A stretch of DNA of 64,000 nt from Variovorax sp. YR216 (lineage in GTDB: Bacteria; Pseudomonadota; Gammaproteobacteria; Burkholderiales; Burkholderiaceae_C): assembly GCF_900107745.1 (NCBI RefSeq), contig NZ_FNRO01000002.1, positions 310,001 to 374,000 of the forward strand, in the 5' to 3' direction. The stretch's first letter is position 1, and every line of letters starts with the position of its first letter. The notes below the pieces were generated by a model. The model saw only the letters and a program-made list of their open reading frames with translations, was not told the origin of the DNA and searched no databases. Below, piece by piece: positions 1 through 64,000 of the stretch. The translations under genes were made by a program, and so were the position numbers.

Positions 1-249
1 ATCTGCCTGGGCAAGAGCACGTACGCGCGCTGCGGGATCATCGTCAACGTCACCCCCTTCGAGCCCGAGTGGGAAGGCTACGTGACCCTCGAATTCAGCA
101 ACACCACGCCGCTGCCCGCCAAGATCTACGCGGGCGAGGGCTGCGCGCAGGTGCTTTTCTTCGAGAGCGACGAAGTCTGCGAGACCAGCTACAAGGACCG
201 CGGCGGCAAGTACCAGGGCCAGCGCGGCGTGACCCTGCCGAAGGCTTGA
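1..249 (+). CDS. dcd: dCTP deaminase, 3' end only
   Basis: This is the C-terminal 82 residues of dCTP deaminase, which turns dCTP into dUTP to feed dTMP synthesis in the cytoplasm. The 5' end lies outside the window. The frame is open from base 1 to a TGA at 247-249. The segments [18 protein letters not shown] and CAQVLFFES, and the tail [16 protein letters not shown], are typical of the Dcd family trimer. The length and position of the C-terminus look normal. The next gene follows after 73 bases. Confidence 0.93.
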
Positions 250-322
250 ACCTACAGCGGGAGGATTCGCCTGCGCGTACCATCGTGCGGGCGCCGCGAG
301 AACCGCGGTCAAGGAGCGCGTC

Positions 323-1206
<884 letters not shown>

Positions 1207-1207
<1 letters not shown>

Positions 1208-1294
1208 CCCCCAGCCTCGCCTACTTCGTGTGGCTCTGACACCCCGTTCAGGGGGCAAATCCCAGCTGCCCGGCAAAGCCGGTTCCGCGGGATT
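1207..1294 (+). repeat. Dispersed double-hairpin repeat, copy A
   Basis: This intergenic element begins CCCCCAGCCTCGCC, then ACTTCGTGTGGC, a C-run/G-run hairpin, and the GGCAAAGCCGGTTCCGCGG block with its own small hairpin. The same order of blocks occurs at 12391-12480, 13154-13247, 54201-54280 and 55517-55605. This copy lies between ypfJ and rhlE and is not needed for either start codon. It may end ypfJ transcription, but no U-tract follows. Confidence 0.75.
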
Positions 1295-1355
1295 TCCGGG
1301 TTTGTGGGGCCCAAAAACTAGGGGTAACCCCATTCCTGCGACAATAGAGGGCTTC

Positions 1356-2816
1356 ATGACAAGCTCCTTCTCCAATCTCTCCTTGGCCGAACCCTTGGCG
1401 CGCGCTGTAGCCGAAATGGGCTACGAGACGATGACGCCCATCCAGGCACAGGCCATTCCGGTGGTGTTGTCGGGCCAGGACGTCATGGGTGCCGCCCAGA
1501 CCGGCACCGGCAAGACAGCCGCCTTCTCGCTGCCGCTGCTGCAGCGGATGCTCAAGCACGAGAACAGCTCGACCTCCCCGGCGCGCCATCCGGTGCGCGC
1601 CCTGGTGCTGTTGCCCACGCGCGAACTCGCCGACCAGGTCGCGCAGCAGGTCAAGCTCTATGCCAAGTACACGAACCTGCGCAGCACGGTCGTGTTCGGC
1701 GGCATCGACATGAAGCCGCAGACCCTCGAGCTCAAGAAGGGCGTCGAGGTGCTGGTCGCCACGCCGGGCCGGCTGCTCGACCACATCGAGGCCAAGAACG
1801 CGGTGCTCAACCAGGTCGAGTACGTGGTGCTCGACGAAGCCGACCGCATGCTCGACATCGGCTTCCTGCCGGATCTGCAGCGCATCCTCTCTTACCTGCC
1901 CAAGCAGCGCACCACGCTGCTGTTCTCGGCCACGTTCTCTCCCGAGATCAAGCGGCTGGCCGGCAGCTACCTGCAGAACCCGGTCACGATCGAAGTCGCG
2001 CGGCCGAACGAAACGGCGTCCACCGTCGAGCAGCACTTCTACAGCGTGAGCGATGACGACAAGCGCCGCGCGCTCAGGCAGATCGTGCGCCAGCGCGGCA
2101 TCACGCAGGCTTTCGTCTTCGTCAACAGCAAGCTGGGCTGCGCGCGGCTCGCGCGCTCGCTCGAACGCGAGGGGCTCAAGACCACCGCGCTGCACGGCGA
2201 CAAGAGCCAGGACGAACGCCTCAAGGCGCTCGCCGCCTTCAAGGCCGGCGAGGTCGACCTGCTGGTGGCGACCGACGTGGCCGCCCGCGGCCTGGACATC
2301 AAGGACGTGCCGGCGGTCTTCAACTTCGACATCCCGTTCAACGCCGAAGACTACGTGCACCGCATCGGCCGCACCGGCCGAGCCGGCGCATCGGGGCTGG
2401 CTGTGAGCTTCGCGAGCGGCGGGAACGACGTCCGGCTGGTGGCCGACATCGAGAAGCTCATCAAGAAGAAGATCGAGCTGGAGCCCGTCGAATTCGACGA
2501 TGAGCGCCCACGCGGCCGCATCAACGACGGCCGCCGCCACTGGCGCGAAGAGGGCGAGGCCGGCGACGCGCGCGACGTGCTCGACGCGCTGGACCGTCCG
2601 CGCGATCGCTCCGATTCGCGTCCGACCCGCAACAGCCGCCCGCACCGCGCGCCGGCCGCGCCGCGCGATCCCTTCTTCGAGAAGCCCTACGAGGCGCCCG
2701 AGCGCGAGGCGGCGCCCGCCTGGGAAGCCACCGCCAAGGCGACGCCCGTTCGAGGCGTCTCCAGCAACATCAAGACCAAGCGCAAGGTCGCGGCGCTCTT
2801 CAAGTCAACTGAATAG
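1356..2816 (+). CDS. rhlE: DEAD-box ATP-dependent RNA helicase RhlE
   Basis: This is a 486-residue cytoplasmic RNA helicase that unwinds short RNA duplexes using ATP. The order of motifs is complete: Q-motif (MTPIQAQAIP), motif I AQTGTGKT (about 46-53), PTRELA, TPGRLLDH, DEAD (about 159), SAT (about 191), and motif VI HRIGRTGR (about 335). The first helicase lobe spans about 5-215 and the second about 220-370. A basic, low-complexity tail rich in Arg, Asp and Pro follows and probably binds RNA. The open frame extends upstream to 1230, but that part is translated repeat sequence. The ATG at 1356 gives the usual MTSSFSNLSL start. Confidence 0.95.
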   Translation: MTSSFSNLSLAEPLARAVAEMGYETMTPIQAQAIPVVLSGQDVMGAAQTGTGKTAAFSLPLLQRMLKHENSSTSPARHPVRALVLLPTRELADQVAQQVKLYAKYTNLRSTVVFGGIDMKPQTLELKKGVEVLVATPGRLLDHIEAKNAVLNQVEYVVLDEADRMLDIGFLPDLQRILSYLPKQRTTLLFSATFSPEIKRLAGSYLQNPVTIEVARPNETASTVEQHFYSVSDDDKRRALRQIVRQRGITQAFVFVNSKLGCARLARSLEREGLKTTALHGDKSQDERLKALAAFKAGEVDLLVATDVAARGLDIKDVPAVFNFDIPFNAEDYVHRIGRTGRAGASGLAVSFASGGNDVRLVADIEKLIKKKIELEPVEFDDERPRGRINDGRRHWREEGEAGDARDVLDALDRPRDRSDSRPTRNSRPHRAPAAPRDPFFEKPYEAPEREAAPAWEATAKATPVRGVSSNIKTKRKVAALFKSTE

Positions 2817-2829
2817 GCTTGGATAGGCG

Positions 2830-2878
2830 CCCCCCCAGCCTTGATCAACCGGGTTTTTGGGCCTGGGGGCACTTCACC
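2830..2878. terminator. Possible bidirectional hairpin between rhlE and apaH
   Basis: The arms CCCCCAGCC and GGCCTGGGGG can pair with one bulge across a loop containing a run of five T. It lies between two convergent genes and overlaps the last codons of apaH. It is a plausible shared terminator; the pairing was judged by eye only. Confidence 0.35.
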
Positions 2879-3687
2879 TGGATCAGCTCACGCTCCTGCG
2901 GCGTGGCGCCGATCCGCACGGCGCTCAGGCAGCCGCCCCATACGCAGCCGGTGTCGGTCGAGATCAGGTCCGGCCTTGACACCCAGCCCAGCGTCGACCA
3001 GTGGCCGAACGCCACCGTTGCGGTCGACGTCTTGCGGCCCGGCACGTCGAACCACGGCATATAGCCTTCGGGCGCGCCGGCATCCGCATCCTTGGATTCG
3101 AATTCCATCAAGCCACTGGCGGTGCAATAGCGCATCCGCGTCAGCGCGTTGACGATCACGCGCAGCCGCGCGGCGCCGGTCAGCGAATCATTCCATTGAG
3201 CGGGCTCATTGCCGTACATGGTGCGGAAGAAGTCAGTGACATGGGGTCCCTGCAGCGCCGATTCGAGTTCGCCCGCCAGGCGCATCGTGTCGTCGACCGT
3301 CCATTGCGGCAACACGCCCGCATGCACCGTCAGCAGCGTGCCGCCGCCGATCTCATGGCGCAGCGCCACGTGCTGATGACGAAGCCAGTCGAGCATCGCA
3401 TCGCGGTCCGGCGCATCGAGCACGGCGCCGAGCGTGTCCTTGCGCGCGACCTTGCGCGCACCGTAGGCCACACCCAGAAGATGCAGGTCGTGATTGCCGA
3501 GCAGGCTCTGTGCCGCGTCGCCGAAGCCGTGCACGCGCCGCAGCACCTTGGCCGATGCGGGCCCGCGGTTCACCAGGTCGCCGAGCACGATCAGCCGGTC
3601 GCGGCTCGGGGAGAAGTCGATCTTGTCCAGCAGCCGTTGCAGGGGTTCGTCGCAGCCCTGCAGATCACCGATCAAGTAAAGTGCCAT
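2845..3687 (-). CDS. apaH: Symmetrical bis(5'-nucleosyl)-tetraphosphatase ApaH
   Basis: ApaH splits Ap4A into two ADP in the cytoplasm, and can remove Np4-type caps from RNA in E. coli. The 280-residue protein shows the metallophosphoesterase motifs in order: GDLQGC near the start, GDLVNRGP, and GNHDLH, with HAG and FGHWS further on. The frame allows an ATG three codons upstream (3696), but the ATG at 3687 gives the standard MALYLIGDLQG start. It converges with rhlE and diverges from the CNNM-type gene, leaving only 23 bases for both promoters. Confidence 0.95.
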   Translation of the reverse strand: MALYLIGDLQGCDEPLQRLLDKIDFSPSRDRLIVLGDLVNRGPASAKVLRRVHGFGDAAQSLLGNHDLHLLGVAYGARKVARKDTLGAVLDAPDRDAMLDWLRHQHVALRHEIGGGTLLTVHAGVLPQWTVDDTMRLAGELESALQGPHVTDFFRTMYGNEPAQWNDSLTGAARLRVIVNALTRMRYCTASGLMEFESKDADAGAPEGYMPWFDVPGRKTSTATVAFGHWSTLGWVSRPDLISTDTGCVWGGCLSAVRIGATPQERELIQVKCPQAQKPG

Positions 3688-3710
3688 GATCCCCATTCTC
3701 TCCTGCGTTC

Positions 3711-5024
3711 ATGGACGTTCTCCTCCTGGCCTTGCTGACGACGGTCAATGCGTTGTTTGCAATGTCCGAAATGGCCCTTTCCACCAGCCGCCGGGCGCGC
3801 CTTGCCGCGCTGGCCGAGACGGGGGACGCGGGCGCCGCGGCGGCGCTCAAGCTGATGGGGAATCCGACGCAGTTTCTCTCCACGGTGCAGATCGGCATCA
3901 CCTCCATCGGCATGCTGAGCGGCATCGTCGGTGAAGCGGCCTTCGCCGAGCCGCTCGGCGCGTGGATGGAAGGGATGGGCCTGGGCCGGGGCACCGCCAG
4001 CGTCGCATCGACCGCGTTCGTGGTGACCTGCATCACCTTCTTCACGATCATCTTCGGCGAGCTGGTGCCCAAGCGCATCGGGCAGCTCTACCCCGAGCCG
4101 GTGGCCCGCTACGTGGCCCGCCCGATGCGATGGCTCGCCTCCATCGCCAAGCCTTTCGTGCTGCTGCTGTCGAGCGCGACCGCGGCCATGCTCAAGCTGC
4201 TGCGCATCGACTCGAACGCGGCCCGCGTGGTCACAGAGGAAGAAATCTCGGCGAGCCTGGAAGAGGGCGTGGACGCCGGCCTGATCGAGATGCACGAGCA
4301 CCAGATGGTGCGCAACGTGTTCCACCTCGACGACCGGCGGCTGACCTCGCTGATGATTCCGCGCGCCGACATCGAATGGCTCGATGCCTCGCTGACCATC
4401 GCCCAGAGCCTGCAGAAGGTGTCCGAGGCGGGCGCGCGCAACCAGGTCCACTCGTGGTATCCGGTGTGCCGCAACTCGCTCGACGACGTGGTGGGCGTGA
4501 CCAGCGTGGCGCATCTTCTCAAGCTCGGTTCGGAACACCAGGGCACGGTGGGCGAAGCCGTGCAGGCCGCGGTGTTCGTGCCCGAGACGCTCACCGGCAT
4601 GGAAATGCTCGAGCAGTTCCGCTCGCGCGCCGGCCGGCTGGTCTTCGTGGTCGACGAATACGGGGTGGTACAGGGGCTGATGACGCCGCGCGACCTGCTC
4701 GAAGCCATCACCGGCGAGCTGCAGGTGCCGACGCATGCCGAGGCCTGGGCGCGGCAGCGCGCCGACGGCGTCTGGGAGCTCGATGGCCTGATGCCGGTGT
4801 CCGAACTGCGTGCACGGCTCGGCATCCGCGAATTGCCGGATGAGGACCGCGGCCGATACAACACCGTCGCCGGCCTGCTGATGTTCGTCTCGGGCCAGTT
4901 GCCGGAGGTCGGGGAGCACATCGATTGCGCCGGCTGGTGCTTCGAGGTGGCCGCGCTCGACGGCAGGCGAATCGACCGCGTGCTGGCGCATCCCGATACG
5001 CGGGCGCCCGGACAGGCCTCCTGA
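3711..5024 (+). CDS. CNNM/CorC-type membrane protein (DUF21-CBS-CorC_HlyC)
   Basis: This 437-residue inner-membrane protein is often annotated as a hemolysin. The N-terminal DUF21/CNNM domain (about 1-190) has several hydrophobic segments and the family stretch ALFAMSEMALSTSRRARL. A CBS pair follows (about 205-335), containing DRRLTSLMIPRADIEWLD and VFVVDEYGVVQGLMT. The C-terminal CorC_HlyC domain (about 345-430) has DGVWELDGLMPV. Related proteins have been linked to magnesium, cobalt or polyamine export (E. coli YtfL/PaeA). The sequence alone does not decide the substrate. Confidence 0.88.
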   Translation: MDVLLLALLTTVNALFAMSEMALSTSRRARLAALAETGDAGAAAALKLMGNPTQFLSTVQIGITSIGMLSGIVGEAAFAEPLGAWMEGMGLGRGTASVASTAFVVTCITFFTIIFGELVPKRIGQLYPEPVARYVARPMRWLASIAKPFVLLLSSATAAMLKLLRIDSNAARVVTEEEISASLEEGVDAGLIEMHEHQMVRNVFHLDDRRLTSLMIPRADIEWLDASLTIAQSLQKVSEAGARNQVHSWYPVCRNSLDDVVGVTSVAHLLKLGSEHQGTVGEAVQAAVFVPETLTGMEMLEQFRSRAGRLVFVVDEYGVVQGLMTPRDLLEAITGELQVPTHAEAWARQRADGVWELDGLMPVSELRARLGIRELPDEDRGRYNTVAGLLMFVSGQLPEVGEHIDCAGWCFEVAALDGRRIDRVLAHPDTRAPGQAS

Positions 5025-5077
5025 GCGAAGAACCGACCCCGCTCCTATACTGGCCGGCCCCCATCCGGAGACCCGCC

Positions 5078-6211
5078 ATGACCGTGCCGAGCAAGACCCT
5101 GCAGATCCGTTCCCTCGTCCGCAGCAGCGGCGAGCTGGAACTCTCGCTTCAGGAGGACGCCATCCCCCAGCCTGCCGCGAACGAAGTGGTGGTGCGGGTC
5201 GAGGCCTCGCCGATGAACCCGTCGGACCTGGGGCTGCTGTTCGGCGCGGCGGACCTGCGCACCGCCAAGGCCTCGGGCACGCCGCAGCGGCCGGTCGTGA
5301 CCGCCGCCATCCCCGAAGCGGCGATGAAAGGCATGGCCGGCCGGGCGGACCAGTCCATGCCGGTCGGCAACGAAGGCGCAGGCGTCGTCGTGGCGGCCGG
5401 CGCCTCGCCGCAGGCACAGGCCCTGCTGGGCAGGACCGTGGCGATGATCGGCGGCGCGATGTACACGCAATACCGCTGCATCGACATTGCGCAGTGCATG
5501 GCGCTGCCCGAAGGCGCGACCGCGGCGGAAGGCGCCTCGTCCTTCGTCAATCCGCTCACCGCGCTCGGCATGGTCGAGACGATGCGGCGCGAGGGCCACA
5601 AGGCGCTCGTGCATACCGCCGCGGCGTCGAATCTCGGCCAGATGCTCAACCGCATCTGCATCAAGGACGGCATCCCCCTGGTCAACATCGTTCGCAAGCA
5701 GGAGCAGGAGGACATCCTGCGCGGCATCGGCGCCAAATACGTCTGCAATGCCACCTCGCCGACCTTCATGCAGGACCTGACCGATGCGTTGGCCGCGACC
5801 GGCGCCACGCTGGCCTTCGATGCGACCGGCGGCGGCAAGCTGGCAGGACAGATCCTCAACTGCATGGAAGCCGCGCTCCTGCGCAAGGCGACCGAATACA
5901 GCCGCTACGGCACCACCACGCACAAGCAGGTCTACATCTACGGCGGGCTCGACCGCGGTCCGACCGAATTCACGCGCGGTTTCGGCATGAGCTGGGGCAT
6001 GGGGGGCTGGCTGCTGTTCCCGTTCCTGATGAAGATCGGCCCCGAAGGCGCGGAGAAGCTCAAGGCGCGCGTGGCGGCCGAACTGAAGACGACCTTCGCG
6101 AGCCGCTACACGAAGGAAGTGTCGATGGTGGAGGCGCTCTCGCTCGGCGAGATCGCGGTCTATTCGAAGCAGGCGACCGGCGAGAAGTACCTGCTCAATC
6201 CGAGCCGGTAG
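5078..6211 (+). CDS. Zinc-binding/quinone-type alcohol dehydrogenase (MDR family)
   Basis: This 377-residue cytoplasmic oxidoreductase belongs to the medium-chain dehydrogenase/reductase superfamily. The GroES-like N-terminal part carries PMNPSDLGLLFG and GNEGAGVVVAAG. The cofactor-binding part holds HTAAASNLGQML where family members bind NAD(P)H. No clear pair of structural zinc cysteines was seen, which fits the quinone oxidoreductase-like branch. The frame is open from 4925, but the ATG at 5078 after CCATCCGGAGACC gives the normal start. The substrate is unknown. It follows the CNNM gene by 53 bases and could be cotranscribed with it. Confidence 0.82.
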   Translation: MTVPSKTLQIRSLVRSSGELELSLQEDAIPQPAANEVVVRVEASPMNPSDLGLLFGAADLRTAKASGTPQRPVVTAAIPEAAMKGMAGRADQSMPVGNEGAGVVVAAGASPQAQALLGRTVAMIGGAMYTQYRCIDIAQCMALPEGATAAEGASSFVNPLTALGMVETMRREGHKALVHTAAASNLGQMLNRICIKDGIPLVNIVRKQEQEDILRGIGAKYVCNATSPTFMQDLTDALAATGATLAFDATGGGKLAGQILNCMEAALLRKATEYSRYGTTTHKQVYIYGGLDRGPTEFTRGFGMSWGMGGWLLFPFLMKIGPEGAEKLKARVAAELKTTFASRYTKEVSMVEALSLGEIAVYSKQATGEKYLLNPSR

Positions 6212-6231
6212 GTCCCCGGCTCAGCCCATCT

Positions 6232-6687
6232 TCAGCCCATCGCGAGCCGCGTGCCGCCGCCGGACGTGGTCTTGCGGCTGCCGTCCGGTCCGTAGAAGAG
6301 CTGCACGCTCGACTGCAGGAACTGCAGTGCCTTGTGCGTGAAGTCCAGGTGCGTGTGGACGATCGATCCATTGCGCAGGTTCTGGGCACGGGCCTCCTCG
6401 GCCAGCTCCTGCAGCGCCTGCCAGGCCTGGCGGGTCGCTTCGCCGCCGGCCATCGCCGCGGCGTCGGCCCCGGCAGCACCCGGTTCGAAGCCCAGCGCCG
6501 ATTGCGCGGTCTCGCGCTGGCGGTCGATCTCGGCGATGCGGTCTAGCAGCTGTACCTTCTGTTCGGTGATCTGTTCCAGATCACCGAAGCGACGTTCGGT
6601 CATGGCGTTCTCTTCCTGCGCGAGCAGCACCAGGAATTCCTCGATGCAGGATTTCTCCGCATGAAGGTACAGCAGCATCGTGTTCAT
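6232..6687 (-). CDS. flgN: Flagellar hook-junction chaperone FlgN
   Basis: FlgN is the cytoplasmic export chaperone that keeps the hook-filament junction proteins FlgK and FlgL soluble and delivers them to the export gate. This copy has 151 residues and is largely helical. It has the family-like stretch EEFLVLLAQEENAMTERRF near the N-terminus, followed by heptad-like helices rich in Glu, Gln and Arg. Its ATG overlaps the flgM TGA in an ATGA, so it is translationally coupled to flgM. The clients flgK and flgL lie at 28.6-31.8 kb. Confidence 0.88.
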   Translation of the reverse strand: MNTMLLYLHAEKSCIEEFLVLLAQEENAMTERRFGDLEQITEQKVQLLDRIAEIDRQRETAQSALGFEPGAAGADAAAMAGGEATRQAWQALQELAEEARAQNLRNGSIVHTHLDFTHKALQFLQSSVQLFYGPDGSRKTTSGGGTRLAMG

Positions 6688-6974
6688 GGGTTTTTTCCGG
6701 AATCGAGCAGGTCGCGCACGCTGTCCATCAGGCCGTCGGCGATGCGCTCGGGGTTGACCTGGTAGCGCCCGGCGCGGATGTCCTCGCGGATCGCCGCGAC
6801 GCGGGCGGCGTCGAAATCACCGCTGGCAGCGCCCGGCAGCGCGTGAACCTGGGCCGACACCTGCGCCGCGTCCTTCGACGACCCGGCGGCTCCGGCGGAA
6901 CTCGCGGCAGCGGAACCCGATTTCGCGGGGCGGATGAGAGGCGTCGCCGAAGACGCTGGTTGATCGATTTTCAA
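6684..6974 (-). CDS. flgM: Anti-sigma-28 factor FlgM
   Basis: FlgM holds sigma-28 (FliA) inactive until it is exported through the completed hook-basal body. This copy has 96 residues. The N-terminal half is Ala/Ser-rich and probably unstructured. The C-terminal half (RVAAIREDIRAGRYQVNPER, then IADGLMDS) is the conserved sigma-binding part. No ATG is available. The start is a TTG at 6974, preceded by GAGGA with six bases between. A strong sigma-28-type promoter sits at 7005-7031, so flgMN is autoregulated as a late operon. Confidence 0.92.
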   Translation of the reverse strand: MKIDQPASSATPLIRPAKSGSAAASSAGAAGSSKDAAQVSAQVHALPGAASGDFDAARVAAIREDIRAGRYQVNPERIADGLMDSVRDLLDSGKNP

Positions 6975-7004
6975 GATGGTTCCTCAAAAGGGGGCTCGCC
7001 CCCT

Positions 7005-7031
7005 ATATCGGCGAAACGGTTCGGAACTTTA
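7005..7031 (-). promoter_or_regulatory. Sigma-28 (FliA) promoter of flgMN
   Basis: Read on the minus strand, TAAAGTTC is followed by exactly 11 bases and then GCCGATAT. This matches the enterobacterial FliA consensus TAAAGTTT-N11-GCCGATAA at 14 of 16 positions. The flgM start codon is about 30 bases downstream. A G/C hairpin (6990-7003) lies at the expected transcription start. Confidence 0.88.
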
Positions 7032-7094
7032 GGACCTCGGGGCTGGATTGACGATCCATGAAGACCACTACGCGTCCCTACGTATGCCGGTGCG

Positions 7095-7799
7095 TCATTG
7101 CGCCAGCCGGATCTGGCCTTCTTCGTCGGCGATGCCACTCACCAGACGGCCATCGCGTGTCTTGGCCTGCACGGCGGCGCCGACTTCGGCGCGTGTCATG
7201 GCCTTGCCTTCGGTGCTCACGGTGAAGCCTGCGCCCTGCGCGACCACCTGCACCGTCTGTCCCTGCTGGATCACGATCATGCTGCGCATGTGTTCCTTGC
7301 GCAGCGGCGCACCCGCGGTGATGCGCTGCGCGCTGGTGACGCCGCGCAGTGCGTTCGCGTCGGTGACCACATTGCGCGGCAGCGCGGTGAGATCGCCGGT
7401 GCGTTCGATGAAATCGCCCGCACCCAGCGTCACGCCAGGCTCGATCGCGCGCGCGGCCACGAAGTAGCGGCCTTCCACCGCCACGTTGGCCGAGACGAAG
7501 CGGGTCCACGGCTTGTCGCCGCGGCAGCGCAGTCCGATGGACACGCGGCCCCAGGGCGTCGTGCCGGTCGGCATGAAAGCTTCGAAGTCGCTGCAGGGCG
7601 GAAGCGCACCGCCAGTGGGCATGAAGGTCACCTTGGCCTTGCCCGGCAGCCCGGAGGTCTGCACCTGCAGGTAGCGCAGGGCGGCCTCGCGTGCCTCTTC
7701 AGGCAGCTGGGAGGCGGCGAACGACGCCACGCCGATGCCCGCCATGCATGCCGGCAGAACGATGCGAAGGAGACGTCCGAAGGTCTTGCGTTGTTCCAT
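7095..7799 (-). CDS. flgA: P-ring assembly chaperone FlgA
   Basis: FlgA is a periplasmic chaperone needed to assemble FlgI into the P-ring. The 234-residue product starts with a signal peptide (basic MEQRKTFGRLLR, then hydrophobic IVLPACMAGIGVASFAAS). The C-terminal SAF-type domain contains EPGVTLGAGDFIERTGDL and ends GIADEEGQIRLAQ. It diverges from flgB; the two operons share the 175 bases at 7800-7974, where no confident promoter could be named. Confidence 0.93.
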   Translation of the reverse strand: MEQRKTFGRLLRIVLPACMAGIGVASFAASQLPEEAREAALRYLQVQTSGLPGKAKVTFMPTGGALPPCSDFEAFMPTGTTPWGRVSIGLRCRGDKPWTRFVSANVAVEGRYFVAARAIEPGVTLGAGDFIERTGDLTALPRNVVTDANALRGVTSAQRITAGAPLRKEHMRSMIVIQQGQTVQVVAQGAGFTVSTEGKAMTRAEVGAAVQAKTRDGRLVSGIADEEGQIRLAQ

Positions 7800-7974
7800 G
7801 GGAATCGATGTGTTGCCGGGGAATTCTAGGAAGACACCCCCCGAAGCGAAGTGGCGAAGTGCTGGCTAAAACCCCCTTTGTTCGACCCATTGCAAAAACG
7901 TCCCGTGCATAGACTCGCTTTCCATCTGTCGCCATGCCCAGTGCGGACGCGACGCCACAAAGGATGGAAAGAAG

Positions 7975-8382
7975 ATGATCGACAAGCTGGATGCAGCGCT
8001 TCGCTTCAACCGCGAAGCACTCAATCTGCGGGCCGAGCGCCAGGAAGTGCTGGCGGCCAACATCGCCCACGCCGACACGCCCAACTACAAGGCGCGCGAC
8101 TTCGATTTCAGCAGCCGGCTCTCGCAGGCCGTCGAGCAGGGCCGCCAGGCGCAATCGTTCGCGATGGCGACGACTTCGTCGCGCCACCTCGCGGGCGAGG
8201 CCAGGTCGATGCCCGACCAGGACCTTCTCTATCGCGTGCCCACGCAGTCGAGCATCGACGGCAATACCGTCGAGATGGACGTCGAGCGCATCAACTTCGC
8301 CGACAACGCGCTGCGCTACGAGTCGAACCTCACGGTGCTCAGCGCGAAGATCAAGACCATGCTGTCCGCGGTCCAGCAGTAA
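7975..8382 (+). CDS. flgB: Flagellar proximal rod protein FlgB
   Basis: FlgB is a rod subunit of 135 residues exported by the flagellar type III system. It opens the flgBCDEFGHIJ operon. The rod-family signature is present as [20 protein letters not shown]. The C-terminus ([20 protein letters not shown]) forms the usual terminal helix. The ATG at 7975 follows GGATGGAAAGAAG. Confidence 0.96.
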
Positions 8383-8399
8383 GCACGAGGAGCCATCCG

Positions 8400-8816
8400 A
8401 TGCCACTCCCGAGTGCTTCCATGAACATCTTCAGCGTGGCGGGTTCCGCCATGACCGCGCAGTCGCAGCGCATGAACGTGACCGCCAGCAATCTCGCCAA
8501 CGCGGAAAGCGTCGCGGGGCCCGACGGCCAGCCGTACCGCGCCAAGCAGGTCGTCTTCGAGGTCGCGCCCTCGGGCCAGCAGGACATCGGCGGCGTGCAG
8601 GTCGCGCGCGTCGTCGAGGACCCATCGCCCGCCAAGATGGTCTACGACCCGAAGAACCCGCATGCCAACGCCGGCGGCTACGTCGCGATGCCGAACGTCA
8701 ATGTGGTCGAGGAGATGACCAACATGATCTCCGCCTCGCGCAGCTACCAGGCCAACGTCGAGGTGCTCAACACCGCCAAGACGCTGATGGTCAAGACCCT
8801 GACCATCGGCCAGTAA
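8400..8816 (+). CDS. flgC: Flagellar proximal rod protein FlgC
   Basis: FlgC is a rod subunit of 138 residues. It has the flagellar rod signature [13 protein letters not shown] near the N-terminus, and the C-terminal motif [20 protein letters not shown] shared by rod and hook proteins. The ATG at 8400 is preceded by GAGGAG with six bases between. A second ATG seven codons on (MNIFSVAG) is a possible shorter start. It follows flgB by 17 bases. Confidence 0.96.
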
Positions 8817-8842
8817 TCCAACCGCGAAGAAAGAACCAAGCC

Positions 8843-9529
8843 ATGGCCATCGCCGACACCTCATCCATCAGCGGCGTCAACGCCGCCAGCGCCGCGGCCA
8901 GCACCGCGAGCGTCTCCAGCGACGACAACGAGCAGCGCTTCCTGAAGCTGCTGGTCGCGCAGCTCAACAACCAGGATCCGCTCAATCCGATGCAGAACTC
9001 GGAAATGACTTCGCAGCTCGCGCAGATGAGCACCGTGAGCGGCATCGAGAAGCTCAACAGCACGCTGTCGGGCCTGGTGAGCCAGACCGGCACGAGCCAG
9101 GTGCTGCAGGCCGCGTCGCTCGTCGGCTACGCGGTGCTGTCGCCCGGCAACACGCTGACCACCACGGCGCCGGCCGAGGGCGCGGACCCCGCCGTGAAGG
9201 CCTTCGGGGTGGAACTGCCCGGCACGGCCTCCGACGTGCAGATCAAGATCGTCGATGCCACTGGCAAGACCGTGCGCACCATCGACGCAGGCTCCATGAA
9301 CCAGGGCGTGAATGCCGTCGCGTGGGACGGCAAGGACGACTCGGGCAACGTCGTGCCCGCGGGCAACTACACGTTCACCGTCGCCGCGACGAACGGCAGC
9401 AGCACAGTGAGCTCGACCGCGCTCGCCTTCTCACAGGTTGCCGCTGTCAAGCAGGGCACCAGCGGCGTCACGCTCGAGCTCGCCAACGGCCAGAGCATCG
9501 GTCTGTCCGACGTGCGCATGTATCTCTGA
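8843..9529 (+). CDS. flgD: Hook-cap (scaffolding) protein FlgD
   Basis: FlgD caps the growing hook and guides FlgE assembly. The 228-residue product has the conserved N-terminal block FLKLLVAQLNNQDPLNPMQN followed by SEMTSQLAQMSTVSGIEKLN. The C-terminal half carries the FlgD Ig-like/tudor part, with AVAWDGKDDSGNVVPAGNYTF. The ATG at 8843 follows AAGAAAGAACCAAGCC. It lies 26 bases after flgC. Confidence 0.95.
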   Translation: MAIADTSSISGVNAASAAASTASVSSDDNEQRFLKLLVAQLNNQDPLNPMQNSEMTSQLAQMSTVSGIEKLNSTLSGLVSQTGTSQVLQAASLVGYAVLSPGNTLTTTAPAEGADPAVKAFGVELPGTASDVQIKIVDATGKTVRTIDAGSMNQGVNAVAWDGKDDSGNVVPAGNYTFTVAATNGSSTVSSTALAFSQVAAVKQGTSGVTLELANGQSIGLSDVRMYL

Positions 9530-9563
9530 CCTCCACACAACGTACTGAACCAAGGAATCCATC

Positions 9564-10796
9564 ATGGCCTTTTCCCAGGGCATCAGCGGGCTCGGCGCCG
9601 CTGCCGCGAATCTCGATGTCATCGGCAACAACATTGCCAACTCGGGCACCGTGGGCTTCAAGTCGTCTACCGCCACTTTCTCGGACATCTATGCCGGCTC
9701 GCGCGTCGGCCTCGGCGTGGCGGTGTCGGGCGTGGTGCAGGACTTCTCGCAGGGCGTGACGCAGACCAGCAGCCGCCCGCTCGACGTGGCGATCATGAAC
9801 GGCGACGGCTTCTTCCGCCTCACCAGCGCGAACGGCGAGGTCATGTACTCGCGCAACGGCCAGTTCACCAAGGACAAGGACGGCTACATCGTCAACGCGT
9901 CCGGCCTGCGTCTCACCGGCTACGGCGTCAACGCCAGTGGCGGCATCAGCGGCGGCACGCCCACCGCGATCCAGATCCCCACGACCCCGATGTCGCCGAA
10001 CGCCACCACCGGCGTGCAGGCCGAGTTCAACGTCGACTCGCGCAGCACCGTGCCGACCAAGACGCCGTTCGATCCGACCGACTCGGACACCTTCAACTAC
10101 TCCAACGCGATCGGCCCGGTGTACGACTCGCTCGGCAATCCGCACGACCTGGCGGTGTACTTCGTGAAGACCGGCGCCAACTCGTGGGATACCTACGGCA
10201 CGATCGACGGCACCCAGATCCAACTGGCAGCGCCTGCGCCGGCCGGCTCGCCGCTGGGTTCGCTGACCTTCGACACCAACGGCAACCTCACCGCACCGGC
10301 GGGCGGCAAGATCACGCTGCCGACCCTGACCTACACCAATGGCGCGGCCGTATCGAACATCACCGTCGACCTGAGCGGCACCACGCAGGTCGGCGCGGCC
10401 AACGGCATGAGCAAGCTCGCGCAGGACGGCTACACATCCGGCCAGCTCACCTCGTTCTCGATCAACGCCGACGGCACCATCACCGGCAAGTTCTCCAACG
10501 AGCAGACCAAGCTGCTGGGCCAGGTGGTGCTGTCGTCCTTCGCCAACCCCAACGGCCTGGAGCCGAAGGGCGACAACATGTACGCCGAGACGCAAGCGTC
10601 TGGCGCCGCGCTCACCGGCACGCCCGCCGAGGGCAGCAAGCTCGGCTCGCTGGCCTCCGGCGCGCTGGAATCGTCCAACGTCGACCTGACCTCGGAACTC
10701 GTCAACCTCATCGTCGCGCAGCGCAACTACCAGGCCAACGCGCAGACCGTGAAGACGCAGGACCAGGTCATGCAGACGCTGATGAACATCCGCTGA
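9564..10796 (+). CDS. flgE: Flagellar hook protein FlgE
   Basis: FlgE is the hook subunit; 410 residues is the usual length. The N-terminus (GISGLGAAAANLDVIGNNIA, then NSGTVGFKSSTATFSD) and the C-terminus (ELVNLIVAQRNYQANAQTVK, then DQVMQTLMNIR) are the conserved axial-protein segments. The centre is the Ser/Thr/Gly-rich surface domain. AAGGAATCCATC precedes the ATG. Confidence 0.96.
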   Translation: MAFSQGISGLGAAAANLDVIGNNIANSGTVGFKSSTATFSDIYAGSRVGLGVAVSGVVQDFSQGVTQTSSRPLDVAIMNGDGFFRLTSANGEVMYSRNGQFTKDKDGYIVNASGLRLTGYGVNASGGISGGTPTAIQIPTTPMSPNATTGVQAEFNVDSRSTVPTKTPFDPTDSDTFNYSNAIGPVYDSLGNPHDLAVYFVKTGANSWDTYGTIDGTQIQLAAPAPAGSPLGSLTFDTNGNLTAPAGGKITLPTLTYTNGAAVSNITVDLSGTTQVGAANGMSKLAQDGYTSGQLTSFSINADGTITGKFSNEQTKLLGQVVLSSFANPNGLEPKGDNMYAETQASGAALTGTPAEGSKLGSLASGALESSNVDLTSELVNLIVAQRNYQANAQTVKTQDQVMQTLMNIR

Positions 10797-10818
10797 CGCG
10801 ACGCGATAGGAGCCACCA

Positions 10819-11559
10819 GTGGATCGAATGCTGTATGTCGCCATGAGCGGCGCCAAGCAGGCCATGGAGCAACAGGCCTCGGTCGCCAACAACATGGCGA
10901 ACGTGTCGACGCCGGGCTTCCGTGCGCAGATCAATGCGTTTCGCGCGGTGCCGGTTGTCGGCGAGGAATCGCCCACCCGTGCCTTCGTGGCTGCGACCAC
11001 GCAGGGTGCGGACTTCCGGCAGGGTCCGGTGACGGACACCGGGCGCGAACTCGACGTCGCGGTGCGCGGCGACGGCTGGCTGGTGGTGCAGACGCCGACC
11101 GGCGAGGCCTACACCCGCGTGGGCAACCTCCAGGTGGCCTCCGACGGCCAGGTCACGACCATGGGTGGACGCCCGGTGGTCGGCGACGGCGGCGGGCTGG
11201 TGATTCCCCCGGGCTCGTCCGTGACCATTGCCGCGGACGGCAGCATCACGGCGCACGCGCCTGGCGATCCGCTGACGGGCCTGAACATCGTCGGCCGAAT
11301 GAAGCTCGTGAACCCGCCGGCCGCCAATCTGGAGCGCGGGGAAGACGGTCTCTTCCGCATGCGCCAGGGCCTGCCGCCCGCCGAGGCCGATCCCGCGGTG
11401 ACGGTCACGGCCGGCGCGATCGAAGGCAGCAACGTCAATCCGGTCGAAGCCATGGTGGCCATGATCGCCAACGGACGCAGCTTCGAGATGCAGATGAAGT
11501 CCATCCAGTCCGCCGACACCAACGCGCAGTCGGCCAACAAGCTGCTCGCCTACGGCTGA
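10819..11559 (+). CDS. flgF: Flagellar rod protein FlgF
   Basis: FlgF is a proximal rod subunit of 246 residues. It has [20 protein letters not shown] at the N-terminus and [20 protein letters not shown] at the C-terminus, both typical of the rod/hook family. The start is GTG at 10819, preceded by AGGAGCCACCA; it gives the usual [13 protein letters not shown] opening. It follows flgE by 22 bases. Confidence 0.95.
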
Positions 11560-11605
11560 TCCGCGCCCTCAGCAACCCCCAAGCAACCCCGCAGGAGCCC
11601 TCTCC

Positions 11606-12388
11606 ATGATCCGTTCCCTCTACGTGGCCAAGACCGGCCTCGAAGCCCAGCAGACGCAGCTCGACGTCGTCTCCAACAACCTCGCCAACGTCTCCACCAC
11701 CGGCTTCAAGAAGAGCCGCGCGGTGTTCGAAGACCTGCTCTACCAGAACATCCGCCAGGTCGGCGGCCAGACCTCCGACCAGACGCGCCTGCCTTCGGGC
11801 CTGCAGGTGGGCACCGGAGTGCGCGTGGTCGCCACCGAGCGCATGCACTCGCAGGGCAACATGACCAAGACCGACAACCCGAAGGACGTTGCCATCAACG
11901 GTTCGGGCTTCTTCCAGGTCACGATGCCCGACGGCACGATGGCCTACACGCGCGACGGCTCGTTCCAGACCAACGCGGAAGGCCAGCTCGTCACCGCGAG
12001 CGGCTACACGATCGAGCCCGCGATCAACATCCCGCAGAACGCCACCAGCCTCACGATCGGCCGCGACGGCATCGTGTCGGTCACGCAGGCCGGCAGCCAG
12101 GCGACGGTGCAGGTCGGGCAATTGCAGATCGCGACCTTCCTCAATCCGACCGGCCTGCAGAGCATGGGCGAGAACCTCTACACCGAGACGGATTCGTCGG
12201 GCGCGCCCAATGTGGTGAACCCCGGCGTCGATGGCGCGGGCGTCCTGACGCAGGGCTACACCGAAGCGTCGAACGTCAACGTGGTGGAAGAGCTGGTCAA
12301 CATGATCGCGACGCAGCGTGCGTACGAGATCAACAGCAAGGCGATTCAAACGTCCGACCAGATGCTCGCCCGTCTCGCGCAGCTATGA
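11606..12388 (+). CDS. flgG: Flagellar distal rod protein FlgG
   Basis: FlgG is the distal rod subunit of 260 residues. It opens [20 protein letters not shown], continues [20 protein letters not shown], and ends [20 protein letters not shown] plus QMLARLAQL, as expected. GCAGGAGCCC lies upstream of the ATG. Its TGA overlaps the first codon of the flgH frame (ATGA at 12385-12388). Confidence 0.97.
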
Positions 12389-13149
12389 CCTCCCCCAGGC
12401 TTGCCCACTTCGTGTGGCCGCCAACCCCCTCGCCGGGGGCGACACCGGCGGGCCGGCGAAGCCGGTTCCGCGGTGTCGCCCGGATGGCGGTGGCGAGCGC
12501 GGTGCTTGTTCTCGTGGTCGGCTGCGCGCAGATCCCGCGCGATCCGCTGGTGCACCAGCCGATGACCGCGCGCGCCGACGAGATGAACCAGTTGCCGAGC
12601 CGGTCGCGTTCGGGTGCGATCTTCCAGGACAACGGGCGCGGCATCGCCCTGTTCGAGGATCGCCGGCCGCGCAGCATCGGGGACATCCTGACCATCGTCA
12701 TCAGCGAAAAGCTCAACGCGAGCAAGAACTCGGGCGCGAACGCGAGCCGAAACGGAAGCATGACCGCGGCCTTCAATCCGATCCCGAAGGTGCTCGGCGG
12801 ATTGCTGGACAACCAGGACGCGAAGCTGGCCGGCACCAACGCGCTCACGGCGAAGGGCGGCGCCAATGCCACGAACACCTTCAACAGCACGATCACGGTC
12901 ACCGTGACCGACGTGCTGCCCAACGGCAACCTGCTGGTGAGTGGCGAGAAGCAGATGGGCATCAACCAGGGGACGGAGTTCATCCGCTTCTCCGGCGTGG
13001 TGAACCCGCGCACCGTCACCGGCGTCAACACCGTGCTTTCGACCCAGGTGGCCGATGCACGCATCGAATACACGGCCAAGGGCTACATCGACGAAGCGCA
13101 GAACATGGGATGGCTCCAGCGCTTCTTCCTCAACGTCGCACCATTTTGA
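12385..13149 (+). CDS. flgH: L-ring lipoprotein FlgH with repeat-encoded N-terminus
   Basis: FlgH forms the outer-membrane L-ring. The mature lipoprotein has the family features [20 protein letters not shown] and [16 protein letters not shown], and ends with the [20 protein letters not shown] block. The lipobox is VVGC with Cys47, counted from the ATG that overlaps the flgG stop. Residues 3-32 are encoded by dispersed-repeat copy B, which gives a basic stretch (RRSRFRG) ahead of the hydrophobic core. An inner ATG at 12484 would give a signal without any basic residue. The upstream ATG, or a GTG at 12412, is therefore more likely. Confidence 0.88.
12391..12480 (+). repeat. Dispersed double-hairpin repeat, copy B (inside flgH 5' end)
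   Basis: It has the same block order as copy A: CCCCCAGGCTTGCC, CACTTCGTGTGGC, a CCCCCTCGCCGGGGG hairpin, then GGCGAAGCCGGTTCCGCGG. It starts just after the flgG stop and runs in frame through the start of flgH. Confidence 0.8.
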
Positions 13150-13150
13150 T

Positions 13151-14353
13151 ATGCACCCCCAGTCTTCGCGCACTTCGTGTCGCTTCGCCAACCCCCTTGC
13201 AGGGGGCAACACCGGCGGCCCGGCAAAGCCGGTTCCGCGGTGTTTCACCAAGGGCGTTCGCTTCGCTTCGCTTGCGCTTGCTTGCGCGTTCTTGCTTGTG
13301 GCGCCGGTGCATGCGGAGCGGCTCAAGGAGCTGGCGACGATTCAGGGGGTGCGGGACAACGCGTTGATCGGCTATGGGCTGATGGTGGGGCTGGACGGTA
13401 CCGGCGACCAGACGATGCAGACGCCGTTCACCACGCAGAGCCTGAACAACATGCTTCAGCAGCTGGGCATCACGATGCCGCAGGGCGTGAACATGCAGCT
13501 CAAGAACGTGGCGGCGGTGATGGTCACGGCGACGCTGCCCTCGTTCGCGCGGCCCGGCCAGGCGATCGACGTGACGGTGTCTTCGATGGGCAATGCCAAG
13601 AGCCTTCGCGGCGGCACGCTGCTGATGACGCCGCTCAAGGGTGTCGATGGCGCGATCTACGCGATCGCGCAGGGGAACATGGTCGTCGGCGGCGCAGGTG
13701 CGTCGGCCAACGGCAGCAAGGTGCAGATCAACCAGCTCAGCTCCGGTCGCATTCCCTCCGGCGCGATCGTGGAGCGCACCGTGGAGACGGCGGTGGGCGG
13801 CGAAGGCGCTCTCACGGTCGAGCTCACGCGCTCGGACTTCGGCACGGCGCAACGCGCGGTCGAGGCGATCAACCGCCAGTTCGGGTTCGGAACCGCCGAG
13901 GCGGTGGACGGGCGCGTGATCCGCGTTCAGGCACCGGAATCGCCGCAGGAGCGCGTCGGGTTCCTCGCACGCCTCGAAGGCCTCGAAGTGACGCCGGCGC
14001 AGGCCGTCGCGCGCGTGGTCATCAATGCGCGCACCGGGTCGGTGGTGATGAACCAGGCAGTCCGCGTGAGCGAATGCGCGGTGGCGCACGGCAACCTGTC
14101 GGTGGTCATCAACACCCAGCCGGTGGTCAGCCAGCCGGAGGCGTTCTCGCGCGGGCGCACGGTCGAGGCGGCGCAGTCGGAGATCTCGGTCAACCAGGGC
14201 AGCGGTGCGCTGCAGATGGTGCGCGGCAGTGCGTCGCTGTCCGACGTGATCAAGGGCCTCAATGCACTGGGCGCGAATCCGCAGGACCTGGTCTCCATCC
14301 TGCAGGCCATGAAGACGGCCGGTGCGCTGCGCGCCGAGCTCGAGATCATCTGA
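13151..14353 (+). CDS. flgI: P-ring protein FlgI with repeat-encoded N-terminus
   Basis: FlgI is secreted to the periplasm and forms the P-ring around the rod. The mature part begins near [20 protein letters not shown], runs through [15 protein letters not shown], and ends [17 protein letters not shown]. From the ATG at 13151, one base after the flgH stop, about 32 residues come from dispersed-repeat copy C. The signal-peptide core [18 protein letters not shown] follows. No other ATG, GTG or TTG lies in frame between 13151 and the hydrophobic core, so the repeat-derived segment appears to be translated. The total is 400 residues. Confidence 0.92.
13154..13247 (+). repeat. Dispersed double-hairpin repeat, copy C (inside flgI 5' end)
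   Basis: The blocks are CCCCCAGTCTTCGCG, CACTTCGTGTCGC, a perfect CCCCCTTGCAGGGGG hairpin, and GGCAAAGCCGGTTCCGCGG with the CCGGCAAAGCCGG hairpin. It lies immediately downstream of flgH and is read in frame as the start of flgI. Confidence 0.82.
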
Positions 14354-14362
14354 GGACGCGGC

Positions 14363-15346
14363 ATGGGGATCACCGCAACACCTGCGACGAGCGTTGCCGA
14401 CACCAGCCGCAGCGGTGCGCTGGACCAGCGCTTCGCGCTCGATGTGCAGGGCGTCGATGCGCTCAAGCGCACCACCCGCACCTCGCCGGAAGAAGGGCTT
14501 CGCCAGGTCTCGCGCCAGTTCGAGGCGATGTTCATGAACATGGTGCTCAAGAGCATGCGCGAGGCGACGCCGCAAAGCGGCCTTTTCGACAGCCAGAGCG
14601 AGAAGATCTACACGTCGATGCTGGACCAGCAGCTCTCGCAGAACCTCTCGGGCCGCGGCGTCGGCCTGGCCGAGGCCATGCTGGTGCAGCTCCAGCGGCA
14701 GGTTGCATCGGGCGGGGCGAACATGGATGTCGAGGCCGTGCCGATGTCGCTCCTGCCGCGCGGCGGCATGCCGCTGAAGCCGGACTCGGGCATTCCGCTC
14801 GGCTCGGCGCCGGCGCCGTCCACGCGCGTCGATCTGAGCGTCTACCAGGTGAACAACGACCGCGGCGGCAGCTCGGCCGCGACCGCCTCGCTGCAGGGTC
14901 ATGTCGATGCCTTCGTCGATCGCATGGGTGCGTCGGCGCAGGCCGCGAGCGAAGCCAGCGGCGTGCCGGCACCGCTGATCCTCGCGCAGGCCGCGCTCGA
15001 ATCGGGCTGGGGCAAGCGCGAGATCCGTGCCGACGACGGCACGCAGAGCTTCAACCTCTTCGGCATCAAGGCCGACAAGAGCTGGCAGGGCCGCGTGGTC
15101 GAGACGACGACCACCGAGTACGTCGACGGCGAGCCGCAGCGCGTGCGCGCGAAGTTCAGGGCCTACGACTCCTACGAGGAAGCCTTCACCGACTACGCAC
15201 GCTTCATGACGCGCAATCCGCGGTATGCCGGCGTGGTCACGGCCGGCGACCCGACCGAAGCCGCGCACGGCCTGCAGCGCGCCGGCTACGCCACGGACCC
15301 GCAATACGGACAAAAGCTCGTCCGGATCATGCAGAAATTCGGCTGA
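14363..15346 (+). CDS. flgJ: Rod-binding protein/muramidase FlgJ
   Basis: FlgJ caps the rod and opens peptidoglycan so the rod can pass. The 327-residue protein is the two-domain form. The N-terminal rod-binding part (about 30-120) has LRQVSRQFEAMFMNMVLKSM. The C-terminal glucosaminidase part (about 185-325) has LILAQAALESGWGKREI with the likely catalytic Glu, and FNLFGIKADKSWQGR. It ends the flg operon, 9 bases after flgI. A GCCGATAG string lies just past its stop (15350), without a convincing -35. Confidence 0.95.
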   Translation: MGITATPATSVADTSRSGALDQRFALDVQGVDALKRTTRTSPEEGLRQVSRQFEAMFMNMVLKSMREATPQSGLFDSQSEKIYTSMLDQQLSQNLSGRGVGLAEAMLVQLQRQVASGGANMDVEAVPMSLLPRGGMPLKPDSGIPLGSAPAPSTRVDLSVYQVNNDRGGSSAATASLQGHVDAFVDRMGASAQAASEASGVPAPLILAQAALESGWGKREIRADDGTQSFNLFGIKADKSWQGRVVETTTTEYVDGEPQRVRAKFRAYDSYEEAFTDYARFMTRNPRYAGVVTAGDPTEAAHGLQRAGYATDPQYGQKLVRIMQKFG

Positions 15347-15397
15347 TCTGCCGATAGCCAACAGAACCCACTCTCACAGCCAACGCAAAGGAACCCC

Positions 15398-15916
15398 ATG
15401 GCAGAGATCACGACCCTCCAGCCTCGCGCGGGCAGCGCCGCTTCCCAGGCCCTCGCCAACTCGGGACGGCTGGAGGTGGTCACCTTCACCCTCGGCGAGG
15501 AGGAATACGGCATCGACATCCAGAAGGTGCAGGAGCTGCGTGGGTACGACGCGGTGACGCGGATCGCGAACGCGCCGGAGTTCATCAAGGGGGTGGTGAA
15601 CCTGCGCGGGATCATCGTGCCGATCATCGACATGCGCATCCGCTTCGGCATTGGAGCGCCGAGCTACGACCAGTTCACGGTGGTGATCGTGCTGAACATC
15701 GGCGGGCGCGTGATGGGGATGGTGGTGGACAGCGTGTCGGACGTGATCACGTTGACTGCGGAGCAGATCAAGCCCGCGCCGGAGATGGGTTCGGCGCTGG
15801 ACACGGACTACCTGATCGGGCTGGGCACGCTGGAAGAGCGGATGCTGATCCTGGTGGACATCGACCGCCTGATGTCCAGCGAAGAGATGGGGCTGATCGA
15901 GAAGCTCGCCGCCTGA
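15398..15916 (+). CDS. cheW: Chemotaxis coupling protein CheW, copy 1
   Basis: CheW links chemoreceptors to the kinase CheA. The 172-residue protein has [20 protein letters not shown], the [20 protein letters not shown] block and [15 protein letters not shown], all typical of CheW. The N-terminus ([20 protein letters not shown]) is longer than in copy 2. AAAGGAACCCC precedes the ATG. From 15500 to 15891 it is nearly identical in DNA to copy 2 at 24598-24989, with four differences in 392 bases. It leads the chemoreceptor row. Confidence 0.95.
15500..15891 (+). repeat. Near-identical cheW segment, copy 1
   Basis: Aligned by eye base for base with 24598-24989, the two segments have equal length (392 bases) and four mismatches. 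Only one mismatch changes an amino acid (Met to Val). Identity stops abruptly on both sides. Confidence 0.9.
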
Positions 15917-15917
15917 G

Positions 15918-15931
15918 GCCTGGCGCCAGGC
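15918..15931. other. Perfect 14-base palindrome after cheW
   Basis: GCCTGGCGCCAGGC is fully self-complementary and lies two bases after the cheW stop, 38 bases before the first chemoreceptor gene. With no loop it is more likely a protein site or chance than a terminator. Confidence 0.3.
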
Positions 15932-15968
15932 AGGACGATTTCGAAACACATCGACGGAGGAGGCAGGG

Positions 15969-17666
15969 ATGAAGGATTGGAAGATCGGCACGCGCCTGGG
16001 CGGCGGATTCGCGCTGGTGCTGGCGCTGGTGGCTGCCATCGCGGCAATCGGCGTGGCCCGGCTGCAGGGCGTGGGCGATGCCACGCATGAAATGACGCGG
16101 CGGTCGCTGGAGAAGGAACGCCTGGCGGCGGCCTGGCTGCTGGCCACAAGCACCAACAGCGTGCGGACCTTTGCCCTCCTCAAGAGCAACGATCCCGAAG
16201 TCCAGGACTTCCTGCAGAAGAGCATCAGCAAGAACAGCGCCGTCATCAACGAGACGCAGAAGAACCTCGAGGACATGCTGAGCACCCCCGAGGAACTGGC
16301 GCTGAGCAAGGACATCAAGGCCCGGCGCGCGGAATACCTGGAGCTGCGCAACTCGATCCTGAAGCTCAAGTCGGATGACAAGGCCGAGGCGGCCGCGTCG
16401 CTGGGCAAGGAGAAGCTGGTCCCCACGCTCGACGCCTATGACGCGAGCATCCGCGCGATGGCGAACCACCAGAAGGATCAGATCGACCAGACCGCGAGCG
16501 CCATCGACGAGCTGTACCGCTCCGGTCGCAACCAGGTGATCCTGCTTGCGGCGCTGGCGCTCGCGGTGGGATCGGTGCTCGCATGGCTGCTGACACGCAG
16601 CATCGTCGAGCCGATCGACGAGGCACTGCTGATTGCCGAGACCGTGGCCTCCGGCGACCTCAGCCAGGACTTCGAGTCCGGACGCGGCGGCGACTTCGGC
16701 CGCCTGCTGAACGGCATGGGCGAGATGGAAGACATGCTCACGGACATGGTGGGGCGAATCCGTACGGCGACTGATTCGATCGTGGTCGCTTCGAGGCAGA
16801 TTGCCGCCGGCAACCAGGACCTGTCGTCGCGCACCGAGGAACAGGCAAGCTCGCTCGAAGAGACCGCGGCGTCGATGGAAGAGCTCACCAGCACGGTCAA
16901 GCAGAACGCCGACAACGCCCGGCAGGCCAACCAGCTCGCGGTCTCCGCGTCCGAAGTCGCGGTGAAGGGCGGCAAGGTGGTGAACGAGGTGGTCGACACC
17001 ATGGCGTCGATCAATGCCTCGTCGCGCAAGATCGTCGACATCATTGCCGTGATCGATGGCATCGCCTTCCAGACCAACATCCTGGCACTGAACGCCGCCG
17101 TGGAAGCGGCGCGTGCCGGCGAGCAGGGCAAGGGCTTCGCGGTGGTCGCATCCGAAGTGCGCAGCCTGGCACAGCGCTCCGCGGCGGCGGCCAAGGAGAT
17201 CAAGAGCCTCATCGACGACTCAGTGGGCAAGGTCGACATCGGCAGCGCCCTGGTCGACGAGGCCGGCAAGACGATGGACGAGATCGTCGGCAGCGTGCGG
17301 CGCGTGACCGACATCATGGGCGAGATCACCGCGGCGAGCCAGGAGCAGACCTCGGGCATCGAGCAGATCAACCAGGCGATCACGCAGATGGACCAGGTCA
17401 CGCAGCAGAACGCCGCGCTGGTCGAGCAAGCCGCCGCGGCCGCCGCATCGCTGCAGGAGCAGGCCGGCGGGCTGTCGCAGGTCGTCGGCATGTTCAAGCT
17501 CGACGACAACGCAGCGTCTGCGAAGCCCCAAACGGCCGCAGTCGCTGCGGTGAAGAAGACGGCCGCCAAGGCCGCAACCGCGACAGCGGCGACTCCAAGG
17601 AAGACAACCCCCAAGGTTCCGGCCGCGACCGCCATCTCAGGGGCGGGCGACTGGACCGAGTTCTGA
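15969..17666 (+). CDS. Methyl-accepting chemotaxis protein 1 (four-helix sensor, CheR tether)
   Basis: This is a transmembrane chemoreceptor of 565 residues. TM1 (about 11-32) and TM2 (about 188-210) flank a roughly 155-residue helical periplasmic domain of the 4HB type. A HAMP domain follows, then the cytoplasmic signalling helix pair with the hairpin tip [20 protein letters not shown]. An Ala/Lys/Pro-rich linker of about 45 residues ends in GDWTEF. The final DWTEF fits the aromatic-x-x-aromatic pentapeptide (E. coli NWETF) that docks CheR. The ligand is unknown. Confidence 0.92.
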
Positions 17667-17713
17667 GATCCCCCACCTACGAAAGACACGCGCCCTGAAG
17701 AGGCGCCACGACG

Positions 17714-19264
17714 ATGACTTCCTTGTCCAACCTGAAGATCGGCTCGCGACTGGGCCTTGGCTTCACCCTCATCCTCCTGTTCATGGCGGCCACCGCCGCC
17801 CTGGGCGTGAACTCGCTGTCGAGCCAGAACGACCGGCTCGACCGCATCGTCAACGACAACAACGTGAAGATCGCCGCGGTGAACTCGATGCTCACCACGA
17901 TCCGCGACATCGCCACCTACGGCACCGAGCTTGTCTTGATCAACGACGAGGCGGGCATCGCCGCCCAGATGAAGAAGATCGCCGGCGCGCGCGAGCGCTT
18001 CGCCGAGGCGAACAAGGCCCTGCGCAAGCGGGTCACGTCCGAAGAAGGCAAGAAGAACCTCGTCAAGGTCGACGAGGCGCTGGCTGTCGCTGCGCCGCTC
18101 AGCGAGCAGCTCATCGAGCTGGCGCGACAGAACAAGAATGACGAAGCGACGCAGCTTCTCATGACGAAGTTCGCTCCGGCGGTGCGCGCAACGCTCGCCG
18201 CGCTGGACGATCTGAATGCCCATCAGGTCAGGCGCGCCGACGGCATCAGCGCCGAGGCGCTCGCCGACTACGAGCGCGCGCGCAGCCTCATGATCGGGCT
18301 CGGCGTGCTCGCCGTGCTGCTCGGTGCGGGCGTCGCATGGCTCATCACCCGCTCGATCACACAACCGATCCGCGAAGCGGTGAAAGTGGCAGAGACCGTG
18401 GCTGCCGGTGACATCACCTCGCGCATCGAGGTGCACTCGAAGGACGAAACCGGGCAGCTCATGCACGCGCTGCGCGAGATGAACGACAGCCTCGTGAAGA
18501 TCGTCGGCGAAGTGCGCACGGGCACGGACACGATCGCGACGGCGTCGAGCCAGATCGCCTCGGGCAACCAGGACCTGTCGTCGCGCACCGAGGAGCAGGC
18601 CAGCTCGCTCGAAGAGACGGCTGCCTCGATGGAGGAACTCACCAGTACCGTCAAGCAGAACGCGGACAACGCGCGTCAGGCCAACCAGCTTGCGGTGTCG
18701 GCTTCGGAAGTGGCCGTTCGTGGCGGCAGCGCCGTCTCGCAAGTGGTGGACACGATGGGCTCGATCAACGCTTCGTCGCGCAAGATCGTGGACATCATCG
18801 GCGTCATCGACGGCATCGCCTTCCAGACCAACATCCTGGCGCTGAATGCGGCCGTCGAAGCCGCACGTGCAGGTGAGCAGGGCCGCGGCTTCGCGGTGGT
18901 CGCCTCCGAAGTGCGCAACCTCGCGCAACGCTCTGCCGCCGCTGCCAAGGAAATCAAGACCCTGATCGACGATTCCGTCGAGAAGGTCGAAGAGGGCACC
19001 AGGCAGGTGGCCGAAGCGGGCCGCACGATGGACGAGATCGTCGACAGCGTGAAGCGGGTGACGGACATCATGGGCGAGATCACCGCCGCGAGCCAGGAGC
19101 AGACCTCGGGCATCGAGCAGATCAACCAGGCGATCACGCAGATGGACCAGGTCACGCAGCAGAACGCCGCGCTGGTCGAGGAGGCCGCCGCCGCTGCGGG
19201 CTCGCTGCGCGAGCAGGCGGGCAACCTGTCGCAGGTCGTCAGCGTCTTCAAGCTCGAAGCCTGA
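17714..19264 (+). CDS. Methyl-accepting chemotaxis protein 2
   Basis: This chemoreceptor of 516 residues has TM1 near 11-32 and TM2 near 192-213, a helical periplasmic domain of the 4HB type, a HAMP domain, and the signalling hairpin with [20 protein letters not shown]. It ends VVSVFKLEA directly after the signalling helices, so it has no linker or CheR-docking pentapeptide. The signalling half is almost the same in DNA as that of the neighbouring receptors; the sensor half differs. Confidence 0.92.
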
Positions 19265-19286
19265 GTTGGACCCAGGGAGTGAATTC

Positions 19287-21254
19287 TTGTCGTTGAAAAG
19301 CGCCCCCGATCGAAGCGGCGAGGGACGGCCGAGCGGCTTCGTTTCGCTTGCCCGCACGCTGAGCATGCGCGCGATGCTGGCGATCGTCGCCGTGATGGTG
19401 CTTGTTCTGGGCATCTTCTACGCGGTCGCCGCCGCGCAGCAACAGCGCAGTGCGGCGCAGTACGCCAATGCGAAGGCGGAGGCCGTCGCTCGCTCGCTGG
19501 ATGTCTTCGACCAGACCATGTACCTCAACGCGGAGAACGTCTTCGGCGTGTTCCGCCGGCAGTTCGCACCCACCTTCGCGGTCAACGACAAAGGCGAACT
19601 GACCAGCAACGGACTGCCGATCCGCAGCACCGTCGAGGTCGACGGTTTCGCGCGCGATTTTCCGGGCGCCAACGCCACCGTATTCGTTGCGCAGGACGAG
19701 GACTTCCGCCGCGTCACCACCTCGGTGAAGAAGGAAAACGGCGAGCGCGCGGTCGGAACCCTGCTCGATCGCAAGAGCGCCGCCTACGCGCAACTGCGGC
19801 AGGGCAAGCGCTTCGTCGGCCGGGTCACGCTGTTCGGCCGCCCTTACATGACCGTCTACGACCCGGTGCAGGACGAGGCCGGGCGCGTTGTCGCGGTGCT
19901 CTACGTCGGGCTGGACATCTCGCGCCAGCAGGCGTCGCTCGGCGAAGCGGTGAATGGCACGCGGGTCTTCGACACCGGCGGGCTCTACATCGTCGACCCC
20001 AAGGGGACAGCCGACGGCGCGGTCCTCGTGTTTCATCCGACGGAGGCGGGCAAGCCGCTCGCCGAGGTGTTGCGCGACAAGGCGCCGGACTGGATCGACC
20101 GCTTGAAGGGCGATGACGCGTTCTGGATCGACGATGCCCCCGCCGTGCTCGTGGCCGGCACCAAGGGGTCGCGGCATGCATCGGTGGCTCGCAGCCGGAC
20201 GACCGGATGGCTGGTGGTGGCCGAAGTGCCTCAGTCGGAAGTCCTGGCCGGCCTCCTGCGCCAGTTGACGTGGCTCGGGAGCTTCATTGCCGCCGCGGCC
20301 GTGCTGCTGTGCTTCGGACTCGTGCTGTTCATCCGCCGTACGGTGCGCCCGCTGAGCGATCTCGGCGAGCACGTCCGTGCGATCGGCCAGGGTGACCTGT
20401 CGACGCCGCTGAACTCGGCCCGCCGTGACGAGATCGGCGTGATCACCCGCGCAGTCGACGCCATGCGGCTGGGTCTGGCCAATGTGGTCGGCGAAGTGCG
20501 CAACGGAACGGACACGATCGCGACGGCGTCGAGCCAGATCGCATCGGGCAACCAGGACCTGTCGTCGCGCACCGAGGAGCAGGCGAGCTCGCTGGAAGAG
20601 ACGGCAGCCTCGATGGAAGAGCTCACCAGCACGGTGAAGCAGAACGCGGACAACGCGCGTCAGGCGAACCAGCTCGCGGTGTCGGCTTCGGAAGTGGCCG
20701 TGCGTGGCGGCAGTGTCGTCTCGCAAGTGGTCGACACCATTGGTTCGATCAATGCCTCGTCGCGCAAGATCGTGGACATCATCGGTGTCATCGACGGCAT
20801 CGCCTTCCAGACCAACATCCTGGCGCTGAATGCGGCCGTCGAAGCCGCCCGCGCCGGCGAGCAGGGCCGCGGCTTTGCGGTGGTCGCCTCCGAAGTGCGC
20901 AACCTCGCGCAACGCTCTGCCGCTGCTGCCAAGGAAATCAAGACCCTCATCGACGACTCGGTGGGCAAGGTCGAGGCAGGCAGCAAGCAAGTCGCTGAAG
21001 CCGGCCGCACGATGGAAGAGATCGTCGAGAGCGTGAAGCGGGTGACCGACATCATGGGCGAGATCACCGCCGCGAGCCAGGAGCAGACCTCGGGCATCGA
21101 ACAGGTCAGTCAGGCGATCACGCAGATGGACCAGGTGACGCAACAGAACGCCGCGCTGGTCGAAGAGGCGTCCGCCGCCGCACAGGCGCTGCAGGAGCAG
21201 GCCGGAAGCCTGTCGCTGGTCGTGGGCGTCTTCAGGTTGGCGCACGAAGCGTAA
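19287..21254 (+). CDS. Methyl-accepting chemotaxis protein 3 (Cache-type sensor)
   Basis: This is the longest receptor in the row, 655 residues from the TTG at 19287. An AGGGAG motif lies eight bases upstream of that codon; a TTG at 19266 also opens the frame. TM1 lies near 31-52. The large periplasmic part (about 55-325) has [40 protein letters not shown] and the LYIVDPKG stretch. That fits a Cache3-Cache2 fusion that binds small molecules. TM2, HAMP and a signalling domain nearly identical to its neighbours follow. It ends RLAHEA without a CheR tether. Confidence 0.85.
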
Positions 21255-21261
21255 CGGTGTC

Positions 21262-21288
21262 TTCAGTTTTGTCCGCACCTGCCGATAA
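21262..21288 (+). promoter_or_regulatory. Sigma-28 promoter before chemoreceptor 4
   Basis: TTCAGTTT, 11 bases, then GCCGATAA: the -10 is a perfect FliA match and the -35 matches at six of eight positions. It lies 64 bases before the receptor ATG at 21352 and just after the previous stop, so this receptor and those after it can be transcribed on their own. Confidence 0.82.
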
Positions 21289-21351
21289 GAAAACGATTGC
21301 GCCGGCGGCCGACCGCCGGTTTCCAAGTTCGAATCATTGAAGGAAAGTGCG

Positions 21352-22902
21352 ATGAGATTGAAGGATCTGAAGATCGGTACGCGCCTGGCCATCGGCTTCG
21401 GCGCCATGCTGGTCCTGATGGCGCTGATTGCCGGCACTGGGATGCATCGTCTGTCCAACGTGGGCAACGCGACCGAGGAGATGGTCGCCGGCCCGCTGGC
21501 CAAGGAGCGCATGGTGGCCGAGTGGGCCAAGAACCTTGCCGCCAGCATCGTGCGGACCTTCGCGATCGTGAAGGCAACCGACCCTGCCACCGAGGCCTAC
21601 TTCAAGAAGGAACTCGCCGCGGGCCAGGCCATCATCAATCCGCTCCAGAAGAAGATCGAGGAGACGATGGTCACGCCGGAAGAGAAGAAGCTCTACGGCG
21701 AAGTGGCCGAGGCGCGCCGCAGCGTGCTCGAGATGCTGGGCGTGATGAACAAGCTCAAGGCCGACGGCGACCTCGAGGGCGCGACCAAGCTGGTCGACGG
21801 TCCGTTCGCCGCGGGTCTTTCGAAGTACGAGAAGGCGGTGGGTGCGCTGGCCGACTACGAGCGCGCGCTGATCGACGGTGTGGCCGCCGGCATCGAGGCT
21901 GATCATCTGCAGGGCCGCAATGCGCTGATCGCGCTGTCGCTCGTGGCGTTTGCGCTGGGCGCTTTCCTGGCGTGGCGCCTGACGGCGGGCATCGTCCGCC
22001 CGCTCGGCGAGGCGGTTTCGGTGGCCGAGACCGTGGCCGCCGGCAACCTGGGCAGCCGCATCGAAGTGCAGAGCCGTGACGAGACGGGCCAGCTGATGCA
22101 TGCGCTCAAGGAGATGAACCAGAGCCTCGCGCGCGTCGTCGGCGAGGTGCGCAATGGCACGGACACGATCGCGACGGCGTCGAGCCAGATCGCTTCGGGC
22201 AACCAGGACCTTTCTTCGCGCACCGAAGAGCAGGCCAGTTCGCTGGAAGAGACCGCAGCGTCGATGGAAGAACTCACCAGCACCGTCAAGCAGAACGCCG
22301 ACAACGCGCGTCAGGCGAACCAGCTGGCAGTGTCGGCCTCGGAAGTGGCCGTGCGCGGCGGCAGTGTCGTCTCGCAAGTGGTCGACACGATGGGCTCGAT
22401 CAATGCCTCGTCGCGCAAGATCGTGGACATCATCGGTGTCATCGACGGCATCGCCTTCCAGACCAACATCCTGGCGCTGAATGCGGCCGTCGAAGCCGCA
22501 CGTGCAGGAGAACAAGGCCGCGGCTTCGCAGTGGTCGCCTCCGAAGTGCGCAACCTCGCGCAGCGTTCGGCCGCCGCAGCGAAGGAAATCAAGACCCTCA
22601 TCGGGGATTCCGTCGAGAAGGTCGAGGAAGGCAGCAAGCAGGTGGCCGAAGCCGGCCGCACGATGGATGAGATCGTCGAAAGCGTGAAGCGCGTGACGGA
22701 CATCATGGGCGAGATCACCGCCGCCAGCCAGGAGCAGACCTCGGGCATCGAGCAGATCAACCAGGCGATCACGCAGATGGACCAGGTCACGCAGCAGAAC
22801 GCCGCGCTGGTCGAGGAAGCGGCAGCAGCCGCCGCATCGCTGCAGGAACAAGCCGGCAGCCTCACGGGCGCGGTGAGCGTGTTCCGACTGGAAGGCCGCT
22901 GA
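21352..22902 (+). CDS. Methyl-accepting chemotaxis protein 4
   Basis: This is a chemoreceptor of 516 residues. AAGGAAAG precedes the ATG at 21352; an in-frame TTG at 21337 is less likely. TM1 (about 11-32) and TM2 (about 188-210) flank a helical periplasmic domain containing [20 protein letters not shown]. That stretch resembles the same region of receptor 6, which suggests related sensors. HAMP and the common signalling domain follow. It ends VSVFRLEGR with no CheR-docking tail. It has its own sigma-28 promoter. Confidence 0.92.
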
Positions 22903-22908
22903 ACCGAC

Positions 22909-24504
22909 ATGCGCGTCAATCTCCCGATCACCGATATCGAGTACCCGCTGCCGCAGGGCGCGGCGCTGGTCTCGCGCACCGACCTCAAGGGACGGATCAC
23001 CTACGTCAATCCGATCTTCGTCGAGGTCAGTGGCTACACCGTCGAAGAGCTCATGGGCAAGGCCCACAACATCGTGCGCCATCCGGACATGCCGGCCGAA
23101 GCCTTCGCCGACATGTGGGACACGCTCGGCCGCGGCCTGCCGTGGACGGGGCTGGTCAAGAACCGCCGCAAGAACGGCGACTTCTACTGGGTGCAAGCCA
23201 ACGTCACCCCGGTCCGCCGCAACGGCGCGGCGGTGGGCTACATGTCCGTGCGCAGCCGGCCCGAGCGTGCCGATGTCATGGGCGCCGAACAGGTCTATCG
23301 CCGGATCCTGGAAGGCAAGGCCGGCGGCCTGAGGATCGTGCAGGGCGAGGTCGTCTCGCCCGCCTGGTCCGATCCGATCGGCTGGCTGCGTCGCGTCCCG
23401 GTCCGCCGCCGGGTCTTCTCGGTGACGAGCGCCGCGGCGCTTCTCACGCTCGGCTTCGGCGGCGCGGCATGGACGGAGGCCTCGGCGCTTGTGGCGAAGT
23501 CGGGCGCGCAGAGCTGGCTGCCCCATCTCGTCGCTGCGGCCACCGTCGGTGCGACGCTCGCGTGGGCCGGGCTGGGCCACTTCCTCGGCCGCAGTGTCTT
23601 CCGATCGCTCGATCAGGCGTTGGACGTGGCCCGGGCCATCGCCGGCGGCGCGCTCGCGACGTTCGAGATCCATCCGGAGGACGAGACCAAGGATCTCCTG
23701 CGTGCGCTCAACCAGATGAGCGCCAACCTCCGCGCGATCGTCGCGGACGTCGATGTCAACGTTTCGGGTGTGATGAGCACCTCCGGCCAGATCGCCACGG
23801 GCAACCAGGACTTGTCCGCGCGCACCGAGCAGCAGGCGAGCTCGCTCGAAGAGACGGCCGCGTCGATGGAGCAGCTCACCAGCACGGTCAAGCAGAACGC
23901 CGACAACGCGCGTCAGGCCAACCAATTGGCGGTGATGGCGTCGGACGTGGCGGTCAAGGGCGGCAGCGTGGTGTCGCAGGTGGTGGACACGATGGCCGCC
24001 ATCGACGCCTCGTCGCGAAAGATCGCCGACATCATCGGCGTGATCGACGGCATCGCCTTCCAGACCAACATCCTCGCGCTGAACGCTGCCGTGGAAGCGG
24101 CGCGCGCGGGCGAGCAGGGCAAGGGCTTCGCGGTGGTCGCCGCCGAGGTGCGCGGACTGGCGCAGCGGTCGGCCACGGCGGCCAAGGAGATCAAGGGCCT
24201 GATCGACGACTCGGTCGGCAAGGTCGGCGCGGGCACCGCGCTCGTCGGCGAGGCCGGCAAGACCATGGAAGAGATCGTCGGCAGCGTGAAGCGCGTGACC
24301 GACATCATGGGCGAGATCACCACCGCGAGCCTGGAACAGACCGCGGGCATCGAACAGATCAACCAGGCCATCACGCAGATGGACCAGGTCACCCAGCAGA
24401 ACGCGGCACTTGTCGAACAGGCGTCGGCCGCCGCCCAGGCACTGCAGGAGCAGGCCGGCGGCCTCGTCGACGCGGTCAGCGTGTTCAAGCTGGAGCGCAA
24501 TTAA
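22909..24504 (+). CDS. aer: Aer-like PAS chemoreceptor (aerotaxis/redox)
   Basis: This 531-residue receptor has an N-terminal PAS domain (about 10-115) with [20 protein letters not shown], the [17 protein letters not shown] stretch and [20 protein letters not shown]. That is the Aer type, which binds FAD and senses redox or energy state from the cytoplasmic side. Two hydrophobic segments (about 165-225) anchor it. HAMP and the signalling hairpin follow. It ends VSVFKLERN without a CheR tether. It starts 6 bases after the previous stop. Confidence 0.88.
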
Positions 24505-24525
24505 TTCTCAAGTGGAGTCAAGGAA

Positions 24526-25014
24526 ATGCAGATGAAGACAACCGATACATCGAAGGCAGACAAGCCGCTGGAATTCCTGTCGTTCACCCTCGGCCACGAG
24601 GAATACGGCATCGACATCCAGAAGGTGCAGGAGCTGCGTGGCTACGACGCGGTGACGCGGATCGCGAACGCGCCGGAGTTCATCAAGGGAGTGGTGAACC
24701 TGCGCGGGATCATCGTGCCGATCATCGACATGCGCATCCGCTTCGGCATTGGAGCGCCGAGCTACGACCAGTTCACGGTGGTGATCGTGCTGAACATCGG
24801 CGGGCGCGTGGTGGGGATGGTGGTGGACAGCGTGTCGGACGTGATCACGTTGACTGCGGAGCAGATCAAGCCCGCGCCGGAGATGGGTTCGGCGCTGGAC
24901 ACGGACTACCTGATCGGGCTGGGCACGCTGGAAGAGCGGATGCTGATCCTCGTGGACATCGACCGCCTGATGTCCAGCGAAGAGATGGGCCTCGTCGAAG
25001 CGGCTGCGGCCTGA
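24526..25014 (+). CDS. cheW: Chemotaxis coupling protein CheW, copy 2
   Basis: This second CheW has 162 residues and a different, shorter N-terminus ([20 protein letters not shown]). A second ATG two codons on (24532) has better spacing from AAGGA. The core is the same as copy 1: only one residue differs between [12 protein letters not shown] and [11 protein letters not shown]. It lies inside the receptor row, between the Aer-like gene and receptor 6. The two copies should be functionally interchangeable at their CheA- and receptor-binding faces. Confidence 0.94.
24598..24989 (+). repeat. Near-identical cheW segment, copy 2
   Basis: This is the partner of 15500-15891: 388 of 392 bases are identical, with unrelated flanks. 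Confidence 0.9.
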
Positions 25015-25045
25015 GCCTGACGGCACCCACTTTCAACGCCCGATC

Positions 25046-26752
25046 ATGAAACTCCTGTCCAACGTACGCATCGGCACGCGCCTGGCCATCGGCTTCGGCG
25101 TCGTGCTGGCACTCACGATCCTCTCGAGCGCCTTCTCCCTGGTCACGGCCAGGAGCAATGCCGAGGCCACGCGGCACATGATGGAAAGCCCCCTGGCCAA
25201 GGAGCGGCTCATCTCCGACTGGTACGTGCTGACCTACTCGGCCATCGCACGGACCTCGATGATCGCCAAGACCACCGACGAGACCTTGCCGGTCACCTTT
25301 GCCGACGTGATCTCCGACAGCGTGAAGAAGGGCAGCGAGACCATGGCGAAGGTCGAGGCGCTCCTGGTCGTGGACGAAGAGAAGGCGATGTTCAAGTCCA
25401 TCGTCGACCTGCGCGCCAAGTACCAGGCGGCCAAGGACGCAGTGAGCAAGGCCAAGGCGTCCGGCAGCGTGGCGGAAACCGAGCGCGCCTTCAAGGAGCA
25501 GTTCCAGCCCGCTGCCAAGGCGTACGAGATGCGCGTGCTGGACCTGCTCTCGATGGAGCGCAAGGCCATCAACGACATGAGCCAGGCGATCGACGAGGCG
25601 AACGCTCGCGCGCTCCAGATGCGCATGGTGCTCTTCGTGCTGACGATGGTGCTCGGCATCGGCTTTGCCGTGCTGATCTCGCGCAGCATCGTCAAGCCGC
25701 TGGGCGAGGCGGTGAAGGTGGCCGAGACCGTGGCGGCCGGCGACCTGAGCTCGCGCATCGCGGTGGAGTCCAGGGACGAGACCGGACAGTTGATGCGTGC
25801 GCTCAAGGAGATGAACGACAGCCTCTCGAAGGTGGTGGGTGAGGTGCGCACGGGCACGGACACGATCGCGACGGCGTCGAGCCAGATCGCCTCGGGCAAC
25901 CAGGACCTTTCTTCGCGCACCGAGGAGCAGGCGAGCTCGCTGGAAGAGACGGCAGCCTCGATGGAGGAGCTCACCAGCACGGTGAAGCAGAACGCCGACA
26001 ACGCGCGTCAGGCCAACCAGCTTGCAGTGTCGGCCTCGGAAGTGGCCGTGCGCGGCGGCAGTGTCGTCTCGCAAGTGGTCGACACGATGGGCTCGATCAA
26101 TGCCTCGTCGCGCAAGATCGTGGACATCATCGGTGTCATCGACGGCATCGCCTTCCAGACCAACATCCTGGCGCTGAATGCGGCCGTCGAAGCCGCCCGC
26201 GCCGGCGAGCAGGGCCGCGGCTTCGCAGTGGTCGCCTCCGAAGTGCGCAACCTCGCGCAGCGTTCGGCCGCCGCAGCGAAAGAAATCAAGACCCTCATCG
26301 ACGACTCGGTGGGCAAGGTCGAGGAAGGCAGCAAGCAGGTGGCGGAAGCCGGCCGCACGATGGATGAGATCGTCGAAAGCGTGAAGCGGGTGACCGACAT
26401 CATGGGCGAGATCACCGCCGCCAGCCAGGAGCAGACCTCGGGCATCGAGCAGATCAACCAGGCGATCACGCAGATGGACCAGGTCACGCAGCAGAACGCC
26501 GCGCTGGTCGAAGAGGCCGCTGCCGCCGCAGGCTCGCTGCAGGACCAGGCCACGAGCCTCGTTCAAGCCGTCAGCGTGTTCCGTCTGGACGCGCATACGC
26601 AAGTCAAGGCTGCGCCCGCGGTCAAGCGTGCGCCGGTCGCCGCACCGAAGGGCCGCGCCAAGGCGGCGCCTGCTGCGCGCGCCAAGGAAGTGAAGACGGA
26701 ACCCCGACTCGCCGCGTCCGGCAGCGCCTCGGGGGACTGGACCGAGTTCTGA
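25046..26752 (+). CDS. Methyl-accepting chemotaxis protein 6 (CheR tether)
   Basis: This is a chemoreceptor of 568 residues. TM1 lies at about 11-32 and TM2 at about 191-213, with a four-helix type periplasmic domain between ([20 protein letters not shown]). HAMP and the common signalling domain follow. An Ala/Lys/Pro-rich linker (about 520-560) ends in SGDWTEF, a CheR-docking pentapeptide like that of receptors 1 and 7. It follows cheW copy 2 by 31 bases. Confidence 0.92.
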
Positions 26753-26770
26753 ACCAGAAAGAAATTGATC

Positions 26771-28480
26771 ATGAAAACCTTTGCCAATCTCAGGATCTCA
26801 GCCAAGCTGCTCGTATCCTTCATCGCGGTGCTTGCATTGACCGTCGTCGTCGGTGTGATCTCTATCGTGCAGCTCTCGAAGGTCAACGAAATGTCGACCG
26901 AGATCACGAGAAACTGGATGCCGTCCACGCGCACCCTGCTCGAGTCCAAGAGCCTCATGGCGCGCTACCGCACGGCCGAGCTGCAGCACATCCTCTCGGA
27001 CACGCTGACGGAAATGTCCGACTACGAAAAGTCGATGGGCGCCACCTGGAACGACCTGCAGAAGAACGTCGCCGAGTACGAGAAGCTCGTCTCCGAACCC
27101 GAAGAGCGCGAGATCTTCCCCGTGTACAAGAAGACGCTTGCGCTCTACGCGGCGGAACATGAGAAGGTCGTGGGACTCTCGCGCGCACAGAAGAAAGATG
27201 GCGCGACTGCGGTGATCCGCGGCGAGTCGCTGCGACTGAACCGCGAGCTCAACGAGATGATCGACAAGCTCGCCGCGGTGAACCTGGCCGGTGCGAGCAA
27301 GGCCGACCAGACGGCCGACGCGGTTTATGCCAGTGCGCGCGTGTGGGTCGTCGGCCTGCTGATCGGCAGCATCGTGGTGGGGCTCGTGCTCGCGCTCACC
27401 ATCGCCCGCGCCGTCGCCAAGCCCCTCACGGATGCGGTGAAGGTGGCCCAGTCGGTCGCCGCTGGCGATCTCACCAGCCGCATCGATGCGCAGACCACGG
27501 ATGAAACCGGCATGCTGCTCGCGGCGCTCAAGGAGATGAACGGCAGCCTCGTGAAGATCGTGAGCGAAGTGCGCACGGGCACGGACACGATCGCGACTGC
27601 GTCGGGCCAGATCGCATCGGGCAACCAGGACCTGTCGTCGCGCACCGAAGAGCAGGCCAGTTCGCTGGAAGAAACCGCAGCGTCGATGGAAGAGCTCACC
27701 AGCACGGTGAAGCAGAACGCGGACAACGCACGTCAGGCGAACCAGCTCGCGGTGTCGGCTTCGGAAGTCGCCGTGCGCGGCGGCAGCGTGGTGAATCAGG
27801 TCGTGGACACCATGGGCTCGATCAATGCCTCGTCGCGCAAGATCGTGGACATCATCGGTGTCATCGACGGCATCGCCTTCCAGACCAACATCCTGGCGCT
27901 GAATGCGGCCGTCGAAGCCGCACGCGCCGGCGAGCAGGGCCGCGGCTTCGCAGTGGTTGCTTCCGAAGTGCGCAACCTCGCGCAACGCTCTGCCGCTGCT
28001 GCCAAGGAAATCAAGACCCTCATCGACGACTCGGTGGGCAAGGTCGAGGAAGGCAGCAAGCAGGTGGCCGAAGCCGGCCGCACGATGGAAGAGATCGTCG
28101 AGAGCGTGAAGCGGGTGACCGACATCATGGGCGAGATCACCGCGGCGAGCCAGGAACAGACCTCGGGCATCGAGCAGATCAACCAGGCCATCACGCAGAT
28201 GGACCAGGTCACGCAGCAGAACGCCGCACTGGTCGAGGAAGCCGCTGCCGCCGCGGGTTCGCTGCAGGAGCAGGCCACGAGCCTCGTGAAGTCCGTCAGC
28301 ATCTTCCGCCTCGGCAGCGACAACGAGGCTGCCCGCGCGATTGCGCAGGCACGTGCGAAGAGTGCGCCGGCCGCATCGCCGCGCGCCGCCAAGTCCGCAC
28401 CGGCTGCAAAGCCGGCGCCCGCAGCGCAGCCGCAGGCCGTCGCGCGCACCGAACCCTCGGGCGACTGGACGGAATTCTGA
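26771..28480 (+). CDS. Methyl-accepting chemotaxis protein 7 (CheR tether)
   Basis: This is a chemoreceptor of 569 residues from the ATG at 26771; a TTG at 26765 also opens the frame. TM1 (about 11-32) and TM2 (about 190-212) bracket a four-helix type periplasmic domain with [24 protein letters not shown] and the shared signalling domain follow. A long Ala/Pro-rich linker (about 510-562) ends in SGDWTEF for CheR docking. It is the last receptor of the row, followed by the flgKL promoter. Confidence 0.92.
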
Positions 28481-28513
28481 TCCGCCTGATCCCCGCACCG
28501 GCGCCGCAGGTCT

Positions 28514-28540
28514 TCAACATCCACCCGAGGGTGCCGATAT
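28514..28540 (+). promoter_or_regulatory. Sigma-28-like promoter of flgKL
   Basis: GCCGATAT at 28533-28540 matches seven of eight bases of the FliA -10. Eleven bases upstream lies TCAACATC, which shares the TxAA core but is otherwise weak. It is 66 bases before the flgK ATG, which fits the late, hook-associated class. Confidence 0.65.
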
Positions 28541-28606
28541 AGACGGGGAAGGCATCGCAGCGATGCCACCCCCCGCCGAACTCCTCACCACACAGGTCAA
28601 AAGAAC

Positions 28607-30571
28607 ATGTCAGGAAGCTTGTTTTACACGGGTCTGAGCGGCCTCAGCGTGGCCCGCACCGCGTTGATGACCACGGCCCACAACACTGCCAACGTCTACA
28701 CCGCGGGCTACAGCCGCCAGGTCGCCCAGGTCTCGACCAACGCCGCGCTGGCCACCGGCTCCGGCTACATCGGCAGCGGCGCGCGCGTCACCACCGTCAC
28801 GCGCAGCTACGACGCCTACCTCACTGCCCAGCTTGCGGGCGCGCAATCCGATTCGGCCGCGCTCAGCGCCTACAGCACGCAGATCAATCGCATCGACTCG
28901 CTGCTCGCGGACAAGACCGCCGGCCTCAGCCCGCTGATGCAGAGCTTCTTCACCGCGGTGCAAGGCGTCGCGAACACGCCGGCCGACTCGGCCGCGCGGC
29001 AGCAGCTCATCAGCTCGGCGCAGTCGCTGGCGAACAAGTTCCGCTCGACGGACCAGTATCTGTCGGACACGAACACGTCGATCAACGACCAGATCGTCGG
29101 CAGCGTCGACCAGATCAACACCTATTCCAGCAAGATCGCGAGCCTCAACCAGCAGATCGGCATGATGGCCGCCGTCGCGGGCGGCCAGCCGCCGAACGAC
29201 CTGCTCGACCAGCGCGACCAGCTCGTCAGCGAACTGGGCCAGATCGTCGACGTGAAGGTGCTGGAGCAGGACAACGGCAAGTACAACGTCTTCATCGGCA
29301 CCGGCCAATCGCTGGTCGTCGGCGACCAGGCTGCGACGATGAAGGCGGTGAACTCGGCCGCCGACCCCACGCGCAAGGCCCTCGCGCTCGTAGGCATTGC
29401 AGGCAACGTGCAGGAACTGAGCGACAAGTCCATCACCGGCGGCTCGCTCGGCGGCATCCTGAGCTTCCGCAACGAATCGCTCATTCCCACCCAGAACGCG
29501 ATCGGCCGCCTGTCGATGGCGCTCGCGAGTGCAGTCAACGACCAGCAGAACCTCGGTGTCGATCTCAACGGCGTGCTCGGCCAGGACTTCTTCACCACCG
29601 CCGCACCCGGGGTGTTCTCGAATGCCAAGAACAATGGCAACCTCGTGGTCACCGGCACCATCGCGGACGCCGGCCAGCTCACCACCAGCGACTACACGGT
29701 GCAGGTCAAGGACGTGTCAGGCACGCTGAACTACATCGTGACGCGCAGCTCCGACAACCAGGCCGTCGGCACCTACACCAGCTTCCCGATCAACTTCGAC
29801 GGCGTGAGCCTCAGCGCCGCCAGCGGTACCGCGCAGGACGGTGACAGCTTCCTGGTGCAGCCGACCCGCTACGGCGCGCGCGACATGGACGTGGTCATCA
29901 AGGACCCGGCCAAGGTCGCCGCCGCCTCGCCGATCATCACGGGCACCACGGCCGGCAACCAGGGCTCGGGCGCGATCACTGCCGCGACCGTCGACAGCAA
30001 CTACCTTGCATCGCCGCTGGCCGCCAACGTCACGCTGAGCTACGACGCCACGACGAACGAACTCTCGGGCTTCCCCGCGACCTCGGCCGTCACCGTCACG
30101 CTGTCCAACGGCACCTCCACCACCTACGCGGCCGGCACCCCGGTGCCCTACACCGCGGGCGCGAGCATCAGCTTCGACGGCATCGCCTTCACGATGAGCG
30201 GAGCCCCGTCGCAAGGCGACACCTTCACCGTCAACAAGAACTCTGCGGGCGTGTCGGACGGCAGCAATGCCCTGTTGATGGGCGCACTGCAGCGCCAGGC
30301 GCTGGTCGGCAATGGCACCACCACCTTCAACGGCGCGTACTCGCAGCTCGTGAGCGAGGTCGGCAACAAGTCGATGGAGATCAGCACCGCCAGCACCACG
30401 CAGGACAGCGTGACCAGCCAGATCAAGGCGGCGCAGCAATCCATCTCCGGCGTCAACCAGGACGAGGAAACCGCCAACCTGCTGATGTACCAGCAGATGT
30501 ACCAGGCCAATGCCAAGGTGATCCAGACCGCATCGACGATCTTCGACGCGATCCTCGCCATCAGCGCCTGA
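28607..30571 (+). CDS. flgK: Hook-filament junction protein FlgK (HAP1)
   Basis: FlgK is the first junction protein between hook and filament and a client of FlgN. The 654-residue product has the N-terminal signature LFYTGLSGLSVARTALMTTA with HNTANVYTAGYSRQV, and the C-terminal ETANLLMYQQMYQANAKVIQ. The centre holds Thr/Gly-rich surface domains and is longer than in E. coli FlgK. No strong ribosome site is visible before the ATG. Confidence 0.96.
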   Translation: MSGSLFYTGLSGLSVARTALMTTAHNTANVYTAGYSRQVAQVSTNAALATGSGYIGSGARVTTVTRSYDAYLTAQLAGAQSDSAALSAYSTQINRIDSLLADKTAGLSPLMQSFFTAVQGVANTPADSAARQQLISSAQSLANKFRSTDQYLSDTNTSINDQIVGSVDQINTYSSKIASLNQQIGMMAAVAGGQPPNDLLDQRDQLVSELGQIVDVKVLEQDNGKYNVFIGTGQSLVVGDQAATMKAVNSAADPTRKALALVGIAGNVQELSDKSITGGSLGGILSFRNESLIPTQNAIGRLSMALASAVNDQQNLGVDLNGVLGQDFFTTAAPGVFSNAKNNGNLVVTGTIADAGQLTTSDYTVQVKDVSGTLNYIVTRSSDNQAVGTYTSFPINFDGVSLSAASGTAQDGDSFLVQPTRYGARDMDVVIKDPAKVAAASPIITGTTAGNQGSGAITAATVDSNYLASPLAANVTLSYDATTNELSGFPATSAVTVTLSNGTSTTYAAGTPVPYTAGASISFDGIAFTMSGAPSQGDTFTVNKNSAGVSDGSNALLMGALQRQALVGNGTTTFNGAYSQLVSEVGNKSMEISTASTTQDSVTSQIKAAQQSISGVNQDEETANLLMYQQMYQANAKVIQTASTIFDAILAISA

Positions 30572-30603
30572 TCGATATCGACCCACAGATTCAAGGAGCC
30601 GTG

Positions 30604-31815
30604 ATGCGCATCAGCACCAGTTCTTTCTACGAGCAGAACGTCAAAGCCATGGGTCTGCAGCAGCAGAACCTCTTCCGTGTCCAGCAGCAACTGTCGGCGG
30701 GGACCAAGTTCCTCACCGCCGGTGACGATCCGGTGGGCGCCGCCCGCGCCCTGGGCGTCGGCGAATCGCTGGCTGAATCGGCGCAGTACGCGACCAGCCG
30801 CGACCGCGCGAACCTTTCCCTGTCGCGCGAGGAAACCGCGCTCGACAGCGTGACCAGCATCCTGCAGAACATCAAGATGCTCACCGTGCAGGCCGGCAAC
30901 GGCACGCTGTCGGACGCCGATCGCGGCGCGCTCGCGACCACCATCCAGAGCAACCTCGACCAGCTCGTCGGCCTGGCCAACTCCGACGACGGCAACGGCC
31001 AGTTCCTCTTCGCCGGCTACAAGAGCGCCAGTGCGCCCTTCGTGCAACAGGCCGGGGGCGGCGTGCAGTACATCGGCGACCAGGGCCAGCGTCTGATGCA
31101 GGTGGACGTGGCGCGCCAGATGTCGACCGGCGACGACGGTCGCACCGTCTTCCAGTCGGTGCAGGGCGGGGCGGGCTACGTCACCTCCGAGGCGGCGGCC
31201 AATACCGGCAGCGGCGTGTTCAGCAGCGTCGGCATCAAGGATGCGACCGACCCCAATTACGGCAAGGACTTCCAGATCAGCTTCCTCGGCGGCAACTACA
31301 CCGTCACCACCAACGACACGCCGCCCGTCGTCGCTGCCGCAGGCGCCTACACCGAAGGCTCGGCGATCAGCTTCGGCGGCCTGCAGATCAGCATCACCGG
31401 CACGCCGGCCGATGGCGACAGCTTCAACGTCACCACGGCCAAGAATGCCGGCACCGACATCTTCGCGTCGATCAGCGCGCTGGTCACCGCGCTCAAGACT
31501 CCGCTGACCGGCGGTGGCGCCGCGGCGCAGGCGAGCCTGCAGAACGCGCTGAGCACCGCCAACGTCAAGGTCACGAATGCGCACGACAACGTGCTGACCA
31601 TCCTTTCGTCGGTGGGTTCACGCATGTCCGAGCTCGATTCGCTCAACTCCAGCGGCGCATCGCGCGACCTGCTCGACAAGAGCTACCTGTCGGACATCCA
31701 GGACCTGGACCCGACGGCTGCCATCTCCGAGTTCTACCAGCGGCAGACCTCGCTGCAGGCCACGCAGATGACTTTCGCGAAGCTGAACTCGATCGCGCTG
31801 TTCAACTATCTCTGA
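30604..31815 (+). CDS. flgL: Hook-filament junction protein FlgL (HAP3)
   Basis: FlgL is the second junction protein, 403 residues. The N-terminus RISTSSFYEQNVKAMGLQQQ and QLSAGTKFLTAGDDPVGAAR are typical, as is the C-terminal DLDPTAAISEFYQRQTSLQA. A GTG at 30601 opens the frame, but AAGGAG is correctly spaced for the ATG at 30604. It follows flgK by 32 bases, and together they form a two-gene operon. Confidence 0.95.
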   Translation: MRISTSSFYEQNVKAMGLQQQNLFRVQQQLSAGTKFLTAGDDPVGAARALGVGESLAESAQYATSRDRANLSLSREETALDSVTSILQNIKMLTVQAGNGTLSDADRGALATTIQSNLDQLVGLANSDDGNGQFLFAGYKSASAPFVQQAGGGVQYIGDQGQRLMQVDVARQMSTGDDGRTVFQSVQGGAGYVTSEAAANTGSGVFSSVGIKDATDPNYGKDFQISFLGGNYTVTTNDTPPVVAAAGAYTEGSAISFGGLQISITGTPADGDSFNVTTAKNAGTDIFASISALVTALKTPLTGGGAAAQASLQNALSTANVKVTNAHDNVLTILSSVGSRMSELDSLNSSGASRDLLDKSYLSDIQDLDPTAAISEFYQRQTSLQATQMTFAKLNSIALFNYL

Positions 31816-31818
31816 CGA

Positions 31819-32319
31819 CTACTGCGGGCTGCTTGCTGCGGAGACTGCGATGTCGCCGCAGAAGAGGTCCAGATTGCCGTCGGCTGGTGCGCTCCTGATG
31901 AGGAGCGCATGCGGCGTTGCTTCCAGCACGGCCAGACGGACCATGGCGGTGTTCTGGATGGTGTAGGGCGGTCCGATCTGGTCTGCGGAACCCTTCGAAC
32001 GGGCCAACACGGTCTCGTTGAGCGAATGAGCGGGACGGCTTGACAGGGCGCCGCAGGCACCCTCGTAGATGTAGGTGTAGAGATGGACGGGCCGGCTGAC
32101 GAAGGGCGGAACGCCGGCTGCCGTGACCGACACGGCGGTTTGCTCTCCGCGTGCGACAAGATGGGCCCAGGCGTTCTTGCCTGCGTTGATGCGGCTCCCC
32201 GCAAGAGGGATATTCACCACGATGCCCGCCCGGGTGTCCGCGGTCTGCGTCGTCGGGACTGCGGCGCATCCCGCAAGCCCGATGGTGAACGCAGCGGCAA
32301 TCGATGCAAGCGATCGCAT
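31819..32319 (-). CDS. Small lipoprotein of unknown function
   Basis: This 166-residue product starts at the ATG 32319, six bases after a GGAGGT. The signal MRSLASIAAAFTIGLAGC ends in a perfect lipobox (LAGC), so it should be lipid-anchored. The mature part is probably a compact beta-rich domain (VHLYTYIYEGACGALSSRPA, then LEATPHALLIRSAP). I do not recognise the family. It converges on flgL, with stop codons 3 bases apart, and diverges from the histidine phosphatase gene. Confidence 0.72.
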   Translation of the reverse strand: MRSLASIAAAFTIGLAGCAAVPTTQTADTRAGIVVNIPLAGSRINAGKNAWAHLVARGEQTAVSVTAAGVPPFVSRPVHLYTYIYEGACGALSSRPAHSLNETVLARSKGSADQIGPPYTIQNTAMVRLAVLEATPHALLIRSAPADGNLDLFCGDIAVSAASSPQ

Positions 32320-32546
32320 GAGACCTCCACAGGCGCCAATACTGAACCTCCGATGAAAAAAGTCCAGGCGGGATTCTGCAAGGCTCGAAGAACCGGCACG
32401 CGCCACCGACAAACCCCCCATTAGGCGACCGGCCCTGGCTCCATGCGTCCCCTTTCTTGAGGGCAACGATTCGCCACCGCGACCCTACGATTGCGCGCAG
32501 GGCTCTCGCAATTGCGAGCATCCGCAAGGAAGACAGGAGGTCGAGA

Positions 32547-32597
32547 ATGGCCGCCGATCTGATGAAGCTCCTGCCCTGGTTGCAGGATCCGCGATGA
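32547..32597 (+). CDS. 16-codon leader ORF coupled to the next gene
   Basis: ATG at 32547 is preceded by AGGAGGT with four bases between, a stronger ribosome site than most genes nearby have. It encodes MAADLMKLLPWLQDPR and its TGA overlaps the ATG of the histidine phosphatase gene (ATGA at 32594-32597). The downstream gene has no clear site of its own, so this may be a coupling leader. Alternatively the region is just untranslated leader. Confidence 0.45.
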   Translation: MAADLMKLLPWLQDPR

Positions 32598-33178
32598 ACC
32601 GGTCTCGGATCAGCTCGCGCTCGCTGGGCTGCAGAGTCGCTGAAGCCTTGGCCGTGCTGTTTGCGGTCCTGCTTTCCGCATTCACCTGCGAGGCGGCGGC
32701 CGAGGATCTGAGAATCCTGATCGTCCGGCACGGCGAGAAGCCGCAGACAGGCGACAACCTGTCCTGCCAGGGCGAAAACCGCGCGCTGGCCCTGCCCGCG
32801 GTGCTCATGAAGAAGTTCGGACGGCCCGGGCTGGCCTACGTCCCGAAGCTCGAGACGAAGGCGTCCACCAGGCATGCCCGCATGTTCCAGACGGTCACGC
32901 CCTTCGCGATACAGCAGGACCTGACGGTCAACAGCAAGTACGCCGAGGAGGACGTCACCGGCGCCGCCCAGGACGTGCTCCAGCAAACCGGACTCGTGCT
33001 CATGGTTTGGGAGCACACGCAAATCCCGCCGCTGGCCAAGGCCCTGGGGGTGAAGAACCCGCCGTCCTGGCGGAAGGACGATTTCGATTCCATCTGGGTG
33101 GTGACGCCATCCGGTGGCGTGGCCACGCTCACGACGACGGCCGAGGGTCTCAAGCCCTCGCCGAAGTGCAGCTTCTGA
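32594..33178 (+). CDS. Secreted histidine phosphatase superfamily protein
   Basis: This 194-residue protein has a signal peptide (basic MNRSRISSRSLGCR, hydrophobic ALAVLFAVLLSAFT, likely cut near EAAA-ED). The mature part opens RILIVRHGEKPQ with the RHG phosphohistidine motif. It has KASTRHARMFQTVTPF, where family members place the conserved Arg-Thr pair. The second catalytic His is probably in VWEHTQIPPLAKAL. It resembles periplasmic phosphoglycerate mutase-like phosphatases; the substrate is unknown. It overlaps the leader ORF and precedes the DNase II-like gene by 70 bases. Confidence 0.8.
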   Translation: MNRSRISSRSLGCRVAEALAVLFAVLLSAFTCEAAAEDLRILIVRHGEKPQTGDNLSCQGENRALALPAVLMKKFGRPGLAYVPKLETKASTRHARMFQTVTPFAIQQDLTVNSKYAEEDVTGAAQDVLQQTGLVLMVWEHTQIPPLAKALGVKNPPSWRKDDFDSIWVVTPSGGVATLTTTAEGLKPSPKCSF

Positions 33179-33248
33179 AGCCGTTGTCTTGAGCCCGGCC
33201 CCGAGGACGAGGCTGGCCGCACACCAGGTCACAAGAAGGAGGGGAAGC

Positions 33249-34550
33249 ATGTGGATGACAGGACATGGCCTCCATCGGCTGGCGGCGCTCGCATCCCACT
33301 CGGTCTTCGCGTTGCTGCTGCTCGCGGCCCAGGCGACCTACTGCGACGACGGCACGGCCTCTGCGAGTGGCGCCGGCGGGACGCCGCGGCCGCTGCTGCA
33401 GGACGGCAAGCCGGTGGACTGGTGGTTCGTCTTCAAGTTCAACGCCAAGTCCTTTCCGGCGTGCGGCGCCGCCAGCCGGCCGACATGCCCCTTCGGCGGG
33501 ACACCCACGACGCAAAAGTTCAGCCAGCAATTCGTCTATGCCAGCAGCGACAACTCTCTGCTCAAACAGGGGGATGGCTGTGTGGGGGATACGGACACGG
33601 ATCCGGTGGGCGCGACTTTCGGGGAGCTCTATCGCGGCGGTTTCTTCTACGTCGTGTGGAACGACCAGTTCTATCAAGATCCGGATATCTCCGGCTGTGG
33701 GGACTCCTGCGGTGCGCCGTGGGGTCACTCCAAGGGCATGCTGGCGTGGAACGAAGCAGGCGAAGGCCTCGTCCTCCAGGTGACGACGCCGTCCTGGCCG
33801 GGATCGGGAAGCTCCGATTTCCCGCGTGGTCCGGGCGGGAATACCTTGGGTTGCAGCACGCAGACCAACAACGTGCTCGTCAGCCAGCACTTCTTTGCCG
33901 TGCGGTTGACCCGGCAAGACGTGTCTCAGGTGCTCGACGCGCTGGCCAATGCAAGCGTGGTCACGAACCTCCAGGATCCCCGCCTCGTTCATAGCGGCGG
34001 CCCGTCCGAGATCGTCGATCGGGTCAACCAGCTGGGCAGGAAATCGCGGGAAACGAAGGTGGTCCGGGTGCAACTGTCCTCCGGGGTGGGGCTCCTGTCG
34101 AAGCCGTCGGCACTCCACGTGCCGCCGTGGCAACTCGTCTCCGCCGAGCTTGGCCGCGTGCCGCTGCGCGTCGCCACCTGGTGGACGAACCCCGCCATCG
34201 ATTCGACGCAGGCGGCCACGACCGTCGAATGCTGGGATTCGAGTCTGTCCACGCCCGGGGCCGTTCAGATCGCTACCTCCGGCAGCTGGAGCGGTGTGGC
34301 GTTCGGACTCAAGGGTGGGCCGGGCCCTGATTTCAATCATGCAAAGATCGGCGTCTCGACAGGAGGCGACCATCGCTTCGTCATCTTCGGTGACATGAAT
34401 CAGCAGGGGGTGCTGTCGTCGGATAACTGCGGGCGCAGCCAGAACGGACGCGGCGGCCTGTTCTACGTCGTCGAAGACGCCATCCTTGCGGACAGCGTCT
34501 CCCGGCTGATCGACGGCAGCAGCGCGCCTGTCGACGGAGCCCATCCATGA
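33249..34550 (+). CDS. Deoxyribonuclease II-like secreted nuclease
   Basis: This 433-residue protein has a signal peptide (about 1-32). Its mature part follows the DNase II fold of eukaryotic lysosomes: KPVDWWFVFKFN near the N-terminus, GAPWGHSKGMLAWN with H160-S-K162, and DFNHAKIGVS with H364-A-K366. FVIFGDMNQQG and RSQNGRGGLF match the C-terminal DNase II block. The two HxK motifs correspond to the phospholipase-D-like active site of DNase II. Several Cys could form disulfides. DNase II would cut DNA without metal ions, outside the cytoplasm. GGAGGGG precedes the ATG at 33249. DNase II is uncommon in bacteria. Confidence 0.83.
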   Translation: MWMTGHGLHRLAALASHSVFALLLLAAQATYCDDGTASASGAGGTPRPLLQDGKPVDWWFVFKFNAKSFPACGAASRPTCPFGGTPTTQKFSQQFVYASSDNSLLKQGDGCVGDTDTDPVGATFGELYRGGFFYVVWNDQFYQDPDISGCGDSCGAPWGHSKGMLAWNEAGEGLVLQVTTPSWPGSGSSDFPRGPGGNTLGCSTQTNNVLVSQHFFAVRLTRQDVSQVLDALANASVVTNLQDPRLVHSGGPSEIVDRVNQLGRKSRETKVVRVQLSSGVGLLSKPSALHVPPWQLVSAELGRVPLRVATWWTNPAIDSTQAATTVECWDSSLSTPGAVQIATSGSWSGVAFGLKGGPGPDFNHAKIGVSTGGDHRFVIFGDMNQQGVLSSDNCGRSQNGRGGLFYVVEDAILADSVSRLIDGSSAPVDGAHP

Positions 34551-34574
34551 ATCCGGTCTCACGAGGGGGTTCAC

Positions 34575-35372
34575 ATGAACATGCCAACCGAGCCTGAGAG
34601 GCGCCGCACGATCATGTCGCGCAATCTCGGATGGCCGGCGGTGTTGGGCATCGCCCTGATGCCCGCGGCAAGCTGGTGGAGCATGAGCCACCGCCAGCCG
34701 CTCTGGGGGTGGTTCGCGGTCGCCGTTCTGCTCCTGGTGTTCGCCGCCGTCACGGGCCGCGCCGTGACGGGATTCTGGCGAGGGCTCCTGATCGACCAGC
34801 GCAACGTCATCAGCCTGGCCAGATTCCAGATGGCCATCTGGACGGTGATCGTGTTGTCGGCCTTCCTGACGGCGGCGATGTACAACGTCTTCACCGGCGT
34901 GGATGAACCGCTGTCCATCCAGGTGCCGAGTCACCTGTGGTGGTTGATGGGCATGAGCACGACATCCCTGATCGGCACGCCTCTGCTGCTTGGCGACAAA
35001 GCCAGGAAGGCACCTTCTCAAGCGGCCTTGGACGCGACGAAGGCGCTCCTTCAGAAGAACGGCGAGCAATACGAGGACACGCATCCCGTCGGCCAGGTTC
35101 TCGCCAACACCGCACCGGAGTCCGCGCGCTGGTCGGACATGCTCACCGGCGATGAAACCAGCAACGGCGCGCACCTGGACTTGGCAAAGCTGCAGATGTT
35201 CTTCTTCACGCTGGTGATCGCGATGACCTACGTGGCGGCTCTCTGGCGGACCTTCGTGCACGCGCAACCTGACGGGATCACTCAGTTCCCTTTGATGAAC
35301 GACAGCACCATTGCGCTCCTGGGCATCAGCCATGCGGGATATCTGGCCAATAAGGCGGTGCCGCGCCAATAG
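34575..35372 (+). CDS. Membrane protein with two-fold internal repeat, unknown function
   Basis: This 265-residue inner-membrane protein has two N-terminal hydrophobic segments (about 19-37 and 43-62), followed by two copies of a two-helix unit. Unit 1 (about 79-140) has ISLARFQMAIWTVIV and LWWLMGMSTTSLIG. Unit 2 (about 200-262) has LDLAKLQMFFFTLVI and TIALLGISHAGYLA. The shared core is LA-K/R-x-QM-x3-T, then L-M/L-G-M/I-S. Similar LAKLQM...LGIS units occur in other uncharacterised bacterial membrane proteins, as far as I recall. It follows the DNase II-like gene by 24 bases and is probably cotranscribed. Confidence 0.72.
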   Translation: MNMPTEPERRRTIMSRNLGWPAVLGIALMPAASWWSMSHRQPLWGWFAVAVLLLVFAAVTGRAVTGFWRGLLIDQRNVISLARFQMAIWTVIVLSAFLTAAMYNVFTGVDEPLSIQVPSHLWWLMGMSTTSLIGTPLLLGDKARKAPSQAALDATKALLQKNGEQYEDTHPVGQVLANTAPESARWSDMLTGDETSNGAHLDLAKLQMFFFTLVIAMTYVAALWRTFVHAQPDGITQFPLMNDSTIALLGISHAGYLANKAVPRQ

Positions 35373-35710
35373 CCGGCTCGTCTTGCCGGACTGCCACAGC
35401 CTGCGGGCAGCGGGCCATAAGTCGCCTGTTGAAATCAGCGCGGACATCAGAACGGTTCCCCGTGAAGCGGTCGACTGCAAAGGCGGTGGCTGGCAGGGCG
35501 GCCGAAACTGGACCTGCAAGGCTGGTCCGGATTCCGGACGCTCCATCACGCTTCAGATGTCCATGGGCCGACCCGCGCTGGAAGCTCTCCGGGCAGTGGC
35601 TGGTGGCCCGCCTGATCGGTGATGCCGCCCAGAGCCCGGTGACCTTGTCGCGCACCCAGAACACCTTCACGCTGACCCTCTGGTATCAGGTGCGGTGACG
35701 CGCGGTGCAG
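35373..35710. other. 338-base stretch without a recognised gene
   Basis: Two different plus-strand frames give plausible coding pieces. One has DCKGGGWQGGRNWTCKAGPD at about 35473-35532. The other runs to a stop at 35698 with LIGDAAQSPVTLSRTQNTF and ends LTLWYQVR. A frameshifted gene remnant is possible. No start with a good ribosome site was found and no family was recognised. Confidence 0.4.
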
Positions 35711-36697
35711 TCACCGAAGCTCGGAATCGCTCGGCTCCAGCAGGAACGAGAGCCGCTTCAGGATCGCATTCACGAACGCGCTGCGGTGCTGAAAGTAGTT
35801 GAAGGTCGGATGCATCTCGCTGCCGACGTGACGCTTGAAGGCGTAACTGGTGACGCCGAAGTCGATCTTCCGGATGCCGTCCCGAATGCAGATGTTGACC
35901 GCCTGGAGCATGAGCGCAAAGTACAGCTTGTAGTGCTGGCTCTTGCCGTAGTCCATGCCGATGTACTTGCAGTACATGATCTCCTCGCTGCACATCAACT
36001 GGTGGAAGCCGATCATCGTGTCGCCCTCGAAATAGAAGAGGTACTTGCTAGACGATGCGCTTTCCCGGAAGTACTCGACATTCAATTGCTCGAACTGGAT
36101 GGGGGCGTTGTCGCAGGTCTGGCGATAGAGCTCATGCACCCGCAGCAGATGCTCGGGCGGCAGGCCGTCGACCTCGGCCAGCCGGAGTCCGGCCGAAGCC
36201 TTCAGCTTGCGCTTCAGGTCGGTTCGGACCTTGTGTTTGAGCCGCGCCCAGTAGTCGGGGGAAACCTCGAGCACGGGCACCGGCAGGCCGACGACCTTGT
36301 TGAAGTTCTTCAGGGCCAGGTTGCCGTCGAAACCCTTGTAGGACACCAGCGGCGCGAGCTTGCGCAGTTCCGAGTTGATCGCTTCGAGAACTTCGGCTGA
36401 TTGTTCGCCTTCGATGTGCCCGATGTCGGCGGAAGGATGCCCGACGAGGGCGATCCTCAAGGCGAGGCCGCCCAGCAGCTTCTTGAGCAACCCCGGCGGC
36501 ATCATCGTGTTGAGTGGCAGCTTCATCGTGAAGAAGGGCGCGGTTGCCACCGCCTGGCCTTCTCGCTTGACGATGAGGCAGCCGAGTTCGAAGCCCGGCA
36601 CGCGTGCCCGGGCGTACGCGCGGTAGAAGGCGCCGCCTTCCGGACTGTCGATGAGAAAGTCCAGAGGGACGTTCTCGACGCGTTCGACCAGGATCAT
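35711..36697 (-). CDS. FemAB/GNAT-type acyltransferase next to an acyl carrier protein
   Basis: This is a 328-residue cytoplasmic protein of the FemAB-like GNAT type. The first half has GFELGCLIVKREGQAVATAP and FTMKLPLNTMMP. The second half has RTDLKRKLKASAGL, YFRESASSSKYLFYFEGDTM, IGFHQLMCSEEIMYCKYIGM and INICIRDG-like helices. Such proteins transfer acyl or aminoacyl groups to amines, in peptidoglycan-related or lipid products. It lies 46 bases downstream of ACP copy 1 in the same direction, so an acyl-ACP is a plausible donor. The product is unknown. Confidence 0.78.
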   Translation of the reverse strand: MILVERVENVPLDFLIDSPEGGAFYRAYARARVPGFELGCLIVKREGQAVATAPFFTMKLPLNTMMPPGLLKKLLGGLALRIALVGHPSADIGHIEGEQSAEVLEAINSELRKLAPLVSYKGFDGNLALKNFNKVVGLPVPVLEVSPDYWARLKHKVRTDLKRKLKASAGLRLAEVDGLPPEHLLRVHELYRQTCDNAPIQFEQLNVEYFRESASSSKYLFYFEGDTMIGFHQLMCSEEIMYCKYIGMDYGKSQHYKLYFALMLQAVNICIRDGIRKIDFGVTSYAFKRHVGSEMHPTFNYFQHRSAFVNAILKRLSFLLEPSDSELR

Positions 36698-36743
36698 CGC
36701 GAGCGGTGCAACGCCAATGCACCGCTGGCGCGGGGGAGCAATC

Positions 36744-37004
36744 TCAAGTCGGCATCGCCTGCTGCGGCACCTGCTCGATCACCTCGCACATCCGCGCGAG
36801 CGTGATGCCGGCTTCGCGCGGGTCCAGCTTGTCTTCGGGAATGCGCAGGCGGAACGCGTCCTCGACGGCAAACACGAACTCCATCAAAGCCAGCGAATCG
36901 AGGCCGAGCTCGACCAGAGGCCGATCGGGCCGGATCTCGGCGCGGGCGACCTGGAAGTCGTTCTCGAGAATGATGGAAATGGTCTGGAAGGTGACGGAAG
37001 TCAT
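36744..37004 (-). CDS. Acyl carrier protein, copy 1
   Basis: This 86-residue ACP has the phosphopantetheine site in LVELGLDSLALMEFVFAVED, with the modified Ser at about 37. It is acidic and helical as usual. It differs from copy 2 (40072-40332) at roughly a dozen residues, and most of the DNA is the same, so the two are recent duplicates. It is not the housekeeping AcpP: the helix II sequence differs and there is no fab cluster. The start ATG at 37004 lies about 20 bases after a 40-base element shared with the copy 2 operon. Confidence 0.88.
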   Translation of the reverse strand: MTSVTFQTISIILENDFQVARAEIRPDRPLVELGLDSLALMEFVFAVEDAFRLRIPEDKLDPREAGITLARMCEVIEQVPQQAMPT

Positions 37005-37023
37005 GGCGGAAGGCTGAGACAGC

Positions 37024-37064
37024 GCATCGCGGGAATCTACTTCGAGCATCTGAACATGGACTGA
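37024..37064 (-). promoter_or_regulatory. Conserved upstream element of ACP copy 1
   Basis: Read on the minus strand it begins TCAGTCCATGTTCAG and continues GCTCGAAGTAGATT, ending in GATG. It matches 39009-39048 at about 34 of 40 positions in the same orientation relative to the ACP genes. It may be a promoter (TAGATT as a -10) or operator. Confidence 0.5.
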
Positions 37065-37177
37065 CCTCGCGCAGAGACCTGCGTTTTCGTGTGCACCCGC
37101 CGATGTGCAGAAGGCTCGCGATGCACTCGATCGAATGCCGCAGTGCGCCCATCGCCTTGATGTACCAGGCGACAGAC

Positions 37178-37348
37178 CTATCGGATGAGAAGAAACACTG
37201 CCACTGCGAGGACGACCGCTGCAATGACGATCTTCGCAACCGAAGGCCAGCCTCTTCTCACCGGCTCGTGCGTGAGGTCCGCGCGATTCAGGGCAACGAA
37301 GCCGCTGAAGCTCTGGGTGTCGGTCGATCGATCTGCCATGCGGGTCAT
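37178..37348 (-). CDS. Small single-pass membrane protein (56 residues)
   Basis: Starting MTRMADRSTDTQSFSGFVAL, this short frame ends in a hydrophobic helix, KIVIAAVVLAVAVFLLIR, at the very C-terminus. That is a tail-anchored layout with a basic end. The ATG at 37348, or the inner ATG at 37339, lacks a strong ribosome site. It lies between ACP copy 1 and the DUF2252 gene, on their strand. The function is unknown; the charge and hydrophobic pattern argue it is real. Confidence 0.5.
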   Translation of the reverse strand: MTRMADRSTDTQSFSGFVALNRADLTHEPVRRGWPSVAKIVIAAVVLAVAVFLLIR

Positions 37349-37422
37349 TGTGCTGAAGCTTGTTATTCCTATCCAAGGAGAAAACGCACACCTTTGTCCT
37401 CAATCTGATCGTGCGGCATGGC

Positions 37423-38649
37423 TCAGGCACCACTGGGCCGATCGGAGGAGGAATAGGCCCCGGCGTCGTATGCGGCAGCGTAGGTCGACCAGTCCTGCTG
37501 CACCTGCTTCGCGGCCTCGATCGAGGCATCGAGCACCCGTGTCTTCCATTTGCTGCGCTGCCCGAAGTCGATCAGCTCATCGGCGATGTCCGAGCCTTCG
37601 CGCCCGCCGCTTCGCAATTGCGCCCACGCCACCAGCTTCGCCATCACGGTGATCACACCCTCGAGATCACTGGCGCTTTGCGCCGACTTGCCGCCCAGTG
37701 CCACGCGGTCCTCGGCCGGTTGCAGGGCGCGCAGGACGTACGGCGACTGGCCCACGACCACGGGCTGCAGGAAGGCCATGGAAACCGCCTGCACGCGGCG
37801 CTGGAGTGTCACGACCCGATGCGCTTCCGACTTCCACTTGGGTTGTTCGACTTTCTTCAGGTGCGGCACCAGCGACGATGGCATGGCCTGCTTCAGGTCC
37901 AGCACGTAGTTGCCGTCAGGCGAGCCTTTGCCCTCGACCAGGATCGCGTAGCGGTCGACGCCCAGACTGCCCGTGCCGGCGATGCGCCGCGCCACGTCCA
38001 GCACCTCGTAGAACTTCGGGTTCGGCTGCGCCGCGGCAAATTCATGGATGACCTTGACGGCCATCGCCCGCTGCTGGTCGGAGGCTGCCAGCGCCTTCTT
38101 GCCATCCGCTCGCAACACGCGCCGGCGTCCTTTCATGTCGGTGCGGCTGGCGAGAAATTGCGAGCGCTGCCGTTCTCGCAACCCGTCGAGCAGCACGCGA
38201 ACCAGGCCCTGGGCCGTGTCGCGTTCCACCCAGTAGGCCTTGCCGTTGCAGAGCGCCGACGCATAGCTGTCGATGAAGATCTCGCAGAGCCTGCGCACCT
38301 CGCGGGTTCCCACGGAGATGCTCTCGGCGCCGACCCAAAGACTGGTCAGGAACCGGATCAAGTCCCAGCTCGCGGGTGCGAGCGCGGCCTCGTCGAAGTC
38401 GTTGATGTCGAAGTAGACGAGGCGGTTGTCGCCCTTGTAGCTGCCGAAGTTCTCCAGGTGCAGGTCGCCGCACACCCAGGTCAGCGGCGCCGAGCGCGGC
38501 GCGCCGATGCGCGCAAGGCGGTCGTAGAAGAGATGGCAGGTCCCGCGGAGAAACACGAACGGGCTGGTGCGCATGCTGCGGTACTTGAGCGCCAGGCGGT
38601 CCGGATCACGGCCCTGATTGAAGGATCGGATTTCACGTACGACATCCAT
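37423..38649 (-). CDS. DUF2252 family protein (kinase-like fold)
   Basis: This 408-residue cytoplasmic protein has the DUF2252 hallmarks: RTSPFVFLRGTCHLFYDRL, then VCGDLHLENFGSYKGDNRLV and YFDINDFDEA. The HLENFG and FDINDFDEA blocks resemble the catalytic and metal-binding loops of aminoglycoside-phosphotransferase-like kinases. The substrate is unknown. The start is the ATG at 38649, after GAGGAGGT; the frame extends eight codons further. It lies between two very small membrane-protein genes and the ACP genes. Confidence 0.85.
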   Translation of the reverse strand: MDVVREIRSFNQGRDPDRLALKYRSMRTSPFVFLRGTCHLFYDRLARIGAPRSAPLTWVCGDLHLENFGSYKGDNRLVYFDINDFDEAALAPASWDLIRFLTSLWVGAESISVGTREVRRLCEIFIDSYASALCNGKAYWVERDTAQGLVRVLLDGLRERQRSQFLASRTDMKGRRRVLRADGKKALAASDQQRAMAVKVIHEFAAAQPNPKFYEVLDVARRIAGTGSLGVDRYAILVEGKGSPDGNYVLDLKQAMPSSLVPHLKKVEQPKWKSEAHRVVTLQRRVQAVSMAFLQPVVVGQSPYVLRALQPAEDRVALGGKSAQSASDLEGVITVMAKLVAWAQLRSGGREGSDIADELIDFGQRSKWKTRVLDASIEAAKQVQQDWSTYAAAYDAGAYSSSDRPSGA

Positions 38650-38766
38650 CACGCACCTCCTCTTCCGAGGCATCGATCACTTTCGGCAAGACGATACGCG
38701 AAATGGCAAAGGGCCGTGCGCAATTCGTCAGGGAACACTCAGCCTCGTTGCTGCACAGTGCCTTCC

Positions 38767-38922
38767 ATGCCACGCATGTCACAGAGAAGCAGACGTCTGA
38801 AGATCATCAAGAATGCGCGCCCGCCGTCAACAGGCGTGATGCTCCGGCACGCGGCCTCTGCCGTGCTGGCCGTGGCGATCATCGCCGGAGTGCATTCAAT
38901 CAATACGCTCCTGAATCACTGA
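38767..38922 (+). CDS. Small single-pass membrane protein (51 residues)
   Basis: The frame encodes a basic N-terminus (MPRMSQRSRRLKIIKNARPP) followed by a hydrophobic helix, AASAVLAVAIIAGVHSI, and a short polar tail. A second ATG lies three codons on. No strong ribosome site is visible, so the call is tentative. It mirrors the small protein on the other side of the DUF2252 gene in size and layout, but not in sequence. Confidence 0.4.
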   Translation: MPRMSQRSRRLKIIKNARPPSTGVMLRHAASAVLAVAIIAGVHSINTLLNH

Positions 38923-39008
38923 TACGCACGGCGTCGCGTTGCCGCCGGGCATGGCGAGGCCTCACGCACCGGTGCGAACATCTCGGTGGGACAGAGGTCC
39001 GTTCGAGT

Positions 39009-39048
39009 TCAGTCCGTGTTCAGTCGCTCGAAGTAGATTGCCCGGATG
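39009..39048 (+). promoter_or_regulatory. Conserved upstream element of the hydrolase-ACP2-ketosynthase operon
   Basis: It starts TCAGTCCGTGTTCAG and continues GCTCGAAGTAGATT, ending in GATG. About 34 of 40 bases equal the element before ACP copy 1. It lies 141 bases upstream of the hydrolase start. The rest of the 38923-39189 gap holds nothing recognised. Confidence 0.5.
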
Positions 39049-39189
39049 ATCCGTCCTAGCCAGCTATTGAACGCGGTCGCAGGGTGTGTTGCGACGTCAT
39101 CGAACAGATCGCACCTGATCTGCGCCTGACTCCGGACAGGACGCGAATGCTGAGCGCAATGCATCTTCGGTTGAGTTGAGAGTCTTCCC

Positions 39190-40032
39190 GTGACCGCGCG
39201 TCTTTCTCCTGTCGACGTTCTTCGTGTCGACCCTTCCGTTTCACGTCGGACCGCCGTGGTGTTGCTGCACGGCCTGTGCAGCACGCCCGATGAGCTGTTG
39301 TCGATCGCTGTCGGCCTGCGCGGCGCAGGCTATTCCGTGCACGCGCTGACCGTCGATGGCTATTCTTTCGAGCCCTCGGCACCGTCGCGGCACGCCACAT
39401 CCTGGCGTCAGTGGGTCGATGCGGTCGAGAGCTGCGTCGATGGTCTGCGCGCGAAGCACGACCGAGTCATGCTCATCGGCATATCGGCCGGCTCTGCGCT
39501 GGCCCTTGCCGCCGCGATGCGCTGCGGCGCGCGCATCGATGCGCTGGTCCTGATGTCCACCACGCTGCGCTTCGACGGCTGGGCCATCCCGCGCCGCCAC
39601 AAGCTCCTGCCGCTGGCCCTGTACACCCCGCTCGGACGCTTCTGGCGCTATCGGGAACGCGCGCCCTATGGTGTCAAGAACGAGCGCGTGCGCCACTGGA
39701 TCGAGCGTGAGCTGCGCCAGCGCAAGGTCTCGCGCGCGGGCGCCGCGGTCATCGGCATCTCGCACCTGCGAGAACACGACCGCCTGATTCGGCATGTGCG
39801 CGGCAGACTGAACCAGGTCACCTGTCCCCGGGTGCTTGCCATTCACGCGAAGGAGGATGAGGTGGCGAGTGTCGCCAACCTGGATCTGCTGCGACAGGGG
39901 CTGCGCGGATGCGCGCTGCAGACCGTGGTGGTGGACAACAGCTATCACATGATCACCATCGACAACGATCGCCAGCAGGTGCTGCGCGAAACGCTCGAGT
40001 TTGCCGCTGCGGTCTCGCACCGCGTTGCTTGA
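39190..40032 (+). CDS. Alpha/beta hydrolase (esterase/lipase type)
   Basis: This is a 280-residue cytoplasmic hydrolase. It has the oxyanion region VVLLHGLCSTPDEL, the nucleophile elbow GISAGS (Ser99), a likely acid D223 in HAKEDEVAS, and H253 in VDNSYHMIT. The layout is like monoacylglycerol lipases and carboxylesterases. The start is GTG at 39190. It opens an operon with ACP copy 2 (39 bases on) and a ketosynthase, so it may act as a thioesterase or deacylase on the ACP-bound product. Confidence 0.85.
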   Translation: MTARLSPVDVLRVDPSVSRRTAVVLLHGLCSTPDELLSIAVGLRGAGYSVHALTVDGYSFEPSAPSRHATSWRQWVDAVESCVDGLRAKHDRVMLIGISAGSALALAAAMRCGARIDALVLMSTTLRFDGWAIPRRHKLLPLALYTPLGRFWRYRERAPYGVKNERVRHWIERELRQRKVSRAGAAVIGISHLREHDRLIRHVRGRLNQVTCPRVLAIHAKEDEVASVANLDLLRQGLRGCALQTVVVDNSYHMITIDNDRQQVLRETLEFAAAVSHRVA

Positions 40033-40071
40033 AGACGTCGAGGCGAAGGCCCGCCGTCCGGAGATTCCGCC

Positions 40072-40332
40072 ATGAGTTCACCCACTTTCGAAACCATTTC
40101 CACCATCCTCGAGAACGACTTCCAGGTCGCCCGCGCCGACATCCAGCCCGATCGGCCGCTGGTCGAGCTCGGTCTCGATTCGCTTGCCTTGATGGAGTTC
40201 GTGTTTGCCGTCGAGGATGCATTCCATCTGCGCATTCCCGAAGACAAGCTTGACCCGCGCGAAGCCGGCATCACGCTGCGGCGTATGTGCGAGGTGATCG
40301 AACAGGCGCCGCCCCAGGCGATGGCGACTTGA
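40072..40332 (+). CDS. Acyl carrier protein, copy 2
   Basis: This 86-residue ACP has the same GLDSLALMEFVFAVED site as copy 1; the Ser at about 37 carries the phosphopantetheine arm. GGAG lies nine bases before the ATG. Its stop overlaps the start of the ketosynthase (TTGA), so the pair is translationally coupled. The coupling points to this ACP as the ketosynthase partner. Confidence 0.9.
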   Translation: MSSPTFETISTILENDFQVARADIQPDRPLVELGLDSLALMEFVFAVEDAFHLRIPEDKLDPREAGITLRRMCEVIEQAPPQAMAT

Positions 40333-41552
40333 GTTCGCTGGTCTGCGTCAGCGGCGTGGGGTTGGTTTCGCCCCTCGGCCACACGCTGGCTGCATTCGAC
40401 GAGGCCCTGTTCGCGGGTCGTTCCGCCGTCGTCGCGCGGACCCTCGAGATGGAGGGGCTCGAGCCGATGTCGTTGCCCCTCGCGCCTTGCGCGTTCGACG
40501 ACTCGGAGCGCAGCGTCTCGCGTCTGCCGCTCGACCGCGGGACGGCCATGGCGCTGGCGGCAGCGCGCGATGCCTATGCGCAGGCCGGACTGGCAGAGAC
40601 GCCGCCGGCGGATGAGCGTCTCGGCATCTACTGGGGCAGCGGCATGGCCGGCATTGCCACCTACGACGACAGCGCGCGAACGCTCTACGTCGAGCGTCGC
40701 AGGGTTCGTCCCACGGCTGTGTTGAGCGCCATGCCGAATGCCGCGGCGGCAGAGCTCAGCCTGCGTTTTCGCGCACGCGGTGCGTCGCTGACCTATGCGT
40801 GCGCGTGTGCGTCGTCGGCCGTTGCCATTGGCGAGGCGATGCGCGCGATCCGTGCCGGCTGGATCGACGTCGCCATCGTCGGCGGCCATGAGGCCATGCT
40901 CACGCCGGGCACGCTTGCGGGCTGGCATGCCATGCGTGTGCTGGCGACCCCGCCGGCCGACGATCCGGCCAGCGCCTGCCGGCCGTTCTCGGCCGACCGG
41001 AGCGGCTTCGCCATGGGGGAGGGCGCTGCGGCGCTGGTGATCGAATCGGAGGCCCATGCGAAAGCGCGCGGCGTCGGCGTCGATCTCGTGCTGGCCGGCT
41101 ATGCCACCAACAGCGACAGCACCCACATGACCAATCCTGACCCGTCCGGTCAGGCGCGTGCGATGCGCGCCGCCCTGGCGGACGCCGGGCTCTCGCCCGC
41201 CGATATCGGCCACATCAATGCACACGGCACCGCAACCGCAGCGGGTGACGCGGCCGAGGCGGCGTCGATCCACGATGTGTTCGGCGACGACGCGCCGGTC
41301 AGCGCGACCAAGGCGATCCACGGCCACCTGCTGGGCGGCGGCGGCGCGCTCGAACTCGTCGCGACCCTGAGAGCGCTGGTGCACCGCCGGCTGCCGCCGA
41401 CCGCACATCTGCGCCAACCCGATCCGGCTTTCTCGATCGATGTCGTGCGTGGCGAGGCGCGCAGCGCGCCCGGCCTGCGCTGGGCTGTGTCGAACTCTTT
41501 TGCATTCGGCGGTACCAACGCCGTGTTGGTCGCCGGGCGTAGCGGGGGCTGA
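40329..41552 (+). CDS. Beta-ketoacyl-ACP synthase (KAS II-like)
   Basis: This 407-residue condensing enzyme has the full Cys-His-His triad. C160 lies in YACACASSAVAIGEA, H299 in NAHGTATAAGD, and H333 in ATKAIHGHLLGG, with K328 beside it. GFAMGEGAAALVIE and SNSFAFGGTNAVLV are family blocks. It would elongate an acyl chain on the adjacent ACP. The best start is TTG at 40329, overlapping the ACP stop. No ketoreductase, dehydratase or acyltransferase domain lies beside it, so it must borrow partners or make only one condensation. Confidence 0.9.
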   Translation: MSSLVCVSGVGLVSPLGHTLAAFDEALFAGRSAVVARTLEMEGLEPMSLPLAPCAFDDSERSVSRLPLDRGTAMALAAARDAYAQAGLAETPPADERLGIYWGSGMAGIATYDDSARTLYVERRRVRPTAVLSAMPNAAAAELSLRFRARGASLTYACACASSAVAIGEAMRAIRAGWIDVAIVGGHEAMLTPGTLAGWHAMRVLATPPADDPASACRPFSADRSGFAMGEGAAALVIESEAHAKARGVGVDLVLAGYATNSDSTHMTNPDPSGQARAMRAALADAGLSPADIGHINAHGTATAAGDAAEAASIHDVFGDDAPVSATKAIHGHLLGGGGALELVATLRALVHRRLPPTAHLRQPDPAFSIDVVRGEARSAPGLRWAVSNSFAFGGTNAVLVAGRSGG

Positions 41553-41769
41553 CCGCGCGCTTGCGGGCCACGCGGCGATCAGCGACAAAGCTCGCCGAAC
41601 CAGCGAGATCCCTCAGCGCCGATTCCGTTCGTCGCCCAGCTTGCCCCTTCGCCGCCCCGGTCGCTCGACCGGCTCGCTGCGTTCCGGCAGCGCTCGCGCT
41701 GCCATCCGACGGGACTCCGTCACCGGAGGCGTCGCAACCTCGTCGAGCCCAACGGCTCCGCTAACACAA
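41553..41769. other. Hairpin-rich non-coding stretch
   Basis: No gene is seen here. Two perfect stem-loops stand close together: CCGGTCGCTCGACCGG (41657-41672) and GGCAGCGCTCGCGCTGCC (41686-41703). Weaker inverted repeats follow. It may be a terminator region for the ketosynthase operon, a repeat element or a structured RNA. Confidence 0.45.
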
Positions 41770-41892
41770 CCAGGGGAATGGCAGGAATGCGCTGGCCACG
41801 AGCACCGAGAACACGTTGCCGAAATTGGAACTGGCCGTCATGCGGATGTACTTGAGCATGTTGCTGAAGGTCTTGCGGCCTTCGATCACGCC
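41770..41892 (-). pseudogene. Fragment of a magnesium-type P-type ATPase (internal part)
   Basis: The minus strand reads [20 protein letters not shown], then [19 protein letters not shown], before running into a stop. This is the conserved segment after the P-domain of MgtA/MgtB magnesium-import ATPases. Only about 41 codons remain, with no start and no downstream membrane part. It is a gene remnant. Confidence 0.82.
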
Positions 41893-41895
41893 TTT

Positions 41896-41975
41896 TGGTT
41901 GCCATCCTGGCCGGCTACGCCGGCCTCACCTCGGTCATGAAACGCTTCTACATTCGCCGCTTCGGCTGGCAGTGA
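41896..41975 (+). pseudogene. Fragment of a magnesium-type P-type ATPase (C-terminal end)
   Basis: The plus strand reads [20 protein letters not shown] plus RFGWQ and a stop. It resembles the last helix and tail of MgtA/MgtB-type ATPases. It abuts the internal fragment but lies on the opposite strand, so an inversion or double deletion broke the gene. It ends 31 bases before the MgtC-like gene, the usual neighbour of such ATPases. Confidence 0.65.
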
Positions 41976-42006
41976 AGCGCAACGGCAACGCAGGAGAACG
42001 AGAACC

Positions 42007-42723
42007 ATGGAATTTCTGGACAAGACGAATCTGACTTCGCTCGTCAGCACCTTCATCAGTCTCGCGACGGCCTTCATCCTGGGCGGACTGATCGGATTCG
42101 AGCGCCAGGTCCGCCAGCGCACGGCCGGCCTTCGCACCAACACGCTGGTGGCGGTGGGCGCAGCGGCCTTCGTGGCGATGGCCGCGCGCGTGGGCGGCCA
42201 CGACGGCGCGGTTCGCGTGGTCGCCTATGTCGTCTCGGGCATCGGCTTCCTCGGTGCGGGGGCGATCATGAAAGAAGGCGCGAACGTGACAGGCCTGAAT
42301 ACGGCCGCGACGCTCTGGGGTTCGGCCGCGGTCGGTGCATGCGCCGGCCTGGGACTGATCGGCGAGGCGTTGCTCACGGCGCTGTTCGTGCTGGCCAGCA
42401 ATACCTTGCTGCGCCCCGTGGTCAATCGCATCAACCGTGCGCCCGTGCAGGAAGAGTTCAGCGAAGCCACGTACGTGGTCTATGTGATCTGCCATCGCGA
42501 AAGCCAGGCGGAGGTCCACGAGAAGCTGATCGGGTTGCTCGACGCGGCGAGCTACCCGGTCCGCGATGTGGACCAGCACCCGTTCGGACAGAACGACGCC
42601 GAGATCGAAGCGACGCTCTATGCAACCGCCGTCGAGGCGCCGGAACTGGATCGGGTCATGGCCCTGCTCGAAGCCGAGCCCGGCGTCTTGCAGGCATTCT
42701 GGAGCGCGCGGTCGGAGGACTGA
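42007..42723 (+). CDS. MgtC/SapB family membrane protein
   Basis: This 238-residue inner-membrane protein has an N-terminal MgtC domain with four to five hydrophobic segments. It carries GGLIGFERQVRQRTAGLRTN, GIGFLGAGAIMKEGANVTGL and NTAATLWGSAAVGACAGLG, the conserved family blocks. A cytoplasmic C-terminal domain (about 155-238) follows. MgtC proteins help growth in low magnesium and modulate ATP synthase. The broken magnesium ATPase just upstream suggests a former mgtA/B-mgtC unit. CAGGAG precedes the ATG. Confidence 0.92.
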   Translation: MEFLDKTNLTSLVSTFISLATAFILGGLIGFERQVRQRTAGLRTNTLVAVGAAAFVAMAARVGGHDGAVRVVAYVVSGIGFLGAGAIMKEGANVTGLNTAATLWGSAAVGACAGLGLIGEALLTALFVLASNTLLRPVVNRINRAPVQEEFSEATYVVYVICHRESQAEVHEKLIGLLDAASYPVRDVDQHPFGQNDAEIEATLYATAVEAPELDRVMALLEAEPGVLQAFWSARSED

Positions 42724-42735
42724 GGCGCGCAGATT

Positions 42736-42978
42736 TCAGAAGGTGGGCGAGTCCGCATCCGCAGGCTTGGAGGCGAGCGCCGCTTCCTCTCTCGAGAACA
42801 GGTCGCCGAAGTAGGCGGCGGGGCCCCCCGCGATCGGGTTCGCTTCCGTCCGCACCAAGTGTCCGGCCATACCGCTGTCCGACGTTCTCGACTGGATGGT
42901 CGCGCTCTGCGGGTGACACGCGGAAATCACGATCACCAGGGCTGCAAAGACGATGGGGCGAAATGCACGAGGGCACAT
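42736..42978 (-). CDS. Small lipoprotein (80 residues)
   Basis: The start ATG at 42978 lies seven bases after AAGGAG. The signal MCPRAFRPIVFAALVIVISAC ends with a lipobox (ISAC). The mature part of about 60 residues is polar, with GGPAAYFGDLFSREEAALAS near the end. No family was recognised. It converges on the MgtC-like gene with 12 bases between stops. Confidence 0.6.
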   Translation of the reverse strand: MCPRAFRPIVFAALVIVISACHPQSATIQSRTSDSGMAGHLVRTEANPIAGGPAAYFGDLFSREEAALASKPADADSPTF

Positions 42979-43218
42979 GATGAGCTCCTTCACGCGAAAC
43001 GCCGGTTCGGCGAACTTTCGCCCCGAGCCGTCTTCGCGTTGGACACAGCGTAGGCATTTGCCGCGCGATTGACATCCTCGGAACAGATGACTTGGGAACG
43101 CCCGAACGTCATTGACTCAGAGGGGCACTCCTGGAGGGAACGCGCGATTGTGTCCGGTGCGGTCGCCGGGCGCATGCCATCCGTTCTCGGGGTAACGCCT
43201 GATGCTGCCCCGATTATC

Positions 43219-43236
43219 TTGGTTGCCTAATTAAAT
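43219..43236 (+). promoter_or_regulatory. Candidate MarR operator before the solute-binding protein gene
   Basis: TTGGTTGCCTAATTAAAT at this place equals the site at 44995-45012 in 15 of 18 bases. It is one of the few AT-rich spots in the area. It lies 30 bases upstream of the gene start. The remaining bases of 42979-43266 hold nothing else recognised. Confidence 0.55.
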
Positions 43237-43266
43237 GAATTCGGCCGATTCGAGGAACAGGACATC

Positions 43267-44451
43267 ATGATCTCCAGGAAATTCAAGGCGCATGCCTTCG
43301 CGGTCGCACTCATGGCGGCGGCGGTCGTGGCATCCGGACCGGCCGCTGCGGCGGATCCGATCAAGATCGGGCTGGTCTTGCCGGTGACGGGGCCGTTTGC
43401 CTACATGGGCCGCCAGGTCGAGGCCGGGGCATCGCTGTACCTGGCGGAGCACGGCGACACCGTCGCGGGCCGCAAGGTGGAGATCGTGATCAAGGACGAC
43501 GCAGGCGTGCCTGCGACCACCAAGAGACTGGCGCAGGAACTCGTACTGAACGACAAGGTCGCTGTTCTGGCCGGCTTCGGCCTGACGCCGCAGGCCTTCG
43601 CCGCCGCGCCCATCGCCACCCAGAGCAAGACGCCGATGGTCGTCATGCAGGCGGCGACGTCCTCGGTGACCGAGAAGTCTCCCTACATCGTGCGCACCAG
43701 CATGACGCTGCCGCAGGTGACCGGCGGGGTGGCCGATTGGGCAGCCAACAACAAGATCAGGAAGGTCGTGTCGCTGGTGTCGGATTTCGCCCCGGGCGTC
43801 GATGCCGAAACCACCTTCAAGGAACAGTTCGTCGCGAAAGGCGGCCAGATCGTCGAGGCCTTGCGGATGCCCATGATCACGAACGACTTCTCGCCGTACC
43901 TGCAGCGCGCGAGAGACGCCAATCCGGATGCGATCTTCCTGTTCCTTCCTGCCGGGGACTCGGCGGCCATCTTCATGAAGCAGTTCGCGGAACGCGGCAT
44001 GGACAAGGCTGGGATCAAGCTGATCGGGACCGGCGACATCGTGGATGACGACGTGCTCGGGCAGATGGGCGACGTGGCGCTGGGGACGATCACCTCGCAC
44101 CACTATTCCGCCGCGCATCCTTCCGCGGCGAACAAGAAGTTCGTCGAGGGGATCGAGAAAGCCAACAAGGGCATGCGGCCCAGCTTCATGGCGGTCGGCG
44201 GCTACGACGGCATGCGCGTCATCATGGAAGGCCTGAAGGCCACGAACGGGGCCGGCGGAGAAGCCCTGGTCAACGCGATGAAGGGGCAGCAGTTCGAAAG
44301 CCCGCGAGGTCCCGTGCTGATCGATCCGCAGACGCGCGACATTGTCCAGGACGTCTACATCCGCAAGGTCGAGCGCGTCGGGGGCAAGCTGTACAACGTC
44401 GAGTTCGACGTCCAGAAGGCCGTGAAGGATCCGGGAAAAGCCAAGCAGTGA
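43267..44451 (+). CDS. Branched-chain amino acid-type ABC substrate-binding protein
   Basis: This 394-residue periplasmic binding protein is of the LivK type. The signal peptide spans about 1-28 (ending SGPAAAA-DP). The mature part begins IKIGLVLPVTGPFAYMGRQV and has DDAGVPATTKRLAQELVLND and RDANPDAIFLFLPAGDSAAI. Permease and ATPase genes are not adjacent, so it is an orphan receptor. Its neighbours, a MarR regulator and an aromatic monooxygenase, suggest an aromatic or related acid as ligand. AGGA precedes the ATG. Confidence 0.9.
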   Translation: MISRKFKAHAFAVALMAAAVVASGPAAAADPIKIGLVLPVTGPFAYMGRQVEAGASLYLAEHGDTVAGRKVEIVIKDDAGVPATTKRLAQELVLNDKVAVLAGFGLTPQAFAAAPIATQSKTPMVVMQAATSSVTEKSPYIVRTSMTLPQVTGGVADWAANNKIRKVVSLVSDFAPGVDAETTFKEQFVAKGGQIVEALRMPMITNDFSPYLQRARDANPDAIFLFLPAGDSAAIFMKQFAERGMDKAGIKLIGTGDIVDDDVLGQMGDVALGTITSHHYSAAHPSAANKKFVEGIEKANKGMRPSFMAVGGYDGMRVIMEGLKATNGAGGEALVNAMKGQQFESPRGPVLIDPQTRDIVQDVYIRKVERVGGKLYNVEFDVQKAVKDPGKAKQ

Positions 44452-44473
44452 ATGAAGGTGGAGGGACCCGGGC

Positions 44474-44917
44474 CTACGCGTCCTGCTCGGGGCCTTGTCC
44501 ATACCGGCGCATCGCGTTCAGCAGGACCGACAGGTTCCGTACGCCCACTTCGCTGGCGAGTTCCGACTCCGCGATGGCCACGGCCCGGCCGAATGCGGCG
44601 AGCCACTTTCGTCCCCACGGCGTGAAGCGCACGATGCGCACGCGCTTGTCGGATGGGTCCTCCACGCGCTCGACCAGTCCCATCGCTGCGCATTGATCGA
44701 CGAGTTCCGTCATGGCGGCGCTGGTCATGGCGGCTCGCCGCGCCAGTTCGGTGATGCGGGTGCCACCGAGGTCCAGGTGCCGCGTGAAGTTCACGTGCGA
44801 GCGGCGCGTCTGCGTGTAGCCGCTGTCCGCCATGAGCGCCAGCACGCGGTCCTCGAAGCGACGCAAGGCGTTGCTCAGGATCCTGCCGGCGTTCCTGGTG
44901 CGCCAACTTTCATCCAA
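44474..44917 (-). CDS. MarR family transcriptional regulator
   Basis: This 147-residue winged-helix repressor has LGGTRITELARRAAMTSAAM then TELVDQCAAMGLVERVEDPS and DKRVRIVRFTPWGR, the recognition helix and wing of MarR proteins. It stands between the binding-protein gene (convergent) and the monooxygenase gene (divergent). Similar 18-base sites precede both of these genes, so it probably controls both in response to an aromatic ligand. Confidence 0.88.
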   Translation of the reverse strand: MDESWRTRNAGRILSNALRRFEDRVLALMADSGYTQTRRSHVNFTRHLDLGGTRITELARRAAMTSAAMTELVDQCAAMGLVERVEDPSDKRVRIVRFTPWGRKWLAAFGRAVAIAESELASEVGVRNLSVLLNAMRRYGQGPEQDA

Positions 44918-44994
44918 GACTTGCTCCCTTCATGGCATGGCTGGGTGGTTCGGTGTTTATACCTGCCGTGGGCGCTGGCGTCCAACAAGATAGT

Positions 44995-45012
44995 TTGGTA
45001 ACCTAAATAAAT
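44995..45012 (+). promoter_or_regulatory. Candidate MarR operator before the monooxygenase gene
   Basis: TTGGTAACCTAAATAAAT contains the near-palindrome TTTGGT-A-ACCTAA (one base upstream included) and matches the site at 43219-43236 in 15 of 18 bases. It lies 27 bases before the monooxygenase ATG, within the 121-base gap between the divergent genes. Confidence 0.6.
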
Positions 45013-45038
45013 TCCACATCGCTCCGACGTGATGGCCC

Positions 45039-46733
45039 ATGACCGCCAGCGCCCGATCCACCTTGACTGAATCCTCCGTGCTCGAGACGGACGTGCTGAT
45101 TGCCGGCGGCGGTCCGTGCGGCCTGATGCTCGCGAACGAGCTGGGCCGTCGCGGCATCCGCTGCCTGTTGGTCGATGCCAAGCCGGGCACGGCCTTCAAC
45201 CCGCAGGCCAACGCGACGCAGGCGCGCACCATGGAGCATTTCCGCCGGCTGGGCTTCGCGCACGAGATTCGCGCGCAGGGGCTGCCGTCGGACCACCCGA
45301 CGGACATTGCCTACTTCACCCGCTACGCCGGGCACGAGCTCGCCCGCATCAGCCTGCCCACCGCAGCCGAGGCGATCGTCAAGGTCAAGGCCATGACCGG
45401 CTCCTGGAGCGCAGCCGAACTGCCGCATCGCGTCTCGCAGAAGTTCGTCGAGCAGACCCTGCGCCGCCATGCAGAGGCCTGGCCGAGCATTGACGTGCGC
45501 TACGGCTGGCGGCTCGAACGCTTCGACGACAACGGATCGTCGGTCACTGCCACCATCAGCACCAGCGCGGGTGGCGCAGCGCAGGAGGTGCGGGCCCGGT
45601 TCCTGGTCGGCGCCGATGGCGCGCGCAGCTTCGTGCGCCAGCGGCTGGGCATCGAGTGGGGCGGCGTGACCGGCATCCAGCGCGAGTTCATGGGCGGCAA
45701 GATGTTTGCCGTCTACCTGCGGGCGCCGCGGTTCCTGTCGGTCTTGCGCCATCCGAAGGCGTGGATGTACGTCGCGGTCAATCACGAGCGGCGCGCTTTC
45801 ATGGCCTCGGTGGACGGCAAGTCCGAATACGCGTTCCATGCCGCGCTGCGCGCCGGCGAGGATGCCGACGGCTGGACCGAGGCCGATGCGCGCCGGGTCT
45901 TCGCCGAGGCCGTCGGCGCCGAGGTGCCGATCGAGATCCTGTCGATGGGAACCTGGCTGGCGGGGCATGCCCTGGTGGCCCGGCGGTTCCAGCGAGGTCG
46001 CGTCTTCATCGCCGGCGACGCCGCCCACTTGTTCACGCCCACCGGCGGCCTCGGCTACAACACCGCGGTCGAGGATGCAGTGAATCTTGGATGGAAGCTG
46101 GCCAGCGTCGTGCGCGGCAAGGCGCCGCTCGCGCTGCTGGACAGCTACGAGGCCGAGCGCAAACCGCTGGCGGAGCGAAATACCGGCTACGCGCGCCGCT
46201 TCGCCGATTCCGTGGGGTTGTTCGCGGCCAGGCCCGAACTGGACGAAGATTCCTTGCGCGGCGAGGCCGAGCGTGCGTCCGCTTCGCGCTACCTCAACGA
46301 GCACGCCCGCCTCGAATTCAACATCCCCGGCGTGACCTTTGGGGTGCGCTACGACGGCTCGCCCCTCATCGTCGCGGACGGCGCACCGCTGCCGCCGGAC
46401 GAGCCGAACAACTACGTCCCGACGGCCAGCCCTGGTGGCCGACCGCCCCACGCCTGGCTGGACGATGGGCGTTCGTTGTTCGACCTGTTCCATGTGGAGT
46501 GGACGCTGCTCGCGTTGGGTCCCGATGCCCCCGCCACCGGACCCTTCGAAGCCGCCGCGCGCGCCTCGGGCACCGACCTGCGCGTGGTGCGCCTGCCCGA
46601 GCCGGCTCTTCGGGCGCTCTACGAGGCGCCACTCGCCTTGATCCGTCCGGACCAGATCGTCGCCTGGCGCGGCGCCGACGCGCACGACGCCGAGCGCGTG
46701 CTGGCTCGCGTCACCGGTCGCCAAGCTCACTGA
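45039..46733 (+). CDS. FAD-dependent aromatic monooxygenase
   Basis: This 564-residue flavoprotein is of the p-hydroxybenzoate hydroxylase class. The FAD dinucleotide fold is at DVLIAGGGPCGLMLANELGR (about 19-38), the DG motif at VGADGARSFVRQRLG, and the GD motif at FIAGDAAHLFTPTGGLGYNT. A thioredoxin-like C-terminal part (about 440-560) fits the phenol-hydroxylase/MhpA-like branch. It would add one oxygen to an aromatic ring using NAD(P)H. The start ATG has no strong ribosome site. It diverges from the MarR gene. Confidence 0.9.
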   Translation: MTASARSTLTESSVLETDVLIAGGGPCGLMLANELGRRGIRCLLVDAKPGTAFNPQANATQARTMEHFRRLGFAHEIRAQGLPSDHPTDIAYFTRYAGHELARISLPTAAEAIVKVKAMTGSWSAAELPHRVSQKFVEQTLRRHAEAWPSIDVRYGWRLERFDDNGSSVTATISTSAGGAAQEVRARFLVGADGARSFVRQRLGIEWGGVTGIQREFMGGKMFAVYLRAPRFLSVLRHPKAWMYVAVNHERRAFMASVDGKSEYAFHAALRAGEDADGWTEADARRVFAEAVGAEVPIEILSMGTWLAGHALVARRFQRGRVFIAGDAAHLFTPTGGLGYNTAVEDAVNLGWKLASVVRGKAPLALLDSYEAERKPLAERNTGYARRFADSVGLFAARPELDEDSLRGEAERASASRYLNEHARLEFNIPGVTFGVRYDGSPLIVADGAPLPPDEPNNYVPTASPGGRPPHAWLDDGRSLFDLFHVEWTLLALGPDAPATGPFEAAARASGTDLRVVRLPEPALRALYEAPLALIRPDQIVAWRGADAHDAERVLARVTGRQAH

Positions 46734-46742
46734 GGCGCGATG

Positions 46743-46759
46743 CCGGCGGGCTCCGCCGG
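46743..46759 (+). terminator. Hairpin after the monooxygenase gene
   Basis: CCGGCGGGCTCCGCCGG forms a perfect seven-base-pair stem with a three-base loop, ten bases after the stop. No run of T follows, so termination may depend on Rho. Confidence 0.45.
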
Positions 46760-46883
46760 TTGCCACCGTCTCTTCCCCACCCAAGTGGCATGAGGGAAAT
46801 CTGCCGGCGCTAATTCTCAGCTCAGAAATGTGCGCGCATCATCGCGGGCGTTCTGGCGCGCCAACAAGAAGCGGGGGTGCATC

Positions 46884-48455
46884 GTGTCCCATCGTGCTCG
46901 CAGGGTAGCCGTGTGCCGACCAAGCCTCATTTCATGTGCTGCAGCCGGACTCGTCCTCTGCGGCTGCGGCGGCGGTGGCGGTGGGGGCGGAGGTGCGAGC
47001 AGCACGGCCGCCGCGATCCTGAGCGACATGTCACCCCCTACCGTGACCGCCGTGCGCGCCGGCGCGTCGCCGTTCATCGCGTTCGTGGACCTGCATTTCC
47101 CGGGAACAGGCGCCACGACTTCGGTGCACTACAGCATCGAGCCCAAGCCGGGGACCGTCTCGAGACCCGTCGACGTCAGCTATGCAGCCGCCTACTTGCA
47201 GCGGCGGGGCTATGTCGTCGCGAGCAGCAGCACCATCACGGTGCCCGTCTTCGGTCTGTATTCGAACTATGCGAACCAGGTCGACGTCGACGTACGAACC
47301 GCTGGCAGGCTGACGCAGCAATTGCGCGTGGAAGTCGACACCGCGGCCTACACCGATCCGAACGGCATCTATGACCGGCCGGTCACGATGAAGGCGCGCG
47401 TAGCCGGCGACTCGCTGGGGTTCGACTACTTCTACATGAAGTCCGGCCTGGGCAGCCCGGTGGTCGTCGATACCGACGGCCAGATCCGGTGGGTGGTTCC
47501 AACGGCGCTGCCGTCCCTCTCTTCGCTGTTCGTCGAGAACCATTTCGTCATCGGCGACAGCACGCCAGTCCAGGTCCGGCGCCTGGAACTGGACGGAACA
47601 TCCAGCGTGACGGGGCTGGGCGCCGTCGACGTCACCGACTTCAACCACAACGTCGATCCGGGCAAGGTCGGCCTGCTGGCCGACGTCGACACTGCACTCA
47701 ATGGTGTGACGAACTACGAGAGCACGGTCGTCGAATTCGACCCCCACAACGGCAGCGTGCTCTCGCAATGGGACCTGGGCGACATCCTGTCGCGCTACAT
47801 GCGAAGCCATGGCGATGACCCGGCGTCGTTCGTGCGGCCGGGCGCCGACTGGTTTCACCTGAACGCCGCGACCTACGACCCGAGCGACGATTCGGTCATC
47901 GTCTCCAGCCGCGAGAACTTCATTGCGAAGATCGACTACGACAGCGGCGATCTCATCTGGATCCTCGGCGACCCGACGAAATATTGGCACACGTTCCCCT
48001 CGCTGGCCGCCAGGAGCCTCACGCTCGCAGCCGGCGGCCTGTACCCCATCGGACAGCATGCCGTGTCGATCACGCACGACGGCCTGGTGCAGGTGTTCAA
48101 CGACGGATTGGGCTCCGTCAATCAACCCGCCGGTGCTCCGACGGGAGAAAGCAGAAACTACAGTGCCGTTTCGGCCTATTCGACTGATGAGGGCCATCTG
48201 GCTGCGGCGGAAGTCCGTCGGTTCGACGATGGCCAGAGCATCTTCTCCAGCATTTGCTCGAGCGCTTACGAGGCGCCGGCCGGCGCGTCCGTTCTGATCA
48301 GCTATGCGGTGGCTGACAACTTCACGCGTGCGCGGCTGATCGGCCTCGACGCGAGCCAGAACGTGGCCTTCGACTTCCAGTACGCAGCGTCGGGGTGCAA
48401 CACCAGTTGGAACGCCCAGCCGATCCCATTCGAATCGATGCAGTTCACCCAATAG
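46884..48455 (+). CDS. Arylsulfate sulfotransferase-like lipoprotein
   Basis: This 523-residue exported protein is like the ASST family, which moves sulfate between phenolic compounds in the periplasm. The signal MSHRARRVAVCRPSLISC, AAAGLVLCGC ends in a lipobox-like LCGC, followed by a run of nine or more Gly. The family blocks are DWFHLNAATYDPSDDSVIVS, SRENFIAKIDYDSGDLIWIL and PIGQHAVSITHDG. The likely catalytic His residues lie in FNHN, WFHLNA and QHAVSITH. The frame also allows a GTG at 46830, but the GTG at 46884 gives a normal lipoprotein signal. The donor and acceptor are unknown. Confidence 0.8.
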   Translation: MSHRARRVAVCRPSLISCAAAGLVLCGCGGGGGGGGGASSTAAAILSDMSPPTVTAVRAGASPFIAFVDLHFPGTGATTSVHYSIEPKPGTVSRPVDVSYAAAYLQRRGYVVASSSTITVPVFGLYSNYANQVDVDVRTAGRLTQQLRVEVDTAAYTDPNGIYDRPVTMKARVAGDSLGFDYFYMKSGLGSPVVVDTDGQIRWVVPTALPSLSSLFVENHFVIGDSTPVQVRRLELDGTSSVTGLGAVDVTDFNHNVDPGKVGLLADVDTALNGVTNYESTVVEFDPHNGSVLSQWDLGDILSRYMRSHGDDPASFVRPGADWFHLNAATYDPSDDSVIVSSRENFIAKIDYDSGDLIWILGDPTKYWHTFPSLAARSLTLAAGGLYPIGQHAVSITHDGLVQVFNDGLGSVNQPAGAPTGESRNYSAVSAYSTDEGHLAAAEVRRFDDGQSIFSSICSSAYEAPAGASVLISYAVADNFTRARLIGLDASQNVAFDFQYAASGCNTSWNAQPIPFESMQFTQ

Positions 48456-48459
48456 CCCA

Positions 48460-49236
48460 TCAGGTTTTCGCCACGGGCGGCCGACCCTGGCGCGCCGCCT
48501 GCCTGAAGGCCCGGCCGCGCGGAATCAGCATGCCGACCTGCCTGCGATAAGCGCGATGCCGTTCGCCGAACTGCACGAGCAGGTCGCGCTCTTCGAATGC
48601 GATGCCGATCAGGATGTAGGCACTGAACCCGAGCGCGAACAGCAGTCGCCCGAGCGTCATGACCGGCACGGACCAGAAGCTCAGCAGAAAGCCCGCGTAA
48701 AGGGGATGACGCACGTAGCGGTAGAACAGCGGCGTTCTGAATTCGCCCTGTGGCGCAGTGCGGCCGGTCAAGCCCGCAAAGACCTGCTGCAGCCCGAACA
48801 GCTCGAAGTGGTTGAGAAGAAACGTGCTGACGAGGGCCACCAGCCACCCGAGCCCGAACAGGCCCCACAGCAGCGCGGCGATGGACTCGTGCTCGACGCG
48901 CCACACGACGGGGGCGTCGATCGGTAGCCAGAGCCGTAACATCAACACCAGGACGACGCAGGTGGCGACGACGAAGGTGCTGCGCTCGATGACCGCCGGG
49001 ACAAGCTGCGCCCACCAGCGCTTGAAGCCTCTGCGCGCCATCACGCTGTGCTGGACGCCGAAGAGAACGAGCAGTGCCACATCGGTGCCCACGGCTTGCA
49101 TCCAACCCGCGCCGGGACCGACGTCGACCGACCTGGGGACCCACAGATTGCCGCTGAAGCCGATGAAATACAGCAGCGTCGCCGTGCTCGCCAGGTAGGC
49201 GAGCAGGCCATAGACAAACGACAACAGGGCGCGCAC
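48460..49236 (-). CDS. mddA: Methanethiol S-methyltransferase MddA (NnrU/ICMT-like)
   Basis: This 258-residue multi-pass membrane methyltransferase resembles MddA, which methylates methanethiol to dimethyl sulfide with S-adenosylmethionine. Matching features are YGLLAYLASTATLLYFIGF, LLVLFGVQHSVMARRGFKRW, VSTFLLNHFELFGLQQVF, and the ICMT-like RYVRHPLYAGFLLSFWSVPV. Five or six hydrophobic segments are visible. It converges on the sulfotransferase gene, 4 bases between stops, and diverges from the BTAD-hydrolase gene. MddA assignment is by remembered similarity. Confidence 0.8.
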   Translation of the reverse strand: MRALLSFVYGLLAYLASTATLLYFIGFSGNLWVPRSVDVGPGAGWMQAVGTDVALLVLFGVQHSVMARRGFKRWWAQLVPAVIERSTFVVATCVVLVLMLRLWLPIDAPVVWRVEHESIAALLWGLFGLGWLVALVSTFLLNHFELFGLQQVFAGLTGRTAPQGEFRTPLFYRYVRHPLYAGFLLSFWSVPVMTLGRLLFALGFSAYILIGIAFEERDLLVQFGERHRAYRRQVGMLIPRGRAFRQAARQGRPPVAKT

Positions 49237-49334
49237 GGTGAACTCCTTGGTGCAACTGAAAGCGTCACCCTAGAAGTCGGGCGTCCCTTGAACGTCCCTG
49301 GGCAGCGGCGCCACACCCGGCTATAAAACACGCG

Positions 49335-50957
49335 ATGCCTTCACCCACCCGATCTGCCGCAAGTGAACTGCCTGCCCCGAGGCTGCAGGTCTTTGGCGTG
49401 CCCGCGCTGGTCGTGCAGGGGCATGAAGTCCCGCTCTCGCTCAAGCGCGCGTTCGCGCTGCTGGCCTATCTCGCCTTCCACCCCGGGCCCGTGCCTCGGG
49501 CGCACCTCGCCACGCTGCTCTGGCCGGATGCCGATGAAGCGCAAGGCCGCGCGCGGCTGCGCAGACTGGTCTACACGCTGGAGGAGGCGGTGGGTTGCAG
49601 GATGCTTTCGTCTGCCAACGATTGCCTGTCGCTCGCGGCAGGGCGAATCGCGACGGACGCACTGCAGTTCACCCGGTTTGCGCGCAGCGCTGTCGCTTCG
49701 GAGGCGCTCGAGGAAGCCACCCTGAGCGAGGCGCGCGAATGGATTGACCGCGCACGCCGACCGCTCCTGCAGGGCATCAGCCTGGGATCCGAAGCGTTCG
49801 ACGATTGGGTCAAGGCGGTGTCGATCGAGCATGAGCACCTCCTGGCGCGCCTCCTCGAGCGGGTCATCGATGCGTTGGCCAGGCGCGGCGAGTTTGCAGC
49901 GGCGCTGGATCTGGCCGAGATCCTTCTGGCGCTCGATACCTACCGGGAACCCAGCTACGTTCTTCTGATGCAGCTGCATGCCCTCCAGGGGCACAGCGCG
50001 GGGGTTGAAGCCACCTACACGCGCTGCGCGGACGTTCTGCGCGCGGAGTTCGGGATCGGCCCCGGTCCGCAGACCGAGAAGGCGTACCTGCGGATGACCG
50101 AAGACCTCAGGCGTCTGTGGTCCCACCGTGTCGAGCGACCCGGCGTGCGGTTCGCCGAGAGTGCCGCCGGGACCATCGCCTATACGGTGCTCGGGTCAGG
50201 CGAGCAGGCACTGGTCGTTTGCCCTGGCTTCGTGTGTCACATCGAGATTGCCTTGGAGCATCCCCCGATTCGCGCGTGTGTCCAGGCGCTGGCTGAACGC
50301 TTCCGGGTCGTCCTGTTCGACCGGCGCGGGATCGGCATGTCCGAGCGCTTGCGCGCGGCGAGCACGCCCGCCGCCCTCGCTCAGGACATTGCGGCGATCC
50401 TCGACGATGCGGGCTTGCCGAGGGCCTGGCTCTTTGGTTCGTCCGAGGGCTCCCTGGGCGCGATGCACCTGGCGGTGGACCATCCGGATCGTGTTGCGGG
50501 ACTGTGCCTTTTCGGGGCACTGGCGCGTGGCGCGGCCGCGCCGGACTATCCGTGGGCCTTGCCCGCCGCGGCCTACGACGTCTGGCTGAAGCGACTCGTG
50601 GCCGGGTGGGGCGGTCCTGCCGGCATCGAGACCTTTGCGCCGAGCGAGCAGGACGATCCGGCGGTGCGTGCGTGGTGGGCACGCCTCGTGCGGCATGCCG
50701 CCTCCCCCGGCGGATTGGAAGCCATCCTGGCTGGCCTGCGCGATGCCGACATGCGGCCGGCACTGGAGCGCATCAGGGTGCCGACGCTCGTGATGCACAG
50801 GCGCGGCGACCGGGCGGTCCGGTTCGAAGCGGGCGAGCACCTTGCCCGGACGATTCCCGGCGCGGTTTGGCATCCGCTCGAAGGCACCGATCACTTCTGG
50901 TGGGCGGGCGACAGTCAGCCGGTCATCCAGGCGATATTGAACTTTGCCGGCCGATGA
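49335..50957 (+). CDS. BTAD/SARP-type regulator fused to an alpha/beta hydrolase
   Basis: This 540-residue protein has two functional halves. Residues about 16-105 form a winged-helix DNA-binding domain of the SARP/OmpR-like type (LKRAFALLAYLAFHPGPVPR, LLWPDADEAQGRARLRRLVY). Residues about 110-262 are the helical BTAD repeat region. Residues about 270-540 are an alpha/beta hydrolase: FDRRGIGMSER, nucleophile elbow FGSSEGS (Ser370), acid in HRRGDRAV, and His in GTDHFWW. The hydrolase half may bind or split the inducer. Similar fusions, often with adenylate cyclase modules, exist. The target genes are unknown. Confidence 0.88.
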   Translation: MPSPTRSAASELPAPRLQVFGVPALVVQGHEVPLSLKRAFALLAYLAFHPGPVPRAHLATLLWPDADEAQGRARLRRLVYTLEEAVGCRMLSSANDCLSLAAGRIATDALQFTRFARSAVASEALEEATLSEAREWIDRARRPLLQGISLGSEAFDDWVKAVSIEHEHLLARLLERVIDALARRGEFAAALDLAEILLALDTYREPSYVLLMQLHALQGHSAGVEATYTRCADVLRAEFGIGPGPQTEKAYLRMTEDLRRLWSHRVERPGVRFAESAAGTIAYTVLGSGEQALVVCPGFVCHIEIALEHPPIRACVQALAERFRVVLFDRRGIGMSERLRAASTPAALAQDIAAILDDAGLPRAWLFGSSEGSLGAMHLAVDHPDRVAGLCLFGALARGAAAPDYPWALPAAAYDVWLKRLVAGWGGPAGIETFAPSEQDDPAVRAWWARLVRHAASPGGLEAILAGLRDADMRPALERIRVPTLVMHRRGDRAVRFEAGEHLARTIPGAVWHPLEGTDHFWWAGDSQPVIQAILNFAGR

Positions 50958-50996
50958 CGCACGCGGCCGGCTTCCGGCCGCCGATTAGCATGTCGC

Positions 50997-51410
50997 ATGC
51001 CATCCACGACCGACATTTCCGATTTCCTGGCCGCCGAGTTTCCACAGACCAAGTGCAGGGTGGATGCCGTAGGCGGCATGTCCGCCACGGTGCGCCACGA
51101 AGTCGGACCCGACGAACTGCGCCCCGGCGGCACGGTGTCCGGTCCGGTGCTGATGGCGGTCGCCGACGTCGCCCTGTACGTGGCGATCCTCGGCGAGATC
51201 GGCATCGTTCCGCTTGCAGTGACGACCAACCTCAACATCAACTTTCTTCGGAAGCCTCCGGCGGATCGAGCCATCGTCGGTTCCTGCAAACTCATCAAGG
51301 TCGGGAGGTCCCTGGCGGTCGGGGAGGTGACTCTGTATTCGGAGGGCCTGCCGGAGCCGGTCGCGCATGTCGTGGGCACATACGCATTGCCGCCGGACCG
51401 GCCGCGGTAG
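50997..51410 (+). CDS. PaaI-type hotdog thioesterase
   Basis: This 137-residue acyl-CoA thioesterase has a single hotdog domain. DELRPGGTVSGPVLMAVADV is the conserved helix region, with the catalytic acidic residue expected there, and ALYVAILGEIG, VTTNLNINFLRKPP and VGRSLAVGEVTLYSEG follow. It should form a tetramer and hydrolyse an aryl- or acyl-CoA. It follows the BTAD-hydrolase gene by 39 bases and may be cotranscribed. Confidence 0.88.
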   Translation: MPSTTDISDFLAAEFPQTKCRVDAVGGMSATVRHEVGPDELRPGGTVSGPVLMAVADVALYVAILGEIGIVPLAVTTNLNINFLRKPPADRAIVGSCKLIKVGRSLAVGEVTLYSEGLPEPVAHVVGTYALPPDRPR

Positions 51411-51421
51411 ATCCTCTGCCC

Positions 51422-51448
51422 TTCAACTTTCGCCGCGGCTGCCGATAA
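51422..51448 (+). promoter_or_regulatory. Sigma-28 promoter of the FlxA-like gene
   Basis: A perfect FliA -10 (GCCGATAA, 51441-51448) is preceded by TTCAACTTT. TCAACTTT matches the -35 at six of eight bases with a 10-base spacer. It starts 12 bases after the thioesterase stop and lies 33 bases before the ATG at 51481. Confidence 0.78.
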
Positions 51449-51480
51449 CCCGTTCTGGAAACTCATAGAACGGAAAAGCC

Positions 51481-51798
51481 ATGGTTTCGGCAGTCAGTAC
51501 AGGCAGCAGCACCGCCACGGGCGGGAGCAGCAACATCAGCTCTCAGATCGCGGCGCTGCAACGGCAGTTGACCGCGCTGCAAAAGCAGTTGACCAAGCTG
51601 CAGAAGGGCGACAGCACGCAGGACACCCAAATGCAGGAGAACCTGCTGTCCCGGCAGATCGCGATGATCCAGGCCGAGATCACGGCTCTGCAGGCTGCCG
51701 CGACGCAGAAGAGCGCCATGCAAGGGAGCCAGGCCGCGAGCGTCTCTCGGGGGCAGTCGGGCTCGGCGTCCGGCAGCATGATCGACACCCAGGCCTGA
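51481..51798 (+). CDS. FlxA-like small coiled-coil protein
   Basis: This 105-residue protein has a Ser/Gly/Thr-rich start, then a coiled-coil centre (ISSQIAALQRQLTALQKQLT, then KLQKG, and LLSRQIAMIQAEITALQAAA) and a Ser/Gly-rich tail. Size and layout fit the FlxA-like family; E. coli flxA is a sigma-28-dependent gene of unclear function. The sigma-28 site directly upstream supports the call. It stands alone, 1.3 kb from the fli block. Confidence 0.78.
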   Translation: MVSAVSTGSSTATGGSSNISSQIAALQRQLTALQKQLTKLQKGDSTQDTQMQENLLSRQIAMIQAEITALQAAATQKSAMQGSQAASVSRGQSGSASGSMIDTQA

Positions 51799-51849
51799 AG
51801 TCGAGGGCGCGGGCGGCACGGTTCAGGATTCAGATCGGCCCGCGCGCGC

Positions 51850-51927
51850 TCAGAACACCCCGAAGATCTTGAGGAGGATGATCACGCCGATCGGCACGCC
51901 GCAAAGCCAGAGGATGAGACTCTTCAT
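51850..51927 (-). CDS. Very small membrane protein (25 residues)
   Basis: The frame encodes MKSLILWLCGVPIGVIILLK and then IFGVF, nearly all one hydrophobic helix with a Lys near the start. AGGAG lies eight bases before the ATG at 51927, a good ribosome site. I recall similar short MKxLxLWLxGVPI proteins in other Proteobacteria, but no function. The 120 bases between this gene and the next (51928-52047) hold nothing else recognised. Confidence 0.62.
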   Translation of the reverse strand: MKSLILWLCGVPIGVIILLKIFGVF

Positions 51928-52047
51928 GTTGAACTCCTGTTGATGGGTTCATGATTAGCGGCGCAGGGGCGGGCGCAAGAAAGACAAAGCCACCCTTTGG
52001 CGTGCGCATCTCGCCTACGCGCGTCGGCTCATGCTGGCCGTCCGAGG

Positions 52048-53037
52048 TCAATAGAAATTGCAGGCCGGCGGCACGCCCGCGTGCCACGGCAGTGGCTCCG
52101 CCGAAAGCCGCCAGCGCAGTCCGGTGATTCCAAAGGCGCCGCCGGGCGCACTCATCATCGGCCCGGCAGCGACCCAGCCCTGCATGCCGTCGTTGAACGG
52201 TTGCACGAAGGTGAGGACGCCCTCGGCCGTTGCGACTTGCGCGTTCGCATAGTCCCAGTCGAAATACGAACAGCTGTACGGGTACGAGGGCAAGGCCGTG
52301 AGGATCGGGAAGCTGCCGACGAGGGGCATCCGGAATACTTCCTGCACATCGGCGAACCCCGCCGGCAGCGCCGGTGCGGTCGCGATGGGGATCGACGGGC
52401 CGCCAGGCACGATGCTGCAATTGAAGACCTCGAGGTAGGACTGAGAGACCGTGGTCTTGGTGCCCTGCTTCAGGAATTGCGCGATCTCCTTGGCGTAGGC
52501 GTAGATCAGGTTGCCCATGAAGACTGCCGCCGCGTTGTCGAGGTACATGCGGATCACGCAGTTGTGCCATTGGGCACCACCGGACCGGACCACGTAGGGG
52601 ATCACCAGGATCAGCTCGTCGTAAGGCGGCACCCCGCTCGGAATCACGTTGCCGTTCGAAATCCAGCACAGGTTGCCCTGCACGCCCAGCATCAGGATCA
52701 CGGGGTGGGTCGTGACCGTGGGGTCGTTCCGCTGCGCGAGCTCGAGGCCTTCGGGGAGCGCAGCGGTCACCAGGGCGTTGTCGAGCAGGGTGATGAGCAG
52801 CGTGCCGTCATAGCTCGACTGCCCGCCATTGATGACCTTTGGAGGACCGGGCAGGTAGCCGCCCTTGAAATGGCTCTTCGACAGCGGACCGGGCGAAGGC
52901 GGCTTCAGGGGCGCGGGCGCCAGGGTGGATGCGATGTCCTGCCATCCGAACACGCGGTGGCGAAGCCACCGGACGATCGCATCGACCCACGAGAACCTGG
53001 CGAGGTCGGCTCGAACGGGATGAACGAGAGGGTCCAC
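52048..53037 (-). CDS. Unknown protein, possibly acetoacetate decarboxylase-like
   Basis: This 329-residue protein has no signal peptide. The central part has PPYDELILVIPYVVRSGGAQ, a LDNAAAVFMGNLIYAYAKEI stretch and LEVFNCSIVPGGPS. The PPY-D/E-E opening followed by a long strand-rich region recalls the acetoacetate decarboxylase fold. The usual GRE-x-GFPK active-site lysine block is replaced by YAYAKEIAQFLKQ, so catalysis is uncertain. It lies next to fliR on the same strand but is probably not flagellar. Confidence 0.55.
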   Translation of the reverse strand: MDPLVHPVRADLARFSWVDAIVRWLRHRVFGWQDIASTLAPAPLKPPSPGPLSKSHFKGGYLPGPPKVINGGQSSYDGTLLITLLDNALVTAALPEGLELAQRNDPTVTTHPVILMLGVQGNLCWISNGNVIPSGVPPYDELILVIPYVVRSGGAQWHNCVIRMYLDNAAAVFMGNLIYAYAKEIAQFLKQGTKTTVSQSYLEVFNCSIVPGGPSIPIATAPALPAGFADVQEVFRMPLVGSFPILTALPSYPYSCSYFDWDYANAQVATAEGVLTFVQPFNDGMQGWVAAGPMMSAPGGAFGITGLRWRLSAEPLPWHAGVPPACNFY

Positions 53038-53121
53038 AGGGCCTCCGTTTCGCGAGGGGACGCCCTACGTTGCTCCCTTTTCCACCCGATGTCGATCCCC
53101 TGGGCGGCGGATGTGGGTCCG

Positions 53122-53913
53122 TTACCTCAACCCCTGCACCAGCCGCAGCATCGCCTCGATCCCCGCATCGAACCGGGGCGTGAGCATGGCGCCCAGATGG
53201 GGCATCAACAGTTGCAGCATTCCGATGCCCGCGAGCAGGGTCAGCGGAAAGCCGACAGCGAAGATGCTGAACTGAGGCGAGGCGCGGTTGAGGATGCCCA
53301 TTGCCAGGTTGAGCGTGAGCAACGCGGTGACGAGCGGCAGCGACAGCATCAGCCCGGTCGCGAAGATCTGCCCGCCGCCGGCCGCGATGACCATCCATCC
53401 ATTGGCGTTGAGCGGTGCGTCGGAGATCGGCAGCGCCTGGAAGCTCTCGGCCAGCGCCGCGATCATCATCAGATGGCCGTCCACCGCGATGAAGATCAGC
53501 ATCGCCAGCATGTTGAGGAAGCGCGCCACCACCATGGTCGCCCCACCGTTCATCGGGTCGAAGAAGGACGCGAACGACAGGCCCATCTGCAGGCCGATGT
53601 ATTCGCCCGCCGCCAGCACTGCGGTGAAGACCAGCTTCATGGTGAAGCCCATGGCCGCGCCGATGAGGACCTGCTGGATGATGATCCACACGCCGCCCGC
53701 CGAGACGACCGGCACGTCGGGCATCGGCCCGAGCGTCGGCGCGAGCAGGATTGCGAACACGGCCGCGAAGCCGACCTTGACCTGCCGCGGCACCGTCGCT
53801 TCGCCGAGGACCGGCGCGGTGCTGACCAGCGCCAGCATGCGCACGAAGGGCCAGAGGAAGGCCACCAGCCACGCGGTGAGCTGTGCGGAGGTGACCGAGA
53901 AGACCTGCGGCAT
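53122..53913 (-). CDS. fliR: Flagellar export gate protein FliR
   Basis: FliR forms the export gate core with FliP and FliQ in the inner membrane. The 263-residue product has five or six hydrophobic segments, starting LTAWLVAFLWPFVRMLALVS and APVLGEATVPRQVKVGFAAV. It has GMQ-like FASFFDPMNGGATMVVARFL and ends LTPRFDAGIEAMLRLVQGL. It is the last gene of the fliFGHIJKLMNOPQR order and starts 11 bases after fliQ. Confidence 0.95.
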   Translation of the reverse strand: MPQVFSVTSAQLTAWLVAFLWPFVRMLALVSTAPVLGEATVPRQVKVGFAAVFAILLAPTLGPMPDVPVVSAGGVWIIIQQVLIGAAMGFTMKLVFTAVLAAGEYIGLQMGLSFASFFDPMNGGATMVVARFLNMLAMLIFIAVDGHLMMIAALAESFQALPISDAPLNANGWMVIAAGGGQIFATGLMLSLPLVTALLTLNLAMGILNRASPQFSIFAVGFPLTLLAGIGMLQLLMPHLGAMLTPRFDAGIEAMLRLVQGLR

Positions 53914-53924
53914 CGGCGCAGGCC

Positions 53925-54194
53925 CTAGCCCACGAGCTGCGGAATGCTCATGAACAGCGCCCGGATGTAGTCGAGCATCTTCTCAAGCATCCACGGTCCG
54001 GCAATGATCAGCGTCAGGAAGATCGCGACCAGCTTGGGGATGAACGACAGGGTCGCTTCGTTGATCTGCGTGGCCGCCTGGAAGATGCTGATCACCAGGC
54101 CGATCAGGAGCGCCACCAGCAGCAGCGGCGCACCGAGCATCAGCGTCACCTGGATGGCCTGGCTGCCGATGGTCATGACGGTTTCGGGGGTCAT
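53925..54194 (-). CDS. fliQ: Flagellar export gate protein FliQ
   Basis: FliQ is a small export-gate subunit of 89 residues with two transmembrane helices (QVTLMLGAPLLLVALLIGLV; VAIFLTLIIAGPWMLEKML). The ATG at 54194 after GGGAGG gives the standard MTPETVMTIG start and usual length. The frame is open nine codons further upstream (MGRPGGRPA) into dispersed-repeat copy E, but that part is not needed. Confidence 0.95.
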   Translation of the reverse strand: MTPETVMTIGSQAIQVTLMLGAPLLLVALLIGLVISIFQAATQINEATLSFIPKLVAIFLTLIIAGPWMLEKMLDYIRALFMSIPQLVG

Positions 54195-54200
54195 GGCCGG

Positions 54201-54280
54201 CCTCCCGCCGGGCCGCCCCAAGGGAGGGCCGAGCCCCCTCGGGGGGCAGCGACGACACGAAGTGCGGAGCGTGGGGGCAT
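54201..54280 (-). repeat. Dispersed double-hairpin repeat, copy E (fliP-fliQ gap)
   Basis: Read on the minus strand it has CCCCCACGCTCCG, CACTTCGTGTCG and a CCCCCCGAGGGGGC hairpin, then a diverged Gly/Pro-type GC-rich end. It fills most of the gap between fliP and fliQ and ends just before the fliQ ribosome site. The final block is less like the other copies. Confidence 0.6.
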
Positions 54281-54290
54281 CGTGGATTCT

Positions 54291-55049
54291 CTAGGTGAAG
54301 AAGCTCTGGGCGAGCGCGCCGATGAGGAGTTGCCAACCGTCCGCCAGCACGAAAAGCATCAGCTTGAACGGCAGCGCGATGCTGGCCGGCGGCACCATCA
54401 TCATCCCCATCGACATCAGCACGCTCGCGACCACCATGTCGATGATGAGGAACGGGATGAAGATGGTGAAGCCGATCTGGAAGGCGGTCTTCAGCTCGCT
54501 GATCACGAAGGCGGGCAGCAGGATGCGCAGCGGCACTTGCTCGGGGCCTTGCATCTCCGGTGCCTTGGCGAGCTTGGCGAACAGCGCGAGGTCGTTCTCG
54601 CGCGTCTGCCGCAGCATGAAGGTCTTGAAGGGCTCGATGCCGCGCTCCAGCGCTTTCTCGGTGCTGATCTTGTTGTCCGAGAAAGGCTTGTAGGCGTCGG
54701 TGTAGGCCTTGTCGAACACCGGCGACATCACGAAGAAGGTGAGGAAGAGCGACAGCCCGACCAGGACCTGGTTGGGCGGCGAAGCCTGGGTGCCGATCGC
54801 GGTGCGCAAGAGGCCCAGCACGATCAGGATGCGCGTGAAGCTGGTCATCGACAGCAGCAGCGCGGGCAGGAAGGTGATCGAGGTCAGCATCACCAGCGTT
54901 TGCACGCTGAGCGACCAGGTCTGGCTGCCGCCGGGGCCGGGCGTGCTGGTCAGGCCGGGCAGGCCCTGCGTCCAGGCTGCGAGCGGCAGCATCGCCGCGA
55001 GCAGCACCACGCCGCCCCGAAGGCTTCGGCGAAAAAGGTTGCGCATCAT
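54291..55049 (-). CDS. fliP: Flagellar export gate protein FliP
   Basis: FliP is the main export-gate subunit. The 252-residue product starts with a signal peptide ([13 protein letters not shown], then [13 protein letters not shown]), and the mature part has four membrane helices. [20 protein letters not shown] and [20 protein letters not shown] are conserved, as is [20 protein letters not shown]. The ATG at 55049 overlaps the fliO stop (ATGA). Confidence 0.96.
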
Positions 55050-55615
55050 GGAGCCGGGCGGGTCTTGCCGGTGATGGATTCGCGCAGCTTCTGCGCGAAG
55101 AGGTCGATGGGTTTGAGTGCCGCGGCGCTGGCGGCAACCGGGGCTTGTGGCACGGCCTGCGCGGGCAGGGTGTGCAGCGTGTTGATCTGGCTGGGCGTCA
55201 CGCCAAGCACCAGCCAGTTGCCGCCGACTTCGACAACAACGACGCGCTCGCGCTGACCGATGTTCGAGCTCGACACCACCCTCACGACGTTGCCGCCATT
55301 GAAGCGCTGCAACCCGAAGCGCCGCGCCAGCCACGCACACAGAAAGATCAGCCCCAGCACCACCACCATGCCGAAGCCCGCCTGCAGCAGCCCGCCCGCG
55401 CCAACCGCCGGCGCAGCCTCGGCAGCGCTGTGCGAAGGAACCGTGGGCAGCACCGCATGCGCCGGCAGCGCCGCAAGCGCCACCACAGCCGTAGACAAGC
55501 GAGCGCTCCAAGCCAGGAATCCCGTGGAACCGGCTTTGCCGGGCCACTGGGATTGCCCCCTGCAAGGGGGTGCAGAGCCACACGAAGTGGGCGAGGCTGG
55601 GGGTGTGCTCATCAC
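55046..55615 (-). CDS. fliO: Flagellar assembly protein FliO with repeat-encoded N-terminus
   Basis: FliO helps FliP assemble. The 189-residue product has one firm membrane helix ([20 protein letters not shown]) followed by the cytoplasmic domain [20 protein letters not shown] and [20 protein letters not shown]. The first ATG overlaps the fliN stop (ATGA). Residues about 3-33 are encoded by dispersed-repeat copy D. After that comes [19 protein letters not shown], which looks like a cleavable signal peptide. The arrangement repeats what is seen in FlgH and FlgI. Confidence 0.86.
55517..55605 (-). repeat. Dispersed double-hairpin repeat, copy D (inside fliO 5' end)
   Basis: On the minus strand the blocks are CCCCCAGCCTCGCC, CACTTCGTGTGGC, a perfect CCCCCTTGCAGGGGG hairpin, and GGCAAAGCCGGTTCCACGG with the CCGGCAAAGCCGG hairpin. 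It starts just after the fliN stop and is in frame with fliO. Confidence 0.82.
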
Positions 55616-56031
55616 CGGGCTAGTTTTTGCATGCGCTCTGAAGGCGTGATGATGTCCGTCAGCCGGATGCCGTACTTCTCGTTCACCACCACCACTTCGC
55701 CCTGCGCGATGAGGTAGCCGTTGATCAGCACGTCCAGCGGCTGGCCGGCCAGCGCGTCGAGTTCGACGACCGAGCCCTGCGAGAGCTGGAGCAGGTTCTT
55801 GATGGTGATGCGGGTGCGGCCGATCTCGGCGGTGAGCTGCACCGGCACTTCCATGACGCGTGCGATGTCGAGCGCGGTGACGCCGGCGGCGACCGATGCC
55901 GTTTCCTGGATCTGCTGGAAGACCTGCGACGCGGCGGGCGCGGGCGCCGGTTCGGGCGACGCTGCGGTCTGCTCGGCCAGTGCGGCTGCCCAGTCGTCGG
56001 CTTCGCTGGCGGGAGAAGTGTTGTCAGTCAT
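55612..56031 (-). CDS. fliN: Flagellar motor switch protein FliN
   Basis: FliN forms the lower C-ring with FliM. The 139-residue protein has an acidic, Ala/Pro-rich start and the SpoA domain at the C-terminal half: [40 protein letters not shown] and [16 protein letters not shown]. The start overlaps fliM by 8 bases and the stop overlaps fliO by 4. Confidence 0.96.
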
Positions 56032-57025
56032 GGTCGTTCTTCGAATCGCTGTCTTGGTGAGTGATCATGTTTTGCACGCGCAGGGCGTAGCGGTCGTTCG
56101 AAATGCCGTAGCCGCACTCCATCACCGGCACGCCGTCGACCTTGGCGATGACGCTTGTCGGCAGGTCGATGGGCAGCACGTCGCCGACCTGGAGCTTGAC
56201 GATCTCGCCGATGGTGGAGGACATCGTCACGAAATCCGCGGTGAGCTCGACGTCGGCGGCCTGCATCTGCCTGGACATCTGTTTGACCCAGCGCTTGTCG
56301 ATCTCGACCTCGTCCTGGATCGGGTTCGAGAGCAGGTCGCGGATCGGCTCGATCATCGAGTACGGAATGCACACGTGCAGGAAGCCGCCGATGGGGCCGA
56401 ACTCGATCTGCAGCGTGGTGTTCACCACCACCTCGTTGGGCGCGACGATGTTCGCGAGCTTGCCGTGCATCTCGGCGCGGATGTAGTCGAAGGCCAGCGG
56501 ATGCACCGGCTGCCATGCCTCGGCATAGCACTGCAGCGAGAGGTCGAGCAGGCGCTTGATGATGCGCTGCTCGGTTCGCGTGAAGTCGCGGCCTTCCACG
56601 CGCACGTGGTAGCGGCCGTCGCTGCCGAAGAGGTTGTCCACGACAAGGAAGACCAGCTTCGGGTCGAACACGAAGAGCGCGGTGCCGCGCAGCGGCTTCA
56701 TGTGCAGCATGTTGATGTTCGCCGGCACCGGAAGGTGGCGCACGAACTCGCCGTACTGCTGGATCTGCACCGGGCCCACCGAGATGTCGGGGCTGCGGCG
56801 CATGAAGTTCAGGAGCGCGCTGCGCAGGCCGCGCGCGAAGCGGTCGTTGATGACCTCCAGCGTGTGCATGCGCCCGCGCACCACGCGGTCGGGTGCACCG
56901 AGGTCATAGGCTGGAAGTCCGTCGGCGGGCGGTGCGGGCTTCGATGTCTGGTCGACGCTGCCGCCGGTGACGCCGTTGAGCAGCGCATCGACCTCGTCCT
57001 GCGAGAGGACCTGTTCATAGGCCAT
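56024..57025 (-). CDS. fliM: Flagellar motor switch protein FliM
   Basis: FliM is the CheY-binding part of the switch. The 333-residue protein begins YEQVLSQDEVDALLNGVTGG, the peptide that binds phospho-CheY in other bacteria. The middle CheC-like domain has LEVINDRFARGLRSALLNFM, and the C-terminal SpoA domain has VGDVLPIDLPTSVIAKVDGV. It starts 21 bases after the fliL stop. Confidence 0.97.
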   Translation of the reverse strand: MAYEQVLSQDEVDALLNGVTGGSVDQTSKPAPPADGLPAYDLGAPDRVVRGRMHTLEVINDRFARGLRSALLNFMRRSPDISVGPVQIQQYGEFVRHLPVPANINMLHMKPLRGTALFVFDPKLVFLVVDNLFGSDGRYHVRVEGRDFTRTEQRIIKRLLDLSLQCYAEAWQPVHPLAFDYIRAEMHGKLANIVAPNEVVVNTTLQIEFGPIGGFLHVCIPYSMIEPIRDLLSNPIQDEVEIDKRWVKQMSRQMQAADVELTADFVTMSSTIGEIVKLQVGDVLPIDLPTSVIAKVDGVPVMECGYGISNDRYALRVQNMITHQDSDSKNDHD

Positions 57026-57046
57026 GGATCGCTTGCCTTCGGGTGT

Positions 57047-57538
57047 TTATTGCACCACGAAGGTGTTGAACGAGACGCTGGTGATGCCTTGCGGCGGCAG
57101 GGTGTCGTTGAGCGGACGGTTCAGCTCGTCGCGGACTTCGCCGGCGATCCGGGACTTGTCTTCGGTGGACATCAGCGTGTCGGGCGCGCGGTTCGACAGC
57201 AGCAGCAACGCGCGGCTGCGCAGCTCGGGCATGAATTCGACGATCTGCGCCTTCGCGGCCTCGTCTTTCACCTTGAGCGACATGCCGACGTGCAGGTACT
57301 TCCGGCCTTCGGCCTGGAGGTTGACCGTCATCGGCTCGAGCGTCACGAAGATCGGCTTCTCGGGTACGACGGGCTTCGCGGCTTCGGCCGCGGCGGCGCC
57401 CGGCTTGTGCTGGAAGTACATGTAGCCGGCCGCGCCGGCGGCGAGCACGGCAACGCCGATCAGCAGGCCGATGACGAGCTTCGACGAGCGGGGGGCTGCG
57501 GCAGGCGCGGCGTTGGCGGCGGGAGTTGAAGTAGCCAT
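57047..57538 (-). CDS. fliL: Flagellar basal-body protein FliL
   Basis: FliL is a single-pass inner-membrane protein that supports the stators. The 163-residue product starts at the ATG 57538 (MATSTPAANAAP); the open frame is 22 codons longer but unlike the family. The membrane helix LVIGLLIGVAVLAAGAAGYM follows. The periplasmic domain has FVTLEPMTVNLQAEGRKYLH and ends SVSFNTFVVQ. The 110-base gap before it (57539-57648) may hold a promoter, but none was clear. Confidence 0.93.
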   Translation of the reverse strand: MATSTPAANAAPAAAPRSSKLVIGLLIGVAVLAAGAAGYMYFQHKPGAAAAEAAKPVVPEKPIFVTLEPMTVNLQAEGRKYLHVGMSLKVKDEAAKAQIVEFMPELRSRALLLLSNRAPDTLMSTEDKSRIAGEVRDELNRPLNDTLPPQGITSVSFNTFVVQ

Positions 57539-57648
57539 GTTGAAGCGAGGTAACTGGTTCGGTCTATTCTTTGCGAACTCCCCTGCAAGCGAACGGCTGA
57601 TCAAGCGTGGAAAAGCGCTTCAGATCCGTTCATTGCAAAAGGCAAGGT

Positions 57649-59007
57649 TCACGCGAAGGTGTCCAGGCCGGCGGTGGCGCGGCGCGGAGTGGATGCCGAA
57701 GGCGCTGCGGCCACCGGCTGCGTTGCGGCGCTGTCGGCGCGGCCCGATCCCGGGTAGTCCGGCTGGCCTTGGGGGCGCTGCGGGTTCTGCTCGGCGAAGG
57801 CGCTGCCACCGTTCGGCTGGCGGGTTTCCGCGCCAACCGAGGTCTGGCCGAGGTTGATGCCCTGTTCGGCCAGCGTGGTGCGCAACTGCGGCAGCGCGGC
57901 TTCGACCGCCTTGCGCACCGATTCGTGCGCCGAGACGAACATGGCCTGCGCCTGGTTGTCGCCCATCGTCAGCGTGACCTTCAGCGGCCCGAGGTTGGCG
58001 GGGTTGAGGTTGAGTTCCGCGACCTGGTGGCCGCCGGTGCTCATTCGGATCATCTGGTGGCCGACGGCCGTGCCCCATTCACTGCTGCCGACTTCGGGTG
58101 CGACGGCCAGGGTGGGCGTGGTCTTCGCGGGCTCGACGGCGCGGTCGATGGCAGGCGCGGCGCTGGCTTGCAGTCCCGCCAGGGCTTGCGGCGCGGGCTC
58201 GGTGACGGGATCGACCGAGGCGGTGGCCGTGTGCGCGGCCGGTGCGTCGGGCTTCGCGGCTTCGACGGCGGCGGTGGCTTGCGACACCGCTGCGGATTTG
58301 TCCGTGGCTGCTTCAGGCACGTTGGCATCGGCAGCGGTTGCGGGCTTCGCGGCCACGGTCGCCTTGGCGTCTGCGGTGGGCGGGATGACGGGCGTGGATG
58401 CCGGGGTCAGTGACGGCGCGGTCGCGTTGGCACTGGCGCCGGCGTCCGAAGTCGTTGCAGCCGTGGCTGCGGCCGTGGCGAGCGGCAGGCCGGCGTTGTC
58501 GGCCTGATCCGCAGCCGGCTTCGCTGCGTGAGCGTCCTGCGCGCCTTCCTTGGCGAAGGCCGTACGGGCGTCCTGTTCAGGGCCGTCCTTCGACGATGCG
58601 GCGGCAAGTGTTGCGGCGTCCTGAGGCAACGCGGGCGATTGGGCGCTGGCGGCAAGCCCGTCCGCCGCCTTTGCGGCGTCGGCCTTCGCTGCCGCCTCGG
58701 GCGTCAGCTTGCCCTGTGCGGCGACTGGCACGACGGGCGCGGACAGCGGCGCGAGGAGCGCCATGACATCGTCCGCGCTGAGCTCGCTCTTCTTCTCCCC
58801 GGGGCGGGTGGTCTTGCGGCCTGCAAGCGTCTCGGTGCTGGAGACTTCGGCGGTCTGCTGCGCGTCCGCGGCGCTCGTGGCGCGCGAGCGGTCGAGCGCC
58901 GCGCCGAAGCTGCGGCCGTCGGACTGCTCGGCATTGCGCCCGCGCGGACCGGCGGCTGCGCCCTGCAGGCCGGAAAGATTGATGGAGGGCGAAATGACGG
59001 TGGGCAT
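57649..59007 (-). CDS. fliK: Hook-length control protein FliK
   Basis: FliK measures the hook and switches export specificity. The 452-residue protein starts at the ATG 59007 after CCGGAG; an upstream in-frame start lacks support. The long middle is Ala/Pro/Asp-rich and disordered, as expected for a ruler. The C-terminal Flg_hook domain (about 325-410) has GGHQVAELNLNPANLGPLKV, then TLTMGDNQAQAMFVSAHE. It lies between fliJ and fliL. Confidence 0.93.
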   Translation of the reverse strand: MPTVISPSINLSGLQGAAAGPRGRNAEQSDGRSFGAALDRSRATSAADAQQTAEVSSTETLAGRKTTRPGEKKSELSADDVMALLAPLSAPVVPVAAQGKLTPEAAAKADAAKAADGLAASAQSPALPQDAATLAAASSKDGPEQDARTAFAKEGAQDAHAAKPAADQADNAGLPLATAAATAATTSDAGASANATAPSLTPASTPVIPPTADAKATVAAKPATAADANVPEAATDKSAAVSQATAAVEAAKPDAPAAHTATASVDPVTEPAPQALAGLQASAAPAIDRAVEPAKTTPTLAVAPEVGSSEWGTAVGHQMIRMSTGGHQVAELNLNPANLGPLKVTLTMGDNQAQAMFVSAHESVRKAVEAALPQLRTTLAEQGINLGQTSVGAETRQPNGGSAFAEQNPQRPQGQPDYPGSGRADSAATQPVAAAPSASTPRRATAGLDTFA

Positions 59008-59023
59008 GTGGGCTCCGGAAGCT

Positions 59024-59479
59024 TCAGATAGTCGGGTTGGCGGCACGGTCGAAGAACTTGCGCGCCGCGCGTTCATCGCTCTCGCGCTGCTCGCGCTTGG
59101 CCTGCGCCATCAGCTCCTGCCGGCGCACGCGCTCGGCGAGCGTGTCGAAGGAATTGAGGCGGCGCTTGTTGTTGCGCCAGTCGTCGCGGCCGTGGTCCAG
59201 CCGCGTGAGGGCCTGCGCGACGATGGCGCGCTGCTGTTCGATCGCTCCGTCGAGCGTGGCCAGGAAGGCCTGGTAGTTGCGAAGCTTCGCGGTGGCGAGG
59301 CCCTCGCTCATCAGCGCCTGAAGCTGCTCTACGTAGTCCTGGCGGTACTTCATCAGCATCTCCAGCTTCTGGCTGGCGCTGAGCTGCGCGTTCTGCAACA
59401 GGCCGAGCCGCTTGGCGGACTCGTCGGTCTGCGTGCGGGCGAGGTCGGTCAGCATTTCGAGGGGGAGTCGCTGGGGCAT
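59024..59479 (-). CDS. fliJ: Flagellar export protein FliJ
   Basis: FliJ is the coiled-coil stalk of the export ATPase and a chaperone escort. This copy has 151 residues, almost wholly helical, with many Gln, Glu and Arg: ARTQTDESAKRLGLLQNAQL and KLEMLMKYRQDYVEQLQALM. It is placed between fliI and fliK as usual. Confidence 0.92.
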   Translation of the reverse strand: MPQRLPLEMLTDLARTQTDESAKRLGLLQNAQLSASQKLEMLMKYRQDYVEQLQALMSEGLATAKLRNYQAFLATLDGAIEQQRAIVAQALTRLDHGRDDWRNNKRRLNSFDTLAERVRRQELMAQAKREQRESDERAARKFFDRAANPTI

Positions 59480-59496
59480 GGTCGTTCCTTCCGGGT

Positions 59497-60918
59497 TCAG
59501 CCGGGCTCGAAGAGCTTGGTCATGCGCGCAATCGATGCGGCGTAGTCGGTGCGTTCTTCCATGGCCTGCTGCAGGAAGGCTTCGATGCGCGGATACATCG
59601 CGATCGCCTGGTCGAGCTGGATGTCGTGGCCGGGCGCATAGGCGCCGACGCTGATCAGGTCGCGGTTGCGCTGGTAGCGCGAGAGCATCTGCTTGAAGCG
59701 GCGCACCACGTCGAACTGCGTGGGTGGGATCAGTGCGGTCATCGCGCGGCTGATCGATGCCTCGATGTCGATGGCCGGGTAGTGGCCCGCCTCGGCGAGC
59801 GAGCGCGAGAGCACCACGTGGCCGTCGAGGATCGCGCGCGCCGAATCGGCGATCGGGTCCTGCTGGTCATCGCCCTCCGAGAGCACGGTGTAGAACGCGG
59901 TGATCGATCCGCCGTGTCCGTTGGCATCGCGTGCGCCGTTGCCGGCGCGCTCCACCAGTGCAGGCAGCTTCGCGAACACCGAAGGGGGATAGCCCTTGGT
60001 GGCAGGCGGTTCGCCCACCGCCAGCGCGATCTCGCGCTGCGCCATGGCGTAGCGGGTGAGCGAATCCATGATGAGCAGCACGTCCTTGCCCTGGTCGCGG
60101 AAGTACTCCGCCAGGCAGGTGGCATAGGCCGCGCCCTGCAGGCGCAGCAGCGGCGAGTTGTCGGCAGGCGCGGCGACGACCACCGAACGTGCGAGGCCTT
60201 CCTCGCCCAGCGTGTTCTCGATGAAGTCCTTCACTTCGCGGCCGCGTTCGCCGATCAGGCCGACCACGATCACTTCCGCGCTGGTGTAGCGGGCCATCAT
60301 GCCCAGCAGCACGCTCTTGCCGACGCCCGAGCCCGCGAAGAGGCCCATGCGCTGGCCGCGGCCGACGGTGAGCATCGCGTTGATCGCGCGCACGCCGACG
60401 TCGAGCACCGAATCGATCGGCGCACGGGTGAGTGGATTCATCGGCGGCGAAGACAGCGGCACCTTGCGAGCGATGTCGAGCGGGCCGAGCCCGTCCAGCG
60501 GCCGTCCGGCGGCATCCACGACGCGGCCGAGCATGCCTTCGCCGACCGGCAGCCGCTTGGCGTGGCCTTCGCCGGCGAGGGTCGATCCGCCGCTGCCTGG
60601 CCGCGGAATCACGCGTGCGCCGGGAAGCAATCCGGACACTTCGCTTTGCGGCATCAGGAAGAGCTTGTCGCCAGCGAAGCCGACCACTTCGGCTTCGGCA
60701 TAGCGGTGTGTATGGCCTGGCGGCAGTTCGACGAGGCAGTCGCTGCCCACGGGCAGTTGAAGACCCACGGCTTCGAGCACGAGGCCCACTGCGCGCGTGA
60801 GGCGGCCGGACTGCACGCTGATCGGCGCGCGGCTCACGTCATGGCGCGCGCGCGTGAGGGTGTCGAGCCAGGATTGCAGATGGCGGTCGGGCGAATCGAG
60901 AGGCGTGGCAACGGTCAT
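59497..60918 (-). CDS. fliI: Flagellum-specific ATPase FliI
   Basis: FliI is the hexameric ATPase of the flagellar type III export apparatus. The 473-residue protein has the Walker [21 protein letters not shown], the Walker [21 protein letters not shown], and [18 protein letters not shown]. The N-terminal beta-barrel part and the C-terminal helical part are normal. It starts 3 bases after the fliH stop. Confidence 0.97.
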
Positions 60919-60921
60919 CGG

Positions 60922-61737
60922 TCAGGTTCCCTGCGCGTCCGCATCGCGATGCAATGCAGCGGTCACGTTCTTCCAGCGGGTCTCAAGACTGGCGTCGAGC
61001 TCGCCGCTCGCGGACTGCACGCGGCAGCCGCCGCGCGTCATGGTCTCGTCGGCGCGCACGTGCCAGCCGGCTGCTTCGAGCTCGTTGCCCAGGCTGTTCT
61101 TCACCAGCGCGACATCGTCCGGATGCAGGAGCAGGCGGGGCTCGCCCTGCAAGGCGGGTTCGGCGTGCAGCAGCTCCTGCACCAGCGGCAGCACCCATTC
61201 GGGTTCGGCACGAAGGGTGCGGTGGACCACCTGCCGCGCGATGTCGAGCGCGAGCGTGAGAAGCGCATCGGCCACTTCGCTTTCGGCGCGGTGCAGCGCC
61301 GCGGGCAGGCTGCTCGCGATGGCGCGGAGCTGTTCGGCGTGGGCGCTTGCAGCGGCGAGCCCTGCGGCGACGCCTTCGGTGTGGCCTTGCGCGAGTCCTT
61401 GCGCGTGGCCCTTGGCGAGACCTTCCTTGCGGCCTTCGGCTTCGCCGGCCGCGCGCGCCTCGCGGCGCAGCTGCGCAAGTTCGGCGGCATGCAGCAGGGC
61501 AGGCGAGGGCGCGACCTCGGCCGGGGCGGCAGCGGCGCGTTGTGACGCGTCCGCGGGTTGCGCTTCGGTGAGCGTGTCCATCTCCCAGCGCTGCCATGCG
61601 GACAGCACCGGCTTGCCGGGCCGGGAGGGCTGTGGTGCCGCGGCGGGCGCGGCTGTCGCGGGCGGCGCATAGGCCGACGCGAGCAGCGCGCGCGCACCGG
61701 GGGCGAAGGCGTGCCGGGCCTGCTTAGACAAAGTCAT
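60922..61737 (-). CDS. fliH: Flagellar assembly protein FliH
   Basis: FliH is the peripheral stalk and negative regulator of FliI. In the 271-residue protein the centre shows the typical GxxxG helix repeats (GRKEGLAKGHAQGLAQGHTE, then GVAAGLAAA), with six or so in a row. The C-terminal part has ALLTLALDIARQVVHRTLRA, matching the V-ATPase E-subunit-like domain. The long Ala/Pro-rich N-terminus is poorly conserved. It overlaps fliG by 14 bases. Confidence 0.92.
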   Translation of the reverse strand: MTLSKQARHAFAPGARALLASAYAPPATAAPAAAPQPSRPGKPVLSAWQRWEMDTLTEAQPADASQRAAAAPAEVAPSPALLHAAELAQLRREARAAGEAEGRKEGLAKGHAQGLAQGHTEGVAAGLAAASAHAEQLRAIASSLPAALHRAESEVADALLTLALDIARQVVHRTLRAEPEWVLPLVQELLHAEPALQGEPRLLLHPDDVALVKNSLGNELEAAGWHVRADETMTRGGCRVQSASGELDASLETRWKNVTAALHRDADAQGT

Positions 61738-62722
61738 CGGTGCCAGGCGCTGCGATCACGATTTCGCCGGATTCGGCAAGGCGGCGTGCCACCTGCAGGA
61801 TCGCCTTCTGCTCGGCCTCGACCTGCGACACGCGCACAGGGCCGCGCAGCTCCATGTCTTCGCGCAGCGTCTCGGCGGCGCGCTGCGACATGTTGGCGAG
61901 GAACTTGTCGCGCAGCTCCTGCGGCGCGCCCTTGAGCGCGATGATGAGCGAGTCGGACTCGACGTCCTTGAGCAGGCGCTGGATGCTGCGGTCCTCGAGG
62001 CCCAGGAGGTTCTCGAAGACGAACATCTCGTCCACGATGCGCTGGGCCAGTGCGTCGTCGACTTCGCGCACATGGGCGATCGCTTCCTCTTCCTGCGCGC
62101 TCGCCATGAGGTTGACGATCTCCGCGGCGGTGCGTACGCCGCCGAGACGGCTGCGCTTGAGGCCCTGGCCGGACAGCATCTCGGTGAGCACGTCGGTGAG
62201 CTCGTTGAGCGCCGAAGGCTGAACGCCGCCGAAGGTGGCGATCCGCATGATCACGTCGTGGCGCAGGCGCGTCGGCAGCTTCTCGAGCACTTCCGAGGCC
62301 TTCATGCGGTCCAGGTGGATGAGCACCGTCGCGAGGATCTGCGGATGCTCGTCGCGGATGAGCTCGGCCACTTCGCTGGCTTCGAGCTGGTTGAGCCGCT
62401 CGATGCCGCTGTGCGGTTCGTCGGCCTGCAGGATGTCTTCGAGCAGGTTGCTTGCGCGGTCGTCGCCGAGCGCCTTCCTGAGCACCGCGCGGATGTAGCT
62501 GCTCGAACCGAGATGCAGGGCGGAGAGCTGTTCGGTCTCCTGCCGGAACTCGGCGAGCACCGACGAGAGTTCTTCCTTCGAGACGGCGCTGAGCTTCGCC
62601 ATCGCGAGGCCGAGCGTCTGCACCTCGGCAGTGGGCAGGTGGTGGAGCGCAGCGGCCGCGCGGTCTTCACCGAGCGCCAGCAGCAGGATGGCGGCCTTGC
62701 GGGTTCCGAGTTCACTGATCAT
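61724..62722 (-). CDS. fliG: Flagellar motor switch protein FliG
   Basis: FliG joins the MS-ring to the C-ring and takes torque from the stators. The 332-residue protein has RKAAILLLALGEDRAAAALH at the start and EHPQILATVLIHLDRMKASE with VLEKLPTRLRHDVIMRIA in the middle. The C-terminal torque helix has DERSIQ-like LEDRSIQRLLKDVESDSLII and LKGAPQELRDKFLANMSQRA. It overlaps fliF by 11 bases. Confidence 0.97.
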   Translation of the reverse strand: MISELGTRKAAILLLALGEDRAAAALHHLPTAEVQTLGLAMAKLSAVSKEELSSVLAEFRQETEQLSALHLGSSSYIRAVLRKALGDDRASNLLEDILQADEPHSGIERLNQLEASEVAELIRDEHPQILATVLIHLDRMKASEVLEKLPTRLRHDVIMRIATFGGVQPSALNELTDVLTEMLSGQGLKRSRLGGVRTAAEIVNLMASAQEEEAIAHVREVDDALAQRIVDEMFVFENLLGLEDRSIQRLLKDVESDSLIIALKGAPQELRDKFLANMSQRAAETLREDMELRGPVRVSQVEAEQKAILQVARRLAESGEIVIAAPGTDDFV

Positions 62723-64000
62723 GGGTGTTCATCCAGTGCGAGATCAGGGTGGCGACGAGCTTGGGGTCTTGCTCGGCGAGCTGGTGGGCGTAGTCCATGT
62801 CGGCCTTCTGGCGAGCGGCTTCGCGCACGCGCAGGGCTTCTTCCGGCGGGATCTGCGGCGCGTCGTCCAGCGCCGGTTCGTCGCCGTCAGACGCCTGCGT
62901 GGCGACCACCGGCTCCGGTGCCGGCGGCGGCGCGAGGTGCTTGCGCAGCAGCGGACGAAGCACCGCGAACCACGCGAAGAGCGCCAGCAGCGCCACCAGC
63001 AGGTAGCCGCCGATCGTCTTGGCCAGGTCGATGTTCTGCGGATCGCGCCACAGCGGCACTTCCGGCGCGGCCGGTTCGCGGTCGTCGGCGAAGGCGCTGT
63101 TGACCACGTTGAGCGAGTCGCCGCGCTCCTGGCTGAAGCCCATCGCTTCCTTGGCGAGGTTGCGGATCTGGTCGATCTCGACCGGCGTCAGTGCGCGTTG
63201 CGTGGCCTTGCCGCCTTCGACCGCGTCCTTGTAGTTCACGACCACCGCGACCGACAGGCGCCTGACGCCACCCGCGCTCTGCTGCACGTGGCGGATCGAG
63301 CGGTCGAGCTCGTAGTTGGTCGTCATGTCCTTGCGCGAGCTGCCCGGGGCGGAGGCTGCGGCGGTCGACACGGCCGAATTGGCTGCGTTGGCGGCAGCGG
63401 CGTTCTGGGCACCGCGGGCGCCTTGTGCGTTCTGTGCGTTCTGTGCACCTTGCGCGCCGGGTTGACCGGGCTGCTGCGGGTTCGTGATCGGCGCGGTCGG
63501 GTTCACTGGCGGCTGGTTCGACAGCGCGCCCGGCACGCCGCCCGGCGGCACCGCACCGCGCTGGTTCGATTCGCTCGACTGCTGGCTGCGGATCGCGGCG
63601 CGGGCCGGGTCCGCGTTGGGGCTGTACTTCTCGTCGGTGTGCTCGACGATCGAGAAGTCGATGTCCGCCGCCACCTGCGCGCGCACGTTGTTCGCGCCGA
63701 CGATCGGCTGCAGGATCGCCTCGATGCGGCGGATGTAGCCCTGCTCGATTTCCTGCGTGTACTTGAGCTGGCTCACGTCGAGCCCGCGCGCGCCGCTGTT
63801 CGCGGCCGAGAGCAGGTTGCCGCGCTGGTCGACCACGGTCACGCTCTTGGCGTCCAGCTCGGGCACGCTGCTGGAGATCATGTGCGCGATCGCGCTGACC
63901 GTGCCTTCGTCGATGCTGCGGCCACGCTGCAGCGTGAGCACCACCGAGGCCGAAGGCTTCTTCTGCTCGCGCACGAAGAGCGACGGCTTCGGGATCGCGA
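62712..64000 (-). CDS. fliF: Flagellar MS-ring protein FliF, 5' end missing
   Basis: FliF forms the MS-ring in the inner membrane. About 429 C-terminal residues are inside the window; the N-terminus lies beyond base 64000. The ring-building part has SVVLTLQRGRSIDEGTVSAI and AHMISSSVPELDAKSVTVVD. A low-complexity Gly/Gln/Asn/Ala linker (codons about 63365-63480) follows. RSIRHVQQSAGGVRRLSVAV comes next, then the second membrane helix GGYLLVALLALFAWFAVLRP. The C-terminal FliG-binding tail ends DPKLVATLISHWMNTHDQ. Confidence 0.96.
   Translation of the reverse strand, partial: AIPKPSLFVREQKKPSASVVLTLQRGRSIDEGTVSAIAHMISSSVPELDAKSVTVVDQRGNLLSAANSGARGLDVSQLKYTQEIEQGYIRRIEAILQPIVGANNVRAQVAADIDFSIVEHTDEKYSPNADPARAAIRSQQSSESNQRGAVPPGGVPGALSNQPPVNPTAPITNPQQPGQPGAQGAQNAQNAQGARGAQNAAAANAANSAVSTAAASAPGSSRKDMTTNYELDRSIRHVQQSAGGVRRLSVAVVVNYKDAVEGGKATQRALTPVEIDQIRNLAKEAMGFSQERGDSLNVVNSAFADDREPAAPEVPLWRDPQNIDLAKTIGGYLLVALLALFAWFAVLRPLLRKHLAPPPAPEPVVATQASDGDEPALDDAPQIPPEEALRVREAARQKADMDYAHQLAEQDPKLVATLISHWMNTHDQ

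What the first reader, a model, noticed from the sequence alone, without database searches (positions are those of the whole stretch)
35711..41552. Compact two-ACP locus with ketosynthase, acyltransferase, hydrolase and DUF2252 protein
Within 6 kb lie two near-identical ACP genes. One is coupled to a FemAB/GNAT-type acyltransferase; the other is coupled by overlap to a KAS II-like enzyme and preceded by an alpha/beta hydrolase. A kinase-like DUF2252 gene and two tiny membrane-protein genes sit between them. No ketoreductase, dehydratase, ligase or polyketide synthase module is present. The set could make and transfer a special acyl group, such as an N-acyl amine or a modified envelope lipid. 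I know of no described system with exactly these parts; exosortase-linked loci have similar ACP, FemAB-type and hydrolase genes but no exosortase is seen here.
Basis: partly seen in the sequence, partly recalled or inferred. Interest (0 to 1): 0.75.

Follow-up and report, generated by a model that had tools for sequence, protein, structure and literature searches.

The report
Split ACP-dependent acyl-transfer gene module
A Variovorax bacterium carries genes for an acyl carrier protein (two copies), a ketosynthase, a lipase-like hydrolase and a Fem-like transferase, a set that also sits together in two other bacteria and is likely to make a special acyl group and attach it to a cell-envelope lipid or amino compound.

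Summary
The genes are real and the grouping is partly right. The core is four families: ACP, FabF-like ketosynthase (KS), monoacylglycerol-lipase-fold hydrolase (HYD) and a tandem-GNAT transferase of the FemX/MprF fold. They form one overlapping operon ACP-KS-HYD-GNAT in another genus of the family (G479) and one run GNAT-SMR-HYD-ACP-KS in Zoogloea. HYD-ACP-KS is contiguous in 64 of 110 HYD loci read. In 21 of 21 other Variovorax loci read it lies beside a two-component system (TCS) with an 11-bp-period direct repeat in the gap. The window strain keeps that TCS on another contig, without the cassette; here the module is two divergent units, ACP1-GNAT and HYD-ACP2-KS, each behind its own copy of the repeat. 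DUF2252 and the tiny membrane ORFs look resident: relative G020 has them at this place without the module. Distant GNAT and HYD relatives sit in TCS-phosphatase-aminotransferase-SMR-hydrolase-GNAT operons of Rhizobiaceae and Burkholderiaceae, which points to an envelope lipid. Against: 13 of 18 loci of this GNAT subfamily have none of the partners nearby. Product, donor and acceptor are inferred. Nine paper searches (listings, most capped) showed no described system with this set.

The parts
35711..36697 (-). Tandem-GNAT transferase (PF13480), FemX/MprF fold
   Evidence: Pfam; AF2 model pLDDT 92.5; Foldseek and VIA-align
36744..37004 (-). ACP1, near-copy of ACP2, DSL serine present
37044..37065 (-). 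Direct repeat GTCAG-N6-TTCAG before ACP1-GNAT, predicted response-regulator site
39008..39029 (+). Direct repeat TTCAG-N6-TTCAG before HYD-ACP2-KS, predicted response-regulator site
39190..40032 (+). HYD, alpha/beta hydrolase of monoacylglycerol-lipase fold, Ser-Asp-His
40072..40332 (+). ACP2
40287..41552 (+). KS, FabF-like with Cys-His-His motifs; real start may be TTG 40329
37178..38922 (.). Resident block, taken as NOT part of the module: 56-aa one-helix ORF (-), DUF2252 37423-38673 (-), 51-codon ORF 38767-38922 (+)
   Evidence: aligned to G020 without module genes; unlinked DUF2252 orthologues

Best explanation
This is a four-family acyl module (ACP, FabF-like ketosynthase, lipase-fold hydrolase, FemX/MprF-fold transferase), here split into two divergent units, that is likely to build or load an acyl chain on the carrier protein and predicted to transfer it to an envelope lipid or amino compound, probably under a two-component system. 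Shown: the four families form one overlapping operon in G479 and one run in Zoogloea; HYD-ACP-KS is a recurrent cassette; in the Variovorax loci read it lies beside a TCS with a direct repeat in the gap; both units here carry that repeat; the TCS orthologue lies on another contig of this genome. Inferred: KS condenses on ACP2; ACP1 presents the acyl group to the transferase, which forms an amide or ester on an amine-bearing lipid or amino acid; HYD releases or edits acyl esters or thioesters; the response regulator binds both repeats in trans.
For: Overlapping ACP-KS-HYD-GNAT in L272; GNAT-SMR-HYD-ACP-KS in L013; HYD-ACP-KS contiguous in 64 of 110 HYD loci; fused HYD-ACP protein P0100; GNAT and HYD in the same genome in 18 of 23 GNAT-positive genomes against 80 of 399 overall, 12 of 14 genera against 43 of 158; 4 of 4 genomes with an unlinked GNAT of this subfamily that were searched for HYD have the cassette elsewhere (L101, L195, L198, L201); repeat in 21 of 21 Variovorax loci and twice here; TCS on C6; folds; lipid-type neighbours of relatives.
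Against: Of 18 loci with a GNAT of this subfamily only 3 have the full set; 13 have none of HYD, ACP, KS, SMR within 6 kb. G434, the genome of L014, gave no KS match. GNAT P0003 lies on a 1.43-Mb contig, while none of the nearest HYD clusters P0038-P0045 lists a contig over 205,832 bases, so linkage is not general. FemX and MprF, the best fold matches, use aminoacyl-tRNA, not acyl-ACP (recalled). No transporter gene is in the window's module. The repeat with one mismatch is not clearly above the reversed control (12 against 8). No biochemical data.
Confidence: 0.5

Rival explanations
1. The transferase is an aminoacyl-tRNA enzyme like FemX or MprF: it adds an amino acid to a lipid or to an ACP-bound acyl group, and ACP, KS and HYD supply the acyl part.
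Against: The GNAT is coupled to an ACP gene here and lies in one operon with ACP, KS and HYD in L272; a shared fold does not show the donor.
Confidence: 0.25
2. The product is a diffusible N-acyl amino acid or signal, as with FeeM-type synthases, not an envelope lipid.
For: Dedicated ACP next to an acyltransferase gene is a feature of FeeM-type synthases (recalled; passages name FeeM and ACP binding).
Against: Relatives sit with ArnF-like and SMR membrane proteins, MipA, and an OlsE-like hydroxylase, although the family scores lie below the curated NCBIfam cut-offs.
Confidence: 0.15
3. ACP1-GNAT and HYD-ACP2-KS are unrelated units that met by chance in a variable island.
For: 13 of 18 GNAT loci of this subfamily have no partner nearby; the region is variable between strains.
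Against: Joint operons in L272 and L013; the same repeat before both units; ACP1 is a near-copy of ACP2.
Confidence: 0.1

Closest known systems
FemX / MprF aminoacyl transferase domain
   Different: About 10-14% identity; ACP, KS and HYD as gene partners; no MprF membrane domain; tRNA dependence not shown
Exosortase-A-associated loci with ACP, FemAB-type and hydrolase genes, and FeeM-type N-acyl amino acid synthases
   Same: Kind of parts: ACP, transferase, hydrolase
   Different: Hydrolase scores 21.4 bits against a cut-off of 202.75 for TIGR03101, GNAT matches no NCBIfam model; KS present; no FeeM hit by profile
Ornithine-lipid synthesis (OlsB/OlsA, OlsE)
   Same: GNAT-type acyltransferase; an OlsE-like hydroxylase gene beside the GNAT in Zoogloea (88.7 bits, cut-off 475)
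   Different: GNAT is PF13480, not PF13444 of OlsB; no OlsA-like gene seen among the proteins scanned
TCS-MtnX-like phosphatase-class III aminotransferase-arginase-like-SMR-hydrolase-GNAT operons (unnamed) of Rhizobiaceae plasmids and Burkholderiales
   Same: Homologues of HYD and GNAT, SMR and TCS genes; some Burkholderiales versions also hold ACP and KS
   Different: The window lacks phosphatase, aminotransferase, arginase-like and SMR genes; the plasmid GNATs are about 25% identical

Membership tests
FemX/MprF fold family | Tandem-GNAT fold | tested here: met
FemX/MprF fold family | Aminoacyl-tRNA as donor | not testable with these tools
   needs an assay
FabF (KAS II) equivalog | Score above the TIGR03150 cut-off | tested here: not met
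   352.7 bits, cut-off 493.75
FabF (KAS II) equivalog | Cys-His-His catalytic motifs | tested here: met
   motifs in the window KS
Exosortase-A-associated system | Hydrolase above the TIGR03101 cut-off | tested here: not met
   21.4 bits, cut-off 202.75
Exosortase-A-associated system | Exosortase gene nearby | tested here: inconclusive
   none among the window proteins scanned by Pfam; not every ORF was scanned and the genome was not searched
OlsB N-acyltransferases | PF13444 domain (feature from PMC11631085 passages) | tested here: not met
   PF13480 and, below its cut-off, PF04339; no PF13444 up to E 0.1
FeeM-type N-acyl amino acid synthases | Sequence or fold kinship to FeeM | tested here: inconclusive
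   not among profile hits nor the 50 fold rows shown; such absence does not exclude it
TCS-linked HYD-ACP-KS cassette of Variovorax | HYD, ACP, KS contiguous in this order | tested here: met
TCS-linked HYD-ACP-KS cassette of Variovorax | RR-HK genes beside the cassette | tested here: not met
   no RR or HK model hit within window 25001-52000; orthologous RR on contig C6

The most novel reading that the evidence does not exclude
A two-component-controlled, carrier-protein-dependent counterpart of MprF/Arn: a FemX-fold enzyme that takes acyl groups from a dedicated ACP and caps an amine-bearing envelope lipid, one branch of a large undescribed family of TCS-hydrolase-GNAT envelope-lipid operons in alpha- and betaproteobacteria.
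Probability: 0.35. Interest if true: 0.8.

Novelty: new variant of a known kind. Interest (0 to 1): 0.6.

Why it matters
Bacterial envelope lipids beyond phospholipids are poorly known. A compact set of ACP, KS, hydrolase and Fem-fold transferase that recurs in several genera and is tied to a two-component system gives a small, testable route to a new lipid or N-acyl compound, and could show a Fem/MprF fold fed by acyl-ACP. The Rhizobiaceae and Burkholderiaceae relatives suggest a wider, unnamed family of such operons.

Tried and rejected
DUF2252 as a kinase of the system: set aside as a resident gene. Plasmid origin of the GNAT: tblastn against plasmids gave 43 records, each under 60% identity; records near the window's own genome may be left out there. 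Bacterial ceramide synthase as a relative: a lead from memory; only a capped listing was seen, not tested. Repeat search with the wrong spacing (N5) was redone with N6. The third exact site (C12:758920) lies at the 3' ends of two facing ORFs and is taken as chance. Repeats inside HYD and near the KS end of some Variovorax loci were not followed. Paper searches: listings only, most cut at 8-12 of up to 2,293 papers, so a description could have been missed; PMC11631085 was seen as passages and no other paper was opened. A family that the structure listings do not show (FeeM) is not excluded.
Full report
What is there. The window lies on contig C28 of a 7.37-Mb genome; most named close relatives of its hydrolase are Variovorax. 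The seven genes of the finding are at the stated places. ACP1 and ACP2 share 232 of 261 bases, and a stretch upstream of ACP1 matches one upstream of HYD at 40 of 46 positions. Activity motifs are intact: DSL serine in both ACPs (sequences), Cys-His-His in KS, Ser-Asp-His in HYD.

Hydrolase. The HYD model (pLDDT 85.2) matches LipS and monoacylglycerol lipases, as does its sequence. Aligned, Asp and His are present in 110 of 110 loci. The nucleophile is Ser in 22 of 22 Variovorax loci (window included) but Cys in 40 of 42 other HYD-ACP-KS cassettes; HYDs beside class III aminotransferases have Ser in 11 of 11 listed; of 46 without a contiguous cassette 25 have Cys and 21 Ser. A Cys nucleophile would fit thioester handling or acyl transfer (inference).

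Recurrence. I read 126 loci chosen for HYD or GNAT hits. 110 hold HYD; 64 of these have HYD, ACP and KS contiguous in that order (21 of 21 other Variovorax loci, 42 of 88 others, and the window) and 46 do not. In the genus sample HYD is in 38 of 61 genomes, the own included; I read 21 of the other 37. Selection favoured good HYD hits. In the order sample GNAT is in 23 of 399 genomes (E 1e-15) and HYD in 80 of 399 (E 1e-25); 18 genomes have both (Fisher 7e-10; by genus 12 of 14, 2.7e-6, kinship not corrected). The overlap was listed by hand, and most weak GNAT hits belong to the aminotransferase-type clusters. A family-level search found GNAT in 33 of 399 genomes, all but G000 and G479 weaker than E 1e-37.

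The unit. Among 18 loci with a GNAT of the window's subfamily (model score 340 bits or more; L024 and L058 look like one contig) three have the full set: the window, Zoogloea SB3 (L013) and G479 (L272). In G479 the order is ACP 6610-6873, KS 6870-8120, HYD 8117-8965, GNAT to 9995, all overlapping. In Zoogloea it is a fatty-acid-hydroxylase-family gene, GNAT, SMR, HYD, ACP, KS, MipA on one strand; the hydroxylase is OlsE-like below the cut-off. L020 has HYD only, L014 only an SMR gene on a cut contig, 13 have none of these within 6 kb. Four of these 13 lie in whole genomes that were searched for HYD (G151, G400, G160, G073), and all four have HYD-ACP-KS elsewhere (L101, L195, L198, L201). Against: G434, the genome of L014, gave no KS match, hard to read for a fragmented assembly; P0003's long contig argues that linkage is not general. 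A fused HYD-ACP protein exists (P0100).

Regulation. In 21 of 21 other Variovorax loci the cassette lies beside an RR-HK pair, and the gap holds a direct repeat KTCAG-N6-KTCAG, 11-bp period, a spacing usual for OmpR-type regulators (recalled). In the window the repeat occurs twice, before HYD and before ACP1. In the whole genome the 22-base pattern has three exact sites; two are these; the third lies at the 3' ends of facing ORFs. With one mismatch allowed it is not clearly above the reversed control (12 against 8). In the 20 Variovorax loci the bare repeat occurs 58 times against 1.85 in shuffles, but the loci are related and some copies lie in coding sequence. The regulator's orthologue is on contig C6, 87% identical, 82 of 99 residues in the C-terminal DNA-binding part; that region keeps Variovorax flanks on both sides but gave no hit to the cassette proteins. 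Regulation here would be in trans (inference).

Island. G020, 81-92% identical in the single-copy aligned blocks, is syntenic with window 28060-32328, 37219-38935 and 47034-54827 (with gaps) on one contig. It has DUF2252 and part of the small ORF (33 residues matched) but neither GNAT-ACP1 nor HYD-ACP2-KS, which lie in window stretches 32.3-37.2 and 38.9-47.0 kb without a match there. G020 is 88% complete and has no HYD hit. Gain here or loss there is not settled. In the HYD tree the window and P0038-P0045 fall outside the clade of the other Variovorax (100/100), so this copy looks like a sister type rather than the moved native cassette. ACP1 and ACP2 have zero-length branches, which fits a recent copy or gene conversion.

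Wider family. More distant GNAT and HYD relatives lie in operons with an MtnX-like phosphatase, a class III aminotransferase, an arginase-like protein, SMR proteins (ArnF-like below the cut-off) and often a TCS: in Burkholderiales, some with ACP and KS, and on four Rhizobium, Sinorhizobium and Agrobacterium plasmids read out of 43 matching records, without ACP or KS by our models; two of the four have a desaturase gene, two MipA, one a cyclopropane-synthase-family gene. These contexts point to a lipid that is made, modified and moved; this is association and does not fix the product of the window's module.

Mechanism, marked. Shown: gene sets, motifs, predicted folds, repeats, synteny. Inferred: KS condenses on ACP2; ACP1 feeds the transferase; the transferase forms an amide or ester on an amine-bearing lipid or amino compound; HYD edits or releases; the regulator acts in trans. 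Main rival: an aminoacyl-tRNA donor, as for FemX and MprF. Literature: nine searches showed no description of the set among the listed titles and abstracts; one review was seen as passages (PMC11631085).

Noticed in passing
window 15969-28480: Array of methyl-accepting chemotaxis protein genes: 6 of 6 ORFs scanned have the MCP signalling domain; a further ORF 25046-26752 was not scanned.
   Followed up: partly
window 28607-31815 and 57649-60918: FlgK and a flagellin-family gene on one side, FliK-like and a FliI-type ATPase gene on the other: the variable island lies inside flagellar genes.
   Followed up: no
window 33114-34550: A bacterial DNase II family protein (PF03265, 56.7 bits), in a stretch without a match in G020.
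   Followed up: no
L268 3753-11752, L269 4675-11214, L270 3753-11213, L271 4535-10388: Conserved plasmid operon next to a two-component system: MtnX-like phosphatase, class III aminotransferase, arginase-like, EamA/permease, hydrolase, GNAT, EamA, in two followed by MipA; no description found.
   Followed up: partly
HYD-ACP-KS cassettes outside Variovorax (for example L098, L099, L101): HYD nucleophile is Cys in 40 of 42 of these cassettes but Ser in 22 of 22 Variovorax loci: a natural active-site switch.
   Followed up: partly
L234 (G000 contig C6), around 9500-11700: The native Variovorax TCS locus in this genome has kept its flanks but has no HYD-ACP-KS.
   Followed up: partly
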